Translations under genes and position numbers: made by a program | Shown here: positions 1-64,000 of the stretch, one piece after another | Position numbering within the stretch: the stretch's first letter is position 1 | Layout of the letters: every line of letters starts with the position of its first letter | The notes under the pieces: model-generated | Seen by the model: only the letters and a program-made list of their open reading frames with translations | Database searches by the model: none | What the model was told of the DNA's origin: nothing | Origin: Lachnospiraceae bacterium | GTDB taxonomy: Bacteria > Bacillota > Clostridia > Lachnospirales > Lachnospiraceae | Length of the DNA stretch: 64,000 nucleotides | Assembly (NCBI GenBank): GCA_017552715.1 | Contig: JAFZOW010000061.1 | Span: 34,893-98,892 of the forward strand | Direction: 5' to 3'

Positions 1-1140
<1,140 letters not shown>

Positions 1141-1141
1141 C

Positions 1142-2287
1142 TTACCTCCTGCTGAAGCGACGCAGCTCCGGGAGCAGTTCCTCCAGAGCCGACAGGGTTT
1201 CTCTGACCTCCTCCTCCGTGGTAAAGCGGGAGAAGGAAAAACGAAGTGTTCCTTCCAGCATCTCCTTCGAAAGCCCCATGGCCTGAAGGGTACGTGAAGG
1301 TTCCGGTTTATGGGTAGCACAGGCACTTCCCGCCGAAACGAAGATCTCTTTTTCCTCCAGGGCGTGCAGTAATACTTCCGCACGGACGCCGCCGAAGGAT
1401 GCACTCAGCACATAGGGACTGGTATCCCCGCCGTTGATCTGTACATTTTCAAGCTTTTCAAGCCCTTCCGCGAAAAGGCTCCGCAGCTTCGAAACCCTCT
1501 CCCATTCCTTCGGTGCCTCTGCCAGGGCCAGCTCTGCCGCCAGGGCCATACCTGCGATGCCGGGCACGTTTTCGGTTCCGGAACGCAGGCCGGACTGCTG
1601 ACCTCCGCCGTAGATCATGGGAAGCAGCTTTGCCTGCTCGGAGATATAGAGCATTCCCACGCCCTTCGGGCCGTGGAATTTGTGGGCACTCACACTCAGC
1701 AGATCGATCCCCGCCTCCTTCGGACGTATCGCCTCTTTACCGAAGGCCTGCACCGCATCCACATGAAAGAGCACCTTCGGGTATTTCCGCTTAAGGAGCC
1801 CGCCGATGGCCTCAATGGGCTGACGGGAACCGACTTCGTTATTTGTATGCATCACGGAAACAAGTATGGTATCCTCCGAGACCGCCTGTTCCAGCATATC
1901 CATGCGCACTATCCCTTCCCTGTCCACGGGAAGTATGGTCAGGTCAAAGCCTTCGGCGGAAAGGGTCTCCAGCGTACGGTATACCGCGGGATGCTCGATC
2001 TGGGTACTGATGATGTGAGTCCCCCGGCGCCGGTTGGCCCGGGCTGCTCCCAGCAGTGCCAGATTGTCGCTCTCCGTTCCTCCGGAGGTAAAGCAGATCT
2101 CTCCGGGATTGCAGCGCATCAGCCCCGCAAGGCTTTCCTTTGCTTTCCGTACGTGTCCCTCAGCCACTACTCCCAGGTGATGCGCACTGGAGGGATTACC
2201 GTAATCCTCACAGAGTATCTCCTTCATACGTTCCGCCACCTCCGGCAGACAGGCCGTGGTAGCCGCATTATCCATATAGATCGACAT
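1142..2287 (-). CDS. Cysteine desulfurase (NifS/IscS family)
   Basis: This 381-residue PLP enzyme takes sulfur from cysteine as an enzyme persulfide for Fe-S clusters, tRNA thiolation or cofactors. It starts with the family signature YMDNAATT. The PLP lysine is in SAHKFHGPKG (K203), and the persulfide cysteine is in the mobile loop SAGSACATHKPEPS (C323). Full length and both catalytic residues suggest an active enzyme. ATG overlaps the rsmE stop by one base (TAATG), so translation is coupled. A prmA-rsmE-desulfurase order is familiar to me from Clostridia. A thiI gene often follows there; here a histidine kinase follows. I cannot tell NifS-like from IscS-like specialisation from sequence alone. 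Confidence 0.93.
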   Translation of the reverse strand: MSIYMDNAATTACLPEVAERMKEILCEDYGNPSSAHHLGVVAEGHVRKAKESLAGLMRCNPGEICFTSGGTESDNLALLGAARANRRRGTHIISTQIEHPAVYRTLETLSAEGFDLTILPVDREGIVRMDMLEQAVSEDTILVSVMHTNNEVGSRQPIEAIGGLLKRKYPKVLFHVDAVQAFGKEAIRPKEAGIDLLSVSAHKFHGPKGVGMLYISEQAKLLPMIYGGGQQSGLRSGTENVPGIAGMALAAELALAEAPKEWERVSKLRSLFAEGLEKLENVQINGGDTSPYVLSASFGGVRAEVLLHALEEKEIFVSAGSACATHKPEPSRTLQAMGLSKEMLEGTLRFSFSRFTTEEEVRETLSALEELLPELRRFSRR

Positions 2288-3054
2288 TATCCAACCTCAC
2301 TTTCCAGCATGAGCATGATATGCGAAAGCAGACAGAAGCCCGCCGTTTCGGTACGCAGTATCCTGCGTCCGAGGGATACGGGCACGATCCCCGCTTCCCG
2401 GGCCGCCGCCACTTCGCTCTCCGCAAAGCCGCCCTCCGGTCCGATAAAGACCGAGACCGACGCTCCCGCTTTCGAAAGGGCCAGCTCCCGTATCTTTTGC
2501 ATGGCACCGGCCAGGCCGCTCATCCCCTCTTCCATCTCGTAGGGGATCAGGGCCAGTTCGTCCTCCGCTGCTGCCGCGACGGCTTCCTTCATGGAAAGAC
2601 AGTCCCCCAGCTGCGGGATATATGCACGCCGGCTCTGTTCCGCCGCCGAGCGGGCGATGTTCTGCCAGCGTTCCCTTTTCTTTTCGTATTTTCCTTTATC
2701 CAGCTGCACCACGCAGCGTTCGCAGGCCACGGGTATGATCTCCGCCGCCCCCAGTTCCACGGCCTTCTGCACGATCAGGTCCATTTTATCGGACTTGGGC
2801 AGTCCCTGGAAAAGACGGAGGCGCAAGGGCAGCTCCACCCCCGCTTCCTTTACGAATCGCAGTTCGCAGAGCACTTCGTCTTCGGAGATGCTTACGATGC
2901 CGCAGCGGTATTCCTTATCATCGATGCCGTTGCTTACGGAAAGCTCCTCCCCAGGCTTCATCCGCAGCACGTTACGTATATGCTTCACATCCTCCCCGAG
3001 GATGCGGACCTGCTTCCCCTGTATCTGCGAAGCTTCGACAAAAAAATGGTTCAC
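2287..3054 (-). CDS. rsmE: 16S rRNA m3U1498 methyltransferase RsmE
   Basis: About 255 residues. It methylates N3 of U1498 in 16S rRNA. The N-terminal PUA-like part (VNHFFVEA, then VKHIRNVLRMKPGEE) is followed by a SPOUT methyltransferase domain with the knot motifs VQKAVELGAAEIIP, FIGPEGGF and LGRRILRTETA, the SAM-binding region of the family. A reading frame continues upstream to an ATG at 3081, but I prefer the GTG at 3054: homologues begin with this HxFF stretch, and that GTG overlaps the prmA stop as GTGA, the coupling style of this operon. Confidence 0.93.
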   Translation of the reverse strand: MNHFFVEASQIQGKQVRILGEDVKHIRNVLRMKPGEELSVSNGIDDKEYRCGIVSISEDEVLCELRFVKEAGVELPLRLRLFQGLPKSDKMDLIVQKAVELGAAEIIPVACERCVVQLDKGKYEKKRERWQNIARSAAEQSRRAYIPQLGDCLSMKEAVAAAAEDELALIPYEMEEGMSGLAGAMQKIRELALSKAGASVSVFIGPEGGFAESEVAAAREAGIVPVSLGRRILRTETAGFCLLSHIMLMLESEVG

Positions 3055-4025
3055 GGCTTTTTCCCCACCACGCAGCGCCACTCGCCCTGTGCCTGCGTAT
3101 CCGTCACTTCAAAACCGGCCTGCTCCATGGCCGCAGCCACAGCCGTCTCCCGGCCTTCGATGATGCCGCTGGTGATCACATATCCTCCCGCCTTCACATG
3201 CTTATACAGCTCCGGCATCAGGGGGATCAGCACCTCCGCAAGGATGTTTGCCACGGCGATGTCATAACCCTCACCCACTTTTTCCTGCACGGCGGGGTCA
3301 TCGATGATATTGCCGATGATAAGGGAAAACTTTGCCGTATCGATACCGTTTTTATTGCAGTTGTCTTCCACCGCGGGCACAGCGCAGGGATCCAGATCCG
3401 TAGCCGTCACTTCCGCCGCACCGAACATCAGGGCAAGGATCCCCAGGATCCCGCTGCCCGTTCCCACATCCAGAAGGCGGGTGTCGGCATTTACGAACTT
3501 CCGAAGCTGCCGTATGCAGAGCTGGGTCGTCTCGTGCATGCCGGTACCGAAAGCCGTTCCCGGATCGATATGAAGAACCGGACCCGTGTGCCCTTCGGGT
3601 ACGCTACCTTCCTCCCAGGAAGGAAGGACCAGTATATCATCGATGGAAAAACTGTGGAAATACTGTTTCCAGTTGTTGATCCAGTCCAGATCCTCGGTCT
3701 CGGAAAAAGTCAGCTCTCCGCTGCCTATATCACAGTACTCCGCGGTCTCGGCCAGCTGTGTGCGGATCTTTTCCATGGTGGAGTTCTTCAGCTCTTCCGC
3801 TTCTTCAGCATCTTCCGGCTCTTCCAGGAAAAAGCTGACATAAGCCACGCCGTCATCCTCCTGGGGTTCGGGGGGAATGTCCACGAACATACGCTCCCGG
3901 TCCAGAGGCGTCAGAGGCAGTTTATCCTCGATCTGTGCTCCTTCCAGGCCGATATCGTACATATCGCTGACCAGGATATCCTCCGCTTCCGTAGTTGTCT
4001 GAATAGTAAAGCGAAACCATTTCAT
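3051..4025 (-). CDS. prmA: Ribosomal protein L11 methyltransferase PrmA
   Basis: This 324-residue SAM-dependent enzyme trimethylates ribosomal protein L11. The N-terminal alpha/beta domain (MKWFRFTIQTTTEAED) recognises L11. The catalytic domain has HIDPGTAFGTGMHETTQLC, typical of PrmA, then SAM motif I LLDVGTGSGILGI and the substrate-loop motif VANILAEVL. Length is near the family norm, with an acidic insertion around residues 65-90. ATG overlaps the stop of the upstream glycosyltransferase as ATGA, so this translation gene is the tail of the polysaccharide operon, perhaps only through readthrough transcription. Confidence 0.95.
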   Translation of the reverse strand: MKWFRFTIQTTTEAEDILVSDMYDIGLEGAQIEDKLPLTPLDRERMFVDIPPEPQEDDGVAYVSFFLEEPEDAEEAEELKNSTMEKIRTQLAETAEYCDIGSGELTFSETEDLDWINNWKQYFHSFSIDDILVLPSWEEGSVPEGHTGPVLHIDPGTAFGTGMHETTQLCIRQLRKFVNADTRLLDVGTGSGILGILALMFGAAEVTATDLDPCAVPAVEDNCNKNGIDTAKFSLIIGNIIDDPAVQEKVGEGYDIAVANILAEVLIPLMPELYKHVKAGGYVITSGIIEGRETAVAAAMEQAGFEVTDTQAQGEWRCVVGKKP

Positions 4026-6001
4026 TTGCCGCTCTCCTCCTCTTCCCGGATCTTTAAGCTGTAGTCACTGCGGTCAAGGGAAAAATTAACATTGTAATAG
4101 GGATCCCCTTTAGCCAGCACTTCCTTCCATTTCTCACGGAAACGGGCACATTCTTTTTCATAACGCTCCGCCTTCTCACCGGACAGATCGCTGCCCCGGG
4201 AAGCGGACTCGTAATGATAAAGCTCGCAGAAGGGTGTCCAGATATTGAGCAGCCCCCTTTCCCTGAGCCTTAAGCAGAAATCCACATCATTGAGGGCCAC
4301 GCGGAAATCTTCGTCCAGCCCTCCCAGTTCTTCATACAGCTTCTTTTCCACCATCAGGCAGGCTCCGGTCACTGCCGATACATCCTGGGCATAGCAGAGC
4401 CGTCCCATATAACCGAGGTTTTCGTAATTCACCTTATAGTGGCTGTGTCCTGCGGTACGGTGTGCTCCCAGGCCAAGAACGATGCCCGCATGCTGTATGC
4501 TCTTGTCCGGATAGTAGAGCTTTGCTCCTACAGCTCCCACGTCCTTGCGCTCGGCATACATCAGAAGCTCCTCCAGCCAGTTTAAGGTGATCACTTCCGT
4601 ATCGTTATTGAGCAGCAGCAGATAATCGCCCTCCGCTTCCTTCGCCCCAAAGTTATTCACCTTGGAATAATTGAACTCTCCCTTATAAGTGAGGACACGG
4701 ATCTTCGGATGCTGCTTCAGTTCCTCATAATAGGCAAAGATCTCGGCACTGCGGCTGTTGTTCTCGATAACAAGGATCTCGTACTCCGGCCAGGTGGTCT
4801 TTTCCAGTATGGAATCGATGCAGCGCTTCAGCACGTCCTTCTGCTCGCAGTTGGGGATAAGGATCGAAACCTTTGCGCTCCGCTCCAGCGGATAATGGAT
4901 GCGGAAGATGGTCTCGAAGGCCCTGGTGGATTCAATGCGGAAGTTCTCGTATCCCAGGCTGCGCAGATGCTCCGCCACCGCCCCTTTGGCTGCCTCGATG
5001 GCATACTCCTTGGCGCTGATATCCGCCGCCACGCTGCCCTTATGCGAACGCCAGTAATAAAGTATGCGGGGGATGTGAACGATATTCTTCGCCGCCGCCG
5101 TCAGCCGCAGGATCATGTCGTGGTCCTGGCTGCCGTCGAACTTTGTCCGAAAGAGCTCGGTACCGTCTAAAAGGCTGCGCTTGAAAACGGAAAAATGGCA
5201 GATGTAATTATTGGCCCGCAGATTGTCCGGCGAGAAATCCGGCTTGAAATGCAGGGTGATCATATTATCCACGCTCTTTCCGTGGAAGGTGGTCTCGTCG
5301 CAGTAGATATAATCCGCATCCTGCTCACAGATGGCTTCCATGTAGTAATACAGAGCAGAGGGATGCAGGATGTCGTCATGATCGTAGAGTCCGATGTATT
5401 CGCCACCGGCCATGCCGAGACATACATTGGTATTGCCCGAGATCCCCTCATTCTTCTCAAGCTTTTTATATTTTATGCGGGGATCCCCTTTTGCCTGCTC
5501 CAGGCAGTATTCCCCCACATAAGCATGCTCGGCGTCAGAACCGTCTGCCAGGCAGAGTTCCCACTTTTCGTAGGTCTGGGCCCGGACCGCCCCTATGGTA
5601 TCCTTAAGAAAATCGATGGGCGTGTTATAGAGCGGGACAAGGATGGATATGGTGATATCCTTCGAAAACTTCCTTTCCCTCTGCTTCTTTGCTTCCTCCT
5701 CGTTCGGGAAGCTGGCGGTACCGTGCTGGGCACGGGCTTTCAGTTCGATCTGCTTGCTCTTCAGTTTCCGGGCTATCCCTCTGGGGCCTCCCAGATTGGA
5801 AATGCGGCTGAACTGGCGTTTACTCCAGTGCATGCAGACCCGCAAAGGCTTGGACAGCTTCCAGGGTGTGCTGTTCTTAATGCGGTCGATCTGCCTCTGC
5901 TTCTCTTCCGCAAGAGCCTGCGCCTCGGAAAGCCTGGTAGCCAGCACCAGGTTCTGATATCTTGTCTCTTCCAGTTCTTTTTCCAGTTCTTCCTTCGTCA
6001 T
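4022..6001 (-). CDS. Tandem GT2 glycosyltransferase (659 aa)
   Basis: A cytoplasmic protein with two complete GT-A family 2 domains, presumably adding sugars to a lipid-linked polysaccharide. Residues 1-75 are a coiled-coil-like charged region. Domain 1 starts with ISILVPLYNTPIDFLKD and carries the DXD-like YDHDDILHP. Domain 2 starts with VSILIPNCEQKDVLKRC and carries LLNNDTEV, then GAVGAKLYYPD, GGLDEDFRVALNDVDFCLR and YHYESASRG, the acceptor/catalytic segments of rhamnosyl-type GT2 enzymes. No membrane segment is evident. ATG overlaps the upstream glycosyltransferase stop (ATGA), and its own stop overlaps prmA. The sugar specificity cannot be read; rhamnose is likely from the neighbouring rfb genes. 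Confidence 0.88.
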   Translation of the reverse strand: MTKEELEKELEETRYQNLVLATRLSEAQALAEEKQRQIDRIKNSTPWKLSKPLRVCMHWSKRQFSRISNLGGPRGIARKLKSKQIELKARAQHGTASFPNEEEAKKQRERKFSKDITISILVPLYNTPIDFLKDTIGAVRAQTYEKWELCLADGSDAEHAYVGEYCLEQAKGDPRIKYKKLEKNEGISGNTNVCLGMAGGEYIGLYDHDDILHPSALYYYMEAICEQDADYIYCDETTFHGKSVDNMITLHFKPDFSPDNLRANNYICHFSVFKRSLLDGTELFRTKFDGSQDHDMILRLTAAAKNIVHIPRILYYWRSHKGSVAADISAKEYAIEAAKGAVAEHLRSLGYENFRIESTRAFETIFRIHYPLERSAKVSILIPNCEQKDVLKRCIDSILEKTTWPEYEILVIENNSRSAEIFAYYEELKQHPKIRVLTYKGEFNYSKVNNFGAKEAEGDYLLLLNNDTEVITLNWLEELLMYAERKDVGAVGAKLYYPDKSIQHAGIVLGLGAHRTAGHSHYKVNYENLGYMGRLCYAQDVSAVTGACLMVEKKLYEELGGLDEDFRVALNDVDFCLRLRERGLLNIWTPFCELYHYESASRGSDLSGEKAERYEKECARFREKWKEVLAKGDPYYNVNFSLDRSDYSLKIREEEESGK

Positions 6002-7917
6002 CCGTTTTGTTCTTCCTCCAGACGCGGCGCATATCCGCTCTCAAAGCTTATGCTTACTCCGCACCGCAGTACCTGTTTATTTCTTCCCCGGCTTATCAGC
6101 AGTTCCGCCCGGTATCTTCCGTCGGGAACGGCACCTTCGGGGAGACGTGCCACAAATCCGCTCAGTTCTCCTTCTTTCTGACGGGGCAGGATGGCTGCCA
6201 CATCAGGCCTGTATTTGCGGAAGGTGCTCACACGGTAAGCTTCCCCGTCTTCCCTTTTCAGGATGAGCTCCGTAACGCAGGCTCCGGCACTCTCACGTTC
6301 CGGTGCCGCCCAGCCTTCAATGACCCACTGGGCCTTCATTACTCCGTCTTCGTCAAAATACAGGAGCCGCCTCGCCCCGTCGGTATGCGCAAGGATATTG
6401 GAAGCCAGACGCAGTTTTTTTGCAAGCTTTCCCGCGGGCTTTTTCCTGAAAGGCTCCGGCCCGCCGATCACGGACTCCTTTCCCCGCTTCTCGTATTCGC
6501 AGGGGGCGTTCACATGATACTCCACATCCAGACGCTCCTGTACCAGATGGGGACTGTAATAAGGATCCCTTGCATACAGCTCTTTATGCTTCGTATACAG
6601 ACTTATCCACTCCCGCTGCTGCCGCGCTTTTCTTTCCGGAGAGCTGTCCTCCCCGCGGCTGGCCGACTCATGATGGATCAGGACCGCATCGTTGCGCTGT
6701 ATATTCCTATAGCCCTTTTCGTAAAGCGAAAAGCAGAGCTCCACATCATTGTAAGCCACCGCAAGCGTTTCGTCAAAGCCCCCCACAGCAAAAAAACGTT
6801 CCTTCTCTATGGCCATGCAGGCAGCCGTTACTGCCAGTACATTCCGGTCGGCAAGGTTGATTCCGTGATAATAGGAGCGGTCGTCCGGAAGCCCTCCCAG
6901 CTTATGCACGGGACCGAGGGCTATATTGCTGATTCCGGCATGCTGTATCCGCGGTGTTTCTCCCTCCCCGTAAGGGTAGTAAAGCTTGGCGCCTACGGCA
7001 CCGGCGTATTCCTGCATGGCGGTGGCCGCCAGGATCCTCATCCAGTCGGGCCGGATGATCTCGATATCATCGTTTAAGAAGAGCAGCACCCCGCCCCGGG
7101 CCGCCCGGGCTCCGCGGTTGCACATACGCGAGAAATTGAAATCCTCTTTTTCATAGATATAGTCGAAAAGGTATTTCCGGCGCAGTTCCTCGATCTGCTG
7201 CCGTTTATCCTCTCCCGAACCGTTATCCACCACCAGGATTTCGCAGGAAGGATAATCGGTAAGTCTTTTGAGGCTGCCGAGGACACGCTCCAGCAGTTCG
7301 GGATGATCCTTTGAAGGGATGATCACCGATACCGTTACTTCCTTCCCTCCGGGAAAAGTTCCAAGCGGATGACGGACCTCTTTATCCTGCGGCGGCTCCC
7401 CGGCATGGAAAAGGATGCGGTCCATATGGAAAACTTCCGCCCCGCTCTTAAGCAGTTCCTCCGTCAGTTCTTCAATATCCTTCTTCTCCGAAAGAAGCTC
7501 CGGTCTTTCTTCCAGAGCTTTCTTCCTGAGGGCGATCAGTCCGCCGAAATAAGGCAGGGAAGCATGGCTTTCCGGCGACCAGTCCGGCTTGAACCAGGGG
7601 TCGCTGCGGCTGTCTCCCCGCAATACATCCTCATCTCCGTAGATGATATGCACGGAAGGGCGGGACATAAAAATATCGGCCAGTTCCTTCATTGCAGGAA
7701 CGGCCACGCTGCCCGCCTTATGAAAGACCAGATATTCCGCCTCCGGAAGCTTTTCCGGCAGGCCTTCCTCCATGGGCAGCAGGGCTACGCTTTCCGGAAG
7801 CTCCATGCCCTCCGTACCGCCGGGCTCATGCTCCGGTATCCACTGTTCATAGGGATGGGTCTGGCGGTAGAGTTCCTCTTCATATCCGGCTCCGGCCTTT
7901 ATATCCCGTCTGCTCAT
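5998..7917 (-). CDS. GT2 glycosyltransferase with C-terminal beta domain (639 aa)
   Basis: The open frame extends upstream to 7995, but ATG at 7917 is chosen because AGGAGG lies just before it and it overlaps the previous stop as ATGA. Residues about 60-200 look like the rear half of a GT-A domain (IIYGDEDVLRG, WFKPDWSPES) without a clear nucleotide-binding front half. A full GT2 domain follows: VTVSVIIPSKDHPELLERV, LFLNDDIEI, GAVGAKLYYP, GGFDETLAVAYNDVELC, IHHESASRG. The last ~130 residues form a beta-rich domain with TFRKYRPDVAA and LPEGAVPDGRYRAEL, also found at the end of the neighbouring 1226-residue protein. It probably extends the exported polysaccharide; the linkage is unknown. Confidence 0.86.
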   Translation of the reverse strand: MSRRDIKAGAGYEEELYRQTHPYEQWIPEHEPGGTEGMELPESVALLPMEEGLPEKLPEAEYLVFHKAGSVAVPAMKELADIFMSRPSVHIIYGDEDVLRGDSRSDPWFKPDWSPESHASLPYFGGLIALRKKALEERPELLSEKKDIEELTEELLKSGAEVFHMDRILFHAGEPPQDKEVRHPLGTFPGGKEVTVSVIIPSKDHPELLERVLGSLKRLTDYPSCEILVVDNGSGEDKRQQIEELRRKYLFDYIYEKEDFNFSRMCNRGARAARGGVLLFLNDDIEIIRPDWMRILAATAMQEYAGAVGAKLYYPYGEGETPRIQHAGISNIALGPVHKLGGLPDDRSYYHGINLADRNVLAVTAACMAIEKERFFAVGGFDETLAVAYNDVELCFSLYEKGYRNIQRNDAVLIHHESASRGEDSSPERKARQQREWISLYTKHKELYARDPYYSPHLVQERLDVEYHVNAPCEYEKRGKESVIGGPEPFRKKPAGKLAKKLRLASNILAHTDGARRLLYFDEDGVMKAQWVIEGWAAPERESAGACVTELILKREDGEAYRVSTFRKYRPDVAAILPRQKEGELSGFVARLPEGAVPDGRYRAELLISRGRNKQVLRCGVSISFESGYAPRLEEEQNG

Positions 7918-10900
7918 TTTCCTCCTATATGCAGAAGTGTTTCTGCCCGTCGATAAAGAACCTGTCTGGATATGCGGCTCTTTGCCTCCACCCACAGCTC
8001 ATAGTCTCCGGCAGGCAGGGCATCTGCGGCGAGACGGACAGCCAGACCCGACAGCTCCACATGCAGCTGTTCGTCGTAGGCCGCCTCCACATCCGGACGG
8101 TAACGCCTGAATGCCGGCAGACGGTAAGCTCCCCCCGGGCCTTTCAGATACAGGGAAAAACGGTAATCCGCATTATCCCAGCCCCGCACATGCACATGGA
8201 GACTGATGCGAAGGCTTCCGTCCCGGGGATCCCTGCGGGGGCGTTCCCAGGAAATGATCAGGGCCTCGTTCACGGGTTCAAAGCTCTTCTCCGCAGCACT
8301 CTCCGGCCGCGTACATAAGGGCAGCAGCCGGTCCTCTCCCGTGAATGCCGGACGGTACAGGGCACTTTCACTGCTCAGGGCCTCATGATCCCAGGGATCA
8401 CTGTATGCGTAAAGAGGATTTCGTGCATTCAGCTTATCCAGTTCGGCATACAGCCTCTGCTTCTTTTCCTCATCCTTTGTATCGTCACCGCGGCTGGCGG
8501 ATTCATGGTGGATCAGGCGCACGTCGTTACGCAGCACACAGCGAAGGCCCTCCGCATTCAGGCGCATGCACAGATCCGCATCGTTATAGGCCACCGGCAG
8601 TTCCTCGCAGAAGCCACCGATCTCTGTAAATACTTTCCTGGAGATCAGCAGGCAGGCCCCCGTGACTCCCAGCACATTCCTCACTCCCCGGTTCCTGCCC
8701 CGGTCGCAGGGCTGCGTATCATCCACTCCGGCCAGGCGGTGCCTCGGTGCATCAAAAGGCTTTTGAATACCGCAATGCTGGATGCGGTAGCCGTAGTCCC
8801 TGCCGCCGCCGGGATAATACAGCTTTGCGCCTACAGCGCCTATCCCCGGCTGGGCAGCCTGTCCCAGCATACGCTCCAGCCAGTCACCCGTCAGCAGCTC
8901 CGTATCGTCATTTAAGAACAGGAACCAGGATCCGTAGGCCTCTCCGGCTATACGGTTACAGAGCGCAGAAAAATTAAAGTCCGCTTTTTCGTACAGATAT
9001 CGCAGATCATATTCCCGGGCCAGAGCCTCGTACTGTTTTCGTTTTGCCTCACAGCTGCCGTTATCCGCCACCAGGATCTCGTAATCCTTAAAGCTTGATT
9101 TTTCCCGGATCGAAGAAACACAGTTACGCAGAAGCTCCGGCTGGTCCTTGGAAAGGATCAGGATGCTTACGCGTCCCTTGGGCAGATCGTAGAGCGGATA
9201 AGCCGTACCGTCCCCGTCCGTGACAAAACGGCCGCCGATCTTCTTCCTGGAAAGAAAACTCTCCTTTAAGGGGATGAACTCCTCCCCCCCTCCCGGGGCA
9301 TCGCTGAGGAGCATGCCCTCCAGGCTCTTAAGCTCCGCTTTTTTTACACTCTTATGATAGAGCACTTCCCTTATATGTGCCGGCGGCTCCGCCTCGGCAA
9401 GCTGCAGGCAGAGGGCGTAAAGGAATGGCAGACCTTTAAGGGAAGCGCAGTCCTCTTTCATGCCGGCCAGGGCCGCTCCAGCCGGGCCGCTCCGGACAGC
9501 CACCAGAGAGCCGATATAAAAGGAACTCAGGAATGTTTCCGGCGACCAGTCGGGTTTATAATAGGGGAAGCATAAGACGCATTCCTCATCACAAAGATCT
9601 TCATCCGTGTAGAGCCAGAGACAGTCTTCATGCTCCGAAAAATAATGTTCCATGCCCCGCACGGCTCCGGAAGCCAGGGCGCCTCCCCTGTCGGCAAAGA
9701 TCAGGAAGTCCGCCTTCGTATCCAGCATTTCCGCACAGGCACTGTCATAGGGGATCAGCAGGGTCTTCGAAACCTGACGGCTCTCGCTCAGCACCATACC
9801 GCCTCCCGCAGGCTTAGTGTAGGGTTCCTTCTGCCGCTGAAGCTCCGTCTCGTAACTCCGCAGTGCAGAAGCATGAAGGGCTCCCTGCAGGACCGCCTTC
9901 AGGCCGTGCCGCTCCGGCGCGGAGCTTTCCTCTGTTTCCGCAGCCGCTGCCGGCGGAGCCGTCCTCTCTTCCTGGGGTTTATGTGCCGCGTGGGCCAGAA
10001 GCTCATTCCATTCTCCGAGAGCCGGCCGCGTTCCGGTAACGCTCTTCTGGAAAGCACGCTCCGTAGCCCGGAGGGCATCGATATCGAAATGCAGGGAAAG
10101 CTCCGGATAAGCCTCCGATAAGAGCTCCTCCGTAAGCTTCTTTCCCGATGCGTTATATTCCCTGAAAAGATAGAGCCCGCGGATCAGGTTCTTTTCCGGA
10201 TCCCCGGCTTCCTCCTTCGCCCACTCGTAATCGATGAGCTGCCAGGTCCCGTCGCAGAGTATCAGATTGGAAAACTGCACATCCGGGTTGTCCGGGCCTT
10301 CTTCCGCCTTATGATATACAAAATCCCTGTAAGTTCGGAGCAGGGATAGGGCACCCTCTCTGTCATCACTCTTTAATACACGCTCCAGTTCCTCTTCCAT
10401 GGTAGGGCCTTCCAGAAAAGGAAAGCGCAGTGCATCCCCTTCTTTTTCGCAGGGACAGACGGAAAGCCCCGTACCTTCGTAGCGCTTTCTTAAGCCCTCT
10501 TCCCTCCGGCTTATCCCCGAAACGTGCTCCTTTGCCTCTTCTCCCATGGGGCGCTTATATACCCGGCGTACACCCTTTTCGTCCTCTTCGATATCGGTAC
10601 GCAGCACATAGGCAGCGGCACGGTCATTGGAGTATTTGGAATAGACCAGCTCCGGCTCGGGCCCGCAGATCAGCAGATAGGAATTGGAAAAAAGCGGATA
10701 CAGGCCGTCCCGTATCATGGAATCGTAGGCAAGCTGCTCGTCAAAGAGCTCCATACGGTCCCGGTCCAGCTTCAGATGATTGACCGAAAGCTCCCCTTCC
10801 CTGGGCAGACGGCGGTCGGAATACAGGTACTGCATGAATTTGTAATCCGGATAGGGATAGTAGAAATGGTGATCCGTAAGCCCCTCCGCAGCCAGCAGCC

Positions 10901-11594
10901 GCTCCAGGGCCGGCCTGGAGAAGGTACGTACCACGCCGCCGGAAGGATAGTCCTCGATGCCGGAGAAATAATCCCCGAGATGATCCTCCCTGGCGCCGCC
11001 GAAATATTTCATGCCGAGGCGGTTTTCAATGGCAATGATGATGCTGCCGCCGGGCCTGACATGTTTTTTGATGATGCGGAGAAAGCTTCCGTAGGGATCC
11101 TCATCATGGATATAGGCCGCCGCATATTCAAAGACCCCGATCAGGAAGATGGCATCATAATCCGCCGGCATGGCAGGTTCGATATCTTCAAAATTTCCCA
11201 CATGGATACAGATATTCTCCGCATCCCTGTGACGATATGCATTGATGAGACTGCGCTTTTCGGAAAGCTCCACGCAGTCCAGACGTCCGGCCGTTCCCGC
11301 CTTTCTCGAAAGCACTCCACTGATGGCTCCGCAGCCTGCTCCCACTTCCAGGATGCGGCTGCCGGGCTTTATGGGGATCCACTCCACGATATTCTCTCTT
11401 ATATCGGAGAGATGATAGAGCACCGGCCAGGACAGGTGCTCTTTTATGGCCCGGGGATAATCCGAGGCAGCAGTGGTCTTTACGATCTCCAGGATCTCGT
11501 CTTCCACGGCACCGTCGCAATAAAGGTCACTGCCGCCGTATTTCGACAGATCCAGAAGAACCTTTCCTATGCGTCTGCTCTGCTCCGTACTCAT
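7914..11594 (-). CDS. Methyltransferase / kinase-like / glycosyltransferase fusion, WbdD-like (1226 aa)
   Basis: A multi-domain cytoplasmic protein. Residues ~45-250 are a SAM methyltransferase (motif I SRILEVGAGCGAISG at 79-93; post-I CVELSEKRS; VRPGGSIIIAIEN). Residues ~300-500 resemble an aminoglycoside-phosphotransferase/LPS-kinase fold: YKRPMGEEAKEHV (possible nucleotide Lys), FPFLEGPTMEEEL (hinge), NPDVQFSNLILCDG (catalytic-loop-like Asp and Asn) and QLIDYEWA (metal Asp). Residues ~600-790 are a partial GT-A domain (YTDEDLCDE, YYKPDWSPE). Residues ~800-1050 are a full GT2 domain (RVSILILSKDQPELLRNC, LFLNDDTEL, VAYNDADLCMRL, IHHESASRGDD). A C-terminal beta domain carries FRRYRPDVEAA. Methyltransferase plus kinase next to a Wzt/Wzm exporter recalls WbdD, which caps O9a chains; that parallel is inference. 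ATG overlaps the wzt stop. Confidence 0.82.
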   Translation of the reverse strand: MSTEQSRRIGKVLLDLSKYGGSDLYCDGAVEDEILEIVKTTAASDYPRAIKEHLSWPVLYHLSDIRENIVEWIPIKPGSRILEVGAGCGAISGVLSRKAGTAGRLDCVELSEKRSLINAYRHRDAENICIHVGNFEDIEPAMPADYDAIFLIGVFEYAAAYIHDEDPYGSFLRIIKKHVRPGGSIIIAIENRLGMKYFGGAREDHLGDYFSGIEDYPSGGVVRTFSRPALERLLAAEGLTDHHFYYPYPDYKFMQYLYSDRRLPREGELSVNHLKLDRDRMELFDEQLAYDSMIRDGLYPLFSNSYLLICGPEPELVYSKYSNDRAAAYVLRTDIEEDEKGVRRVYKRPMGEEAKEHVSGISRREEGLRKRYEGTGLSVCPCEKEGDALRFPFLEGPTMEEELERVLKSDDREGALSLLRTYRDFVYHKAEEGPDNPDVQFSNLILCDGTWQLIDYEWAKEEAGDPEKNLIRGLYLFREYNASGKKLTEELLSEAYPELSLHFDIDALRATERAFQKSVTGTRPALGEWNELLAHAAHKPQEERTAPPAAAAETEESSAPERHGLKAVLQGALHASALRSYETELQRQKEPYTKPAGGGMVLSESRQVSKTLLIPYDSACAEMLDTKADFLIFADRGGALASGAVRGMEHYFSEHEDCLWLYTDEDLCDEECVLCFPYYKPDWSPETFLSSFYIGSLVAVRSGPAGAALAGMKEDCASLKGLPFLYALCLQLAEAEPPAHIREVLYHKSVKKAELKSLEGMLLSDAPGGGEEFIPLKESFLSRKKIGGRFVTDGDGTAYPLYDLPKGRVSILILSKDQPELLRNCVSSIREKSSFKDYEILVADNGSCEAKRKQYEALAREYDLRYLYEKADFNFSALCNRIAGEAYGSWFLFLNDDTELLTGDWLERMLGQAAQPGIGAVGAKLYYPGGGRDYGYRIQHCGIQKPFDAPRHRLAGVDDTQPCDRGRNRGVRNVLGVTGACLLISRKVFTEIGGFCEELPVAYNDADLCMRLNAEGLRCVLRNDVRLIHHESASRGDDTKDEEKKQRLYAELDKLNARNPLYAYSDPWDHEALSSESALYRPAFTGEDRLLPLCTRPESAAEKSFEPVNEALIISWERPRRDPRDGSLRISLHVHVRGWDNADYRFSLYLKGPGGAYRLPAFRRYRPDVEAAYDEQLHVELSGLAVRLAADALPAGDYELWVEAKSRISRQVLYRRAETLLHIGGK

Positions 11595-12838
11595 CCGGGC
11601 TCCTTTATCTCGATGCGGGAATTCATGTCGAAATATCCCACGGTATTCTTGTCGCTGATGACCGTGATGTGCAGGGCATCGTAAAGACGGTGGTAGACCG
11701 TGAACTCATCCCCCTCATAGCCGGTCAGGCCGAAGGAGAGCAGGTATTCCCCGCCCTGCAGGTCCATACGCTGGGTAAAGCGGATCTGAAGCTTCTCTCC
11801 GGCTTTCATATCCCGCAGGAAAGCTTTCTCAAACATGGTGTTGGTGCCCGAGATCTCGGTCCCTTTTACATCCTTAAAGCTCAGGGCAAAGATGGGCGCC
11901 GGCAGATCCTCCTTCGCGCTCACCTCCATATAAACGCTGCATTCGTCTCCCTTGATCAGGGCATTGGTGGTAAGACCTTTGGCATCCGTGACCCAGACCT
12001 TATCGATGCAGGCCTTTCCGGAACCGTATTCCAGAGCCTCCGTATTCTCACCGGGCAGCTTCCGGTCCTCTCCCAGGGAGATATCCGCATCGGCGGCGTA
12101 CTGGCCCACCAGTACCTGTTTGTACAAGTCCAGCATTTCCTTGGGCTTCCCCTCCCCCAGCTTCTTTCCCTTTTCCAGAAGGATCACACGGTCGCAGTAT
12201 TTTGCGATGCTGGACATGTCATGGCTCACAAAGAGTATGGTGCGGCCCTGGGCACGGAACTCTTCAAACTTGCGGTAGCATTTGGCCTGGAAGAACACAT
12301 CTCCCACGGAAAGGGCCTCATCCACGATCAGGATCTCGGGCTCGATATTGATGGCCAGGGCAAAGGCCAGGCGCACGAACATGCCGGAAGAATAAGTCTT
12401 CACCGGCTGATATACATAATCCCCTATATCCGCAAATTCCAGTATCTCCGAAAGGCGCTGATCGATCTCTTCCCTGGAAAAGCCGGTCATGGCACCGTTT
12501 AGATAAATGTTCTCGATACCGCTGTACTCCATATTGAAGCCGGCTCCCAGCTCCAGCAGGGCGGAGATGCGTCCGTTCACCTCAAGCTCTCCGCCGGTGG
12601 GGGTAAGTACTCCGGTGATGAGCTTTAAGATCGTGGACTTTCCGCTGCCGTTGGTGCCGATGATGCCCACAGTCTCCCCACGCTCTATCGTAAAGCTTAC
12701 GGAAGAGAGTGCATGATGATCCTTATGCAGTTTTTTCCCCGTCAGGTGCAGCGCCTCCCGCAGCCGGTCCGAAGGCTTATCGTAGAGCGCATAATCTTTG
12801 CACAGATCCTGAACGCGGATCACAACATCCTTACTCAT
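11591..12838 (-). CDS. wzt: ABC exporter ATPase with Wzt-like C-terminal domain
   Basis: This 415-residue ATPase of a polysaccharide ABC exporter has Walker A GTNGSGKST, the Q-loop region SALLELGAGFNMEYSGIEN, signature YSSGMFVRLAFA, Walker B ILIVDEAL and the switch His in FVSHDM. These are hallmarks of the TagH/RfbB/Wzt subfamily. After ~residue 250 a beta-sandwich-like domain of about 160 residues follows (KVWVTDAKG, VYMEVSAKED, YLLSFGLTGY). In E. coli O9a the equivalent domain binds the capped chain end before export. ATG and stop each overlap their neighbours as ATGA, consistent with coupled synthesis with the permease and the fusion enzyme. Confidence 0.9.
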   Translation of the reverse strand: MSKDVVIRVQDLCKDYALYDKPSDRLREALHLTGKKLHKDHHALSSVSFTIERGETVGIIGTNGSGKSTILKLITGVLTPTGGELEVNGRISALLELGAGFNMEYSGIENIYLNGAMTGFSREEIDQRLSEILEFADIGDYVYQPVKTYSSGMFVRLAFALAINIEPEILIVDEALSVGDVFFQAKCYRKFEEFRAQGRTILFVSHDMSSIAKYCDRVILLEKGKKLGEGKPKEMLDLYKQVLVGQYAADADISLGEDRKLPGENTEALEYGSGKACIDKVWVTDAKGLTTNALIKGDECSVYMEVSAKEDLPAPIFALSFKDVKGTEISGTNTMFEKAFLRDMKAGEKLQIRFTQRMDLQGGEYLLSFGLTGYEGDEFTVYHRLYDALHITVISDKNTVGYFDMNSRIEIKEPG

Positions 12839-13629
12839 AACACATCCGCAAAATGGGGCTTTAAGCGCTTATAGATCCGCCGCCCCAGGAAATAGAACAG
12901 TGCGCACACTGCCCAGAAATAGATATTGATCCATCCCTGCTGCCAGAACCATCCTCCGAAAAAAAGGGACTCACGGTAACCGTTCACCACATAATAAAGG
13001 GGATTCAGCTTGAATACGATACGCAGGCCTTCCCACTTCCCTTTCAAAAAGCTCAGGTCCCAGAGGATGGGGGTTGCCCACATCCCGATCTGCAGAAGGA
13101 TGTTCACGATCTGCTGCAGATCCCGGAAAAAGATCACCACACTGGCCGTGATATAGGAAAGGCCAAGCAGCAGGCAGAACAGGCATAAGCTGTAATAGGG
13201 CAGCTGCAGAATACTGAGAGACGGCCTGTAGCCGTAACAGAAGTACATCACCACCAGTACCAGCATGAAGAAGACATGCACGAAAGCGCAGGCTGCCAGC
13301 TTTACCCTCGGCAGCAGCCCGATCTCGAAGACCACTTTTTTGACCAGGTAGCTGTACTGAAGGAAGGCCTGCATGCCCTGCATCATCCCTTCACTGAAAT
13401 AGAACCAGGGTACCAGCCCCGCCGTGAGCCACAGCACATATTGTACATCTATACCTTCGGCAAGACGCTGGGAACGGGTATCAAAGACCAGCTCAAAAAC
13501 AAAATAGTACAGCGCCACCGTTACCAGGGGCTGCACCAGTGCCCATACGATGCCCAGATAGGATCCGGCATAGCGGGTCTTGAAATCGTTCTTCGCCAGG
13601 GTCCAGACGAGTCCCTTTTTGCCTTTCAT
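12835..13629 (-). CDS. wzm: ABC-2 type polysaccharide exporter permease
   Basis: A 264-residue integral membrane protein with six predicted helices. The N-terminal LVWTLAKNDFKTRYAGSYLG and GIVWALVQPLVTVALYYFVF are typical of the TagG/Wzm/KpsM ABC-2 family. Later segments include VIFFRDLQQIVNILLQIG and LNPLYYVVNGYRESLFF, the usual pre-TM6 signature. It would form the membrane channel with the Wzt-like ATPase, moving undecaprenyl-linked glycan to the outer face. ATG overlaps the rfbC stop, and its stop overlaps the ATPase start (both ATGA). Teichoic acid export is the main alternative, but the rhamnose genes favour a rhamnan-type polysaccharide. Confidence 0.92.
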   Translation of the reverse strand: MKGKKGLVWTLAKNDFKTRYAGSYLGIVWALVQPLVTVALYYFVFELVFDTRSQRLAEGIDVQYVLWLTAGLVPWFYFSEGMMQGMQAFLQYSYLVKKVVFEIGLLPRVKLAACAFVHVFFMLVLVVMYFCYGYRPSLSILQLPYYSLCLFCLLLGLSYITASVVIFFRDLQQIVNILLQIGMWATPILWDLSFLKGKWEGLRIVFKLNPLYYVVNGYRESLFFGGWFWQQGWINIYFWAVCALFYFLGRRIYKRLKPHFADVL

Positions 13630-14177
13630 CCGCGGTATTCCTTTATGCCTCCCCAGTTCCGGTCCCGTTCAATGATATTTAATTCCATCCCTTCGGGTAT
13701 AGGCCACTCGATGGCCAGATCGGGATCGTCCCAGCGCAGGCCGCCCTCATCACCGGGGTGATAATAATCCGTGCACTTATAGCAGAACTCCGCATAACCG
13801 GAGAGCACCAGAAAACCGTGGGCAAAGCCCTTGGGCACAAAAAACTGTTTCCTGTTCTCCGCTGAGAGCACAACACCGAACCATTTTCCGAAGGTTTCCG
13901 AGCCTTCTCTCAGATCCACCGCCACGTCAAAGACTTCGCCGCGCACCACACGCACCAGCTTGGCCTGGGGATGCTTGATCTGGAAATGCAGTCCCCGCAG
14001 CACTCCACGGGTGGAGGAGGACTGGTTGTCCTGTACGAAAACGCAGTCAATGCCTGCGGCCTTGAAATCCTCGTACTGGTAGGTCTCCATAAAATATCCG
14101 CGTTCATCCCCGAAGAGCTTGGGTGTCACCACCTTCAGTCCTTCGATCTCACATGTCTCTACCGTGATCTGTCCCAT
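13626..14177 (-). CDS. rfbC: dTDP-4-dehydrorhamnose 3,5-epimerase
   Basis: A 183-residue cupin enzyme, third step of dTDP-L-rhamnose synthesis. It shows LFGDERGYFMETYQ, VFVQDNQSSSTRGVLRGLH (the catalytic His region), VRVVRGEVFDVAVDLR, FVPKGFAHGFLVLS and YYHPGDEGGLRWDDP, all diagnostic of RmlC. The frame is open upstream to 14267, but the ATG at 14177 fits because MGQITVETCEI is the family start and GGAGG lies 11 bases before it. The longer start would also run into the preceding GH25 gene, which ends at 14186. It lies between a GH25-like gene and the ABC permease instead of next to rfbA. Confidence 0.95.
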   Translation of the reverse strand: MGQITVETCEIEGLKVVTPKLFGDERGYFMETYQYEDFKAAGIDCVFVQDNQSSSTRGVLRGLHFQIKHPQAKLVRVVRGEVFDVAVDLREGSETFGKWFGVVLSAENRKQFFVPKGFAHGFLVLSGYAEFCYKCTDYYHPGDEGGLRWDDPDLAIEWPIPEGMELNIIERDRNWGGIKEYRG

Positions 14178-14185
14178 TTTTCTTT

Positions 14186-15418
14186 CTACCTCCCCACATC
14201 CCGAAGGATATTCATATTCACCCGGCTGAGGACGCCCTTTACGCTTCCTCTCGAGCTGTACTGCCACAGACTGTAGTTCCCGGTATAAAGAGGCTTGTCC
14301 CGGTACTCCGCCAGCCAGTGCACATAATCCGTCAGTTCTCCGTCGATCAGTTTTTCATTAAACCAGACACGGCCGGCATACACACCGGCATTCAGGCCCG
14401 CACTTTCCACGGTCTCGCAGAAGGCTTTCACCACATCGGTACGCTCTCTGGGATCCATGGCATCGGCCCGGCCTTTGCCCTCGGCTCCCTCTACGGCGAT
14501 AAAGACAGGGTATTCCAGCTTATAGCCCCTGCACAGCTCCAGGGCCGCGGAAGCTTCCTCCACCGCCTCGGTGGGATTGGTGGCCTGGCTGAAAAAGTAT
14601 ACGCCCACACCCAGTCCGGCTTTTTTTGCCCCTTCGATATTGGACTTAAAGCAGCGGTCCTCCACCAGATAACCCTGGGAACAGCCGCGGTAGCCGCAGC
14701 GCAGGATCACAAATTCAACCCCGTCGGCTTTCACGGCCTGCCAGTCGATCTCCATCTGGGCCGAGGAAACATCGATCCCCAAGACCGTCCCTTCATCCGT
14801 GCGTTTTCCGCTCTGCTCCGTCTCATCCGCATCCTGTGCGGCGGAAGACTGGCGCAGATCCTCCGCTGCGGGATCCACTTCCTCCTCGCTGCGGATATAA
14901 ACAGCTATATCACCGATGGGCTTAAACTCCAGCTCTGCCTTAACGCTTACCGGCATGGGATCCGTCGGGCATTCATAGCCCTCCACACGCTTAAGCTTTA
15001 CAAAGTACTCGCCGGGCTCCACATCCGGGATGTAGATCTGACCGTCCTGATCCAGATCCTTGTACTCTCCCAGAGGATCCACCTGCACATAAAAAGCCTT
15101 TCCCCGTACCGGGCGGCCCTCCGCGTCAACCACGCTGACCCGTATATCCCTGGCCACACTGCCCAGCAGCATATTGAGCCTGGGCTTCTCTTCCGCAACT
15201 GTCGTCGTCGGGGCTTCAACAATTTCCTCATCCCCGTCAAAAAAATGCGGATCGTTCAGAAAAGCCCTGTAGGGATCGGCAACGCTTGTTTCGCCTGTTC
15301 CCGTCGGCGCAGGCGTTTTTTTCTTTCCCTGCTTATTGGCATAGCCCACCAGCAACAGCATCAGAAAGAGCACGGATACCGCTGCCAGGATCGCCAGGTT
15401 TCGTACACGCCTTTCCAT
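14186..15418 (-). CDS. Membrane-anchored GH25-like protein with altered active site
   Basis: 410 residues. An N-terminal anchor (LAILAAVSVLFLMLLLVGYA, residues ~8-27) precedes a Thr/Pro linker and a beta domain (~85-180, SVVDAEGRPVRGKAF, DGQIYIPDVEPGEYFVKL). A GH25 muramidase-like barrel follows from ~215 (VLGIDVSSAQMEIDWQAV, VGVYFFSQATN, LWQYSSRGSV). GH25 enzymes use a D-x-E pair; here the motif reads VFIAVEGA, so the Asp is Ala, and the terminal VDLN motif reads VNMN. The larger paralogue at 17396-20104 keeps both. This copy is probably a weak or inactive hydrolase, perhaps a glycan-binding partner. It lies 2 bases from rfbA and 8 from rfbC. Confidence 0.85.
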   Translation of the reverse strand: MERRVRNLAILAAVSVLFLMLLLVGYANKQGKKKTPAPTGTGETSVADPYRAFLNDPHFFDGDEEIVEAPTTTVAEEKPRLNMLLGSVARDIRVSVVDAEGRPVRGKAFYVQVDPLGEYKDLDQDGQIYIPDVEPGEYFVKLKRVEGYECPTDPMPVSVKAELEFKPIGDIAVYIRSEEEVDPAAEDLRQSSAAQDADETEQSGKRTDEGTVLGIDVSSAQMEIDWQAVKADGVEFVILRCGYRGCSQGYLVEDRCFKSNIEGAKKAGLGVGVYFFSQATNPTEAVEEASAALELCRGYKLEYPVFIAVEGAEGKGRADAMDPRERTDVVKAFCETVESAGLNAGVYAGRVWFNEKLIDGELTDYVHWLAEYRDKPLYTGNYSLWQYSSRGSVKGVLSRVNMNILRDVGR

Positions 15419-15420
15419 TC

Positions 15421-16290
15421 TTACAGGCCGTCCGCCACTTCCTTCAGGTACTGTCCGTAAGCTGTTTTCATCAGCGGCTCCGCAAGCTTTAAGAGCTGCT
15501 CACGGTCGATAAAGCCTCTCTTAAAGGCGATCTCTTCGATGCAGGAGATATAAAGCCCCTGACGTTTCTGAAATGCCGCAACAAAGTCGGCGGCATCCAG
15601 CAGCATATCGTGGCTGCCCGTATCCAGCCAGGCAAAGCCGCGGCCCAGGGTCTCCACGTGAAGCTGCCCCATCTCCAGATAGGCATTGTTCACGCTGGTG
15701 ATCTCGATCTCGCCCCGGGCGGAGGGTTTCACGTTCTTCGCGATCTCCACCACCTGATTGTCATAGAAATACAGGCCGGGCACCGCATAATTACTCTTGG
15801 GATGCTCGGGTTTTTCCTCAATGGAGATGGCTATCCCATCTTCATTGAACTCCACTACCCCGTATTCTCTGGGATCGCGCACATAATAACCGAAGATGGT
15901 GGCTCCGCTCTCTCTGGAAGCCACGGTGCGCAGAAGCTTCGAAAAGCTCTGTCCGTAGAAGATATTGTCTCCCAGGATCAGCGCCACACTGTCGCTGCCG
16001 ATGAACTCCTCACCGATGATAAAGGCATCGGCCAGGCCCCGGGGAGTTTCCTGTACGGCATAGGAAAACTCTATGCCCAGCTGGCTGCCGTCACCGAAAA
16101 GCTCCTTAAACACCGGCAGATCCCTGGGGGTGGAGATGATCAGTATCTCCCGTATCCCCGCCAGCATCAGGATGGAAAGCGGATAGTATATCATGGGCTT
16201 GTCATAGACCGGCATGATCTGTTTGGAAACCGCCTTGGTAAGCGGGTAAAGTCTTGTACCGGATCCACCGGCGAGGATGATACCCTTCAT
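15421..16290 (-). CDS. rfbA: Glucose-1-phosphate thymidylyltransferase
   Basis: 289 residues. It makes dTDP-glucose from dTTP and glucose-1-phosphate, the first step of dTDP-L-rhamnose synthesis. The N-terminus has [20 protein letters not shown] and [17 protein letters not shown], the nucleotide-binding signature and sugar loop of Rml[11 protein letters not shown] and [10 protein letters not shown] follow. Length matches the family. AAAGGAG lies seven bases before ATG. It sits between rfbB (10-base gap) and the GH25-like gene. No rfbD (final reductase) is present in the window. Confidence 0.96.
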
Positions 16291-16300
16291 ACTTTCTCCT

Positions 16301-17380
16301 TTATACCTTATACATGGAATCGTAATACTTCTGGTAATCGCCGCTGGTAACGTTCTTCATCCAGTCTTCGTGGGCGAGATACCATTCGATGGTAAGACGT
16401 ATACCGTCCTTAAAGCAGGTCTCGGGCTCCCAGCCCACGGCCGCGCGGATCTTATCCGGCGCAATTGCATAACGGCGGTCATGGCCCTTACGGTCCTCCA
16501 CATAGGTGATAAGATCCCGGCTCACATTGGCCTTTCTCGGATCGGAATCCGGGAGGATCTCCAGCAGGGTATCGATGATGAGCTGCACGATCTCGATATT
16601 CTGCTTCTCGTTATGGCCGCCCACATTATAGGTTTCGAAGAGTTCGCCCTTCTCCTGCACCATATCGATGGCCTTGGCATGGTCACGCACATAAAGCCAG
16701 TCGCGGACATTCTTTCCGTCCCCGTATACCGGCAGCTTCTTTCCGGAAAGGGCATTGTTGATCATCAGCGGGATCAGCTTCTCCGGGAACTGATAAGGCC
16801 CGTAGTTATTCGAGCAGTTGGTGATATTGGCCGGGAACTTGTAAGTATCCATATAGGCCCGCACCAGCATGTCGGAACCCGCTTTGCTGGCGGAATAAGG
16901 CGAATGGGGTGCGTAAGGGGTGGTTTCGTAGAAATAACCGTCCCCCTCCGGCAGGGAGCCGTAAACCTCATCGGTGGACACATGCAGGAAGCGCTTCCCT
17001 TCCGGATAAGTCCCGTCCGGCTTTTCCCAGGCGGCCCGGGCACAGTTCAGCATATTGGCGGTACCCAGGACATTGGTCTTTACGAACACCCCGGGATCCT
17101 TGATGCTGCGGTCCACATGGGATTCCGCCGCAAAATGCACCACACGGTCGATGTCGTTTTCCGCAAAGATCCTGCTGATGGCTTCGGTATCGCAGATATC
17201 GGCCTTCACGAAGGTATAATTATCGCGGCCTTCGACTTCCTTGAGATTTTCGGGATTTCCCGCATAAGTCAGCACATCTACATTGATGATGCGGATCTCG
17301 TCCCCGTATTTCTCAAACATGTAATGAATGTAATTGGATCCGATAAAGCCGGCCCCGCCGGTCACCAGATATGTTCTCAT
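16301..17380 (-). CDS. rfbB: dTDP-glucose 4,6-dehydratase
   Basis: 359 residues, extended short-chain dehydrogenase fold. It converts dTDP-glucose to dTDP-4-keto-6-deoxyglucose. NAD-binding motif [14 protein letters not shown] is at the N-terminus. [13 protein letters not shown] and the active-site series [13 protein letters not shown] and [15 protein letters not shown] supply the Thr-Asp-Glu and Tyr-Lys catalytic residues. [18 protein letters not shown] and [10 protein letters not shown] complete the family pattern. GGAAGGAG precedes ATG. It is the second gene of the operon, 15 bases after the large GH25 gene. Confidence 0.96.
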
Positions 17381-17395
17381 ATTAAGCTCCTTCCT

Positions 17396-20104
17396 TTAAT
17401 AACCCAGATAACTGAGATTCAGGTCCACCGCGCCCTTGATCCCCGGGATGCTTCCCTTGGAGGAATACTGCCAGAGGTCGTAATGCCCGGCATAGTCGGT
17501 CTGACTCGTGTAATGTGCCAGCCAGATCCGGTAGCCGCCCAGGGCACCCACGTCCACCATGGGACCCAGCCATGATTTGGAGGAATATACCCCAGCACTC
17601 AGGCCTCCGTTGCGTATGGTCTCGCAGAATGCTTTGCACACTGCGGTACGGGTGGCTTTGTCCAGCTTGTCGGCACGGCCGTTCTTCCCGCTGGTAAACT
17701 CCGTATCGATGAACACGGGATAGCTGATCTCGTAACCGGAGGCCAGGCTTAAGCACATGGAGGCTTCTTCTACCGCTTCCACCTCGTTTGTGGCCTGGGT
17801 GAAGAAATACAGGCCTACCTTCAGCCCCGCGGCCCGTGCCCCCTGAACATTGGTCTTGAAGGTCGGATCCTCCACCAGCACTCCGGTAGACGATCCGCGG
17901 TAACCGCAGCGGATGATCACAAAGTTCACGCCGGCATTCTTCACAGCCGTCCAGTCAATGGCACCGTTCCACTTCGAAACATCAATGCCGAGAACGCCTT
18001 CTCCGTTATTCTGGGCCAGTATCCCCTCTTCCGTAAAGTGATAGCTGATGCCGCGGATGATCTGGTCTCCGGTAACGGGTACCCCGTTTTTATCAAAGTA
18101 ATAAGTATTGCCGTTGATGGTCTGCCAGCCGGTGTAGATATACTCCACTTCGGTGGTGATATAGAACTCCGTCTGCTTGTAATAATCGGCAAATACCGCT
18201 TCCCGGTATTTATCCCCTTCCTTTACGTACAGCTGGTTTCCGTTTTTATCCTTCAGCTTGGTAGTGGTATCGCTCTTGGGATCGGGTTTTGCAGGATCCG
18301 GAGCAGGGGTAGCCTCTGCCGTGGGTGTTGCCTCCGCCGTGGTAGGTGTAGGCTCTGCTGCCGTAGGTTCGGCCTCCGGTGTGGGCGTCGGCGTCGGATC
18401 TTCCTCGGGTACGGGAGTAGGGGTAGGTGTAGGTGAGGGATCCTCCTGCTCATCCTCCCGGAAAATGGTGATGGGCCGGGGTACGGGACGGACAGCCGCC
18501 CGCATTTCAAGCTGAACATCACCGGGGTTCGCACGGGCATAGGCGGGCTCCGCCACTTCTTCCCTGGCTACGGCCTTGTATCCGTCGGAACCGTCCTTCG
18601 GAGTCTTGCCGGATTCAACCCACTCCACCGTATCCTGGACCGTCGGCTCCTCCGGAGCCTCCTCCTGTCCGCCGTTCCCTCCTGTATCCTCTACCTGGGG
18701 ATTGATCTCGGTCTCTTTCTTGATCTCGTCCTTGACATCCACCTTTTCGTAGGCGATCTTGTCACGGATGTTTACCGATGTGGGAACCGAAAGGAAATCA
18801 AAGCCCTTATTCTCGGCCAGGGACACCGTATATTTCCCGCCCTTCAGTTCCTTTTTGTAAATGATGCCGTCCTTATCGTCATCCTTTAAGCGGATCTTGT
18901 TTGCTTCATCCAGGGTAAGCAGCACATCAAATTCCACACCACTCACCAGCTTTCCGCTTTCCGGATCGGTAAATTTGATCTTTACATCCTGCTCCACGGA
19001 AGTGAAGCTGATCTTAACCTGCTGCTTCTCGCCCTCTTCCTCTTCTTCCTCGGGTTCAGGCTCGGGGTCGGGTTCATCCGTAGTCTGTACCTGACGCCCC
19101 GAGACCTCAGCCATGGCCAGCAGGCCGCTCCGGCCGGAAAGTCCGATGCTGCTTATACTCTTTCCCACCTCGTACATATAAGGTGTTTTCACCTGTACGG
19201 GCTTCTTTTTCAGGAAGAATCCCAGCCCCAGCAGTACCAGTCCCAGCACACAGGCGATCTCCAGGACACGCAGGAAACCCGCGGCTTTCTTCCGCCGCTC
19301 CCTGACCTTCTTCCGGTGACGCTGCCGGGCCGAGGGTTTCTTCGGCTTTTCATTGATATCGATAAAGCTCTCGGAATCGAAGGGATCCGGGCCCTCATCT
19401 TCATATTCCTCGTCCTGAACGTTTCCTTCCGCTATGGCGAGGATATCGGTATCCGTCAGTTCCTCTTCATCATCCGGATAATACTCGGCGTCCGTATATT
19501 CCGGCACTCCGGACTCTTCCGGGGCCGTTTCCGCTTCATAGGGCTGCAGCTCCTCTTCAGGCACTTCCGGGATATCTTCCGGGAAATCCTCTGTGCCGTA
19601 AGCCGTTTCCTCCGGCTGCACCTCTTCCGCTATCGCCTCTTCCACGGGCATATCGTCTGCGGGAAGATCCACAGCTTCTTCCGGCAGTTCTTCCGCCGCA
19701 GCTTCCTTACGGCTTACTCCCGGGAACATCTTGGTCTCCGCTGCTGCCAGCTCCGGACGATCCAGCTGCGTGGTATCGTCCAGATCGATCATCATCCCCG
19801 TATCAAAGGGAAGCTCCGAAACATCGGGAAGCACCCTGGTCTCCCGCATATCCTGGGCGATCTGGCTGCTGACATCCGTCAGCATCATGGTGTCTACCGA
19901 CACCTCACCCTGAAACACCCTGGACTTTTCTTCATCCGCATCGGCAATCCCTTCGGTATCGGGAGCCGAAGGCGGTATTTCCTCCGCCGCTTCCGGCACG
20001 GACTCCTCCTTGACCGCCTTCTCCACATCCGGTATCACACCGGTAGGATCCAGGTCCATGATCTCCAGATCATCCGTCATATCGTTCTGCTTTTTATCGC
20101 TCAC
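17396..20104 (-). CDS. Large membrane-anchored GH25 muramidase with cell-wall-binding repeat
   Basis: About 902 residues. The chosen start is the GTG at 20104, five bases after GGAGGAG; an in-frame GTG at 20119 lies upstream of that ribosome site. Residues 1-260 are very acidic (Glu/Asp/Pro-rich) and presumably cytoplasmic. A basic stretch (RQRHRKKVRERRKK) and a membrane helix (VLEIACVLGLVLLGLGFFL) follow, giving a type II topology. Outside are an acidic linker, a beta domain homologous to that of the 410-residue paralogue (DGIIYKKELKGGKYTVSL), a Pro-Thr repeat linker, a choline-binding-like repeat (YTGWQTINGNTYYFDKNG) and a GH25 domain (VLGIDVSKWNGAIDW) with intact YPVFIDTE and VDLN. It is first in the operon, behind the promoter at 20160-20188, and probably trims or remodels peptidoglycan where the polysaccharide is attached. 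Confidence 0.87.
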   Translation of the reverse strand: MSDKKQNDMTDDLEIMDLDPTGVIPDVEKAVKEESVPEAAEEIPPSAPDTEGIADADEEKSRVFQGEVSVDTMMLTDVSSQIAQDMRETRVLPDVSELPFDTGMMIDLDDTTQLDRPELAAAETKMFPGVSRKEAAAEELPEEAVDLPADDMPVEEAIAEEVQPEETAYGTEDFPEDIPEVPEEELQPYEAETAPEESGVPEYTDAEYYPDDEEELTDTDILAIAEGNVQDEEYEDEGPDPFDSESFIDINEKPKKPSARQRHRKKVRERRKKAAGFLRVLEIACVLGLVLLGLGFFLKKKPVQVKTPYMYEVGKSISSIGLSGRSGLLAMAEVSGRQVQTTDEPDPEPEPEEEEEEGEKQQVKISFTSVEQDVKIKFTDPESGKLVSGVEFDVLLTLDEANKIRLKDDDKDGIIYKKELKGGKYTVSLAENKGFDFLSVPTSVNIRDKIAYEKVDVKDEIKKETEINPQVEDTGGNGGQEEAPEEPTVQDTVEWVESGKTPKDGSDGYKAVAREEVAEPAYARANPGDVQLEMRAAVRPVPRPITIFREDEQEDPSPTPTPTPVPEEDPTPTPTPEAEPTAAEPTPTTAEATPTAEATPAPDPAKPDPKSDTTTKLKDKNGNQLYVKEGDKYREAVFADYYKQTEFYITTEVEYIYTGWQTINGNTYYFDKNGVPVTGDQIIRGISYHFTEEGILAQNNGEGVLGIDVSKWNGAIDWTAVKNAGVNFVIIRCGYRGSSTGVLVEDPTFKTNVQGARAAGLKVGLYFFTQATNEVEAVEEASMCLSLASGYEISYPVFIDTEFTSGKNGRADKLDKATRTAVCKAFCETIRNGGLSAGVYSSKSWLGPMVDVGALGGYRIWLAHYTSQTDYAGHYDLWQYSSKGSIPGIKGAVDLNLSYLGY

Positions 20105-20159
20105 AATCTCCTCCGGCACCTAGGTGCAAATAAAAACATTATGTAAACATACTGCTCTT

Positions 20160-20188
20160 ATTATACCTCTCCGGCGGGAACTGTGCAA
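20160..20188 (-). promoter_or_regulatory. Promoter of the polysaccharide operon
   Basis: On the minus strand, -35 TTGCAC (20183-20188) and a perfect -10 TATAAT (20160-20165) are separated by 17 bases. Transcription should start near 20153, giving a leader of about 50 bases to the GTG at 20104. No other strong promoter was noticed before the next eleven genes, so this may drive a transcript of up to about 20 kb. Confidence 0.72.
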
Positions 20189-20203
20189 GCTTTTATAAAT
20201 ACT

Positions 20204-20339
20204 CGTCTCTATTCAGAACCGCCTTGCGTTTCTGAACAGAGACGCGATTTGTCCATCCAGAATCGGCTTCGCCGATGAACAAATCGCCGTAAAACTCGGG
20301 CAACGCTTCGCTATCCCTCGCGGTGTTCTGAATAGTTAC
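20204..20339 (-). repeat. Palindromic intergenic repeat, copy 1
   Basis: On the minus strand it starts GTAACTATTCAGAACACCGC and ends near GTTCTGAATAGAGACG, so the ends are inverted repeats of one another. Inside are a GGCGATTTGT..CGGCGAAGCCGAT palindrome and a hairpin at 20204-20246 (CGTCTCTATTCAGAA against TTCTGAACAGAGACG). The same start and the GGCGATTTGT/CGGCGAAGCCGAT core recur at 32947-33085. The manC stop codon (20336-20338) is inside the repeat edge. No coding potential is apparent, which suggests a miniature mobile or REP-like element. Confidence 0.7.
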
Positions 20340-21406
20340 AAATACTCTTCCCTGTTGCAGATCTTCAGGTTTTCCACTATCTTACGTATGTTCCCCGTGC
20401 TGTCCTTACTGCAGATCAGGATGGCATCCTCGGTATCCACGATCACCAGATCCCTGAGGCCCACGGCGGCGATAAGCTTTTTCTCCCCCTCGATGATGCA
20501 GTTCTTCACATCCACGGTCAGGGCGTTGCCGGAAACGGTGTTCCCCGCCTCGTTCAGGGGACGCATGCGCTCCACGGAAAGCCAGCTGCCCACGTCGTCC
20601 CAGCCGAAGGTACCGGGCAGCACAAAGATATCGTCCTCCTTCTCCAGTACACCGTAGTCGATGGATTCGGAGGGCAGGTTTTCGAACACCCCGCTCATGA
20701 TGCTCTCTTCATCTTCCGTGCCGATGGCACTCTCGATACGGGTCAGGCCCCGGTAGATCTCGGGCAGATGCTCTTCGATGCTGTGCAGTATGGTGGAAGC
20801 CTTCCACACAAACATGCCGGAGTTCCAGAGATATTCTTCGGATTCGATATATTCCTTGGCCTTGGCGGAATCCGGCTTTTCCACGAAACGGTCCACCGCA
20901 AAGGCACTGCCTACGGTCCTGTCGGGATTGAACTTGATATAACCGTAGCCCGTTTCCGGAGCCGTGGGCGTGATCCCCAGGGTCACCAGATTGGCTCCCT
21001 CCTCCGCCACGGCGATGGCATCCCGAAGCACGTTCAGGAACATTCCCTTGTATTTGATCTGATGATCGCTGGGCAGTACCAGCATGATGGCATCTTCGTA
21101 TTTCTTCCGGATATGGATGGCCCCCAGGCCGATGCCGGGAGCGGTATTGCGCCCCACGGGCTCACAGATGATGTTTTCCTCGGGCAGCTCCGGCAGCTGT
21201 TCCCGCACCAGGGCACGATAGTTCTGATTCGTAGCCACAAAGATATCTCCGGGCTCCACGATGGGCAGGATGCGCTCCACGGTCTGCTGGATCATGGTGC
21301 GTCCGTCCCCCGTGAGACTTAAGAACTGCTTGGGATTCTTTTTCCTGCTCCGGGGCCAGAAGCGTTCTCCCTTACCTCCTGCCAGTATCAATGCCGTGAT
21401 CTTCAT
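20336..21406 (-). CDS. manC: Mannose-1-phosphate guanylyltransferase
   Basis: 356 residues from ATG at 21406, which has GGAGG nine bases upstream; the frame is open further but the family begins here (MKITALILAGGKGERFWP). It makes GDP-mannose from GTP and mannose-1-phosphate. Motifs: ALILAGGKGERFWPRSRKKN, PKQFLSLTGDG, EPVGRNTAPG, ENLPSESIDYGVLEK and FGWDDVGSW. There is no fused phosphomannose isomerase domain. It should feed the gmd-rmd pathway at 23120-25117 and mannosyl donors. It stands alone on the minus strand, divergent from the DPM1-like gene. Confidence 0.95.
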   Translation of the reverse strand: MKITALILAGGKGERFWPRSRKKNPKQFLSLTGDGRTMIQQTVERILPIVEPGDIFVATNQNYRALVREQLPELPEENIICEPVGRNTAPGIGLGAIHIRKKYEDAIMLVLPSDHQIKYKGMFLNVLRDAIAVAEEGANLVTLGITPTAPETGYGYIKFNPDRTVGSAFAVDRFVEKPDSAKAKEYIESEEYLWNSGMFVWKASTILHSIEEHLPEIYRGLTRIESAIGTEDEESIMSGVFENLPSESIDYGVLEKEDDIFVLPGTFGWDDVGSWLSVERMRPLNEAGNTVSGNALTVDVKNCIIEGEKKLIAAVGLRDLVIVDTEDAILICSKDSTGNIRKIVENLKICNREEYL

Positions 21407-21422
21407 AATGATAAACCTCCGT

Positions 21423-21451
21423 TTGAGTAATTTCCGATTCTGTGATACAAT
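21423..21451 (+). promoter_or_regulatory. Promoter of the DPM1-like glycosyltransferase
   Basis: TTGAGT (21423-21428), 17-base spacer, TACAAT (21446-21451). It lies in the 78-base gap between the divergent manC and glycosyltransferase starts. Expected transcription start is near 21458, with AAAGGAG and ATG at 21485 following. Confidence 0.65.
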
Positions 21452-21484
21452 GCGTTTATCCAAAAACATAAAGGAGCATGCATT

Positions 21485-22246
21485 ATGATCTCCATCGTCG
21501 TACCTACTTATAATGAAAAAGATAACATCCTGCCCCTGCTGAGCCGTATCCATTCGGCCCTGGGCAGCATCCCCCACGAAGTGATCTTCGTGGACGATTC
21601 CACGGACGAAACTCCGGAGCGCATCGAAAGCATTGCCGAAAGCGACCCTACCGTGCGCCTGCACCACAGGGAAAACGAAAAGGGTCTGGCTACTGCCGTG
21701 GTGCTGGGCTTTAAGCTGGCAAAGGGTGATTACGTTGCCTGCATGGATGCCGATCTGCAGCATCCCCCCGAGGTGCTCCTGGATATGTATGCCGCCATGT
21801 GCGCCCATGCGGATATGGCCATACCCAGCCGTTTCATTCCCGGCGGCAGCGACGGCGGCCTGGATATCTTCCGCAAGATCGTATCCGGCACGGCCCGCTA
21901 TATGGGCAAGATCCTGCTGCCCTGCCTGCGGCACATCTCGGACCCCACCAGCGGCCTGTTCATGATCCGCCGCGAATTACTGGAAGGTGCGGAACTGAAC
22001 CCCATCGGCTGGAAGATCATGGTGGAAGTGCTGGCCATGTGCCCGGTCAAAAAGGTCCTGGAGACTCCCTATGCCTTCCACGACCGGGAAAGCGGTCAGT
22101 CCAAGCTTTCCACTAAGGTCAGCCTCGAGTATATCCGGCAGCTTCTGCATCTTATCTTTGCAGCCAAAAACCCGGGCCGCGGGATGCGCGTTGCACGCTG
22201 GAGTCCCAAAAAGCTGGCCGAAAAGAAAGCCGCTCTCAGCCTTTGA
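21485..22246 (+). CDS. GT2 polyprenyl-phosphate sugar transferase (DPM1-like)
   Basis: 253 residues. ISIVVPTYNEKDNILPLL, VIFVDDSTDETPERI, CMDADLQHPPEVLLDMY and PSRFIPGG match the dolichyl/polyprenyl-phosphate mannosyltransferase branch of GT2, which moves a sugar from GDP-mannose (or UDP-glucose) to a lipid phosphate. It has no C-terminal membrane helices, so it is the soluble DPM1-type core. AAAGGAG precedes ATG. Neighbouring manC suggests GDP-mannose as donor, and the product could feed outer-face glycosylation of wall polymers or proteins. Its 3' end overlaps the convergent AraC gene by 11 bases. Confidence 0.86.
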   Translation: MISIVVPTYNEKDNILPLLSRIHSALGSIPHEVIFVDDSTDETPERIESIAESDPTVRLHHRENEKGLATAVVLGFKLAKGDYVACMDADLQHPPEVLLDMYAAMCAHADMAIPSRFIPGGSDGGLDIFRKIVSGTARYMGKILLPCLRHISDPTSGLFMIRRELLEGAELNPIGWKIMVEVLAMCPVKKVLETPYAFHDRESGQSKLSTKVSLEYIRQLLHLIFAAKNPGRGMRVARWSPKKLAEKKAALSL

Positions 22247-23123
22247 TCCACTGAGCCCACTTTTTCCTGTAATCCTCCGGGCTCATCTGTTCATTTTCCT
22301 GAAAGAGTCTGCGCAGCTCCTCCTCGCCGCTCATGCCGGAAGCGGCAGCTACGGCGGGGATGGGCTCTATGGTAAAGCGAAGGAGTTCCTTCGCTTTATT
22401 CAGCATGCGGTTGGCCGCGTATCCGTCGATGGAGATCCCGTACTTTGCACGAAATGCGTCGTCGATCTTTGAAAAGTCCGTCTTATAACGCTGTGTCAGG
22501 CGCTCATGGATATGCTCCAGCGTGATATCCGCTTCCGAAAGCCCTGCGTTCACTTCCTCCCGCAGGCCGTCGAAATCCGTCTCTTCCTGCCTCTCCCCGG
22601 CCATCTCCATGACCAGCAGAAGAAGCTGCGCCAGAAGCGCATCTGCCTTCAGTTCGGCACGCAGGCTGTTCTCGCCTTTCCCTTCCATGAGCTGCGCCAG
22701 CAGCCGGCTTACGGCTTCTTCCCGCCGTCCCAGCACGATACGGGGCTGTCCGCCGTTCTCCTTCTTAAAGAGCCCATAGACCGCCTCGGCCCTGGCCCCG
22801 TCAAAGTGAACCCAGGAAAGCTCCCAGGGATTGTTCACACTGCTCTCGTGTTCGTAATGCTCACGGCAGTCCAGAAGTACCGCGTCTCCGCTCTTCAGTT
22901 CGATCTCTTTCCCTTCGTAACGCACACAGCCGGAGCCGGCACGTACTACAAAGAATAAAAAGGATTCCAGATTCTCCCGCACGGAGGCATGGGGCTTTAA
23001 GCTCTTAAGGCTGCCCAGCTCCTGTACATAGCAGAGGTGTTTTCTGGCAAAGGCCGAAGGCGTATAAAAGTAGCGTTCCGAACTGGTGATCCCTTCTCCG
23101 TCAAAGAGTTTTTCCGTACTCAT
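22236..23123 (-). CDS. AraC-family transcriptional regulator
   Basis: 295 residues from ATG at 23123 (GGAGG upstream, ATGA overlap with the rmd stop). The N-terminal ~150 residues are a cupin-like sensing domain (GSGCVRYEGKEIELKSGDAV, DCREHYEH). The last ~100 residues have two helix-turn-helix units: EHIHERLTQRYKTDFSKIDDAF with YGISIDGYAANRMLNKAKEL, and IPAVAAASGMSGEEELRRLF. The layout is typical of sugar-responsive AraC activators. Coupling to rmd and gmd suggests that it regulates GDP-D-rhamnose synthesis or the wider surface cluster; the ligand is unknown. Confidence 0.88.
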   Translation of the reverse strand: MSTEKLFDGEGITSSERYFYTPSAFARKHLCYVQELGSLKSLKPHASVRENLESFLFFVVRAGSGCVRYEGKEIELKSGDAVLLDCREHYEHESSVNNPWELSWVHFDGARAEAVYGLFKKENGGQPRIVLGRREEAVSRLLAQLMEGKGENSLRAELKADALLAQLLLLVMEMAGERQEETDFDGLREEVNAGLSEADITLEHIHERLTQRYKTDFSKIDDAFRAKYGISIDGYAANRMLNKAKELLRFTIEPIPAVAAASGMSGEEELRRLFQENEQMSPEDYRKKWAQWIKG

Positions 23124-24064
23124 CCCTTCTGCCTCCAATCCGTAAGTATCTCATCTATGGTCTGCTCCAGCGGGATCGCGGGCGCCCAGCCGGTAGCCTC
23201 CGACAGCTTGCGGATATCCGCCTCGATAACGGGAACATCCACCGGCCGGATCTTGGCCGGATCCGTTTCCACACGGATCTGTACGTCGGAACGGGATATG
23301 ATGGTATCCAGGATCTGACGTATCTCCACGGCATGCCCGCTGCCCACGTTGTAGGTCTCGCCGGCTTTTCCTTTTTCTGCCAGCAGTGCGTATGCCCGCA
23401 CTACGTCCCGCACATCAGTAAAATCACGCCGGGCGGAAAGATTACCCACATACATCACGGGTTCCTTAAGGCCCTTTTCGATATCCGTCACCTGTTTGCA
23501 GAAATCGCTCACCACAAAGATAGGCGACTGCCCCGGCCCGATATGATTAAAGGCCCGCACCATGACGAGCTCCAGATCGTATGCTTCCGCATAGATCCTG
23601 CCCAGCATGTTCTGACAGGCCTTTGTAGCTGCATATATGTTTCCGGGATCCAGAAGGGTCCCTTCGGCTATGGGCGTATCCTCCGGACGGATATGTCCGT
23701 ATTCCTCACCGCTGCCCACAAGGACGACGCGCGGTTTATAGAACAGCTCGCGCAGAGCCTCCAGCAGGTTCACAGCTCCCTTGACATTCACATCAATGGT
23801 AAGCTGGGGATTTCTCCAGGCCACGGAAACACTGCTCTGCGCCGCCAGATGATAGATCTCGTCCGGCCGGAGGGCAAAGAGCAGTTCCACGATGCTTTCC
23901 TTATCCAGTATGTTCAGATCATGGACCGAGCCCGGCATGGGAGGAAGGGTCTCCGAGGGCAGCTTGGTCACTGCCACTTCCCGTCCTTTCTCTGCCAGAT
24001 GCTCTGCGAGATATCTTCCCACAAAGCCCGCCGCTCCGATGATCAGTGCTTTCTTTCCGGCCAC
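23120..24064 (-). CDS. rmd: GDP-4-keto-6-deoxy-D-mannose reductase (RMD-type)
   Basis: 314 residues, extended SDR fold. NAD(P)-binding motif ALIIGAAGFVGRYLAEHL; HLAAQSSVSVAWRNP; active-site GSGEEYG and YAATKACQNML (Tyr-x-x-x-Lys); then VRAFNHIGPGQS and RRDFTDVRDVVRAYALL. This pattern fits RMD, which reduces GDP-4-keto-6-deoxymannose to GDP-D-rhamnose, better than GMER/fcl epimerase-reductases. The start is a GTG at 24064 behind GGGAAA, 15 bases after gmd. It depends on the product of gmd, which is interrupted here, so its substrate supply is in question. Confidence in reductase family is high, in RMD specificity moderate. Confidence 0.84.
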   Translation of the reverse strand: MAGKKALIIGAAGFVGRYLAEHLAEKGREVAVTKLPSETLPPMPGSVHDLNILDKESIVELLFALRPDEIYHLAAQSSVSVAWRNPQLTIDVNVKGAVNLLEALRELFYKPRVVLVGSGEEYGHIRPEDTPIAEGTLLDPGNIYAATKACQNMLGRIYAEAYDLELVMVRAFNHIGPGQSPIFVVSDFCKQVTDIEKGLKEPVMYVGNLSARRDFTDVRDVVRAYALLAEKGKAGETYNVGSGHAVEIRQILDTIISRSDVQIRVETDPAKIRPVDVPVIEADIRKLSEATGWAPAIPLEQTIDEILTDWRQKG

Positions 24065-24079
24065 AGTCTTTTTCCCGCT

Positions 24080-25126
<1,047 letters not shown>

Positions 25127-25159
25127 CTAAATGCATACGGTATGAAAAACACAGGCTAA

Positions 25160-25188
25160 ATTATACCATGCAAGCCGCTTTCGCGCAA
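25160..25188 (-). promoter_or_regulatory. Promoter of the gmd-rmd-AraC operon
   Basis: On the minus strand: -35 TTGCGC (25183-25188), 17 bases, extended -10 TGGTATAAT with TATAAT at 25160-25165. Its product begins near 25153, about 35 bases before the gmd ATG at 25117, which has AGGAGG. Confidence 0.7.
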
Positions 25189-25231
25189 GTTTACCCTCAG
25201 GCTTTTCCCCTCCGGCTCCGTCCACATGTTT

Positions 25232-25260
25232 TTGACTTTTGCCACCTCATCCTGTATACT
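25232..25260 (+). promoter_or_regulatory. Promoter immediately before the 591-... membrane protein start
   Basis: TTGACT (25232-25237), 17-base spacer, TATACT (25255-25260). The ATG at 25272 is only 11 bases beyond the -10 box, so the expected leader is about five bases with no Shine-Dalgarno. It is one of several such arrangements in the window. Confidence 0.68.
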
Positions 25261-25271
25261 TCTTATTTGCC

Positions 25272-27026
25272 ATGAAAGCCATAGGAAAATGCGTTAAAAG
25301 CTACTGGTATCTCTTTCTCACGGGAGCACTGCTGCTGCTACAAGCACTGGTGTTCCTTATCCTGAGAGAAGACGCCTGTGTTTATGTATTTGACCATCTG
25401 GACCTTTTTGCGGCGCATTACGAGATGATGCGCAAAGAAGGCCTCTGGTTTTCCCATAATACCACCCTGCCCATCTTAAACGGGATCTCCCGGGATCTGC
25501 TGGGTTCGGAGTTCGAGCTCTACAATCTTCCCTATGTCTTCCTGCCCGGGATTTGGGCCTATCTTGCAAGCTATGCCCTGCGGGTAGCTGTGGGTTTTTC
25601 CTCCTTCTGCCTGCTGGCAAAGGATGCCCTGAAGGAAAACTACGGCAAGTACCGCCCCCTGGTGGTGATATGCGGCTGTGCCTTCGCCATAGTCCCGGTA
25701 TTTCCCACCTACAGCTGCGCCTTTGTATCCCTTCCCCTCATCGTTTTACTCCTCAGGCGCCTGTACTATAATAAGCCTGACATAAAAAAAGCCCTGCTTC
25801 TGTACACGGGCATTTTTCTTTATCCTGCACTTTCCTATTTTTCCTATCACGGCATCTTTATCCTGGCTTACTTATGCCTGGCGATCCTGATCCTCTGGAT
25901 CCGGGACCGGCGCCTTCCCCGGCGGCTGGTGATAGCGGTGCCCGTTCTTTTCCTGGGCTATGTCTGCTTCGAATACCGGCTTTTTTACGAGATGCTCTTC
26001 TCCGATACCGTTTCCATACGGCCGGGGATGCGGGTACTGTATCTGAACTTCCGGCAGTGCCTATACACCGCAGGCAAGGAATTCTTAAATCCTTTTGCCC
26101 ACAGCCAGGATGAACACCGTTTTCTCATACTCTGGCTGGCCCTTGGCATGGCTCTTTATACGATCATAAAGGCTCTGCGCAGCCGGGAATGGAAAAAGCT
26201 GTTTACCGATCCCCTGCTGCTTATCCTTTTCTTCATCGCCTTAAACTGCTGTATCATGGGCTTCTACCACTTCCGCCCCCTGGTGGCACTGGTGGAATTC
26301 CTGGTCCCGAAGCTGAAAGGCTTCGACTTCTCCCGGGCCAGCTTTCTGAATCCCTTTCTCTGGTACGGGGCACTGCTCTTTTCCTGTATGAAGCTGTGGG
26401 ATCTGGGAAAGCCCCTGTGGAAAGCCGCCTCCCGGCTACTTGCGGTGGCGGCACTCCTGCTGGTCATGTTCATACCGGATTACAACAACGACTTTGCCCT
26501 GACCGTGAGCGACCGCCTGCACCGGGCCTTTACCGGCGAACCCACGGACTATCTGACTTACGGGGAATACTTTTCCGTACCTTTGTTTGAGAAGATAAAA
26601 GAAGATATCGACTATAAGGGGGAATGGTGTGTCTCCTATGCCATGTACCCCGCCATCATGACCTACAACGGTTTTTCCACCCTGGACGGCTATCTGGGGC
26701 TGTATTCCCAGGAATACAAGGATACCTGGCTGGACCTTATCGCACCGTCCCGGGGCGGCTCTCCCTTCTTTGTGGATGCCTTTATCGATTACGGTAACAA
26801 GGTCTATCTTCCGCCTCCCGGCGATGAGGAGATCTATGATTACGGCCGCACGCTTCCCGCCGAAGAGCTGGAGCTGCACATCGACCCGCCCGTACTGCGA
26901 CGGCTTGACTGCCGTTATGTATTTTCCCGGGTACGCATCAGCAATGCCGCGGAGCTGGGTCTTTCGGAGCCTCGGATCTATACGGATCCTGAAGGCCCCT
27001 ATACCATCTATCTTTACGAACTGTAA
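25272..27026 (+). CDS. Multi-pass membrane protein, unknown function (584 aa)
   Basis: The frame opens at a TTG further upstream, but ATG at 25272 places MKAIGKCVKSYW before the first helix. About ten hydrophobic segments are visible (for example WYLFLTGALLLLQALVFLI, FLYPALSYFSYHGIFILAY, LVIAVPVLFLGYVC), separated by short loops, and a ~180-residue soluble C-terminal part follows. An early extracytoplasmic loop has YVFDHLDLFAAHYEMM and PILNGISRDLLGSEFELYNL. The layout resembles GT-C or YfhO-like membrane glycosyltransferases, and I have a weak recollection of the DUF6044 family; no catalytic motif can be named with confidence. Its position next to sugar-nucleotide genes fits a role in glycan assembly. 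Confidence 0.78.
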   Translation: MKAIGKCVKSYWYLFLTGALLLLQALVFLILREDACVYVFDHLDLFAAHYEMMRKEGLWFSHNTTLPILNGISRDLLGSEFELYNLPYVFLPGIWAYLASYALRVAVGFSSFCLLAKDALKENYGKYRPLVVICGCAFAIVPVFPTYSCAFVSLPLIVLLLRRLYYNKPDIKKALLLYTGIFLYPALSYFSYHGIFILAYLCLAILILWIRDRRLPRRLVIAVPVLFLGYVCFEYRLFYEMLFSDTVSIRPGMRVLYLNFRQCLYTAGKEFLNPFAHSQDEHRFLILWLALGMALYTIIKALRSREWKKLFTDPLLLILFFIALNCCIMGFYHFRPLVALVEFLVPKLKGFDFSRASFLNPFLWYGALLFSCMKLWDLGKPLWKAASRLLAVAALLLVMFIPDYNNDFALTVSDRLHRAFTGEPTDYLTYGEYFSVPLFEKIKEDIDYKGEWCVSYAMYPAIMTYNGFSTLDGYLGLYSQEYKDTWLDLIAPSRGGSPFFVDAFIDYGNKVYLPPPGDEEIYDYGRTLPAEELELHIDPPVLRRLDCRYVFSRVRISNAAELGLSEPRIYTDPEGPYTIYLYEL

Positions 27027-27029
27027 GGC

Positions 27030-28325
27030 TTAAGGGAGCTTTTTCTTCAGGATCTCCATTGCCTTATCCAGCTGGTTATCCGTCTTATCCTCACGATAAG
27101 CATCGGCATCAAACTCCACTTCCACATCCGGCTCTATACCCACCTTGTGGATATCATTTCCGTTGGGCGTGTAGTAATGGCTCACCGTAAGCTTAACCGC
27201 CGAACCGTCCGTAAGGCGGAAGAGCTGCTGCACGATCCCTTTCCCGAAAGTGGTGGTCCCCACAAGAGTTCCGAGACCGTAATCCTTGATAGCTCCGGAA
27301 AGGATCTCCGATGCGCTGGCGGAATTTCCGTTCACCAGAACTGCCAGAGGCACATCCAGCTCGTATTTACCGTCGCAGTCGAAGCTTTCCTGAACTCCGT
27401 ATTTATCCTCCGTATACACGATACGCCCCTTGGGCAGTATCATGCGAGCGATCTCCACCACAGCCTGCAGCGAACCTCCGGGATTACTGCGCAGATCCAG
27501 CACCATTGCCTTCATGCCGTCGGAACGGGCATCCGAGAGGGCCTCCGCAAACTGGTCTATGGTCACGGTATCAAATTCCGAGATGGCGATATAGGCGATG
27601 CTGTCTTCCTTCATCTCGTATTCCACCGTAGGCGTCTCTACCCTGCGGCGTTCCACGTCATATTCCGTTTCAACCCGGTTTCCGTTCTCCTTGCGGCTGA
27701 TGGTCAGATGTACCTTTGTTCCTTCCGGCCCCTTGATATGACTTACCACGTCGGAGAGATCCCAGTTATAGGTATCCTCTCCTTCGATCTCTACGATATA
27801 GTCATCCTCCTGAAGGCCCGTTTCCTCCGCCGGAGTATTCTTGATGATCCCGGTGATCCTGGGATACAGCGTATCCTCATCCTTGGTCAGGTACGCCCCG
27901 ATGCCGTAGTAGATGCCCTGGGTATCCTGCTGCATCTCGATCCACTCTTCGGGGGTATAATATTCCGCATAGGGATCCTTAAGGGCACTCATCATGCCGT
28001 CATAGATCCCCTCCTGCAGGGCATCATTACTCACACTGTCGATGAATTCCTTATCGATCAGATCCTCGATATAATTCATCTTATCCAGGACCGCCTGATC
28101 CTCCGCCACCAGCCCGTCCGGTGCCGGAACCTGCACGGGATCCTGGGTGGTCTGGGTCTGCGGTGCAGTGGGTTTCGCCGTCATGCGCCCTCTGCTGTCC
28201 GTTGCGGCTCCCTCTCCGACGATCACTTTGATGATCAGTACCAGACAAAGAATAAAAGCCGCAATAATGCAGCCCGTAAGCAGTCCCAGAAAATAGGACT
28301 TTCTGCTGTTATCCTGTTCGTTCAT
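27030..28325 (-). CDS. C-terminal processing protease (S41, CtpA-like)
   Basis: 431 residues. An N-terminal anchor helix (FLGLLTGCIIAAFILCLVLI, ~12-31) precedes a Thr/Gln-rich linker, a helical region, a PDZ domain (GIGAYLTKDEDTL, ITGIIKNTPAEETGLQEDDYI) and the S41 protease core. The catalytic Ser is in VNGNSASASEIL and the Lys in TTFGKGIVQQ; VLDLRSNPGGSLQAV also matches. It cuts C-terminal tails of outer-face proteins and commonly works with murein hydrolases. It follows the M23 gene by about 97 bases, completing a CdaR-ftsE-ftsX-M23-ctp set. GATAAGGAG lies before ATG. Confidence 0.93.
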   Translation of the reverse strand: MNEQDNSRKSYFLGLLTGCIIAAFILCLVLIIKVIVGEGAATDSRGRMTAKPTAPQTQTTQDPVQVPAPDGLVAEDQAVLDKMNYIEDLIDKEFIDSVSNDALQEGIYDGMMSALKDPYAEYYTPEEWIEMQQDTQGIYYGIGAYLTKDEDTLYPRITGIIKNTPAEETGLQEDDYIVEIEGEDTYNWDLSDVVSHIKGPEGTKVHLTISRKENGNRVETEYDVERRRVETPTVEYEMKEDSIAYIAISEFDTVTIDQFAEALSDARSDGMKAMVLDLRSNPGGSLQAVVEIARMILPKGRIVYTEDKYGVQESFDCDGKYELDVPLAVLVNGNSASASEILSGAIKDYGLGTLVGTTTFGKGIVQQLFRLTDGSAVKLTVSHYYTPNGNDIHKVGIEPDVEVEFDADAYREDKTDNQLDKAMEILKKKLP

Positions 28326-28422
28326 CTTTCTTTCTCCTTATCTGCCCCCGATCTTCTGAACGGGGGAGCCCGCCGCGGTTCCCCACGACTTCAGAGCTTC
28401 GCTGTCAGGCGAAGCTGCCTTA
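28326..28422. other. Spacer between the M23 and protease genes, with hairpin
   Basis: The 97-base gap holds an imperfect palindrome at about 28392-28414 (GAGCTTCGC ... GCGAAGCTG) and a GC-rich inverted segment upstream of the protease ribosome site. It has no T-run, so it looks more like an mRNA-processing or stability element than a terminator. Confidence 0.4.
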
Positions 28423-29670
28423 TCAGCCCCCGGTGATATAGGGCATGGGATCTACATAGGCACCGTTCTTGCGCACGGAAAAATGCAGGTGCGGACCGGT
28501 GGAATTTCCCGTAGAACCCACAAGGGCGATCTTATCTCCCTTCTTTACACTCTGTCCGGTACTCACCAGAAGAGAGGAGGCATGCATATATACGGTGACC
28601 AGATCATCACCGTGGTCGATCATGATATAATTTCCCATGCTGGCATTATAACCGGCTGCGATCACCTTTCCGTCATAAGCCGCCAGGATACGGGTTCCCA
28701 TAGCCGAAGCCAGATCCACGCCGCTGTGCATCTTGGTAGTCCCGTAGATGGGATGCACACGGACGCCGTATGGACTGGAGATACGCACATAATCGGGAGC
28801 GGGCCAGCAGAACTTGCCGCCGTTATAATGCGGACGCTCGGCTTCAGCCAGGGCCGCCCTGTCTTTGGCCAGCTGAGCCTCCACCGCCGCGATCACGGCA
28901 TCCTGTGCCTTCATATCGGCTTCATAGGCTGCTAGAGCTTCCTCGTCGTCTTCGATCTCTTTCTGGTATGCCTCGATCTGCTGGCTCTTTTCATCGATAA
29001 GGGCGTTCAGGTCATCCGCCTCATCCTCGGCGGCCTGACGTGTCTCCTCCAGTACGGCCTCTTCTTCCTCCAGCAGCTCCTTGGTCACACGCACATCATC
29101 CACTACCAGGCGGTATTCCTGCAGCTTTTTCCGGTCGTAATCCGAAAGCATCTGTATATATTCCGCCTTGTTCAGCATATCGGAAAAAGAACTGGCTCCC
29201 AGCATCAGTTCCAGGTTCAGGCTCTCACCCCGCTCATACATGAAGCGTATGCGAAGCTTCATGGCTTCGTACTGGTTCACCGCATTCTCTTCCGCCTGAA
29301 GCAGCTCTTCCCTTGTTTCGGCGATCTCCAGTTCTTTCTCGTCAATGCGCCGGTTCAGATCCTTCAGCTCTTCTTCCACCCGGGCCACTTCTTCATCCAG
29401 TTCGGTGACCACAGCCGCCAGCTCCTGTTTCTTTCCCTGCAGATCATTGATCATGGCCTGCACGCGGTTCTTGCCCTGCTGCAGCTCCTTACGTTCCTTC
29501 TCCAGCTCTTTTTTCTCGTTCTCTTTCTCGCTGATCCTCTCTTTGATGTCGTTCACATCCGAATCGGCCGCACGGCTCAAACTGGGACGGATAAAAAGAG
29601 TCAGTCCTGCCAGCCAGAACCAAAGTATAGTGATGATGATCTTTTTTCTGCCCTTCTTAGTCAGTCCCAT
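28423..29670 (-). CDS. EnvC/PcsB-like coiled-coil M23 peptidase
   Basis: 415 residues. A signal or anchor segment (IIITILWFWLAGLTLFI) is followed by a long charged coiled coil (~35-275; DIKERISEKENEKKELEKER and later heptads) and a C-terminal M23 (LytM) domain. Zinc ligands are visible in MHSGVDLAS (His, Asp) and GPHLHFSVR (HxH), and MIDHGDDLVTVYMHA precedes them, so it may be a true hydrolase, unlike E. coli EnvC. Coiled coil plus M23 directly after ftsEX is the pattern of division hydrolases gated by FtsEX. GGAGG precedes ATG. Confidence 0.92.
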   Translation of the reverse strand: MGLTKKGRKKIIITILWFWLAGLTLFIRPSLSRAADSDVNDIKERISEKENEKKELEKERKELQQGKNRVQAMINDLQGKKQELAAVVTELDEEVARVEEELKDLNRRIDEKELEIAETREELLQAEENAVNQYEAMKLRIRFMYERGESLNLELMLGASSFSDMLNKAEYIQMLSDYDRKKLQEYRLVVDDVRVTKELLEEEEAVLEETRQAAEDEADDLNALIDEKSQQIEAYQKEIEDDEEALAAYEADMKAQDAVIAAVEAQLAKDRAALAEAERPHYNGGKFCWPAPDYVRISSPYGVRVHPIYGTTKMHSGVDLASAMGTRILAAYDGKVIAAGYNASMGNYIMIDHGDDLVTVYMHASSLLVSTGQSVKKGDKIALVGSTGNSTGPHLHFSVRKNGAYVDPMPYITGG

Positions 29671-29680
29671 AATACCTCCG

Positions 29681-30577
29681 CTATACCTTCAGATGTCTGC
29701 GTACGGTCACAAAACTGCCGAGGAAACCTATTCCCACACCCACAGCCATGGACACGGGGAAAAGCTGCTCAAAGATCTGATCCCTTGTAAGGAAACGAAG
29801 GATCGAAGAAAGGATGGAAAAACGTCCCAGCACATAGTTCAGTGCCCTGTCATAGATCCACCAGATCGCCCCCAGAGGGATCAGGGCTCCCACCGCCCCG
29901 ATGAGTATACCTTCGATTACAAAAGGAGAACGCACGAAAAAGTCCGTTGCTCCGATGTATTTCATGATGGCGATCTCTTCCTTGCGCACCGAGATACCGA
30001 TCATAACGGTATTGGAGATAAGGAAGATGGAAACCGCCAGCAGGATCACGATGATGCCCACGGAAACATAGGCGATCAGTGAGTTCATGCCGCTCAGCAT
30101 ATTGGCCGTGATCTCGGAACGGTTTACCCGCCGTATGCCGTCGATGGTCTGCAGCCAGTTGACCAGTGACGACTGCTGTTCCACATCCTTTAAGTAGATC
30201 TCGTAACTCATGGAATCCGCCAGAGGGTTCTCCGTAAAGCCGTCGTCATAGCCCTCCAGATATCCGGCTTTGAAGCTTTCCCAGGCCTGGTCCGCCGAGA
30301 TATACTCTACCTTGGCCACCGCGGGATGGGCTACGATCTTGTCCCCGATGGCGGCGATGCGCTCATCGCTGATGCCGATGTCGAAGAAGACCGTTACCGA
30401 AACCCCTTCCTCGGCACTTTTTACCATATACTGCACATTCATCACCACGGAGTAGCCCACGCCGAAAAGGAAAAGGCAGGCTCCGATGGTGGCGATGGAA
30501 GCAAGAGTGAACCATTTATTCTTGAAGGTGCTCTTGATACCCTGTTTGATCACATAAAATAACGTACTAATCTTCAT
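29681..30577 (-). CDS. ftsX: Cell division protein FtsX
   Basis: 298 residues from ATG at 30577, which overlaps the end of ftsE by 11 bases; a longer frame opens at 30604, but the family starts near MKISTLFYVIKQGIKSTFKN. Four membrane helices: one near 25-45, then an extracytoplasmic domain (~50-160, VSVTVFFDIGISDERI, VEYISADQAWESFKAGY), then three near the C-terminus (LIAYVSVGIIVILLAVSIFL, FVIEGILIGAVGALIPLGAI, FPVSMAVGVGIGFLGSFV). With FtsE it forms a transmembrane complex that activates the peptidoglycan hydrolase encoded next. Confidence 0.95.
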   Translation of the reverse strand: MKISTLFYVIKQGIKSTFKNKWFTLASIATIGACLFLFGVGYSVVMNVQYMVKSAEEGVSVTVFFDIGISDERIAAIGDKIVAHPAVAKVEYISADQAWESFKAGYLEGYDDGFTENPLADSMSYEIYLKDVEQQSSLVNWLQTIDGIRRVNRSEITANMLSGMNSLIAYVSVGIIVILLAVSIFLISNTVMIGISVRKEEIAIMKYIGATDFFVRSPFVIEGILIGAVGALIPLGAIWWIYDRALNYVLGRFSILSSILRFLTRDQIFEQLFPVSMAVGVGIGFLGSFVTVRRHLKV

Positions 30578-31625
30578 CGATATAACCACCCATTTCTTCG
30601 TCACTCACCACCACACCCTTTTTGATGGTGATAACCCGCTTCTGCATGTCATTGACGATCTTGTCATTATGTGTTACCACCAGCACGGTGGTACCGTTCT
30701 GGTTGATCCGCTCCAAAAGCTTCATGATCTCAATGGTATTCTTGGGATCCAGATTTCCCGTAGGCTCATCAGCCAGCAGGATGGGGGGCTTGTTCACCAG
30801 AGCCCTTGCCAGTGCCACTCTCTGCTGCTCACCTCCGGAAAGCTCATTGGGATGGGCCTTGTACTTTCCGGCCAGTCCTACCATCGCCAGGATATTGGGT
30901 ACATTGCGCTTCATCTCCCTGGAAGGTACCTGGATGATGCGCTGCGCGAATGCCACATTCTCGTATACATTCCTGTCCTTTAGCAGACGGAAATCCTGAA
31001 AGACCACGCCCATGCTGCGGCGCAGCTTCGGGATCTTTCCCCTTCGAAGCTTTTCCACCTGAAAGCCGTTAACACGGATGGTCCCCGTGGTGGGCTTAAG
31101 CTCCCGGAGGAGCAAGCGGATCAGGGTACTCTTTCCGGATCCGGAATCGCCCACGATGAAAACAAACTCGCCGGGCTTTATGCGGATGTTAACATCATTT
31201 AAAGCGGGTACTCCCTTTACATAGGATTTGCTCACCCCGCTTAAGGAGATGATGTATTCATCCTCCTGCTTGCGGCGCTTTCCGAAACGCTTCTCCTTCG
31301 GTGCCGGTGCGACAGGAGCCTCCTCCGGAGCCGAAAGCTTCCTTACCCGGTCACGACGGTACTGCTCTCTGGCCAGTCTCCGCTCTTCCGCCAGGGCGGC
31401 ATCCATTTCCCTCTGCTGACGCAGGCTTTCCTCCTGCTCCGCCAGTGCATCGGCCACTTCATCCAGCCGGACGGTATCGGTGATACGATCCGAAAAATTC
31501 TTAACGGCGATATCTTCTTCCCGCCAGGTCTCCTCCGGATAATCCTGCGTATCCACCTTGTCTCTCAGATCCGCAATGGCGGCCCGCACTTCCTCAGAGT
31601 CCCCGATCAGTTCTCTCTTTGCCAA
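30567..31625 (-). CDS. ftsE: Cell division ATPase FtsE with long N-terminal extension
   Basis: 352 residues, start TTG at 31625 behind AAGGAG. FtsE proteins are usually about 230 residues; here the ATPase (from ~123, YIISLSGVSKSYVKG) is preceded by ~120 charged residues with a coiled-coil-like segment (ADALAEQEESLRQQREMDAA) and a Pro/Ala stretch then KEKRFGKRRKQ. ATPase motifs are intact: Walker A VGDSGSGKST, Q-loop VVFQDFRLL, signature NELSGGEQQRVALA, Walker B ILLADEPTGNLD, switch VVTHND. It is 15 bases after the CdaR-like gene, so division control may be tied to that regulator. Confidence 0.94.
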   Translation of the reverse strand: MAKRELIGDSEEVRAAIADLRDKVDTQDYPEETWREEDIAVKNFSDRITDTVRLDEVADALAEQEESLRQQREMDAALAEERRLAREQYRRDRVRKLSAPEEAPVAPAPKEKRFGKRRKQEDEYIISLSGVSKSYVKGVPALNDVNIRIKPGEFVFIVGDSGSGKSTLIRLLLRELKPTTGTIRVNGFQVEKLRRGKIPKLRRSMGVVFQDFRLLKDRNVYENVAFAQRIIQVPSREMKRNVPNILAMVGLAGKYKAHPNELSGGEQQRVALARALVNKPPILLADEPTGNLDPKNTIEIMKLLERINQNGTTVLVVTHNDKIVNDMQKRVITIKKGVVVSDEEMGGYIDED

Positions 31626-31640
31626 GATCCTTTCTCCTTA

Positions 31641-32732
31641 TCAATAGTTTTGGTTTTCCATATAGTGCATATACTCTACCACCATCAAGGCGATTTTGAA
31701 GGTGATGGCATCTTCGAATACCCGCAGATCCAGATTTGTGCTCTTCTGGAGTTTATCCAGCCGGTACACCAGGGTGTTCCTGTGGATAAAGAGCTGCCGC
31801 GAGGTTTCGGATACATTCAGGCTGTTCTCGAAGAATTTATTGATGGTGGTCAGTGTTTCCTCGTCAAACTCTTCCGGATTGCGGCCGTCAAAGATCTCCT
31901 GAATGAACATCCTGCACAGAGGCAGGGGCAGCTGATAGATCAGGCGCCCGATCCCCAGTTCGTTGTAAGGGATCACATCCTTTTCCGCGAAAAAGATCTT
32001 GCCCACATCCAACGCCATCCGGGCTTCCTTATAGGAACGGCTCACTTCCTTGATCTCACCCACCACGGTACCGTAGGCCAGCTTTACATCCCGCATTCCG
32101 GCACGGGTCAGGTAACTGACGATGTCCTGGGCCGAACGCTCGATCTCCTTCGCATCCATGTCCTCGTCCAGTTCCTTTACGATCACCACACTGGATTCGT
32201 CCACGGCGGTCACGATCTCTTCCCCTCCGGCCGCGGCAAGACATTCTTTCACCAGCTCCATGGTGTTGCCGTCTTTCCGGTCGGCGGTCTCCACCACCAG
32301 CACCAGGCGGCGGGCATCAATGGACATATGCAGCTTCCTGGCCCGGCTGTAGATATCTACCAGCAGGAGATTGTCCAGAAGCAGGTTCTTGATGAAATTA
32401 TCCTTATCGAAGCGCTCTTTGTAAGCCACCAGCAGGCTCTTCAGCTGATAAGCCGCCATCTTTCCCACAAGATAGGCATTCTCATTGCTGCCGTCCACGA
32501 TGAGCACATACTCCAGCGTCTGCTCGTCAAAGATCTTGAAGAAGTGATAGTTCTGCTGCTCCTGGCTCTCCGCCGCCGAACGCACGAACTCCGTCACCGC
32601 GCTCTCAAAATCCCTCTTTTCCTGCATGGTGGAAACCACCGCTCTGCCTTCCGTATCCGTTACACAGAATTCGGCATGGGTGATCCCGCTCATCCCGTCG
32701 ATGGTGTTCTGTAAGATCTGATTTGAAATCAT
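31641..32732 (-). CDS. CdaR/PucR-type transcriptional regulator
   Basis: 363 residues. The N-terminal part (ISNQILQNTIDGM, VTDTEGRAVVST) resembles the sugar-diacid sensing domain of CdaR. The C-terminal part (TINKFFENSLNVSETSRQLF and HRNTLVYRLDKLQKSTNLDL) is the PucR/CdaR helix-turn-helix. The middle (~120-260) is a GGDEF-related fold typical of the family. The start has GGAGG. Just 15 bases separate it from ftsE, an uncommon pairing, so it may be cotranscribed with the division genes. The signal molecule is unknown. Confidence 0.87.
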   Translation of the reverse strand: MISNQILQNTIDGMSGITHAEFCVTDTEGRAVVSTMQEKRDFESAVTEFVRSAAESQEQQNYHFFKIFDEQTLEYVLIVDGSNENAYLVGKMAAYQLKSLLVAYKERFDKDNFIKNLLLDNLLLVDIYSRARKLHMSIDARRLVLVVETADRKDGNTMELVKECLAAAGGEEIVTAVDESSVVIVKELDEDMDAKEIERSAQDIVSYLTRAGMRDVKLAYGTVVGEIKEVSRSYKEARMALDVGKIFFAEKDVIPYNELGIGRLIYQLPLPLCRMFIQEIFDGRNPEEFDEETLTTINKFFENSLNVSETSRQLFIHRNTLVYRLDKLQKSTNLDLRVFEDAITFKIALMVVEYMHYMENQNY

Positions 32733-32905
32733 CTGTAATGCCTCCGCCTTATCAACTGCGAGAGCTAATTGACATTTTAGCCAATACTACCCCGTTATTA
32801 TTTTATAGTTTTTCTAAACCCCGCAGTTATTTTAAACTATTTCCACAAAAAAATCCATAGGTTTACAGCAATTATTCATCAAAATTTCACAAGGCCCTGA
32901 AAAGC

Positions 32906-32934
32906 TTGACTTTTATCCTGAAAAAAGAGATAAT
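32906..32934 (+). promoter_or_regulatory. Promoter of the YjfB-type motility gene
   Basis: TTGACT (32906-32911), 17-base spacer, GATAAT (32929-32934). Transcription would begin near 32941, so the whole palindromic repeat is inside the ~160-base leader. Confidence 0.68.
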
Positions 32935-32946
32935 TAAACAATAAAT

Positions 32947-33085
32947 GTAACTGTTCAGAACACCGCGAGCTTGCCAGGCGCCGGTGGCGCCGGTCTGGCA
33001 ACGACCCGGGCGAAGCGAAGAGGGCTTGCGAATCCCGGGTTATGCGGCGATTTGTCCATCGGCGAAGCCGATCATGGATGAACAG
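32947..33085 (+). repeat. Palindromic intergenic repeat, copy 2
   Basis: It starts GTAACTGTTCAGAACACCGC, identical to copy 1 (20204-20339, other strand) except one base, and later has GGCGATTTGT and ATCGGCGAAGCCGAT in the same order. The central part differs: here a strong palindrome GCCAG-GCGCCGGTGGCGCC-GGTCTGGC. The far end (GGATGAACAG) is the inverse of CTGTTCA near the start. It is transcribed as leader of the following gene. Confidence 0.7.
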
Positions 33086-33099
33086 ATAAGGAGGGCTGC

Positions 33100-33306
33100 A
33101 TGATGAGCATTGGCGGAATTGATACCAGTATTGCACTTTCTGTCGTAAAGCAGGGACAGATGGGCGATATAGGTGTGGCTATGTTGAGTAAGGCGCTTGA
33201 TCAGCAGTCTGTCGAAGGAGACGGGATCGCTAAGATGATGGATGCGGCCGCTATGGAGCTTTCGGTGAATCCCGCAGTCGGCGGAAACTTTGATATGCGC
33301 GTATAA
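33100..33306 (+). CDS. Small YjfB-type putative motility protein
   Basis: 68 residues. The sequence MMSIGGIDTSIALSVVKQGQ and ending VNPAVGGNFDMRV matches what I know of the YjfB (putative motility protein) family: short, Ala/Gly/Met-rich, without signal peptide. The role is not defined in the family, though it co-occurs with flagella. AAGGAGGGCTGC precedes ATG; a second ATG follows at once. It has its own promoter and a strong terminator, so it is monocistronic. Motility is supported by the nearby cheV. Confidence 0.8.
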   Translation: MMSIGGIDTSIALSVVKQGQMGDIGVAMLSKALDQQSVEGDGIAKMMDAAAMELSVNPAVGGNFDMRV

Positions 33307-33335
33307 GAATAGAAGCTTCGATCAGGGGCAGAAAC

Positions 33336-33363
33336 AAAAAGAGCGGCGATGCCGCTCTTTTTT
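33336..33363. terminator. Bidirectional terminator
   Basis: AAAAAGAGCGGC, loop GAT, GCCGCTC then TTTTTT: a seven-pair GC stem flanked by A and T runs, so it can stop transcription from both the YjfB-type gene (plus) and the CPBP gene (minus). It overlaps the CPBP stop codon at 33362-33364. Confidence 0.88.
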
Positions 33364-34288
33364 ATGCCAGTTTTATGTGTTCCACCACCAGGATGCCCAC
33401 GATGACGATCACACAGAGCGCCATGCCTATGATGAGGGACGGCCCCATCACCGCTCCGGCACTGCTCTTCCTGTCCTTCCATATACCCTCCAGGCGGCCG
33501 AGACCGCCTTCTTTTTTTGCAATAAGGACCAGGACGCACAAAGCTATGGCTACACCGATAAAGGCCGCTACGATCAGGAAAGCCAGGGCCATCATCAGGT
33601 TATCGTTCGTAAGCACTTCCTCCTGCGCCTCCCGCAGTTCCTCGGCCGATCCGCCTTCCAGCAACAGTGCCAGCACACTTCCGCCGTTCACCGTCATATG
33701 GCAGATGATACCGGGGATCACGGACCCGGTGGTCTCCCGGAGCATGGCGAAGAAGATCCCCAGTCCGAAGGCATAGAGCATCTGGTTCAGATTCATATGG
33801 AAGAGACCGAATAACAACGCCGTAAGGATGATGGCCTGCAGGGCCGAGCCGTTTCGGCGGAAGCCGGTATAGAGTATGCCGCGGAAGGCACATTCTTCCA
33901 CCACCGGAGCCGCCACCGCCGCAAAGACGGCGAGCATCCCCAGCCCGGCGGGAGACAGGGAATCAAAGATCTGCGTGGCTTCGTTCCTGGTAAAGAACAG
34001 GGTAAATACGTTGAGGCTGGCCGTAAGCGGCAGCACCATCCAGGTATAGAGTATGCAGAGCAGGATCACGGAGGGTTTGATCAGGTGAAAGGCAAACACC
34101 TCTCTCACCCGCTCCTTCGTATACAGAAAGACCACTATCGCCGGAATGATGATGATGAGCTCACTGATGATCATCAGAGAGACGGTGTCCAGGGATGCCC
34201 GCAGCGGAGTGAAAGTCAGAAGCACTTCCGCCACGACATAGACCAGTACGATACTTAAAAACAACCTTCCGGAAAGCTTACTGTTCAT
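33362..34288 (-). CDS. CPBP family intramembrane metalloprotease
   Basis: 308 residues with about eight membrane helices. The family motifs are clear: EECAFRGILYTGF (EExxxR), LLFGLFHMNLNQMLYAF (FxxxH) and GIICHMTVNG (HxxxN), supplying the predicted metal-binding residues. CPBP (CAAX protease and bacteriocin-processing, Abi) proteins range from bacteriocin self-immunity to surface-protein processing; no bacteriocin gene is nearby. It follows the antiporter gene by 11 bases (AGGAGG), as the third gene of the cheV operon. Confidence 0.9.
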   Translation of the reverse strand: MNSKLSGRLFLSIVLVYVVAEVLLTFTPLRASLDTVSLMIISELIIIIPAIVVFLYTKERVREVFAFHLIKPSVILLCILYTWMVLPLTASLNVFTLFFTRNEATQIFDSLSPAGLGMLAVFAAVAAPVVEECAFRGILYTGFRRNGSALQAIILTALLFGLFHMNLNQMLYAFGLGIFFAMLRETTGSVIPGIICHMTVNGGSVLALLLEGGSAEELREAQEEVLTNDNLMMALAFLIVAAFIGVAIALCVLVLIAKKEGGLGRLEGIWKDRKSSAGAVMGPSLIIGMALCVIVIVGILVVEHIKLA

Positions 34289-34299
34289 CTGCCCTCCTC

Positions 34300-35280
34300 T
34301 CAGCGCAAGGCGGCATATACCACATCCGCCACATAAAGGAGCAGCATGATCACACCTTTCGGGCGGCTGATCCCCTTGCCGGTGGCAGAAAAGATCATGG
34401 TAAGGATCGTTACACCGATGACGATGATCATGTCGCAGGCCGAAGCCGCATTCACTCCGAAGGGATGAATGGCGGAAGATACTCCAAGGATCAGCATGGC
34501 ATTAAAGATACTGGAGCCCACGGCATTTCCTACAGCCATACCCACCTCACCTTTACGGGCAGCCACAATAGAGGTCACCAGCTCGGGCAGTGAAGTACCC
34601 ACCGCTACGATGGTAAGGCCGATCAGCGTCTCGGACATGCCGGCTGCTGCTGCGATGAACTTTGCACTGCGCACCACTGCCTCACCGCCTGCCACGATCA
34701 TGGCTATGCCCACGGGGATCAGCAGCAGACATTTCCACAGGGGCATGGCGGCTTCCTGTTCCTCCGTTACGGGGTTCTTACGGGCTTCCACGATAAGAAC
34801 TATGATATAGATCACAAAAAAGACCAGGAGAGCTATCCCCAGCCAGCGGTGGAGCTTTCCCACCTCAGCCGTCATATCCTTCGCGCTGAGGCTCTGCCGT
34901 ATAAGGCCCGCCTCGCAGCTGCAAAGCAGGATGGCTAAAGACACTATGATGCAAAGGGGAAAATCCCTCTTAAGTATCATCTTTTCCACGGGAACCGTAC
35001 GGAACAGGGCACAGAAGCCCAGTACCACCAGAAGATTGAAGATATTCGAGCCCAGCACATTACTGAGGGCGATCTCGTTGGAACCGGAAATGGCCGCCGA
35101 AGTACTTACCGCCAGCTCCGGGGCGCTGGTTCCCATGGCCACGATGGTAAGTCCGATGACCACTCCGGGAACACGGAAATTCCGGGCCATGGAGGAGCTT
35201 CCCTCCACAAAAAGGTCGGCGCCTTTGATAAGGCACACAAAACCCACAAGTAACAGGAATATATACAGAAGGATAGTCAT
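34300..35280 (-). CDS. Calcium/sodium antiporter, CaxA/YrbG family
   Basis: 326 residues, ten predicted helices arranged as two inverted homologous halves. Each half has the alpha-repeat motif: VAMGTSAPELAVSTSAA and VAVGTSLPELVTSIVAARKG, with GSNIFNLLVVLG and GSSIFNAMLILG, where conserved Glu, Ser and Asn bind the cation. It likely exports Ca2+ against Na+. ATG overlaps the cheV stop (ATGA), so it is cotranscribed with a chemotaxis gene, which may reflect ion control in motile cells or chance. Confidence 0.93.
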   Translation of the reverse strand: MTILLYIFLLLVGFVCLIKGADLFVEGSSSMARNFRVPGVVIGLTIVAMGTSAPELAVSTSAAISGSNEIALSNVLGSNIFNLLVVLGFCALFRTVPVEKMILKRDFPLCIIVSLAILLCSCEAGLIRQSLSAKDMTAEVGKLHRWLGIALLVFFVIYIIVLIVEARKNPVTEEQEAAMPLWKCLLLIPVGIAMIVAGGEAVVRSAKFIAAAAGMSETLIGLTIVAVGTSLPELVTSIVAARKGEVGMAVGNAVGSSIFNAMLILGVSSAIHPFGVNAASACDMIIVIGVTILTMIFSATGKGISRPKGVIMLLLYVADVVYAALR

Positions 35281-36182
35281 GAGGCCTGCACACCCAGCAG
35301 CTTGTCCACCGCAGCCACCAGACTGCCGATCTCAGGCTTGGTGAGCTGGGCATCCGCTCCCAGCTGCTCCCCTTTCCGACGAAGATCGTCGTTGATCATG
35401 GAAGAGAAGATCACCACGATCAGCTTGTTCAGCTCCGCATCGTCCTTGATCAGTTTCGTCAGGCGATGTCCGTCCATCTGGGGCATTTCGATATCGGTGA
35501 TTACACACTGCACATGTTTATCCAGTGTGCCTTCTTCCCGCCAGGCACAGATCAGATCCCAGGCCTGCTGGCCGTTTTCGGTATGGGTCAGATTGGTATA
35601 ACCCGCCGCCTCCAGGCTCTGAACGATGAGCTTGTTGAGCAGGGCGGAATCCTCGGCGATGAGGATGGGCACATCTATACGGCTGCGGCCGGTAAAGGCT
35701 TCCACATCCCTCATCTTCAGGCCGATCTCGGGATTGATATCGGCGATGATCTTTTCGAAATCAAGGATGATGATGAGTTTATCATCTTTCTTGATGATAC
35801 CGGTGGAAACCCCGTCCTCGATATTGGCAGCCGTGGAAGAGGGTTTCATTATATCGGCCCAGGATACCCTGGAGATCCCCAGTACGGCTTCCACATGGAA
35901 AGCCAGGTCGAGGGAATTGAAATTCGTGATGATGAAAAGCCCGCCGGGCTGGGATTCTCCCATCTGCAGACAGTTCTTCAGGTCAACGGCAGTGATCATG
36001 ACCCCGCGGGGCATAAAGATCCCTTCTATACTGGGATGCGCATGGGGTACGGGAGTCACCTCCTGATACGTGATGATCTCGCGTACTTTGGCCACGTTGA
36101 TACCGTAGTGGCGGTTTCCAACCTTGAATTCCAGCACTTCCAGCTCATTCGTTCCATTTTCAAGCAAGATATTTGTATCCAT
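35277..36182 (-). CDS. cheV: CheV chemotaxis coupling protein (CheW plus receiver)
   Basis: 301 residues. Residues ~10-160 are a CheW-like domain (LEVLEFKVGNRHYGINVAKV, REIITYQEVTPVPHAHPSIE, FMPRGVMITAVDLKNCL). Residues ~175-298 are a receiver (VPILIAEDSALLNKL, VITDIEMPQMDGHRL with the phospho-acceptor Asp, IVVIFSSM, and the Lys in AQLTKPE). CheV links receptors to CheA and helps adaptation. AAAGGAG precedes ATG. No flagellar or other che genes occur in the window, so it is an outlying chemotaxis gene. Confidence 0.95.
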   Translation of the reverse strand: MDTNILLENGTNELEVLEFKVGNRHYGINVAKVREIITYQEVTPVPHAHPSIEGIFMPRGVMITAVDLKNCLQMGESQPGGLFIITNFNSLDLAFHVEAVLGISRVSWADIMKPSSTAANIEDGVSTGIIKKDDKLIIILDFEKIIADINPEIGLKMRDVEAFTGRSRIDVPILIAEDSALLNKLIVQSLEAAGYTNLTHTENGQQAWDLICAWREEGTLDKHVQCVITDIEMPQMDGHRLTKLIKDDAELNKLIVVIFSSMINDDLRRKGEQLGADAQLTKPEIGSLVAAVDKLLGVQAS

Positions 36183-36261
36183 GCCCTTCTCCTTTGTATG
36201 CCGCTTTGTTCTTTCATCTTACTATATCCCCCTGAAAAAAACAAGCCTGTTTCAATAGGGC

Positions 36262-36291
36262 TTGACGGCACAAAGCCTCTTCCTATATAAT
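36262..36291 (+). promoter_or_regulatory. Promoter immediately before the carboxypeptidase start
   Basis: TTGACG (36262-36267), 18-base spacer, TATAAT (36286-36291). ATG follows at 36302, only ten bases after the -10 box, and no Shine-Dalgarno is present: a near-leaderless arrangement. Confidence 0.68.
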
Positions 36292-36301
36292 TATGTAAAC
36301 C

Positions 36302-38407
36302 ATGAAGAAACGCAGAAATCGTGCATCTACCATAGTTATAGTATTCTTAAGTCTCCTGATCCTTTTAATGTGTGCGGGAGCTCTTTTTGTGTATTTTACC
36401 CTCCAACCGGAACGCAAGCTCTATGGGGAATGGAGCAGGGAGATATCCCTGGGCAACACGGCAGCGGTGAAGGGCCGTCTCTGGCTGGATGCTGCGGGAA
36501 GGGGCAATGAGATCCCTCTGGACGGTCTGGAGAATATGCACCTCAGCATAGGCTTAAACCTTACAAAGGACGGCAACTGGGCCCAGAGCCTGGATGAATC
36601 CGTCTATGCCGAGCAGGAAGAGGCAGCCCGTATGGTGATGGCTGCTGCCCTGAAAAAACTGATCCTGCTGCGGGCCGGAGAACTGGGTGCCCTGGACCTG
36701 GACGAAGAAGACGCGGAGGCCGCCGTCGTGGCAGCCACCGGACATTCTACCCTGGATTTTCTTAAGGAATACGGTCCTTCCTTTCTCCCCTCCCTGGAAG
36801 AGCTGGGTGCGGAGTATAACGGAAGCGGTACCTTTACCGCGGAAGACGGCATGCTTTACAGGGAAGGTCTGAATGCCCTGCGCTTCATGGTGGACGAGCG
36901 TATGCTGGTACTCTCGGAGGACAACGGACGCAGCAGCATCTACCGCCGTAAGGAAGAGGCCCCTGCCGTATCCGGAGACGCTGTAACGCTGATCGGAAAG
37001 GCCTTCCGCCCCATCTATGCCCAGGCTGCCGGCGAGAATCACAATCTGCTGGAAAACCTGAGCCTGACCGTGGACGGCGGCAAAGCCTTCACCGTAAAGG
37101 CCCTGGATTACGGCTATTCCTACAACCGCTACGTATCTCTCCGGGATTTTGCCGCCGCAATGAACGGCTCTCCGAAGAGCTTTGGTTTAAAGATCGGCAA
37201 CGAGACCATCGACATCACCACCGGCGGGAGCTATGAAGGCAGCGGCAGCGATAACGATCCCTTCGAAAAAACGGAACGGGAATTCGATGACGAAAACGCC
37301 CTGTACAAGACCGGCAGCCTGAAGATCAACACCATCACGGTGGATGGGGATTACAAGCCCCGCTACTATACCATGATCGGCACCACGGATGACGGCCGCA
37401 AGGATGCTTTCATGAGCGTCACCGATCTGGCCATGATGATGGACCTTCACATCGTCTTTGACGGCAAGGCCATGAGCGTGAACACTTCGGAACCCTTTAC
37501 CGTGGACATGGAAGACCTCAGGGCCGACGGCTTCTACTGGGAAGTACACAGCGCCCTGGTGGGCAATGTCAGCACCGGCGAGATCTATGAGAGCCATGAA
37601 AAGGACCTTTCGGTCCCCATCGCCAGCACCACCAAGCTCATGACCTATCTCTGCGTCATGGATGCGGTAAGGGACGGCGAGATCAGCCTGGATACGGTGG
37701 CAAAGGTCAGCAAAAAGGGAGAGATCCTCTCCCGCACCGGTGACGGTGTGATCAAGATGCAGGAAGGAGACGAAGCCCCGGTGAGCGAACTGCTCAGAGG
37801 GATGCTTTTGCCCAGCAGCAACGAATGCGCCCTGACCCTGGCGGAGACCGTAAGCGGCAGTGAGGAAGCCTTTGTGGAACGCATGAACGCCAAGGCAAGA
37901 CTGCTGGGGCTTTCCGACGCCACCATCTTTTATAACGCTCACGGCCTGCCGATCTACACCGAGAACCTCTCCACCAGCAAGATCCAGAACCACATGAGCG
38001 CCCAGGACATGTTCCTTCTGGTGAAACACATCCTGGACAATTATCCCCAGATCCGCGACATCACCTCCATGAAGACGGCAAATCTGCCTTCCTTCTCCCG
38101 TGATGTTAAGAATACGAACCCTCTGCTCTACAATCTGCCGGAGGTCTTCGGCCTGAAGACCGGGACAACGGTCATGAGCGGCGCCTGCCTGGTGGCTGCC
38201 ATGGATGTGGTGACTCCGGAGGGTGAGACCCAGCAGCTGGTAGCCATGGAATTCGGTGCCGAAGATTCCCTGGTACGGGCTACCCTCTGCCAGGAGCTGC
38301 TGCTCTATGCCCGTCAGCGGGTGGAGGAAGGAAAGAGCAGCCCGGTGATCGCCGGCATGCCCACCACCGCCGAGGAACTGGTGGAAGCTGCGTTGAAGCA
38401 GTTGTAG
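36302..38407 (+). CDS. D-alanyl-D-alanine carboxypeptidase with large N-terminal region
   Basis: 701 residues. A basic start and anchor helix (ASTIVIVFLSLLILLMCAGAL) are followed by ~210 residues without a known motif, two copper-amine-oxidase-N-like stalk units (YVSLRDFAAAMNGSPKSFGL; FMSVTDLAMMMDLHIVFDGK) and an S11 penicillin-binding domain from ~410. Active-site motifs are complete: S442-T-T-K445 (IASTTKLMTYLC), S505-S-N507 and K619-T-G (LKTGTTVMSG). It trims D-Ala from peptidoglycan stems. S11 enzymes are usually ~400 residues, so the N-terminal ~400 are an unusual spacer or sensor. Confidence 0.92.
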   Translation: MKKRRNRASTIVIVFLSLLILLMCAGALFVYFTLQPERKLYGEWSREISLGNTAAVKGRLWLDAAGRGNEIPLDGLENMHLSIGLNLTKDGNWAQSLDESVYAEQEEAARMVMAAALKKLILLRAGELGALDLDEEDAEAAVVAATGHSTLDFLKEYGPSFLPSLEELGAEYNGSGTFTAEDGMLYREGLNALRFMVDERMLVLSEDNGRSSIYRRKEEAPAVSGDAVTLIGKAFRPIYAQAAGENHNLLENLSLTVDGGKAFTVKALDYGYSYNRYVSLRDFAAAMNGSPKSFGLKIGNETIDITTGGSYEGSGSDNDPFEKTEREFDDENALYKTGSLKINTITVDGDYKPRYYTMIGTTDDGRKDAFMSVTDLAMMMDLHIVFDGKAMSVNTSEPFTVDMEDLRADGFYWEVHSALVGNVSTGEIYESHEKDLSVPIASTTKLMTYLCVMDAVRDGEISLDTVAKVSKKGEILSRTGDGVIKMQEGDEAPVSELLRGMLLPSSNECALTLAETVSGSEEAFVERMNAKARLLGLSDATIFYNAHGLPIYTENLSTSKIQNHMSAQDMFLLVKHILDNYPQIRDITSMKTANLPSFSRDVKNTNPLLYNLPEVFGLKTGTTVMSGACLVAAMDVVTPEGETQQLVAMEFGAEDSLVRATLCQELLLYARQRVEEGKSSPVIAGMPTTAEELVEAALKQL

Positions 38408-38609
38408 GATAGGGGGAGTGGATGCCCGAAAGCAGGGCATCTTGCTACTTGCTCATGTTCGGGCGGGTCAAAAGTTCAAGAGCCTGTTCATGCAAGCATG
38501 ACAGGCTCTTGAGTTTTTGACCCTGGCATCATACCATATCTTGTGCTTGATTTTTCCCCTGCGATATCAGAAAATGAAGAATGAAAAATGAAATAAGGAA
38601 GAGGACAAC
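38408..38609. other. Spacer between carboxypeptidase and parA genes
   Basis: 202 bases. It contains a short hairpin near 38424-38441 (GATGCCCGAAAGCAGGGCATC) and the large inverted repeat at 38466-38522. The last 80 bases are AT-rich and end in the parA ribosome site AAGGAAGAGG. No parS-like site was recognised by eye. Confidence 0.45.
38466..38522 (+). terminator. Long hairpin, terminator-like or repeat element
   Basis: A 57-base near-perfect inverted repeat: GGTCAAAAGTTCAAGAGCCT pairs with AGGCTCTTGAGTTTTTGACC across a GTTCATGCAAGCATGAC tip. About 26 pairs form with two mismatches and one bulge. GAGTTTTT lies within the right arm, so an inner part (AAGAGCCTGT...ACAGGCTCTT, then GAGTTTTT) resembles a Rho-independent terminator after the carboxypeptidase gene. 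The extended stem is longer than a terminator needs. Confidence 0.65.
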
Positions 38610-39371
38610 ATGGAAAAGATCATTGCGATAACCAATCAGAAAGGGGGCGTGGGCAAGACCACAACGGCTGTAAACCTTACGGCCTGCCTTGCGGAGCTGG
38701 GAAAAAAAGTCCTGCTCATCGATACGGACCCTCAGGGAAATGCCACCAGCGGTTTTTCCGTAAATAAACTGGAACAGGAACACACCATCTATGAGCTGCT
38801 GCTGGGAGAAGCCGGCATCCGAGAGTGCATCATAAAGGATGTGATGCCGAATGTTTCCATCATCCCCGCAAACGTGAACCTTGCCGCCGCCGAGATCGAA
38901 CTCATCGGCATCGAGAACAAGGAATTCATACTCCGGAAGGAAGTTGAATATATCCGGGACGATTTTGATTATATCATCATCGACTGTCCGCCGGCACTGA
39001 ACACACTGACCCTCAATGCCATGACCACGGCCAGCTCCGTCATCGTCCCCATCCAATGCGAATATCTGGCACTGGAAGGTCTCTCGGATCTGATCCAGAC
39101 CGTGAACCTGGTGCGCGAGCGCTTAAATCCCATACTGGATCTGGAGGGCATCGTATTTACCATGTATGACAGCCGCACCGTTCTTTCCTCCCAGGTGGTG
39201 GAAAATGTGGCGCAGCATTTCCCCGACAAGATCTACGAAACCCGCATCCCCCGCAATGTACGGCTTTCCGAAGCCCCCAGCTTCGGCCAGCCCATTACGG
39301 TCTATGACAGCAAGTCCAGCGGTGCCGAAAGCTACCGCAGGCTGGCAGCTGAGGTGATCGCCCGGAAATGA
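38610..39371 (+). CDS. parA: Chromosome partitioning ATPase ParA (Soj)
   Basis: 253 residues. Deviant Walker A NQKGGVGKTTTAVNL, Walker A' LLIDTDPQGNATSG, Walker B YIIIDCPPALNTLTLNA and C-terminal LSEAPSFGQPITVYDSKSSG, the typical chromosomal Soj signature with no N-terminal DNA-binding extension. It acts with ParB in origin segregation and initiation control. AAGGAAGAGG precedes ATG. In most Firmicutes it precedes parB directly; here parB is ~9 kb away on the other strand. Its stop overlaps an acyltransferase gene (ATGA). Confidence 0.95.
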   Translation: MEKIIAITNQKGGVGKTTTAVNLTACLAELGKKVLLIDTDPQGNATSGFSVNKLEQEHTIYELLLGEAGIRECIIKDVMPNVSIIPANVNLAAAEIELIGIENKEFILRKEVEYIRDDFDYIIIDCPPALNTLTLNAMTTASSVIVPIQCEYLALEGLSDLIQTVNLVRERLNPILDLEGIVFTMYDSRTVLSSQVVENVAQHFPDKIYETRIPRNVRLSEAPSFGQPITVYDSKSSGAESYRRLAAEVIARK

Positions 39372-40468
39372 CAGAACAGAAGCGGCGTGGTGAAGTTGAT
39401 GTCGCGCGCTTTACAGGCATATGCATCGTGATCCTGCAACACTCGGGAATGCTGAAAGGAGACCTGCTCACCTTTCTCACGATGTTTCATATGCCCCTTT
39501 TTTTTGTGCTTTCCGGGGCTTTCCTGAAAGAAAGCAGCAGCCTGCGCCGCTTAAGCCGCCGTCTGCTCCTGCCCTATCTGGTTTTTCATATCCTGTACTT
39601 TCCCTTTACACTGCTATGGCAGTATCTCCACGGCCAGCTCATAAGCCGTTCCTTAATTGCTTCGGATCTGATCCGCTTCTTTACCCTCAGCGGCGTATCC
39701 GTATCCTGGTTCCTTTCCGCGCTTTTTCTTTCCCAGCTGGTCTTTCTCGGAGGGCTGAAACTCCTGAAAAAGAAAGGGGAACGCGCCGCCTTCCTTATCG
39801 TTACGGCCCTGCTCCTCATTCCCGTGCGGATCTTCCGCCTGCCGGTCTTTGAACTCTGGTACGCTCATCTGGACAGTGACGGTGCAGCTGCTCCCTTCCT
39901 CTACAGCGTATCGCACCATCTGCTGCTGGCGCTCTGCCGCATCCCCATGTGCGTGCTCATGCTGGCCGCCGGTTACTATGGAAGACGTCTGCTGCCGAAA
40001 CTTAAGACCCGCTGGGAGAAGCTTTCCCCTGCCGCTGCCTTCTTCAGCGCCCTGCTTGCCTCCGTACTGCTCTTTTTCATCTCCGGACCGGCAGCCATAC
40101 ACAACGCCGCCGGCAATCTCGCTCTGTTTGAATACGGAAACAGCGTGTTCCTCTTCCTCTGTGCCGCCCTCTGCGGTGTGGCGGGCACCCTCTGCCTTTC
40201 CGCAGCCCTGTGCCTCATCCCCGGAAAAGCCTGGAAGCTTCTGCTGAAAGTGATCTGCTTCTATGGCAGGAACACCCTGGTCCTATTTCTGAGCCATCTG
40301 GATTTCAACCTGCTTTATTTAAGCGTTTTGTTGAGCGGCTTCATTCCCGTAGTATGTTCCCGCGGTATCCTGCGGCTTCCCGCCATACTTGTTATATTAC
40401 TTGTTATAGAATTCCCCCTCATTAAACTATATGAACTCATAAGCCGTCCCAAAAAGCCAAAGGACTGA
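39368..40468 (+). CDS. Acyltransferase family 3 membrane protein
   Basis: 366 residues, about ten helices. The N-terminal VDVARFTGICIVILQHSGM carries the catalytic-type His of the family, and FHMPLFFVLSGAFLKES is diagnostic of acyltransferase-3 (OafA/WecH-like) proteins that O-acetylate surface sugars; RRLLLPYLVFHILYF follows. Because it is coupled by ATGA to parA, it is likely cotranscribed, an odd combination of DNA segregation and surface modification. The substrate might be the rhamnose-rich polysaccharide made by the left-hand cluster. Confidence 0.87.
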   Translation: MTEQKRRGEVDVARFTGICIVILQHSGMLKGDLLTFLTMFHMPLFFVLSGAFLKESSSLRRLSRRLLLPYLVFHILYFPFTLLWQYLHGQLISRSLIASDLIRFFTLSGVSVSWFLSALFLSQLVFLGGLKLLKKKGERAAFLIVTALLLIPVRIFRLPVFELWYAHLDSDGAAAPFLYSVSHHLLLALCRIPMCVLMLAAGYYGRRLLPKLKTRWEKLSPAAAFFSALLASVLLFFISGPAAIHNAAGNLALFEYGNSVFLFLCAALCGVAGTLCLSAALCLIPGKAWKLLLKVICFYGRNTLVLFLSHLDFNLLYLSVLLSGFIPVVCSRGILRLPAILVILLVIEFPLIKLYELISRPKKPKD

Positions 40469-40500
40469 AGGGATAAAGCATAGCCCGCCGAACTTACAGA

Positions 40501-40529
40501 TTGACTTTTTCGGCAAATAGGGCTATCCT
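40501..40529 (+). promoter_or_regulatory. Promoter of the radical SAM gene
   Basis: TTGACT (40501-40506), 17-base spacer, TATCCT (40524-40529). The ribosome site CGGAGGAAC and the ATG at 40581 follow. Confidence 0.6.
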
Positions 40530-40580
40530 AATACTTCGGTGCGCTTCAAAATGACGACGCACCCAATCGGAGGAACAGAC

Positions 40581-41483
40581 ATGTCCAGAATGATGGAGAT
40601 CACCACAAAGATCGGCTGTAAGGTAGACTGCAGGTATTGCCCGCAGAGACTGCTTTATGACCGCTACTTTGCAGAAGATAAGGAAAGAGAGACAACGCTC
40701 TCTTTGGAAAAGTTCAAGGAATATGCAAACAAGGTCCCCAAGGACGTGCAGATCGTGTTCTCGGGCTTCTGCGAGCCCTGGCAGAACGAGGCATGCACCG
40801 ACATGGTGGAATACGCCGTCCGCGGCGGCTGGGAAGTGGACACCTACTCCACTCTGCGGGATATGAAGCCGGAGGATTACTACCGTCTCCGTGAGCTCCC
40901 GATCCACAACTTTGTCCTGCATGCGGCAGATAAGGACGGCAATTCCAAGATCCCCGTAACCAGAGGATATCTTTCCCTCCTTTCCGAGATTGCGGAAGAC
41001 CACGCCTCCGGACGCTTTAAGCTGGCATCCATCTCCGTCCACGGACAGATGCATCCCGAGGTGGAAAAGATCCTCGGTAAGCTGACGGATGTAAATGTCC
41101 TCTCCGAGATCTATAACCGTGCGGGAAATCTGGAAGCGGACGAAGGGATCAGTATCGCCGTTGACAGGGAGAAAAAAGGACATATCAGCTGCTCCAAATG
41201 CAACGGAGACGAGCTGAGCAAGAACATCCTGCTCCCCGACGGCACGGTAGTGATGTGCATGATGGATTACGGTCTGGAATACATACTGGGCAACCTGAAC
41301 ACGGACAGCTATATAGACATCGCGGAAGGGCCTAAAAAAATGGAGATCCGCAGACTGCTGCGCTCCGAAAAGAACGGAAAGCTTCTGTGCCGCTACTGTC
41401 ACGTTGCCAAAGCGGCCCTCAGCTATAACACGGGGGTCTTTACCGAAAAAACAAGGGAAATGATACGCGAACTGCTTAAATGA
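40581..41483 (+). CDS. Radical SAM/SPASM-type protein, function unknown
   Basis: 300 residues from ATG at 40581, chosen because GGAGG lies eight bases before it; the frame is open to 40539. Residues 13-20 give the [4Fe-4S] motif C-x3-C-x2-C (GCKVDCRYC). A C-terminal cysteine group (ISCSKCNGDE, VVMCMMDYG, LLCRYCHVAK) resembles a SPASM auxiliary-cluster region, as in peptide maturases and some carbohydrate enzymes. No precursor peptide gene with a ribosome site was found next to it. It has its own promoter and abuts the convergent EAL gene with no spacer. The substrate is unknown. Confidence 0.85.
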   Translation: MSRMMEITTKIGCKVDCRYCPQRLLYDRYFAEDKERETTLSLEKFKEYANKVPKDVQIVFSGFCEPWQNEACTDMVEYAVRGGWEVDTYSTLRDMKPEDYYRLRELPIHNFVLHAADKDGNSKIPVTRGYLSLLSEIAEDHASGRFKLASISVHGQMHPEVEKILGKLTDVNVLSEIYNRAGNLEADEGISIAVDREKKGHISCSKCNGDELSKNILLPDGTVVMCMMDYGLEYILGNLNTDSYIDIAEGPKKMEIRRLLRSEKNGKLLCRYCHVAKAALSYNTGVFTEKTREMIRELLK

Positions 41484-43424
41484 TCACAGGGCTTCCAGGT
41501 ATTCCTCGCTGCGGGAAAGGAATTCCAGATACTCCTCCTCGGGAACCGGGCGAGAGTACAGATAGCCCTGAAGATAGTCACAGCCGTTCCTGATCAGAAG
41601 ATCCGCCATCTCGCGGGTCTCGATCCCCTCCACCACGATCTTCTTTCCCACCTCTTTTATCATACGGATGGTATTCTTTAAGATCTTCATGGAAGGTTCG
41701 TCATTCATGGCCTGCCAGAGTATGCCTTTATCTATCTTCACGATATCCACCGGAAGCTTGATCAGATAATCGATAGCCGCAAAACCGGAGCCGAAATCGT
41801 CCAGGGAGAAGGTCACGCCTCTGTCATGCAGATTATTGATAAGGCGGTTCATATTCCGAACTCCCTGACCGCGCATCTCTGCTGTTTCGGTGATCTCCAG
41901 ATTGATCTGCCGGAAATCGATGCCGTATTCCATAGCTACGGTGATCAGCTGATTGGCCAGCTCCACACGGTTACACTGCTCCGGCGACAGATTGATCTCG
42001 ATATAGTTCACTCCCCGGGAGAGTATTTCGTTTTCACGGATAAAGCGGCATACATCCCGGAAAACATAGTCTCCGATCTCATGGATACGGCCGTTCTTCT
42101 CGGCCACCGGTATGAACTCCTCCGGACCTACCAGCCCGGCTTCCTCATCCTTCAGGCGGATCAGGGCTTCGGCACAGGTAAAACTCCCCACTTCCACGTC
42201 CAGGATAGGCTGGTAATAGACCACAAAGCCACGGTTACGTATCGCCTTGTCGATCAGCCGCAGCACTTCCTTCTCCCTGCGGATAGGCTTGATCAGCTCA
42301 TCCGCATAGAGCACAGCACTGGAATATTCACTGTAATGCTCCGGCAGCTTCTGTATCAGCTCCACCATCTCGGAACCGGAGATATCGGTATCGTTTACAC
42401 GTACAAAGCACAGATCCGGCTCTATGCGGATGGGAACCTCATCATCCCCAAGCTGCAGCAGATACTGTTCCTCAAAGCAGCTCTCGATCTCTTTTTTCGA
42501 TACACCGGCGCCCACCGAGACGGAACGGGAAACGGCAAAGCAGTCCAGATCGATATAGTAGGCCGATTTTCCGAACTTCCGGCACACGCGTTCCGCTATG
42601 CGCTCCGACAGATCATCCACCCCCATCTTGCCCAGGGAATGACGGATGTTTTCAAAATCCGCCACACGGATGATAGCCAGCATGTATTCTTCTTTTTTGA
42701 AACGCAGCAGGTCCACGGTCTTGATAAAAGCCCGGCGGTTGTAGCAGAGGGTATCCCCGTGGAGATAGTAGGCCTGATTCTCAAAGGCGGTGTAGATAAA
42801 GAAGAGCACCATGGCACAGACAAAATTGCTGATCACATATTCCCTGTGCCCCAGCTGGAAGATCACGGAAGCAAAGACACCCACCACGAAAAGATCGATG
42901 GAGAGCACCTGATAGAGATTGAACATCTTGTGCTTGGCATTAAAGATCGCCGTAGCGATGGCCACCGACATGAAGGCCGTCACATACAGCGAACGCATCA
43001 TGGGACCGTGGGTGTAGACCAGGTTTTCGTCGTAGAAGACCACCAGCTTGGTCCAGTGGGTGGTAAAGATGATCAGCGCATCGAAAAGAGCAATGGCCAT
43101 ACAGATCCCCCGCATGAGCTTCTTGATGGAAGCGATCCGGGTCTTGGAATCGATATACAGAAGAAGCAGCACAGCCATGGCATTATACAGGAAAAGATAT
43201 ACCTCGTTACAGGCATAACAGAACCAGAGCGGATAGCGCTCGGGAAAGGATATCACATAAAAGGTGGAAATGTTGATCATGGCTGCCAGAAAGCAGTCTA
43301 TGAGCATCAAAAAGAAGATCCTGTTGGAACGCATGCCGTAATTGCGTTTCATAAAGAACATGATCAACAGGATGAGCATGGCCGCCGAAGCAGCTATACA
43401 GTATTCGGGTCGAAATTGGAGCAT
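41484..43424 (-). CDS. Membrane-bound EAL phosphodiesterase with degenerate GGDEF
   Basis: 646 residues from the ATG at 43424 (MLQFRPEYCIA), preferred over an upstream start at 43484 because AGGTAGTG lies close and hydrophobic segments begin at once. About eight helices (residues ~8-215) form a membrane sensor. A GGDEF-like region (~225-360) lacks the GGDEF motif (YYIDLDCFAVSR in its place). The EAL domain (~390-640) is complete: EALIRLKDE, IEINLSPEQC, LEITETAE, SLDDFGSGFAAIDY, VKIDKG, VVEGIET, LQGYLYSRP. It should degrade cyclic di-GMP, favouring motility over attachment. Confidence 0.9.
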   Translation of the reverse strand: MLQFRPEYCIAASAAMLILLIMFFMKRNYGMRSNRIFFLMLIDCFLAAMINISTFYVISFPERYPLWFCYACNEVYLFLYNAMAVLLLLYIDSKTRIASIKKLMRGICMAIALFDALIIFTTHWTKLVVFYDENLVYTHGPMMRSLYVTAFMSVAIATAIFNAKHKMFNLYQVLSIDLFVVGVFASVIFQLGHREYVISNFVCAMVLFFIYTAFENQAYYLHGDTLCYNRRAFIKTVDLLRFKKEEYMLAIIRVADFENIRHSLGKMGVDDLSERIAERVCRKFGKSAYYIDLDCFAVSRSVSVGAGVSKKEIESCFEEQYLLQLGDDEVPIRIEPDLCFVRVNDTDISGSEMVELIQKLPEHYSEYSSAVLYADELIKPIRREKEVLRLIDKAIRNRGFVVYYQPILDVEVGSFTCAEALIRLKDEEAGLVGPEEFIPVAEKNGRIHEIGDYVFRDVCRFIRENEILSRGVNYIEINLSPEQCNRVELANQLITVAMEYGIDFRQINLEITETAEMRGQGVRNMNRLINNLHDRGVTFSLDDFGSGFAAIDYLIKLPVDIVKIDKGILWQAMNDEPSMKILKNTIRMIKEVGKKIVVEGIETREMADLLIRNGCDYLQGYLYSRPVPEEEYLEFLSRSEEYLEAL

Positions 43425-43597
43425 AAGCACTACCTGTTTTTTGTTACTATTTACTATTATATAGGAAGCAACAGCGGATTGCAATTGTGCACTATTTACA
43501 ATTTGAATGCGGAGATTATGATGACTTCCCGAATGCAGATTTGCAGCCGCGTAAAAGGATCCCGCAGAAGGCGGGATAAGCCTTTATCCGTTATCAG
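43425..43597. other. Spacer with terminator-like hairpin
   Basis: 173 bases between the EAL gene and the lipoprotein gene, both minus strand. ATCCCGC-AGAAG-GCGGGAT at 43558-43576 forms a seven-pair stem; on the minus strand it is followed by CCTTTT, a weak terminator for the lipoprotein transcript. The remainder is AT-rich. Confidence 0.5.
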
Positions 43598-44059
43598 CTA
43601 CTGAAGGGATGCGGTAAAGCCTTCTTTATCTTTGCCCAGAATGATAACGCTTTCACTCAGATCATAAAGTGAAAGCAGGGGGAACTCCGCGCTGCTGCCG
43701 TCCTTAAGCTTCGCCGTGATGAGCAGCTTCATCCTGGCCGGATCACGGATCGCCGACAGGGCACTGTCCTTATATTCCACCATGTCCCCGTCGGAAAGAC
43801 GCTTGTCCAGGATCTGTACCGGTCCGTAGATCCCGTTGGCAAAAGAAATGCTCAGCTCATCGATATCCGCACCGGTAAGATTTGCAAAGCTCAGGCCATA
43901 CTCCCCGGGCAGGGCTTCCGGCTCCGGCAGCTCCTCGGGCACGGGGACGCTCTCGCCGGGATTCAGCTCCGCGGCGGGCGTGAGCTCCACTACCTCCGGC
44001 TTTTTGCCGCAGGCACAAAGGAATACACAAAGCATAATGATACCCGTAAGTCTCTTCAT
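43598..44059 (-). CDS. Small lipoprotein, unknown function
   Basis: 153 residues. Signal peptide MKRLTGIIMLCVFLCACGKK has the lipobox LCAC with the lipidated Cys at 17. A Pro/Glu-rich linker (ELTPAAELNPGESVPVPEEL) precedes a ~100-residue domain (YGLSFANLTGADIDELSISF, SDGDMVEYKDSALSAI) with alternating hydrophobic pattern, probably a beta fold. ATG overlaps the antiporter stop (ATGA), so the two are cotranscribed. I do not recognise a family. Confidence 0.78.
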   Translation of the reverse strand: MKRLTGIIMLCVFLCACGKKPEVVELTPAAELNPGESVPVPEELPEPEALPGEYGLSFANLTGADIDELSISFANGIYGPVQILDKRLSDGDMVEYKDSALSAIRDPARMKLLITAKLKDGSSAEFPLLSLYDLSESVIILGKDKEGFTASLQ

Positions 44060-45234
44060 GCGGGATCCGGCTCCTTTGCATACAATAGCTTGAGCAGCAC
44101 GGGCACGCTGATGCTGGAGATGATGATCAGCAGGATCACGGCGGTGAAATACGAACCGTCGATGATGCCCATGTTCAGTCCTTTGTTTGTTATGATCAGG
44201 GCCACTTCGCCCCGGGTCATCATACCTACACCGATCTTTAAGCAGTCGATGTTCTTAAAACGGCAGAGCTTTGCTACCGCACCGCAGCCGATCACCTTCG
44301 TGATCATGGCCACAGCCACAAAACAGAGGGAAAAGGCCATCATATCCATGCTCACCCGGGAAAAATCCGTCTTCAGGCCTATGGCCACGAAGAATACCGG
44401 AGCAAAGATCATGTAGCTGTTAATGCTTACCTTACGGTCTATGTAACTGGCATCCCGGATATTGCAGAGGATGATGCCCGCCACATAAGCCCCGGTGATG
44501 TCGGCAATGCCGAAGAAGGCTTCCGCCGCATAAGCCATGAAGAGGCACAGCCCCAGACCGATGATGGGAATACGCCGCGTATGGGGATAGCGGGCATCCA
44601 CCAGCTTCATCAGCCGGTACATGATATAGCCTCCCACCAGGGAGATGACAAGGAAGAGTCCCGTACGGATGATCACCGCCACGGTATCGCTTTCCGGATC
44701 CTTCATGCCCAGCACAAAGGTGAGCACGATGATACCTATCACATCATCGATGATGGCGGCAGACAAGATGGTCTGCCCCACCCGGCCTTTCAAAAATCCC
44801 AGCTCCCGCAGGGTCTCCACCGTGATACCCACGGAGGTGGCTGTCATGATACAGCCGATGAACAGCCCTTTGAAAAAGGTCTCGCTGCCGGGTGCCGCAA
44901 AGCCGTGAAAACAGAGATACAAAAGCAGCCCGCCCAGCAGGGGGACCGCCACTCCCACACAGGCGATGAGCAGTGCGATGACACCGGATTTCCTCAGTTC
45001 CTTCAGATTTGTTTCCAGCCCCGCCGAGAACATGATCAGGATCACTCCGATCTCGGCCATCTGGTTGATGAATTCCGAAGGGGCTACGATATTCAAAAGC
45101 AGGGGCCCGATCACGAGCCCCGCAATGATCTCGCCCGCCACTCCGGGGGCCTTTATCTTCTGTGCTACAAGCGCCATAAACTTCGCGGCCAGGATGATCA
45201 CTGCCAGGTCGCGAAGTATTCCATAGCTTTCCAT
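44056..45234 (-). CDS. CPA2-type cation/proton antiporter
   Basis: 392 residues, about twelve helices. VAGEIIAGLVIGPLLLN and MFSAGLETNLKELRKSG are typical of the KefB/GerN CPA2 family; TATSVGITVETLRELGFL and SAAIIDDVIGIIVLTFVLGM contain the conserved residues, with adjacent acidic DD of the ion site. No C-terminal TrkA-N domain is present. It probably exchanges Na+ or K+ for H+. AAGG upstream of ATG is a modest ribosome site. It lies 10 bases after the DUF3048 gene. Confidence 0.91.
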   Translation of the reverse strand: MESYGILRDLAVIILAAKFMALVAQKIKAPGVAGEIIAGLVIGPLLLNIVAPSEFINQMAEIGVILIMFSAGLETNLKELRKSGVIALLIACVGVAVPLLGGLLLYLCFHGFAAPGSETFFKGLFIGCIMTATSVGITVETLRELGFLKGRVGQTILSAAIIDDVIGIIVLTFVLGMKDPESDTVAVIIRTGLFLVISLVGGYIMYRLMKLVDARYPHTRRIPIIGLGLCLFMAYAAEAFFGIADITGAYVAGIILCNIRDASYIDRKVSINSYMIFAPVFFVAIGLKTDFSRVSMDMMAFSLCFVAVAMITKVIGCGAVAKLCRFKNIDCLKIGVGMMTRGEVALIITNKGLNMGIIDGSYFTAVILLIIISSISVPVLLKLLYAKEPDPA

Positions 45235-45244
45235 TTTTATCGCC

Positions 45245-46426
45245 TTACTTTAATTCAACTTCCGACCAGGCATCATCCGGAACGATGGCAATGTAGGTCT
45301 TGCCGGTGTTGAGGGTGATGAAGGAATCATCCATGTTCATGAACACGGTGGGGATATTCTCCTGACCGTACTTAACCCATTTGATGGGAATGGCCTCGCC
45401 TCCCTGAAGAAGATAGCCGTCCCAGGGATCCGCTACCATGATATTGTAGACCAGGTAGCCGTGTTCATCCAGCTGGGTGAAATTACACTTCTGCAGGATA
45501 ACATTCTTGAAAGCCAGAGGTGCATCATTATTTCCGGCATCCACATACTTCTGACCATACTCCCAGTATTCATACAGGCCCGTATCGGCATTGTAATGAA
45601 GCTCCGAGGAGTTATGAGGGAAGGGCAGCTTCACGTCCACAGCCTTGAAAGCATCGCTGTGCTCATCGGAGAGCTTGATATCCTTCCGGGAGAACTGGAA
45701 ATGAGGCTCCTGTTTATGCTCATTGTAGGTAGCGCTGTAACCCAGGAAATCAACCAGTTCATTCAGTCCCCGGTAATAATCACCGGTCTGGGGATTCGTA
45801 TACCCATCAGATGTAACATACTCCGTATATTCACGGCTCTTTCCGTTCGGGAAACGGGCAAAGTATCCGCTGATATTATTGCTGTAGTCCCTGCTTAAGA
45901 AGGTATTGATATAGTAAGGACCACCGTCATGACAGAGTATGGCATTATACTCACCCGCGATCATAACATTGGTGGGACGGGTGCTTCGGACACTGCCGAA
46001 CTGTTCAAGATTGCCCCAGTCCTTCACGATGCACATCAGACGGGTGATGCGTCCGTTTAAGGTGGAATTCACCATCTCGTAAACGATATCCGCCTGACTG
46101 GTACCGAAATGAGGCAGAGCTGTGATCTCATTATCCACCATCACGGCGATGGGCCGCTGATCCTGAAGATCCAGGCTGATGAATTCGTTGGTGAGCTCCG
46201 AACGGTACATACCCTCGGGGATCACATCCTCCTCTTCCTCGGGAACTTCCTCCTGACTCCCGCTGCCTTCACCGACTCCCTGGGCGATACCTATACCGTC
46301 ATCCGCCGGGATCAGCTCATGAACCGTTTCGCTGTCACCGCCGGGCTCCGTCTCTGTCCCGCAGGCAGCGGCAAACATCGCACAGGCCAGACCCAGTGCT
46401 GCAATTGTCATGCTACGCTTTTTCAT
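45245..46426 (-). CDS. DUF3048 family lipoprotein (YerB-like)
   Basis: 393 residues. Signal peptide with lipobox (AMFAAAC, Cys ~23) and an acidic Gly/Glu linker (SGSQEEVPEEEEDVIPEG). The DUF3048 body includes RPIAVMVDNEITALPHFGTS, ADIVYEMVNSTLNGRITRLM, GSVRSTRPTNVMIAGEYNAI and LCHDGGPYYIN, a pattern I recognise from YerB-like surface proteins, whose function is unsettled. The C-terminal half contains ADPWDGYLLQGGEAIPIKWV. GGAGGAG precedes ATG. It heads the operon with the antiporter and lipoprotein. Confidence 0.9.
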   Translation of the reverse strand: MKKRSMTIAALGLACAMFAAACGTETEPGGDSETVHELIPADDGIGIAQGVGEGSGSQEEVPEEEEDVIPEGMYRSELTNEFISLDLQDQRPIAVMVDNEITALPHFGTSQADIVYEMVNSTLNGRITRLMCIVKDWGNLEQFGSVRSTRPTNVMIAGEYNAILCHDGGPYYINTFLSRDYSNNISGYFARFPNGKSREYTEYVTSDGYTNPQTGDYYRGLNELVDFLGYSATYNEHKQEPHFQFSRKDIKLSDEHSDAFKAVDVKLPFPHNSSELHYNADTGLYEYWEYGQKYVDAGNNDAPLAFKNVILQKCNFTQLDEHGYLVYNIMVADPWDGYLLQGGEAIPIKWVKYGQENIPTVFMNMDDSFITLNTGKTYIAIVPDDAWSEVELK

Positions 46427-46495
46427 AATTCTCCTCCAAAACTACACACTTCCGTCTTCAGGTCGTTTCTTTCACGTTCGCGGTTAAGCCGCTCG

Positions 46496-46567
46496 CGTTC
46501 CCTGAGGGAATCGAACCCCCAATTGATCCTTAGGAGGGACCCGTTATATCCATTTAACTAAGGGAAC
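46496..46567 (-). tRNA. tRNA-Arg (anticodon CCU)
   Basis: On the minus strand: acceptor GTTCCCT (46567-46561) pairs with AGGGAAC; D-arm GTTA..TAAC; anticodon stem GGTCC/GGATC with loop CTCCTAA, giving anticodon CCU; T-arm GGGGG-TTCGATT-CCCTC; discriminator G; CCA not encoded. Total 72 nt. It lies downstream of serS on the same strand with no clear promoter of its own. Its 5' leader is a perfect complement to its first bases (see 46556-46592). Confidence 0.9.
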
Positions 46568-46592
46568 AGGTCAGGGACCTGTTCCCTTAGTT
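46556..46592 (-). repeat. Perfect inverted repeat spanning tRNA-Arg 5' end and leader
   Basis: AACTAAGGGAACAGGTC (46556-46572), AGG, GACCTGTTCCCTTAGTT (46576-46592): 17 perfect pairs with a three-base loop. The left arm contains the first 12 bases of tRNA-Arg on the minus strand; the right arm lies in the leader. Confidence 0.9.
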
Positions 46593-46727
46593 GCGGGCCG
46601 CCATGCATGATCCGCTTCGCGGATGGCCGGCCCGCCTCATAAGGCAGGTTCCTTGGTACGCCCTCAGCAGCAGGTGCTTCGGGCTGTAGTTTACGTTTTC
46701 AAAGTGTTACGCTTCGCCGGGCTTTAC
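46593..46727. other. Spacer between serS and tRNA-Arg with GC-rich hairpin
   Basis: A strong imperfect palindrome lies at 46593-46635 (GCGGGCCG-CCAT ... ATCCGC-TTC-GCGGAT-GGCCGGCCCGC), without a T-run on either side. The remaining bases up to the serS stop show no coding frame or promoter that I can support. It may be a processing site between serS mRNA and the tRNA. Confidence 0.5.
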
Positions 46728-48005
46728 TTACCCGATCTTGTCCTTGCCTCCCATGTAAGGGCGCAGGACTTCGGGGATGCGCACGCTGCCGTCCTCGTTT
46801 AAGTTATTCTCGAGGAAAGCGATGAGCATACGGGGCGGTGCCACCACGGTATTGTTCAGGGTATGGGCAAGATACTTGCCATCCTTGCCGTCCACCCGGA
46901 TCTTAAGCCGTCTTGCCTGGGCATCTCCCAGATTCGAGCAGCTGCCCACCTCGAAATACTTCTTCTGGCGGGGGCTCCAGGCTTCCACATCCACGCTCTT
47001 GACCTTCAGGTCAGCCAGATCACCGCTGCAGCACTCCAGGGTGCGCACGGGGATATCCATGCTGCGGAAGAGGTCCACGGTATTCTGCCAGAGCTTGTCG
47101 AACCACATGGGGCTCTCCTCAGGCTTACATACCACGATCATCTCCTGTTTCTCAAACTGGTGGATACGGTAAACTCCGCGCTCCTCCAGGCCATGAGCAC
47201 CTTTTTCCTTACGGAAGCAGGGGCTGTAGCTCGTAAGAGTATAGGGCAATTCCTCCTCGGGCACGATCTGATCGATGAACTTACCGATCATGGAGTGCTC
47301 ACTGGTACCGATCAGGAACAGATCCTCCCCTTCGATCTTATACATCATGGCGTCCATCTCGGCAAAGCTCATAACGCCGGTCACCACATTAGAACGGATC
47401 ATAAAGGGCGGCACACAGTATGTAAAGCCGCGATCGATCATGAAGTCCCTGGCGTAGGCGATCACTGCGGAATGAAGTCGCGCGATATCCCCCATCAGAT
47501 AATAGAAGCCGTTGCCGGCTACCCGGCGGGCGGCATCCAGATCTATGCCTTTCAAGCGTTCCATGATCTCGGTATGGTAGGGGATCTCGAAATCCGGTAC
47601 CACGGGTTCTCCGTATTTCTGTACCTCCACATTTTCGGAATCGTCTTTTCCGATGGGAACGGAAGGATCGATCATCTGGGGGATGACCATCATGATCTTT
47701 GTGACCTTTTCCTCCAGCTCCGTCTGCTTCGCATCCAGCTCGGCCAGCTTTTCCGCATTGGCGGTAACCTGAGCCTTCACCTGCTCAGCCTCATCCTTCT
47801 TCCCTTCCTTCATAAGCGCACCGATCTGCTTCGAAAGGGTATTACGGCTGGCCTTCAGCTCATCGGCTTCCTTCTGGCAGTCACGCCGCTGCTGATCCAG
47901 TTCGATCACCTCATCCACCATGGGAAGCTTCTGATCCTGGAACTTTTTCCGGATATTCTCTTTTACTTCATCGGGATGCTCCCGAAGGAACTTGATGTCG
48001 ATCAT
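46728..48005 (-). CDS. serS: Seryl-tRNA synthetase
   Basis: 425 residues. The N-terminal arm is a long antiparallel coiled coil (~25-105; DQQRRDCQKEADELKASRNT) that contacts the long arm of tRNA-Ser. The class II core has motif 2 (SPCFRKEKGAHGLEERGVYR, HQFEKQEM) and motif 3 (NNTVVAPPRMLIAFLENN). TSEHSMIGKF corresponds to the serine-binding TxE region. ATG overlaps the DUF4446 stop by one base (TAATG), so no T-box leader is possible directly upstream. Confidence 0.97.
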   Translation of the reverse strand: MIDIKFLREHPDEVKENIRKKFQDQKLPMVDEVIELDQQRRDCQKEADELKASRNTLSKQIGALMKEGKKDEAEQVKAQVTANAEKLAELDAKQTELEEKVTKIMMVIPQMIDPSVPIGKDDSENVEVQKYGEPVVPDFEIPYHTEIMERLKGIDLDAARRVAGNGFYYLMGDIARLHSAVIAYARDFMIDRGFTYCVPPFMIRSNVVTGVMSFAEMDAMMYKIEGEDLFLIGTSEHSMIGKFIDQIVPEEELPYTLTSYSPCFRKEKGAHGLEERGVYRIHQFEKQEMIVVCKPEESPMWFDKLWQNTVDLFRSMDIPVRTLECCSGDLADLKVKSVDVEAWSPRQKKYFEVGSCSNLGDAQARRLKIRVDGKDGKYLAHTLNNTVVAPPRMLIAFLENNLNEDGSVRIPEVLRPYMGGKDKIG

Positions 48006-48544
48006 TATTGTTCTCCTTGTGTAGCTCGTCTTATAGCCGCCTGTTCCTCAGGACTAAGCTGTATGTCACAATTCCCGCCGCGGATGCGTTTGGCATATGA
48101 ATAGCAGCCGTTGGTGGAATGTACACTGTTGATCACCACTCCGTCGTCATGCTCATCCAGCAGGGCAAGACAGAAGCTCATCTTGCCGCCCATCTCGCTG
48201 AATGCATCATACTTCATGATGCCCAGCTTCTGGAATGCGCATTCCTGCCTGGAAAAAAGCAGGTCGATATCGTTGGCATAGGCCCTGGATTCCTGCTTGA
48301 GCCGGCTCACATCCCCGGCCATGCGGGCGATCTGGCCTTCCAGGCTCATGGCCTCCTCCCCCTGCATGAAGCGTTCAAAACGCGCTGTCAGGGCATTCTG
48401 CTTTTTGATCTGCAGGATCACCACAACGATCAGTACTATGCAGAGTATCGTTAAAAGCAGGATCGGGATAGCGATATCCATACCGCCCAGGCCTATGGCC
48501 TCATATATTTTACTGACCGTAAAGGTCGTGGTATTGCTTTCCAT
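48005..48544 (-). CDS. DUF4446 family membrane protein
   Basis: 179 residues. One N-terminal helix (IAIPILLLTILCIVLIVVVI, ~24-43), a coiled-coil segment (MSLEGQIARMAGDVSRLKQE) and a soluble end (CAFQKLGIMKYDAFSEMGGK, MSFCLALLDEHDDGVVINSV, HSTNGCYSYAKRIRGG) that matches my memory of DUF4446, a family usually coded beside parB and serS in Clostridia. Its function is unknown, but the conserved location suggests a link to chromosome segregation or the envelope. ATG lies 23 bases after parB without a good Shine-Dalgarno. Confidence 0.85.
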   Translation of the reverse strand: MESNTTTFTVSKIYEAIGLGGMDIAIPILLLTILCIVLIVVVILQIKKQNALTARFERFMQGEEAMSLEGQIARMAGDVSRLKQESRAYANDIDLLFSRQECAFQKLGIMKYDAFSEMGGKMSFCLALLDEHDDGVVINSVHSTNGCYSYAKRIRGGNCDIQLSPEEQAAIRRATQGEQ

Positions 48545-48567
48545 ATTTCTTTATATCTGTGATACGT

Positions 48568-49467
48568 TTATTCCCTGCTCAATTTATCGTAAAAGCGGTC
48601 AAAATCTTCAATACTGTAAAAATCGATCTCCAGCTGGCCGGAAGACTTATCCTTAAGCTTTGCCTTGACCTTCACACCAAGACGCTGGGCCAGCCTTTCC
48701 GCATATTCATCAAAGTGGATCTGGTATTGGGAAAGATCCTCTTTTTTCTTCTTACTGCTTTTCGCGGGGCTGATGAGCTTCTTTACCAGCTTTTCCAGCT
48801 CACGCACGGAAAGCTTCTGATCAAAAGCATCCTGACCGGTAAGGAACTGTTTTTCCCCGTCCTCTATGGCCAGCAGAGCTCTGGCATGCCCCATGGAAAG
48901 CTGCTCGTCAATGACCATCTGCTGTACGCGCTTATCCAGCTTCAAAAGGCGCATGGAATTGGTCACCGCGGCACGGCTCTTGCTGACGACCCGGGCCACT
49001 TCGTCATCCGTCATGGAGAACTTTTCCTTCAGCATCAGGAAGCCTTCGGCTTCTTCTATGGGATTAAGATCTTCCCTCTGAAGGTTCTCGATGATCTGGG
49101 CGGCGCGGCGCTCCTGTTCATTCTCGAAGCTGCGCACGATCACGGGCACTTCCTTAAGGCCGGCCAGCTTCGCCGCTCTCAGACGGCGTTCGCCGGCTAC
49201 CAGCATATAGCCCGCCCCTTCCTCGGTAACGATCAGGGGCTCAACGATACCATGCTCCGTAATGGAATCCGCCAGCTCCTGCAGGCGGTCTTCGTTAAAA
49301 TTCTTACGGGGCTGGCTCTTATCCTCTTTGATCTTTTTTATATCCAGCATAAGGGGAGAGCCGTCGGCACTGCCGGCCGCAGGTGCTGCTGCCGCCACTA
49401 CCGGATTCTTTGCCGGGATCATCCCGTCCAGGCCACGTCCCAATCCCCTTTTGTTCTTAGCTGCCAT
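48568..49467 (-). CDS. parB: Chromosome partitioning protein ParB (Spo0J)
   Basis: 299 residues. N-terminal GLGRGLDGMIP; CTPase domain with QPRKNFNEDRLQELADSI, GIVEPLIV, GYMLVAGERRLRAAKLAGL; then IENLQREDLNPIEEAEGF and a helix-turn-helix (TDDEVARVVSKSRAAVTNSM) for parS binding; basic linker and C-terminal dimer domain. AGGAG precedes ATG. It lies 83 bases after mnmG, where parA and often rsmG would be expected between; both are missing here, and parA is at 38610-39371 on the other strand. Confidence 0.95.
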   Translation of the reverse strand: MAAKNKRGLGRGLDGMIPAKNPVVAAAAPAAGSADGSPLMLDIKKIKEDKSQPRKNFNEDRLQELADSITEHGIVEPLIVTEEGAGYMLVAGERRLRAAKLAGLKEVPVIVRSFENEQERRAAQIIENLQREDLNPIEEAEGFLMLKEKFSMTDDEVARVVSKSRAAVTNSMRLLKLDKRVQQMVIDEQLSMGHARALLAIEDGEKQFLTGQDAFDQKLSVRELEKLVKKLISPAKSSKKKKEDLSQYQIHFDEYAERLAQRLGVKVKAKLKDKSSGQLEIDFYSIEDFDRFYDKLSRE

Positions 49468-49550
49468 TTAAGTTCTCCTAAAGCGGTCGTCAAACCGTCA
49501 TCATCACATACAAAGTGTAGTATAGCACTTCCCACTTCCGTGGGCAAGTG

Positions 49551-51485
49551 TTATTTATGTCCCGCCTCAATATATACCATCAGCACCGAAACATCCGCCG
49601 GGCTTACTCCGCTGATGCGGGATGCCTGCCCGATATTCTCAGGTCTGAACTGCTTAAGCTTCTGCCTTGCCTCCAGGCGCAGGCTCTTCACATCATCATA
49701 GTCGATATCTTCCGGGATACGGCGTCCTTCCATCTTACGGAACTGCTCCACCTGGGCCCGCTGCCGCCGTATATAGCCCTCAAATTTAAGTTCGATATCT
49801 ATTTGTTCTATAACATCTCTCGTCAGCTTCGGCGGAAGGCTGATCTCCCTTTCCTCATTCTCCAGAAGGGGGAGCTCCTTTCCCGTCGCCTCTGCTATGA
49901 TCCCGTAATCCAGCTCCGGACGGCAGATGAGTTCCGCCAGGCTGGTGGCCTTACGTACCGGTGCACTGCCGCAGCGTTCCAGAAAGGCCTGTGTTTCCGC
50001 ATTGGCCCCCACAAAGCTTTCCCGCAGGCGCTTCAGTTCACTCTCGATGAGAAGGCGCTTGTGCTCCACCGCATCCCGGCGTTCTTTATTTACCAGTCCC
50101 GCATTGTAGCCGTATTCCGTCAGCCGCAGATCCGCATTATCCTGTCGCAGCAGCAGACGGTACTCCGCCCGGCTGGTCATCATACGGTAGGGTTCGGGAT
50201 TTTCCTTATTCACCAGATCGTCGATGAGCACCCCGATATAGGCCTCATCCCGCTTCAGCACCAGAGCTTCCTTTCCTTTGAACAGAGCCGCCGCATTGAT
50301 CCCGGCCATCAGGCCCTGGGCCGCCGCCTCCTCATAACCGCTGCTGCCGTTGAACTGGCCTGCACAGAAAAAGCCCCCTATCTCTTTCAGTTCCAGGGAA
50401 AGCTTCAGCTGCCCGGGACAGAGACAGTCATATTCGATGGCATAGGCATTCCGCACTATACGGCAGTGTTCCAGGCCGGGTACGGTGTGGTACATGGCCA
50501 GCTGCACATCCTCCGGGAGGGAGCTGCTCATGCCGCCCACATACATCTCGTGGGTATGCAGCCCTTCCGGCTCGATGAAGACCTGATGCCTGTCTTTTTC
50601 CGGAAAGCGCACCACCTTGTCTTCAATGGACGGGCAGTAGCGGGGCCCCGTCCCTTCGATCACCCCGGCATAAATGGGGGAACGGTCCAGATTCGCCCGT
50701 ATCACCGCATGGGTCTCTTCATTAGTATAGGTAAGATAGCAGGGAACCTGCCGGATCTGTACACTCTCCGGATCCGTGGAAAAGGAAAAGGGGATCACAG
50801 GGGTATCCCCCTGCTGGATCTGCATCTTTTCATAGTCAAGACTGCGGCCGTCCATACGTGCCGGGGTTCCGGTCTTGAAGCGCCGCAGCTCCACCCCGTG
50901 TTCCCGCAGGGAATCGCTCAGATGGGTGGCCGCTTGCAGGCCGTTAGGCCCCGTATGGGTGATGGCCTCTCCGGTAAGGCATCTGGCATTGAGATAGGTG
51001 CCGCTGCAGAGGATCAGCACGCTGCATTCGTAAAAGGTCCCGGTGTGGGTATAAACTCCCCGGATCCGCTGCCGGCCGTCCTCTCCCTTATCCGTCTCGA
51101 TGGAACAGACTTCGCTCTGGCGTATATCCAGCCCTTCCTGATCTTCCAGGCGTTTCCTCATCTCCCGGCTGTATTCCGCTTTATCTGCCTGGGCCCGCAG
51201 GGAATGGACCGCCGGCCCTTTGGAAAGGTTCAGCATACGGGACTGGATAAAGGTCTTATCGATCACCCGGGCCATCTCGCCCCCCAGGGCATCCAGTTCC
51301 CTCACCAGATGGCCTTTGGAAGTACCTCCCACATTGGGGTTGCAGGGCATGAGGGCAATGGAGTCCACACTTACCGTGAACATAACGGTAGAAAGCCCCA
51401 GCCTTGCACAGGCCAGGGCCGCTTCACAGCCGGCATGTCCGGCGCCGATCACTACGGCATCATATTTCAGTACTGCCTTCGGCAC
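49551..51485 (-). CDS. mnmG: tRNA U34 carboxymethylaminomethyl enzyme MnmG (GidA)
   Basis: 644 residues. FAD motif [40 protein letters not shown], the cysteine-bearing [39 protein letters not shown] and [18 protein letters not shown] are standard MnmG motifs. With MnmE it modifies the wobble uridine of several tRNAs. The start is GTG at 51485, overlapping the EAL gene by 26 bases, with GGAGAGGATGAGAG before it. mnmE and rsmG, common neighbours, are not in the window. Confidence 0.96.
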
Positions 51486-53538
51486 CTCTCATCCTCTCCA
51501 TATATTCTTCTCGGGGCATGGGTTTGGCAAAAACAAAACCCTGGATCATATCGCATCCCTGGCCCGCGAGGAATTCCACCTGTTCCTTTTCCTCAACACC
51601 TTCGGCCACGGTACGCATGTTCAGGCATTTGGCCAGACGAATGGCCTCGCTCACAACGATCTCTTTACGCTTTTCATCGGCATCCCCACGGAAGAAATCC
51701 GCATCCAGCTTCAGCACATCCAAAGACATATCCTTCAGGGAATTCAGGGAAGAATAGCCTGAGCCGAAATCGTCCATGGATACGGAAAAGCCGTAAGACT
51801 TAAGCCTCTCCAGCGTGCGGATCAGGGCATTCTTGTCATCGAAGAAAGCACTCTCCGTAAGCTCGATCTCGATCAGCTCATGGGGTGTACCCGCAGCATC
51901 CACGATGTCGCGGATCTGCTCCGCCAGGTCGGCTTCCGCAAAATGCGCCCGGGAAACATTCACCGATACAGGCACACACTTATATCCCGCATCCAGCCAG
52001 GCCCTTTGGTCGGCGGCCACATGGGCGAGCATATAATGGTCGATCTGGGTGATAAAGCCGCTCTTTTCAAAAAGCGGGATAAAACGCCCCGGGGAGACCA
52101 GGCCGAATTCCGGCGACCTCCAGCGGATCAGTGCCTCTGCTCCCTTAAGCTCCTCGGTATCCGGCGCGTATTTGGGCTGGTAATATACCAGGAACTCTCC
52201 GTTGGCCAGAGCCCGTTCCTGCCGTTCGCTTACCATATCCTCCCATTTACGAAGCTCGCATAGCTCCTGATCGAAGAAAGCCAGGCCGTTGTCATCGGTC
52301 TTTTCTAATGTGGCTTTGGCTGCGCAGGCATTATTGTAATCCCGCTCCAGATCCACATCCCTCCTCTTACGGAGCTTGCCCCCCACAAGATTGGCTTCGA
52401 TCACAAACACACCGGCCTGGAAGGTAAAATGATGCGTGGGATCCATGATGCTCATGGATTCGATGATACTTTGCAGCCTCTGGCCCAGCATAGCCTCGTT
52501 CTCCATTTCAAGGAGGAGCGCAAAGCTGCCGCTGCTCACATGGGCCGCCATCTCACGCCGTGTGACCGCCGCCGACAGACACTGGTTCACACGTTTCAAA
52601 ATGCTCTCACCTGCGGCGATGGAGTGACACATGCAGTAGTTACGGTATTTTACTATGGCAAAATGCACGACAGCATAACGCTTTCCGGCATTCCGGCGTT
52701 TTCTTAAGATCTTTTCCCCGTTGATCAGGTAACACATCCAGTTCTTCCCGTCGGTCACCTCATCGGTGAAGAAGAAATCCTGCAGACGTTTCTGCCTTGC
52801 AAGGTTCTTGATCACATTCCCCACCAGGACTATCACCACCAGAAGCGCAAGCATCATCAGGCTGAAGAAAACGATCAGCAGAAGCAGCACATCCCGCACA
52901 TCCAGTCCCAGCTCCACACCGGCTATGAACTCGCCGCCGTCCGCCGTACCCACCGAGATCCACAGGGGAATATGTATCACCCGTATGTTTTCCAGCTGCG
53001 CATCTTCACCCTCTTCCTGAAGGATGTCGATCACACTGCTGCCCGCCAGATCTTCCCTGAAATGCTTCAGGTCAAAGACAAGCACTCCGTTTTTGTCCGC
53101 AGTGAGATAAACGGAATTCTTATCCGTATAGACGGCAACATCATTCGCCTCAACACCCTGCTGCAGGCCGAAATTAACTACACCCAGCAGACTGACTGTG
53201 ATACCCGTGTCGCACTTCTGGGAGTTCATGGTCTCGGCACCTTTGCGGAGCAGCTCCCTTCCGTCCGAATCCCGGACCAGGTATTCCCGCCCCGTGGCAT
53301 CCAGGAGCATGATACCCTCCGGGCTGTCCCCATACTTCCTGTATACTTCTTCCATATAGGTCACGGAAGAAAGCTCACCGCTGATCTTGGACTCCAGCGC
53401 GTAAGCCAGGAAACCGGACAGGAGGAAGAGCAGGAAGCCAAAAACGATCCACCAGCCGAGGATATAAAATATCACAGAGATCCAGGGATGTCCGCGTTTC
53501 AGTTTTTTAAATTTCTTTTCTCTCGCTTTGTTCGCCAT
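51460..53538 (-). CDS. EAL phosphodiesterase with extracytoplasmic sensor and degenerate GGDEF
   Basis: 692 residues. Helix 1 ([20 protein letters not shown], ~19-38) and helix 2 ([20 protein letters not shown], ~218-237) enclose a ~175-residue outer domain, probably a Cache-type sensor. A GGDEF-like part (~260-410) lacks the motif ([12 protein letters not shown]). The EAL domain (~430-680) is intact: [70 protein letters not shown]. It should cut cyclic di-GMP in response to an outside signal. ATG follows its -10 box by only six bases. Confidence 0.91.
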
Positions 53539-53544
53539 GGCTCA

Positions 53545-53573
53545 ATTCTAACAGATTTACTCTCTTCCCGCAA
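53545..53573 (-). promoter_or_regulatory. Promoter directly abutting the EAL gene start
   Basis: Minus strand: -35 TTGCGG (53568-53573), 17-base spacer, -10 TAGAAT (53545-53550). Six bases separate the -10 box from ATG at 53538, so transcription should begin at or next to the start codon. No Shine-Dalgarno is present. Confidence 0.55.
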
Positions 53574-53600
53574 GCATATCGAGGCAAAGTCCCCTGCAGT

Positions 53601-53628
53601 AAAAAAGGACCGTCCTCAGGGACAGTCC
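53601..53628 (-). terminator. Terminator after tRNA-Cys
   Basis: On the minus strand, GGACTGTCC, loop CTGA, GGACGGTCC then TTTTTT: a nine-pair stem with one G-T pair. It lies just downstream of the tRNA-Cys 3' end. Confidence 0.82.
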
Positions 53629-53639
53629 GGTGTTTTAAG

Positions 53640-53710
53640 AGGTGCCAGACGGATTTGAACCGCCGATCAGGGAGTTGCAGTCCCACGCCTTACCACTTGG
53701 CTATGGCACC
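53640..53710 (-). tRNA. tRNA-Cys (anticodon GCA)
   Basis: On the minus strand: acceptor GGTGCCA/TGGCACC, D-arm with AGCCAAGTGGTAAGGC, anticodon loop CTGCAAC (GCA), T-arm CGGCGGTTCAAATCCGTCT, and discriminator U, an identity element for Cys. 71 nt; CCA not encoded. Promoter at 53731-53758 and terminator at 53601-53628 make it a single-gene unit. Confidence 0.95.
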
Positions 53711-53730
53711 ATGGTGTGCACAACGGCATA

Positions 53731-53758
53731 ATTATACCATTTTTCAGCGTTCTGTCAA
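53731..53758 (-). promoter_or_regulatory. Consensus promoter of tRNA-Cys
   Basis: Minus strand: perfect -35 TTGACA (53753-53758), 16-base spacer, perfect -10 TATAAT (53731-53736). The -35 box lies inside the last codons of trmO. Confidence 0.82.
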
Positions 53759-54427
53759 GGGGGTCAGCTCCACCACCTTAAGCTTATCTCCGTCTACCGT
53801 AAAGCGCACGTTCAGTCCCTCATAGCTGATCCCCCATATGCGCTCTTCATCATGGATGAAAGCCGTCCGGGGATCCTGGGAAAGGATGCCGCAGAGGGCA
53901 GCGTATGTTTTTTCGGAAAGGCCGCTGCGCAGCTCTTCGGGAAATTCCACCGAAAGAACATGCCCCCGCAGGGCATCGGTAAAGCCGCCCCTTGCCTCCG
54001 GGTGTGCGTCCGCATAGGGCAGGTATGGCTTGATATCATAGATCGGAGTCCCGTCCAGCATATCCACGCCGCTCACCAGAAGCACCGGCCCCTCCTCTTC
54101 CGAAAGGACGGCTTTCAGTTCCACGCAGGAAAGGCCCAGGGGATTGGGGCGGAAGGGGGAACGTGTGGCAAAGACCCCCCTGCGTTCACGGCCTCCCAGC
54201 CGGGGAGGCGCCACGGTGGCGGCCCAGTCCTTCTTATGGTTTTCGGAAAAATCCCAGAGCAGCCACAGATGGGAGTATTCTTCTATCCCCCGCAGGGCAT
54301 CGGGCTGACGGTATTTCGGGGCAAAAACAATACGCCCTTCCGCCTCCGGCACCAGCCCGCTCTGGCGGGGGATGCCGAATTTCTCCGGGAAGGACGTATG
54401 AATGTGGGCGATGGCTTCAATCTGCAT
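53744..54427 (-). CDS. trmO: tRNA N6-threonylcarbamoyladenosine methyltransferase TrmO
   Basis: 227 residues. N-terminal beta-barrel domain (TsaA/YaeB fold) with IAHIHTSFPEKFGIPRQSGL, FAPKYRQPDALRGIEEYSHL, the signature TRSPFRPNPLGLSCVEL and VDMLDGTPIYDIKPYLPYAD. It methylates t6A37 of some tRNA-Thr using SAM. The C-terminal ~80 residues match the TrmO tail (DPRTAFIHDEERIWGISYEG). It lies 15 bases after ileS. Location beside ileS and tRNA-Cys gives a translation theme. Confidence 0.92.
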   Translation of the reverse strand: MQIEAIAHIHTSFPEKFGIPRQSGLVPEAEGRIVFAPKYRQPDALRGIEEYSHLWLLWDFSENHKKDWAATVAPPRLGGRERRGVFATRSPFRPNPLGLSCVELKAVLSEEEGPVLLVSGVDMLDGTPIYDIKPYLPYADAHPEARGGFTDALRGHVLSVEFPEELRSGLSEKTYAALCGILSQDPRTAFIHDEERIWGISYEGLNVRFTVDGDKLKVVELTPLTER

Positions 54428-54442
54428 ATACGCCCTTGTTTC

Positions 54443-57400
54443 TTATGATACCTTCTCTACTCCGAGAAGAACCTTTTCGCCGTTGATATTGCTCTCCTTT
54501 GCGGCGGCATTGGACTGTCCGTACTCGATGGAATCCGCCAGGAGCTTGATCTTCAGGCCTTCTTCATTGCGCTTCATGATATCGCAGATGCGCTCGTTTT
54601 CGTTCACATAGACGCGGATGCGGTCCATCACCTCGAAGCCGCTGTCCTTACGCATGTTCTGAAGCTTGCTGATAAGCTCGTTCACGAAGCCCTCTTCGAT
54701 GAGCTCGTCCGTAAGGTGCAGATCCATCACCACGGTCACATCTCCGTCCGCGGCTGCTTCAAAACCTTCCTTCTTGGCGATATCGATGAGCAGGTCATCC
54801 TTTGTAAGGGCCACTTCGCTGCCGTTCACATCAAACTTAAGCTCACCGCTGGCATTGAGTTCATCCATGGCAGCGTTGCCGTCCACGGCGGAGAGGTATT
54901 CCTGTATGCCCTTCAGCTGCTTACCGTATTTCGGACCCACGGTCTTTAACTGGGGCTTGAAGCTGTAGGAAGAATACTCACGGATATCATCGGCAAAGAC
55001 CAGCTCCTTGATGTTCAGCTCGTCCCGTACCACTGCCGCAAAGCTCTCTTCCATGGTGAAAGGCGCCTTTACGATCATCTTGGCGATGGGCTGACGGCTC
55101 TTGATGTTGGAAGCGTTACGCACGGCCAGACCGATGGTCTTCACCTTCAGCACCGCATCCATGGCCTCTTCCAGAGGCTTGTCGATATAATCCTTATTTA
55201 CCTCCGGATAGTCGCAGAGGTGAATGCTCTCCTTCGCAGAAGGATCCAGGCTCACCACCAGGTTCTGATAGATCTGCTCCGTCATGAAGGGGATCATGGG
55301 AGCCGCCACCTTGCTGATGGTCACCAGGGCGGTATAAAGAGTCATGTAGGCATTGATCTTGTCCTGCTCCATGCCCTTGGCCCAGAAACGTTCGCGGCCC
55401 CGGCGCACATACCAATTACTCATCTCATCCACGAACTGGTCCAGAGCCCTGGCAGCTTCGGGGATCTTATAGTCATTCAGATCACTGTCTACCTCACCCA
55501 CCACGGTGTTCAGACGGGAAAGCAGCCAGCGGTCCATGACATTCAGCTTGTCATACTCCAGCGTATACTTGGTGGCATCGAACTGGTCGATCTCGGCATA
55601 GAGTACCCAGAAGGCATAGGTGTTCCACAGGGTATCCATGAACTTGCGCTGGCCCTCGGTCACTGCACCGTCGTGGAAACGGTTGGGCAGCCAGGGAGCG
55701 GAATTGATATAGAAATACCAGCGGATGGCATCGGCTCCGTGCTTTTCCAGGGCATCAAAGGGATCCACGGCATTGCCTTTGCTCTTGCTCATCTTCTGGC
55801 CGTTCTCGTCCTGTACATGCCCCAGCACGATAACGTTCTGATAGCAGGGGCTGTCAAAGAGCAGTGTGGATTCGGCCAGCAGGGAATAGAACCAGCCTCG
55901 GGTCTGATCCACCGCCTCGGAAATGAACTGGGCGGGATACTGGGCCTCGAAGAGCTCCTTGTTCTCGAAAGGATAGTGATGCTGCGCATAAGGCATGGCA
56001 CCGGAATCGAACCAGCAGTCGATGACCTCCGGCACACGGTGCATGGTCTTTCCGCACTTGGGGCAGGGGAAGGTCACTTCGTCAATGTAGGGACGGTGCA
56101 GCTCCACCTCTGCTGCCTTGGGATCGCCGGAAAGCTCGGCAAGCTCCGCACGGCTGCCCACGGAATGGAACTCGCCGCACTCGCACTCCCAGATATTCAG
56201 CGGTGTACCCCAGTAACGGTTACGGCTGATAGCCCAGTCCTGCAGGTTCTCCAGCCAGTCGCCGAAACGGCCCTTACCGATGGAATCGGGGATCCAGTGG
56301 ATCTTGTTGTTATTGCGGATCATGTTTTCCTTCACCGCAGTCATCTTGATGTACCAGCTCTCCCGCGCATAGTAGAGCAGCGGAGTCTCGCAGCGCCAGC
56401 AATGAGGATAGCTGTGTTCAAACTTGGGTGCGGCAAAGAGGAGCTTGCGGGAAGACAGGTCCTTAAGTACCTCAGGATCGGCGCTCACCGCTCCTTCCTT
56501 GATCTCCTTCTCCGTAGGCTTGCAGCGCTGTCCGGCAAAGGGAGTCTCCTCCTTCATGCGGCCGGTCTCGTCCACCATCTGAACGAAGGGCAGGTCGTAT
56601 TTACGGCCCACATTGGCATCGTCTTCACCGAAGGCCGGTGCGATATGTACGATACCGGTACCGTCGGTCATGGTTACATATTCATCACATACTACATAGA
56701 AGCCTTTCTTTTTCTGCTTATCCGCAGCAAGCCTGGCACATTCATAAAGGGGCTCGTACTCTTTACGCTCCAGATCCGTACCTTTAAAGCTTTCCAGGAT
56801 CTCGTAGGAGGCTTTGCCCGCTTCCTTATCTTCCTTCGTGAGAAGCTGATCCAGCACCGTGTTCAGCAGGGCATCCGCCATGTAGTAGATGTTGCCGTCA
56901 ACGGCCTTCACCTTGCTATAGCTTTCCTTCGGGTTCACGCACAGTGCCACGTTGGAAGGCAGGGTCCAGGGTGTGGTGGTCCAGGCCAGGATATAGGCAT
57001 CCTCACCCACGCATTTGAAACGAACGATGGCCGAACGTTCCTTTACATCCTTATAACCCTGTGCCACTTCCTGTGCGGAAAGCGGGGTACCGCAGCGGGG
57101 GCAGTAAGGCACGATCTTGAAGCCCTTATAGAGCAGCTCCTTGTTCCAGATCTCCTTCAGTGCCCACCATACGCTCTCGATATAGTTGTCGTCGTAGGTC
57201 ACATAGGGATCATCCATATCCGCCCAGAAACCCACGGTACCGGAGAAATCCTCCCACATCCCCTTGTATTTCCAGACGCTTTCCTTACACTTTTTGATGA
57301 AGGGCTCCAGGCCGTAAGCTTCGATCTGGTCTTTGCCGTCCAGGCCCAGCTCCTTCTCCACCTCGATCTCTACCGGAAGACCATGGGTATCCCAGCCCGC

Positions 57401-57646
57401 CTTACGGGGAACCTTGTAACCCTTCATGGTCCGGTAACGGGGGATCATGTCCTTGATGACACGGGTCAGCACATGACCGATATGGGGTTTCCCGTTGGCT
57501 GTGGGAGGCCCGTCATAAAACATATAGGTAGGGCAGCCTTCCCGTTCCTCTATGCTCTTGCGGAAGATGTCCTTATCTTTCCAGAACTGCTCTACCGCTT
57601 TTTCTCTTGCAACAAAATTCTGATCCTTAGCTACCTTGCTGTACAT
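54443..57646 (-). CDS. ileS: Isoleucyl-tRNA synthetase (type 2-like)
   Basis: 1067 residues. Class I motifs: PHIGH (His55-His58, PPTANGKPHIGHV) and KMSKSKGN near 618. The editing domain contains ILAWTTTPWTLPSNVAL and TDGTGIVHIAPAFGEDDANV. GWDTHGLPVEIEVEKELGL and the ~1070-residue length, with a long C-terminal domain, resemble the eukaryote-like type 2 enzymes, which are typically less sensitive to mupirocin; that assignment is inference. AAGGAG precedes ATG. It is separated by 12 bases from the aminotransferase gene, so no T-box lies directly upstream. Confidence 0.96.
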   Translation of the reverse strand: MYSKVAKDQNFVAREKAVEQFWKDKDIFRKSIEEREGCPTYMFYDGPPTANGKPHIGHVLTRVIKDMIPRYRTMKGYKVPRKAGWDTHGLPVEIEVEKELGLDGKDQIEAYGLEPFIKKCKESVWKYKGMWEDFSGTVGFWADMDDPYVTYDDNYIESVWWALKEIWNKELLYKGFKIVPYCPRCGTPLSAQEVAQGYKDVKERSAIVRFKCVGEDAYILAWTTTPWTLPSNVALCVNPKESYSKVKAVDGNIYYMADALLNTVLDQLLTKEDKEAGKASYEILESFKGTDLERKEYEPLYECARLAADKQKKKGFYVVCDEYVTMTDGTGIVHIAPAFGEDDANVGRKYDLPFVQMVDETGRMKEETPFAGQRCKPTEKEIKEGAVSADPEVLKDLSSRKLLFAAPKFEHSYPHCWRCETPLLYYARESWYIKMTAVKENMIRNNNKIHWIPDSIGKGRFGDWLENLQDWAISRNRYWGTPLNIWECECGEFHSVGSRAELAELSGDPKAAEVELHRPYIDEVTFPCPKCGKTMHRVPEVIDCWFDSGAMPYAQHHYPFENKELFEAQYPAQFISEAVDQTRGWFYSLLAESTLLFDSPCYQNVIVLGHVQDENGQKMSKSKGNAVDPFDALEKHGADAIRWYFYINSAPWLPNRFHDGAVTEGQRKFMDTLWNTYAFWVLYAEIDQFDATKYTLEYDKLNVMDRWLLSRLNTVVGEVDSDLNDYKIPEAARALDQFVDEMSNWYVRRGRERFWAKGMEQDKINAYMTLYTALVTISKVAAPMIPFMTEQIYQNLVVSLDPSAKESIHLCDYPEVNKDYIDKPLEEAMDAVLKVKTIGLAVRNASNIKSRQPIAKMIVKAPFTMEESFAAVVRDELNIKELVFADDIREYSSYSFKPQLKTVGPKYGKQLKGIQEYLSAVDGNAAMDELNASGELKFDVNGSEVALTKDDLLIDIAKKEGFEAAADGDVTVVMDLHLTDELIEEGFVNELISKLQNMRKDSGFEVMDRIRVYVNENERICDIMKRNEEGLKIKLLADSIEYGQSNAAAKESNINGEKVLLGVEKVS

Positions 57647-57658
57647 GATATATTCTCC

Positions 57659-58831
57659 TTATCGTTTCTCATTTCGAAGTCTGTTGATGAACTTTTCCAG
57701 ACGCCCTATCGCTACACGAAGGTTGTCAATGGAATAGGCGTAGGATATCCGCAAAAAGCCTTCTCCGCTGTCACCGAAGGCCGTTCCCGGAACCACCGCC
57801 ACATGTTCCTCCTTTACAAATCGCATGGCAAACTCTTCAGAGCTTAAGCCGAACTCACTGATACAGGGAAATACATAAAAGGCACCGTAGGGTTCGAAGC
57901 AGGAAAGTCCCATCTTCCGGAAAGCGTCCATAAGAAAACGCCGCCGCTGGTCGTAGGCATCCCGCATCTCCGCCACGTCCTTATCCCCGTGCCGCAAAGC
58001 CTCTATCGCCGCATACTGACTGGTGGTAGGGGCACACATGATAGCAAACTGATGGATCTTGAGCATCTGCTTTAATATCAGTTCCGGTGCACAGGCATAT
58101 CCCAGGCGCCAGCCGGTCATGGCATAGGCCTTGGAAAAGCCGTTGATCAGCACCGTACGCTCCCGCATACCGGGAAACTGTGTGATGGACACATGATCCC
58201 CTTTATAGGAAAGCTCGGAATAGATCTCGTCGCTGAGCACATAAAGATCATGCTTTTCGATGACCTTTGCCAGAGCCTCCAGATCACTCTTCTCCAGAAT
58301 GGCGCCGGTAGGGTTATTGGGGAAGGGCAGCACCAGGAGCTTGGTCTTCTCCGTAACAGCCGCCTCCAGCTCCGCCGCCGTTAAGCGGAAATCGTTTTCC
58401 GCCTTCAGGGGGATGATCACCGGCTTCCCGCCTGCCAGCACACAACAGGGTTCGTAGGAAACATAAGAAGGCTGGGGGATGAGTACTTCGTCCCCGGGAT
58501 CCAGCATGGCCCGCATGGCGATATCGATACCCTCGCTGCCGCCTACGGTCACCATCACTTCATTATCCGGATCGTAATCCACTCCTATGCGCCGCTTCAG
58601 ATACGCGGTGATCTCCTGACGCAGTTCCTTCAGGCCCGTATTGGAGGTATAAAAGGTGCGTCCTCTTTCCAGAGAATAGATGCCCTCATCCCTTATGTGC
58701 CAGGGGGTATCGAAATCCGGTTCCCCCACGCCCAGGCTGATCACATCCTTCATCTCGCTGGCGATATCAAAGAATTTTCTTATTCCCGAGGGTTTGATCC
58801 CTTTTATTGTCGTAGATAACGGGTCTCTCAC
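57659..58831 (-). CDS. Class I/II PLP aminotransferase
   Basis: 390 residues, fold type I. SLGVGEPDFDTPWHI, TYSxxG-type substrate segment SYVSYEPCCVLAGGKPVII, PFPNNPTGAIL (PLP Asn/Asp region), DLYVLSDEIYSEL and the PLP lysine in LINGFSKAYAMTGWRLGYAC. It is close to the AspC/PatA group, so the substrate might be aspartate, aromatic or other amino acids. The start is GTG, overlapping the stop of the Lrp gene (GTGA). Coupling to an Lrp regulator is common for enzymes controlled by amino acid levels. Confidence 0.92.
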   Translation of the reverse strand: MRDPLSTTIKGIKPSGIRKFFDIASEMKDVISLGVGEPDFDTPWHIRDEGIYSLERGRTFYTSNTGLKELRQEITAYLKRRIGVDYDPDNEVMVTVGGSEGIDIAMRAMLDPGDEVLIPQPSYVSYEPCCVLAGGKPVIIPLKAENDFRLTAAELEAAVTEKTKLLVLPFPNNPTGAILEKSDLEALAKVIEKHDLYVLSDEIYSELSYKGDHVSITQFPGMRERTVLINGFSKAYAMTGWRLGYACAPELILKQMLKIHQFAIMCAPTTSQYAAIEALRHGDKDVAEMRDAYDQRRRFLMDAFRKMGLSCFEPYGAFYVFPCISEFGLSSEEFAMRFVKEEHVAVVPGTAFGDSGEGFLRISYAYSIDNLRVAIGRLEKFINRLRNEKR

Positions 58832-59313
58832 GGCGAGATCACCTGCCTCTCATCTTCACTCTTCTTAGCCATGATGGTACCGTGATCCTTATACTTCTTC
58901 AGGATAAAGTGGGTCGCGGTGCTCAGCACGGAATCCAGGGTGGAGAGCTTATCCGAAACAAAGCTGCTCACCTCTTTTAAGGACTTACCCTCCAGAGTCA
59001 CCAGCAGATCGTAACCGCCGCTGATCAGGTATACGCTCTTTACTTCCGGATACATATAGATACGCTCGGCGATACGGTCAAAGCCCTGTCCTCTCTGCAG
59101 CGTGCAGCGTACTTCGATGAGGGCCGTAACGCTCTCCATCTCGGTCTTTTCCCAGTCGATCATGGTATGATAGCCGCAGATGATGCCTTCCTCTTCCATC
59201 TGCTTCATCTGTCCGGCCACTTCCTCTTCGGAAACACCCAGACGTACTGCCAGCTCGGCAAGCTCCACCCGGCTGTCCTTTTCAATGTTCTTCAGTATCT
59301 CCTCACGTAACAT
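58828..59313 (-). CDS. Lrp/AsnC family transcriptional regulator
   Basis: 161 residues from ATG at 59313, which has AAGGAGG; the open frame upstream to 59499 reads the repeat tail of the preceding gene out of frame and is Arg-rich nonsense. Winged helix-turn-helix at ~2-55 (ILKNIEKDSRVELAELAVRL, VSEEEVAGQMKQMEEEGII), then the RAM/AsnC ligand domain (VTALIEVRCT, IYMYPEVKSVYLISGGYDLL, VTLEGKSLKEVSSFV). It probably senses an amino acid and controls the aminotransferase with which it is translationally coupled. Confidence 0.92.
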   Translation of the reverse strand: MLREEILKNIEKDSRVELAELAVRLGVSEEEVAGQMKQMEEEGIICGYHTMIDWEKTEMESVTALIEVRCTLQRGQGFDRIAERIYMYPEVKSVYLISGGYDLLVTLEGKSLKEVSSFVSDKLSTLDSVLSTATHFILKKYKDHGTIMAKKSEDERQVISP

Positions 59314-59323
59314 AGCTTCCTCC

Positions 59324-60268
59324 TTATTCGTCCTCTGCCGGAGCATCCGCAGGAGCTTCCGCCGTCCCTTCCCGGGGCGTATCCTGTGTCTCCTCCGGAG
59401 TCTGTTCCTCTGTCCGTTCCTGCGTATCTTCCTGTGTCTGCGCCTCTTCCTGTGCCTGTGCCTCTTCCTGTTCGGCTCTTGCCTGGGCTTCGGCGACAAG
59501 CTCTTCTATCCCTTCCATATCCTCATAACCTTCGGGAATACTGGGAGGATAATTGATCTCCAGCGGAAGGAAGATGACTGCCTCCCCGCGGCCGATATTG
59601 GAAAAAGCTGAATTCTGCAGCGCGGAGGCTGCCCCGGGCAGGTTAAGCTTCTCGCTTGCTTTTCCCAGGATCAGCTTCGTAACCCCGTCTTCCGTCACGA
59701 TCTCCGATGCGGTCATCTCCGTATCCCAGCTCGTGCAGTTCTTCTCAAGATATTCCATCAGTGCGGCCTTGTCGCAGGTCACCGCAAGGTCCACTGTAAT
59801 ACCCTGCTGCTCCAGATCCTTGCCCAATGTGTAACGTCGGATGGGATCCAGCCCTTCTCTCATGGCCGCCACCTCATCGATGGCTTCCGGATTCGTCCAC
59901 TCAAGCCCCATCTGCCGCAGGCTTGTGGGTACACGATGCTTCCCGGCCACCTCAAGTTCAAAGGGGGTATCCAGCACGGAATCCACATAAGAACGGACCT
60001 TTCTCTTTGCTTCCTTCACCGTAAGGCCCGATACATCCACGCTGCCCACCGCCACATTGTCAAACAGCTTCACATCCGCATAACGGTCGGGGTTTTCCTC
60101 CTCGATCCAGCCCCCCGATGTGTTCACGGGGTCACTGTGAAAACGTATACCATAGGAGCAGAACAATATCACGGCCGCTATGATGAGCACGGCATCTACG
60201 ATCACGGAACTCAAACGGTCCCGGTCCCATTCACCGTTCGGTTTCAGATACCTCTTCAGCTTTTTCAC
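59324..60268 (-). CDS. Membrane-anchored YoaR-like protein with Glu/Gln-rich tail
   Basis: 314 residues, GTG start at 60268 with GGAG upstream. One N-terminal helix (VDAVLIIAAVILFCSYGI, ~26-43). The outer part has NVAVGSVDVSGLTVKEAKRK, the start of a peptidoglycan-binding-4 (YoaR/VanW-type) domain, and a similar second region (DLAVTCDKAALMEYLEKN). The last ~75 residues are a low-complexity tail of Glu, Gln, Thr, Ala repeats (EEAQAQEEAQTQEDTQERTE). There is no VanW or L,D-transpeptidase domain. It probably binds the wall. It is followed by lrp after 10 bases. Confidence 0.8.
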   Translation of the reverse strand: MKKLKRYLKPNGEWDRDRLSSVIVDAVLIIAAVILFCSYGIRFHSDPVNTSGGWIEEENPDRYADVKLFDNVAVGSVDVSGLTVKEAKRKVRSYVDSVLDTPFELEVAGKHRVPTSLRQMGLEWTNPEAIDEVAAMREGLDPIRRYTLGKDLEQQGITVDLAVTCDKAALMEYLEKNCTSWDTEMTASEIVTEDGVTKLILGKASEKLNLPGAASALQNSAFSNIGRGEAVIFLPLEINYPPSIPEGYEDMEGIEELVAEAQARAEQEEAQAQEEAQTQEDTQERTEEQTPEETQDTPREGTAEAPADAPAEDE

Positions 60269-60301
60269 TCTTGCATACTCCGATCAATTGTTATACACTC
60301 A

Positions 60302-60409
60302 TCACATGGACAGCGCTGCCGCAACGGTAGGCAGTACCATGGCGATGGTCAGTATGACGATCACGATGGTGGTAAAGATCTTTCGTTTTTTGTTGTTCAT
60401 ATTAAACAT
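60302..60409 (-). CDS. Small single-pass membrane protein (35 aa)
   Basis: A short frame: ATG at 60409, TGA at 60302. It reads MFNMNNKKRKIF then a hydrophobic helix TTIVIVILTIAMVLPTVAAA and ends LSM. GGAGGG lies eight bases before ATG. A positively charged start plus one helix is typical of small regulatory or accessory membrane proteins. It precedes the YoaR-like gene by 33 bases on the same strand and is likely its first operon partner. I recognise no named family. Confidence 0.7.
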   Translation of the reverse strand: MFNMNNKKRKIFTTIVIVILTIAMVLPTVAAALSM

Positions 60410-60432
60410 TTGCATACCCTCCGGAGTACTGA

Positions 60433-61035
60433 ATGTTCATGCCAGTTTTTACCTGCGTACTGATCCTGATCGCAGCCATTGCCATAGCAGGCCGCCGGAA
60501 TCTGTCACGCGTCAACAAAAAGCTTTCCGATTTTCAGGAACGGGAGCTGGCTGCCAATGCAGTCCGGCGTCAGCCCCTGGACGATCTGGAATATCTTCAC
60601 ATCCCCGATGCCTTTTTCGGATATCCCTCAGACGATGCCGTCCACGATTGTCACGAAGCCCTGCACATCCTGACGGGTCTGAAAGACGAATCCATCGTCA
60701 ATCTTACGGGACTTACCAACACGGATCTGAAGGAACGTTACGGTCCCGCCAATCTGCCGGACTTAAGCCGCTTCGACCAGAACTATACCTCTATGGTACG
60801 GGCCTTGCAGATGTATGCATCCTGGCTGGCCAAAGAGGGACATGATGCGGAAGCTATCTCCCTGCTGGAATATTCCCTGGGCACAGGCTGCGATATCAGC
60901 GCCTCCTACAGGCTTCTTGCGGAACTCTATAAAAGAAACGACCGAAGCGACGAGATCTCTCATCTGAAGGAACTGGCCTCTTCCGTAAATTCCGTGATGC
61001 GCTCCTCCATCCTCCGCAGTCTGGAGGAATCCTGA
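60433..61035 (+). CDS. Membrane-anchored protein of unknown function (200 aa)
   Basis: N-terminal helix (MPVFTCVLILIAAIAIAG) followed by a basic, helical cytoplasmic part: LSRVNKKLSDFQERELAANA, YLHIPDAFFGY, TLGxx-free stretch, and paired helices (MVRALQMYASWLAKEGHDAE, AISLLEYSLGTGCDISASYR, LLAELYKRNDRSDEISHLKE) that resemble TPR repeats. GGAG lies six bases before ATG. It is divergent from the 35-residue gene with start codons only 23 bases apart. Function not recognised. Confidence 0.75.
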   Translation: MFMPVFTCVLILIAAIAIAGRRNLSRVNKKLSDFQERELAANAVRRQPLDDLEYLHIPDAFFGYPSDDAVHDCHEALHILTGLKDESIVNLTGLTNTDLKERYGPANLPDLSRFDQNYTSMVRALQMYASWLAKEGHDAEAISLLEYSLGTGCDISASYRLLAELYKRNDRSDEISHLKELASSVNSVMRSSILRSLEES

Positions 61036-61071
61036 ACGTAATACTCCGGTATCCCCCGGGTCCCTTTCTTC

Positions 61072-62004
61072 TTATTGAATATTCCCGGGAGCCTTGATCC
61101 CCCAGATCAGATTCCGCCACTGTTCCAGCTGTTCCACCGTCAAAAAGCCGTTGCTGGTCCCCACATAGCCGATCTTGTAGGAAGCAAAGAGCAATGCGTC
61201 TTTAATGGCGGCGGTTGAATCCCCAGTCTCCAGATAAAAGTGCAGGAAGCAGGCCAGCAAAGCATTGCCGGCACCTGCGGTATTTACGACTTCATTGGTC
61301 TTTACCGTATTGTAATGTACATTGATATTGCGCTTACGGTCGTAAAGGACCAGTCCCTTGGCGCCCTGTCCCAGGATGATGATATCCGTATTGTACTTAT
61401 CGGCTATACTCTTCACAAAATCGAAGGGATCCTCGGTAAGCGTATCGTCGCTGAAATACAATACCGATGCCGCCGAAAGGAAATCCTCATTATACTGTTC
61501 CTTCTCCCGGCGGAATTCATGGATATTGACCGCTATGGGCTTATTAAAACGCTGTGCCGCCTTGATGAAAGGCCGGCAGAAATTGGCATTGGACAGGACC
61601 ACCATATCACTGTGGGCGATATGAGGCGGCACCATGGCCATATCATAGGTAATGTCACGCAGGCCCTTGATATCTTCAAAGATCTGCTGGTTTCTTTCCT
61701 TATCACAAAGGATGACCTGCATGGGCATGTCATCCGCCAGAGGCAGCATCAGATCCGTTTCGATCTTCACCTTATGCCCCGGGTTGCTCAGGAGCTTCAT
61801 ATCCGTATCCCGGCCTACTACCGAGAGCAGTCTTACCTCATCTCCCAGCCAGGTAAGGGCCACCGTTTCGTTATAGGCATCCCCGCCGGGTGCGATATTG
61901 ATGGAAAAGGGGGTGCTGCTCATGGGCACATATTCCACAGGCAGATGTTCCACATTGACGATCGTCTCCAGCTGCGTTATACCGGCAACAACAAATGTGC
62001 TCAT
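61072..62004 (-). CDS. PfkB/ribokinase-family protein with altered catalytic site
   Basis: 310 residues. Family N-terminal pattern INIAPGGDAYNETVALTWLG and VVGRDTD; C-terminal pattern EVVNTAGAGNALLACFLHFY. In active PfkB kinases this reads DTxGAGDxF, where the second Asp is the catalytic base. Here both Asp positions are Asn (codon AAT at the GAGN site), so phosphoryl transfer should be impaired unless another residue serves. It could be a sugar or nucleoside sensor, or a kinase with unusual chemistry. GGAGGAGG precedes ATG; consensus promoter at 62050-62078. Confidence 0.87.
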   Translation of the reverse strand: MSTFVVAGITQLETIVNVEHLPVEYVPMSSTPFSINIAPGGDAYNETVALTWLGDEVRLLSVVGRDTDMKLLSNPGHKVKIETDLMLPLADDMPMQVILCDKERNQQIFEDIKGLRDITYDMAMVPPHIAHSDMVVLSNANFCRPFIKAAQRFNKPIAVNIHEFRREKEQYNEDFLSAASVLYFSDDTLTEDPFDFVKSIADKYNTDIIILGQGAKGLVLYDRKRNINVHYNTVKTNEVVNTAGAGNALLACFLHFYLETGDSTAAIKDALLFASYKIGYVGTSNGFLTVEQLEQWRNLIWGIKAPGNIQ

Positions 62005-62049
62005 AGGCCTTCCTCCTCCATCTTCATGAAATGAAAAAACACTTAAGAT

Positions 62050-62078
62050 ATTATAAACTTACGCCCGTAGCTTGTCAA
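62050..62078 (-). promoter_or_regulatory. Perfect consensus promoter of the PfkB-type gene
   Basis: Minus strand: TTGACA (62073-62078), 17 bases, TATAAT (62050-62055). Its -35 box overlaps that of the divergent promoter by five of six bases. Confidence 0.85.
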
Positions 62079-62100
62079 TTAAACTTAGCTGTGCTAAAAT
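62072..62100 (+). promoter_or_regulatory. Promoter of the DUF1858 gene
   Basis: Plus strand: TTGTCA (62072-62077), 17 bases, TAAAAT (62095-62100). The heptamer TTGTCAA serves as -35 element on both strands. Confidence 0.8.
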
Positions 62101-62125
62101 CGATGTTCGGAAGGAAGTGAGAGAG

Positions 62126-62401
62126 ATGTTCGGTTTCGGAAAAAAAGAGGATGCGGCTGCGGTGGATAAAGAAAAGAGCACAGCCGAAGCTACGGAAGAA
62201 ACAGTGATCACAAAGGATATGCTGGTAACGGATGCGCTGATGCTCAATCCCAATCTGGCACCGGTGCTGATGCAGGCCGGGATGTACTGCTTCTCCTGTC
62301 CGGCTTCCATGGGAGAGACCCTGGAGGAAGCGGCCATGGTCCACGGCTTCGATGTGGACGACATTCTGGAAGCGGTCAACAAACTGGAAAAAGAAGCATA
62401 A
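62126..62401 (+). CDS. DUF1858 domain protein
   Basis: 91 residues from ATG at 62126 (GGAAGTGAGAGAG upstream); a TTG further up is not used because it lies in the promoter. An acidic/basic N-terminal ~30 residues (KKEDAAAVDKEKSTAEATEE) precede the DUF1858 domain: ITKDMLVTDALMLNPNLAPV, LMQAGMYCFSCPASMGETLE and a helical end. The C-x2-C is the conserved cysteine pair of this family, often associated with hybrid cluster or Fe-S proteins. A possible redox or metal role is inference. Confidence 0.88.
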   Translation: MFGFGKKEDAAAVDKEKSTAEATEETVITKDMLVTDALMLNPNLAPVLMQAGMYCFSCPASMGETLEEAAMVHGFDVDDILEAVNKLEKEA

Positions 62402-62436
62402 AAAACCCCCGCCTCATCGGCGGGGTGATCTTTTTT
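62401..62436. terminator. Bidirectional terminator
   Basis: CCCCGCC (62407-62413), loop TCATC, GGCGGGG (62419-62425), with A-run on the left and TTTTTT at 62431-62436. It serves the DUF1858 gene (plus) and the SCP2-like gene (minus). Confidence 0.88.
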
Positions 62437-62445
62437 ATTTCTTTA

Positions 62446-63000
62446 TTATTTCTTCTTGGGTGCAGCCGGCTTCTTTGCAGCGGGCTTTGCAGCAGCCTTG
62501 GGAGCCTCGGCCTTCTTCTCGGCAGCCTTGGGTGCTTCAGCCTTCTTCTCAGCAGCCTTTGCAGGCTCGGCCTTCTTTGCGGGCTCTGCTTTCTTGGCAG
62601 GCTCAGCCTTCTTTGCAGCGGGCTTAGCGGCAGCCTTCTTTGCAGGAGCCTTCTTAGCCGGCTCTGCTTTCTTGGCAGCGGGCTTTGCAGCAGCCTTAGC
62701 GGGAGCCTTGCTCACCATTTCCTTGATGCACACAGCAGCGGAAGCATCTCCTTCGATCTGAAGAACGCTCTCGTCAGCCTTGCCGTCAAGATAATTGATC
62801 AGATCCGTTCCGTCAACGATCACCTTGGCGTCGTGTCCGAAATACTCATAGGGAGCAACCTCAACCTTGCCGTCCCGGATACATACATAGAAAGCGCCTT
62901 CACCTTCGCCGGTGATATCAACCTGTACCGCAGCATCATACTTCGTCTTGATGTTCGCAGCCTTCTTTGCCACGTAATCTACGATCTTTTCGTACGTCAT
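62446..63000 (-). CDS. SCP2-like domain with histone-H1-like Lys/Ala/Pro tail
   Basis: 184 residues. The first ~95 (MTYEKIVDYVAKKAANIKTK, FYVCIRDGKVEVAPYEYFGH, AKVIVDGTDLINYLDGKADE) resemble the SCP2 lipid-binding fold, which appears in many Clostridia as small proteins. The last ~88 are low-complexity repeats of AKKAEPAKKAEPAK and KKAEAPKAAE type, strongly basic, like eukaryotic H1 or bacterial HctB/AlgP tails, which bind DNA or polyanions. Domain plus tail is unusual. GGAGGGAGG precedes ATG; promoter at 63062-63090. Confidence 0.8.
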   Translation of the reverse strand: MTYEKIVDYVAKKAANIKTKYDAAVQVDITGEGEGAFYVCIRDGKVEVAPYEYFGHDAKVIVDGTDLINYLDGKADESVLQIEGDASAAVCIKEMVSKAPAKAAAKPAAKKAEPAKKAPAKKAAAKPAAKKAEPAKKAEPAKKAEPAKAAEKKAEAPKAAEKKAEAPKAAAKPAAKKPAAPKKK

Positions 63001-63061
63001 CGTTAGTTTCCTCCCTCCGATTCACAGCTAAAAGAGCCTATTCATCCTCGCTCACCGTAAC

Positions 63062-63090
63062 AATATACGACTTTTCTTCTATTTCGTCAA
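63062..63090 (-). promoter_or_regulatory. Promoter of the SCP2-like gene
   Basis: Minus strand: -35 TTGACG (63085-63090), 17-base spacer, -10 TATATT (63062-63067). The leader to ATG at 63000 is about 55 bases and contains the strong ribosome site. Confidence 0.72.
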
Positions 63091-63136
63091 GTTTTTATTC
63101 CTATTTTTGTGCATTTTTTTTGCTGTGACATGCGTC

Positions 63137-63165
63137 TTGACAGAAGCTCCGCCTTACCGCATGAT
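63137..63165 (+). promoter_or_regulatory. Promoter abutting the nth start codon
   Basis: Perfect -35 TTGACA (63137-63142), 17 bases, weaker -10 CATGAT (63160-63165). ATG at 63172 begins seven bases after the -10 box, the normal place for transcription start. No clear Shine-Dalgarno. Confidence 0.55.
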
Positions 63166-63171
63166 ATAGGC

Positions 63172-63795
63172 ATGAAGAAAAAAGACATAGCCGAACTGAT
63201 AGCCAGACTGGATGCGGAATACGGCAGCGAGCTGCCCTGCTACCTGGAATACGAGACTCCCTGGCAGCTGCTGATCGCCACGATCCTGAGCGCCCAGTGT
63301 ACCGATGCCCGGGTGAACCTGGTGACCCGGGATCTGTTCCGCAAATATACTTCCGTGGACGCTTTTGCGGAAGCGGAACTGAAGGAACTGGAAAAGGATA
63401 TCCATTCCACCGGCTTCTACCATAACAAAGCCAAAAACATCATCGCCTGCTGCCGCCGGCTGCGGGATGACTACAAGGGAGAAGTGCCTTCGGACATAGA
63501 TGCCCTTACTTCCCTTCCCGGCGTGGGCCGCAAGACCGCCAATGTGATACGGGGAAATATCTTTCATATCCCTTCGGTAGTGGTAGACACCCACGTGGGC
63601 CGAATCGCCCGCCGGCTGGGGCTCACAAAGCACGAGGATCCGGAGAAGGTGGAATATGACCTTATGAAAAAGCTTCCGGAGGATCACTGGATCCTCTGCA
63701 ATATCCAGCTCATCGCCCTGGGACGGAGCATCTGCACCGCCCGCTCCCCGAAATGCGAGGAATGTTTTCTCAAGGACCTGTGCAAAAAATCTTAA
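63172..63795 (+). CDS. nth: Endonuclease III
   Basis: 207 residues from ATG at 63172 (MKKKDIAELIARLD is the family start; the frame extends upstream to 63109). It removes oxidised pyrimidines and nicks the strand. The helix-hairpin-helix LPGVGRKTANVIRGN carries the catalytic Lys, VVDTHVGRIARRLGL the catalytic Asp, and the C-terminal Fe-S loop is C-x6-C-x2-C-x5-C (CTARSPKCEECFLKDLC). TILSAQCTDARVN is diagnostic. It has its own promoter and is monocistronic in view. Confidence 0.96.
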   Translation: MKKKDIAELIARLDAEYGSELPCYLEYETPWQLLIATILSAQCTDARVNLVTRDLFRKYTSVDAFAEAELKELEKDIHSTGFYHNKAKNIIACCRRLRDDYKGEVPSDIDALTSLPGVGRKTANVIRGNIFHIPSVVVDTHVGRIARRLGLTKHEDPEKVEYDLMKKLPEDHWILCNIQLIALGRSICTARSPKCEECFLKDLCKKS

Positions 63796-64000
63796 TGATC
63801 TGACGCAGAATGGATCGTCATATTCGAGACAGAGGAAAATAAAAAGGGCAGGGTCAAAACCCAATGTTATTAAGTTAAGATAACAGAAGGAAGAGTTCTA
63901 TATCATAAGTGATATAGGGCTCTTTTTTTTATAAAAAAGCTTGACATGTAGGTCAGAATGTGCGGCCGCTTTCGCTACTGATTGTATTTATGAGGTAGCG
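63796..64000. other. Right-end non-coding stretch, possible insertion-sequence end
   Basis: 205 bases without a supported gene. It holds CCCAATGTTATTAAGTTAAG then ATAACA, an inverted TGTTAT/ATAACA pair, the terminator hairpin at 63892-63930, and TTGACA at 63941. Such a motif plus terminator ahead of a promoter resembles transposon ends that block incoming transcription; the transposase would be beyond the window. Confidence 0.35.
63892..63930 (+). terminator. Terminator hairpin
   Basis: AGAGTTCTATATCA, loop TAAG, TGATATAGGGCTCT then eight T: a 14-pair stem with two G-T wobbles. It can end transcription from nth or insulate whatever lies to the right. Confidence 0.82.

Follow-up and report, generated by a model that had tools for sequence, protein, structure and literature searches.

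A putative methyltransferase-kinase chain terminator joined to a glycosyltransferase beside a Wzm/Wzt exporter in a Lachnospiraceae genome

In Escherichia coli O9/O9a, the C-terminal domain of Wzt reads a cap made by WbdD, a protein with a methyltransferase followed by a kinase and a long coiled coil but no glycosyltransferase (GT), whose gene lies directly after wzt (PMC3482155). The O7 terminator of Klebsiella pneumoniae, ORF6, puts a methylphosphate on the terminal rhamnose in a Wzm/Wzt pathway. Its description runs from an N-terminal methyltransferase through an APH-like kinase, not annotated before, to two C-terminal GT2 modules, and includes an Ig-like carbohydrate-binding module (CBM) and a coiled coil. 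Its reported key residues are Y28, Y66, G91, G93, E112 and Y158 for SAM and D441 for the kinase, and the D441A substitution abolishes kinase activity. In the Klebsiella systems a coiled-coil ruler sets chain length, and in both O7 and O12 the cap enzyme is already fused to polymerising transferases (PMC11231755). The ortholog list of that paper covers alpha- and gammaproteobacteria and cyanobacteria, its Discussion adds a Methanoculleus, and the words Firmicutes, Clostridi and Gram-positive are absent from its main text. WsaE of the Gram-positive Geobacillus stearothermophilus, encoded beside wzm/wzt, joins a methyltransferase to two rhamnosyltransferase domains and makes a 2-O-methyl rhamnose cap (PMC2943079), and the Wzt of Aquifex reads a 3-O-methyl cap (PMC9445017). 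In the open-access literature searched, no paper on a methyltransferase-kinase enzyme in Gram-positives surfaced, and no end-group chemistry of any Lachnospiraceae polymer was found.

The locus compared here with these systems (Table 1) belongs to a genome of a genus whose other members are listed under Lachnospiraceae, in agreement with the Gram-positive host presumed by the first-pass annotation. Like wbdD, the gene of P0001 directly follows a wzm-wzt pair with a Wzt C-domain. ATGA overlaps were read in the DNA at the wzm/wzt, wzt/P0001 and P0004/P0005 junctions; the P0001/P0004 junction is an ATGA overlap too when the ATG at 7917 is taken as the start of P0004, a start that was adopted on account of that overlap in place of the GTG at 7995 given in the ORF list. 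The proposed coupling of P0001 to an exporter ATPase of the Wzt_C type was confirmed. P0002 contains an ABC nucleotide-binding domain (NBD; Pfam ABC_tran, E 8.9e-23) followed by a Wzt_C domain that is predicted to bind a cap. This NBD plus C-terminal domain layout is the one found in the E. coli O9 and Aquifex aeolicus Wzt proteins. Genes of the RmlC, RmlA and RmlB types adjoin the exporter locus, and an RmlD match (E 8e-89) lies elsewhere in the same genome.

Table 1. Features of the exporter locus. Positions refer to the window, the whole 64,000-nt stretch of DNA that was analysed.
Feature	Position	Strand	Basis or remark
P0005, two GT2 domains	4022..6001	-	Pfam
P0004, partial GT-A + GT2 + beta; paralogue of P0001 C-terminal half	5998..7917	-	start = ATG at 7917
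P0001, 1226 aa: methyltransferase/kinase/partial GT-A/GT2/beta	7914-11594	-	
P0001 res. 1-312, SAM methyltransferase (Y25, Y60, G85, G87, E109, Y157)	10659..11594	-	Pfam; 62-row conservation; alignment to O7-type stand-in; relatives have the gene naturally split near residue 310
P0001 res. 315-545, APH-like kinase (R325, T333, K347, D438, N443, D455, E457, W458)	9960..10652	-	42-row alignment; HMM-HMM match to APH kinases
P0001 res. 571-800, partial GT-A without N-terminal part	9195..9884	-	hhalign
P0001 res. 801-1065, complete GT2 glycosyltransferase	8400..9194	-	Pfam; hhalign
P0001 res. 1076-1226, beta domain common to P0004	7917..8369	-	hhalign 99.9 to P0004 tail
P0002, Wzt exporter ATPase, 415 aa	11591..12838	-	Pfam; 37% identity over 423 columns to E. 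coli O9 Wzt; Aquifex Wzt E 4e-84
P0002 res. 269-405, Wzt_C (predicted cap-binding) domain	11624..12034	-	PF14524 E 3.4e-41
P0003, Wzm exporter permease	12835..13629	-	PF01061 E 1e-13
RmlC	13626..14267	-	PF00908 E 7e-72
RmlA-type nucleotidyltransferase	15421..16290	-	PF00483 E 1.2e-75
RmlB-type dTDP-glucose 4,6-dehydratase	16301..17380	-	named from sequence and neighbours

P0001 probably terminates chains in a polysaccharide pathway that depends on Wzm/Wzt and is fed by dTDP-rhamnose, and it carries a glycosyltransferase on the same polypeptide; it is best read as a variant of the O7-type terminator that lacks the ruler and occurs in a Gram-positive. We infer a capping role from the observed domains, active-site residues, O7-type homology, operon coupling and Wzt_C association; the sugar, the methylphosphate product, the place of the cap, its recognition by Wzt_C and the part of each GT are put forward as a model. 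In the cytoplasm, P0004, P0005 and the GT2 of P0001 would assemble a rhamnose-rich chain that is attached to a lipid carrier. The P0001 kinase would phosphorylate the non-reducing terminal sugar, and its methyltransferase would then methylate that phosphate. The resulting methylphosphate cap may halt chain growth, and Wzt_C may read it and license export through Wzm.

The SAM methyltransferase of P0001 was recovered by Pfam as Methyltransf_23 with an E value (1.8e-6) barely past cut-off, and the three quoted motifs were found in the protein (ILEVGAGCGA at residue 81, NPDVQFSNLI at 436 and LIDYEW at 453). No family above cut-off was returned by an NCBIfam search, and the only addition from PHROGs was a weak match to a GT. 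A PDB search with the single sequence gave generic methyltransferases and GmaR, with no kinase among the matches. The first-pass annotation had called the protein WbdD-like, which fitted the predicted function and the gene position but failed for family. The WbdD reference was the gene of E. coli HS (O9), located by its position and carrying 12 of 12 published residues checked. Kinship of the methyltransferases amounted to a general Rossmann match only (hhalign 78 columns, E 1.9e-4, probability 47), and the WbdD kinase scored like shuffled sequences (blastp best E 1.6; hhalign probability 0.2; -2.0 bits, with 251 of 2000 shuffles as good), so WbdD was rejected as the family of the P0001 kinase.

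A kinase-like region had also been proposed, and both its HMM-HMM match to APH enzymes and its catalytic residues argue for a putative APH-like kinase. Against 27 APH kinases the profile reached an hhalign probability of 84 (E 7.6e-6), with D438, N443 and D455 in register with the APH HGD..N..D motif, whereas seven unrelated families used as controls gave E 0.062 or worse. R325, T333, K347, N443, D455, E457 and W458 are present in all 42 aligned, divergent kinases and D438 in 41 of them; conservation of the catalytic residues is as high in the kinase as in the methyltransferase. No Pfam family was found in the region from the P0001 sequence itself, and PF01636 was found in just one of the 42 members of the set (E 0.003). 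In PDB searches the full profile A1 matched JAK kinases (E about 4e-4), and the kinase-only profile A2 returned nothing below E 0.089; the hhalign match of A2 to protein kinases was weak (probability 5.8, E 0.0065). A control match between the kinase and methyltransferase profiles (probability 70.7 over 11 columns) was discounted because both profiles contain residues 305-312 through overlapping cuts. The missing Pfam family, the weak PDB matches and a fusion found in only 6 of 35 genus genomes would suit a dead or unrelated scaffold that was passively joined to a neighbouring gene. Such a scaffold is very improbable, however, given that K, N, D and E are invariant and one further D near-invariant across the 42 sequences, and that the D441A variant of the O7 protein loses its kinase activity (PMC11231755).

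Among characterised proteins described in the sources consulted, O7 ORF6 (PMC11231755) is the closest to P0001. The comparison was made through a stand-in from Pseudomonas asturiensis, whose gene follows wzm-wzt on a plasmid and which has the six O7 SAM residues at identical numbers and a D at 443. These residues align with Y25, Y60, G85, G87, E109, Y157 and D438 of P0001. The stand-in scored 203.9 bits against the Lachnospiraceae methyltransferase profile and 34.5 bits against the kinase profile (best of 2000 shuffles, 4.4), which indicates homology to the O7-type methyltransferase-kinase over both domains. The second Gram-negative relative, from Citrobacter, reached only 11.1 bits against the kinase profile; every one of 2000 shuffles scored lower, but several control kinases scored higher (12-14 bits). 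K347 is replaced by H and R in these two Gram-negative relatives, and D455 by E in Citrobacter. P0001 shares with ORF6 the N-terminal methyltransferase, the APH-like kinase, a C-terminal GT2 and the Wzm/Wzt pathway, but it differs in its Gram-positive host, in having one partial GT-A and one full GT2 with a beta tail, and in having neither CBM nor coil. WsaE resembles P0001, by description only, as a Gram-positive methyltransferase-rhamnosyltransferase fusion with overlapping genes by wzm/wzt; it differs in its 2-O-methyl rhamnose cap and in that the available description includes no kinase (PMC2943079). Such a cap raises another possibility: the methyl group would go onto a hydroxyl of the terminal sugar, as it does with WsaE and in E. 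coli O8, and the kinase would have a structural role or act elsewhere. It is favoured by these methyl caps, by the 3-O-methyl cap recognised by the Aquifex Wzt (PMC9445017), and by the residues of P0001 at the HH pair (H132/H133) that WbdD needs for phosphate: E156 and Y157 stand there, with E in 60 of 62 rows and Y in 59. We regard it as unlikely, as the kinase is conserved on a par with the methyltransferase, both domains occur in all 40 family regions read, and the O7-type relative makes methylphosphate (PMC11231755).

The enzyme is tightly associated with one Wzt_C subfamily. In a survey of co-occurrence across 150 family genomes, which had been suggested earlier as a check, 77 carried both enzyme and Wzt_C, 2 the enzyme only, 15 Wzt_C only and 56 neither (Fisher 1.5e-24), so that 77 of 79 enzyme carriers also had Wzt_C. 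A Wzt with NBD and C-domain ended no more than 150 bp upstream of the enzyme in 32/40, 66/80 and 18/20 regions (overlapping sets). When Wzt_C copies were split at E 1e-35, a threshold picked after the scores were seen and without a clean gap, the enzyme lay within 5 kb downstream of 72 of the 77 strong copies and of 0 of the 30 weak ones. These results bear on whether the kinase and methyltransferase might decorate internal or side-chain sugars, with Wzt_C reading something else. The absence from P0001 of the long coiled-coil ruler of the Klebsiella terminators (PMC11231755) could be taken that way, as could the strong copies with the enzyme 1-5 kb downstream (6/77) or not within 5 kb downstream (5/77). 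Yet the tie to a single subfamily speaks against decoration, as does the shared gene order, which is wzm-wzt-terminator-GT in E. coli O9 and on a Citrobacter plasmid and wzm-wzt-terminator+GT on a Pseudomonas plasmid; we give decoration only about a one-in-ten standing, slightly below that of a methyl cap.

For the GT half, the partial GT-A, the full GT2 and the C-terminal beta domain named from the sequence were all supported. Of the 264 columns in the profile of a full GT-A neighbour, residues 571-800 cover only 89-210 (hhalign probability 99.4), and the GT2 was found by Pfam with E 3e-16. The beta tail as a CBM-like replacement or a Wzt_C look-alike was unsupported (hhalign E 0.1-0.4). The same single-frame fusion (1215-1231 aa) occurs in five other genomes of the genus, and it is therefore not an assembly join. 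Open frames of 1353-1460 aa in several unfused genomes were rejected as fusions, because the DNA shows two ORFs, and these genomes were left out of the count of 6 in 35. The two halves are neighbouring genes in 13 of the 15 unfused genomes read, and the fusion is recent within the genus. A terminator gene and the GT gene following it would have fused, with loss of a CBM-like terminator end. In the wider family (regions from 40 of 76 matching genomes), the methyltransferase and kinase are in one ORF in 25 and in separate ORFs in 15. Acetatifactor muris DSM 23669 is a carrier in culture whose terminator is not fused to the GT. The fusion of a cap enzyme to polymerising transferases has precedents in Klebsiella O7/O12 (PMC11231755) and in Gram-positive WsaE (PMC2943079). 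The further idea that length control is built into P0001 is unsupported, because neither a coiled-coil ruler nor a carbohydrate-binding domain was found; an in-house heptad scan of limited sensitivity gave no coiled coil, the Ig-like CBM of O7 ORF6 is absent, and only about 25 residues separate kinase and GT.

The enzyme was present in 78 of 149 Lachnospiraceae genera sampled. We tentatively suggest, with less assurance than for P0001 itself, that methylphosphate-capped rhamnose polymers with a cap-reading Wzm/Wzt may be general in this family, and that this genus may combine chain termination with a polymerising transferase in one ruler-less polypeptide, with length set by another principle, for example GT/kinase competition in cis. 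If so, capped-chain export would not be confined to Gram-negative O-antigens and one S-layer exception, and a dominant gut Gram-positive family would have a common means of finishing a surface polymer. A methylphosphate end group, testable by 31P NMR, would be predicted for polysaccharides with unexplained chain-length control, and a putative function would be assigned to a kinase domain invisible to Pfam. Separate genes, split domains and fusions, with or without CBM or coil, would form a natural series for asking what the coiled-coil ruler does. Among the relatives, 18 of 21 uncut A1 rows have a tail of 130-158 aa after the kinase, and this CBM-like tail matches the Pseudomonas stand-in weakly (hhalign E 5.8e-4, probability 29).

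The C-terminal half of P0001, the 1226-aa methyltransferase-kinase-glycosyltransferase protein, is a paralogue of the neighboring glycosyltransferase protein P0004 (35% identity). In 15 of 40 fetched family regions the kinase has an ORF of its own, apart from that of the methyltransferase (about 300-330 aa), so the border between the two is naturally drawn. Pfam gave no match in the P0001 kinase and found APH in one of 42 relatives (E 0.003). In the alignment of these 42 relatives, R325, T333, K347, N443, D455, E457 and W458 were present in all and D438 in 41. Profile-profile comparison of the kinase with 27 APH kinases gave a probability of 84 and an E of 7.6e-6 with the D, N and D in register, versus E 0.062 or worse for seven unrelated families and a probability of 5.8 for protein kinases. 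Against the PDB, the wider methyltransferase-kinase profile matched JAK kinases at E about 4e-4, and the kinase-only profile reached a best E of 0.089. Taken together, the sequence comparisons indicate that this region is likely an active APH-like kinase.

Domains of P0001 (residues) and features near the locus (window positions)
Feature	Position	Remark
Methyltransferase	P0001 1-312	
Kinase	P0001 315-545	
Partial GT-A	P0001 571-800	Aligns to columns 89-210 of the 264 in the first P0005 GT (probability 99.4)
Full GT2	P0001 801-1065	
Beta domain	P0001 1076-1226	Common to P0001 and P0004
GH25 (lysozyme-type) protein	14186-15418	Among rml genes
GH25 (lysozyme-type) protein, longer of two	17396-20119	Among rml genes; choline-binding-type repeats
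ManC-type mannose-1-phosphate guanylyltransferase	20336-21934	Near locus; NTP_transferase + ManC beta-helix

P0001 was compared with WbdD of E. coli HS, the identity of which was confirmed at 12 published residues. No match was obtained by blastp (E 1.6), profile comparison returned only a general methyltransferase match, and the kinase profile scored -2.0 bits on WbdD, with 251 of 2000 shuffles as good. Phosphate methylation by WbdD needs a histidine pair (PMC3482155), the position of which is occupied by EY in P0001 and its relatives (59-60 of 62 rows). Kinship by descent between P0001 and WbdD was rejected on the blastp value, the kinase score and the EY residues. The first-pass annotation had called P0001 a putative WbdD-like capping enzyme fused to a polymerising transferase; as a family name, "WbdD-like" was abandoned, given the blastp result, a kinase score at shuffle level and a methyltransferase match of general kind.

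The nearest characterised protein is Klebsiella O7 ORF6. Its published description gives a layout of methyltransferase, formerly unannotated APH-like kinase, Ig-like CBM, coiled coil and two GT2 modules, with phosphate added first and methyl second to the terminal rhamnose; D441A abolished the kinase reaction and left the polymer non-exported (PMC11231755). When plasmids were searched with the methyltransferase-kinase part of P0001, eight records were obtained, and the two best, from Pseudomonas asturiensis and Citrobacter braakii, both lie directly 3′ of wzm-wzt. The P. asturiensis protein has Y28, Y66, G91, G93, E112 and Y158 at the published O7 numbers, and D443 for O7 D441; since it carries these key residues, it was used as the O7 stand-in through which the comparison was made. 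It scored 203.9 bits against the Lachnospiraceae methyltransferase profile and, for the cut region, 34.5 bits against the kinase profile (best of 2000 shuffles, 4.4). Its whole frame scored 27.0 bits and ranked first of 368 background frames, followed by control kinases at 14 or less. The Citrobacter kinase, at 11.1 bits, exceeded all 2000 shuffles (best 6.8) but stayed below several of these control kinases. Through the stand-in alignment, the key residues of O7 correspond to Y25, Y60, G85, G87, E109, Y157 and D438 of P0001. The match is imperfect: in place of K347 the Pseudomonas and Citrobacter proteins have H or R, and in place of D455 the Citrobacter protein has E. The Citrobacter plasmid, pF217-3, was typed as conjugative; flanked by insertion sequences, it carries a full cluster of the order rmlBACD-wzm-wzt-terminator-GT-GT-GT (4207-17838).

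In the 3.43-Mb host genome, all genes of interest lie on the minus strand, in the order RmlB, RmlA, GH25 protein, RmlC, Wzm (P0003), Wzt (P0002), P0001, P0004 and P0005. ATGA overlaps join successive genes from wzm to P0005, the P0001/P0004 junction only if the ATG at 7917 is taken as the start of P0004. In the stretch 7915-7995, the listed GTG start gives an 82-base overlap with P0001; the ATG, with its good ribosome-binding sequence and the ATGA overlap, is more likely the start. P0005 (4022-6001; GT2-GT2) is better conserved across the family than the terminator (for example, 65-88% for its first domain versus 45-62% for the terminator), as if its product were a common part of the polymer. 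Because RmlABC types adjoin the operon and an RmlD match lies on another contig, the chain is probably rhamnose-containing, and with the ManC-type gene close by it may additionally be fed by GDP-mannose. The most likely function of P0001 is an O7-type cap: phosphate and then methyl would be added to the terminal sugar of this chain, and Wzt_C would read the resulting cap. No LytR-CpsA-Psr family match was found in the whole genome (rated 100% complete), indicating that the ligase which usually attaches wall polysaccharides is either absent or too diverged to be recognised.

The coupling of the enzyme (the methyltransferase-kinase) to the exporter was surveyed in 150 family genomes of 149 genera. 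PF14524 (Wzt_C) was present in 92 genomes, the enzyme in 79 (78 genera) and both in 77 (Fisher 1.5e-24, not a clean probability since the genomes are related). The 107 Wzt_C copies were split at E 1e-35, a cut-off chosen after the scores were seen, into 77 strong and 30 weaker copies. Downstream of the strong copies, on the same strand, the enzyme was found within 5 kb in 72 of 77, within 1 kb in 66 and within 150 bp in 52, and all 77 genomes with a strong copy carry it somewhere. For the weaker copies it was nearby in 0 of 30, though 11 of the genomes concerned also hold a strong copy. The two-domain Wzt ends within 150 bp upstream of the enzyme in 32/40, 66/80 and 18/20 fetched regions, sets that overlap and were picked for presence of the enzyme. 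Such an association would be expected of an enzyme whose product is the ligand of the strong Wzt_C subfamily. Outside the family the enzyme is less common (found in 15 of 398 phylum genomes, four of these 15 being Lachnospiraceae), and several phylum genomes have large methyltransferase proteins 3′ of Wzt.

A frame spanning P0001 end to end was found in 6 of 35 genus genomes. The locus was read in 15 of the other 29: methyltransferase-kinase and GT protein are adjacent genes in 13, and a methyltransferase gene precedes a kinase-GT-GT fusion in two. A quick tree of 45 rows placed all six fused proteins, together with a single unfused one, in a group with full support; across the family, kinase-GT fusion requires at least four changes of state. 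A CBM-like tail of 130-158 aa follows the kinase in 18 of 21 uncut relatives and is gone from P0001. A home-made heptad scan detected a coil in WbdD, a short coil in the protein from Pseudomonas and none in P0001; of 138 relatives in overlapping sets, 11 had any coil C-terminal to the kinase. The scan is not very sensitive: at L056, a relative's locus, at least one evident coil escaped it. In some relatives a coil occurs with an SWK.TKPL motif resembling SRSWRMTKG of WbdD. Whereas O7 ORF6 has both CBM and coiled coil, P0001 was found to have neither; because of this, it was filed as a variant predicted to work like the O7 terminator rather than as a plain member. Fused terminator-polymerases are already known in O7 and O12. 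In a Gram-positive, WsaE is a known fusion of a methyl-capping methyltransferase to a GT. As far as literature searches show, the O7-type methyltransferase-kinase in Gram-positives and its spread through Lachnospiraceae are new, as are its association with a single Wzt_C subfamily and the fused form without coil and CBM. Among the relatives' loci, methyltransferase-kinase proteins reach 1890 aa at L074, two stand side by side at L060, and L180, from another Bacillota family, encodes a 1555-aa methyltransferase protein with two GTs.
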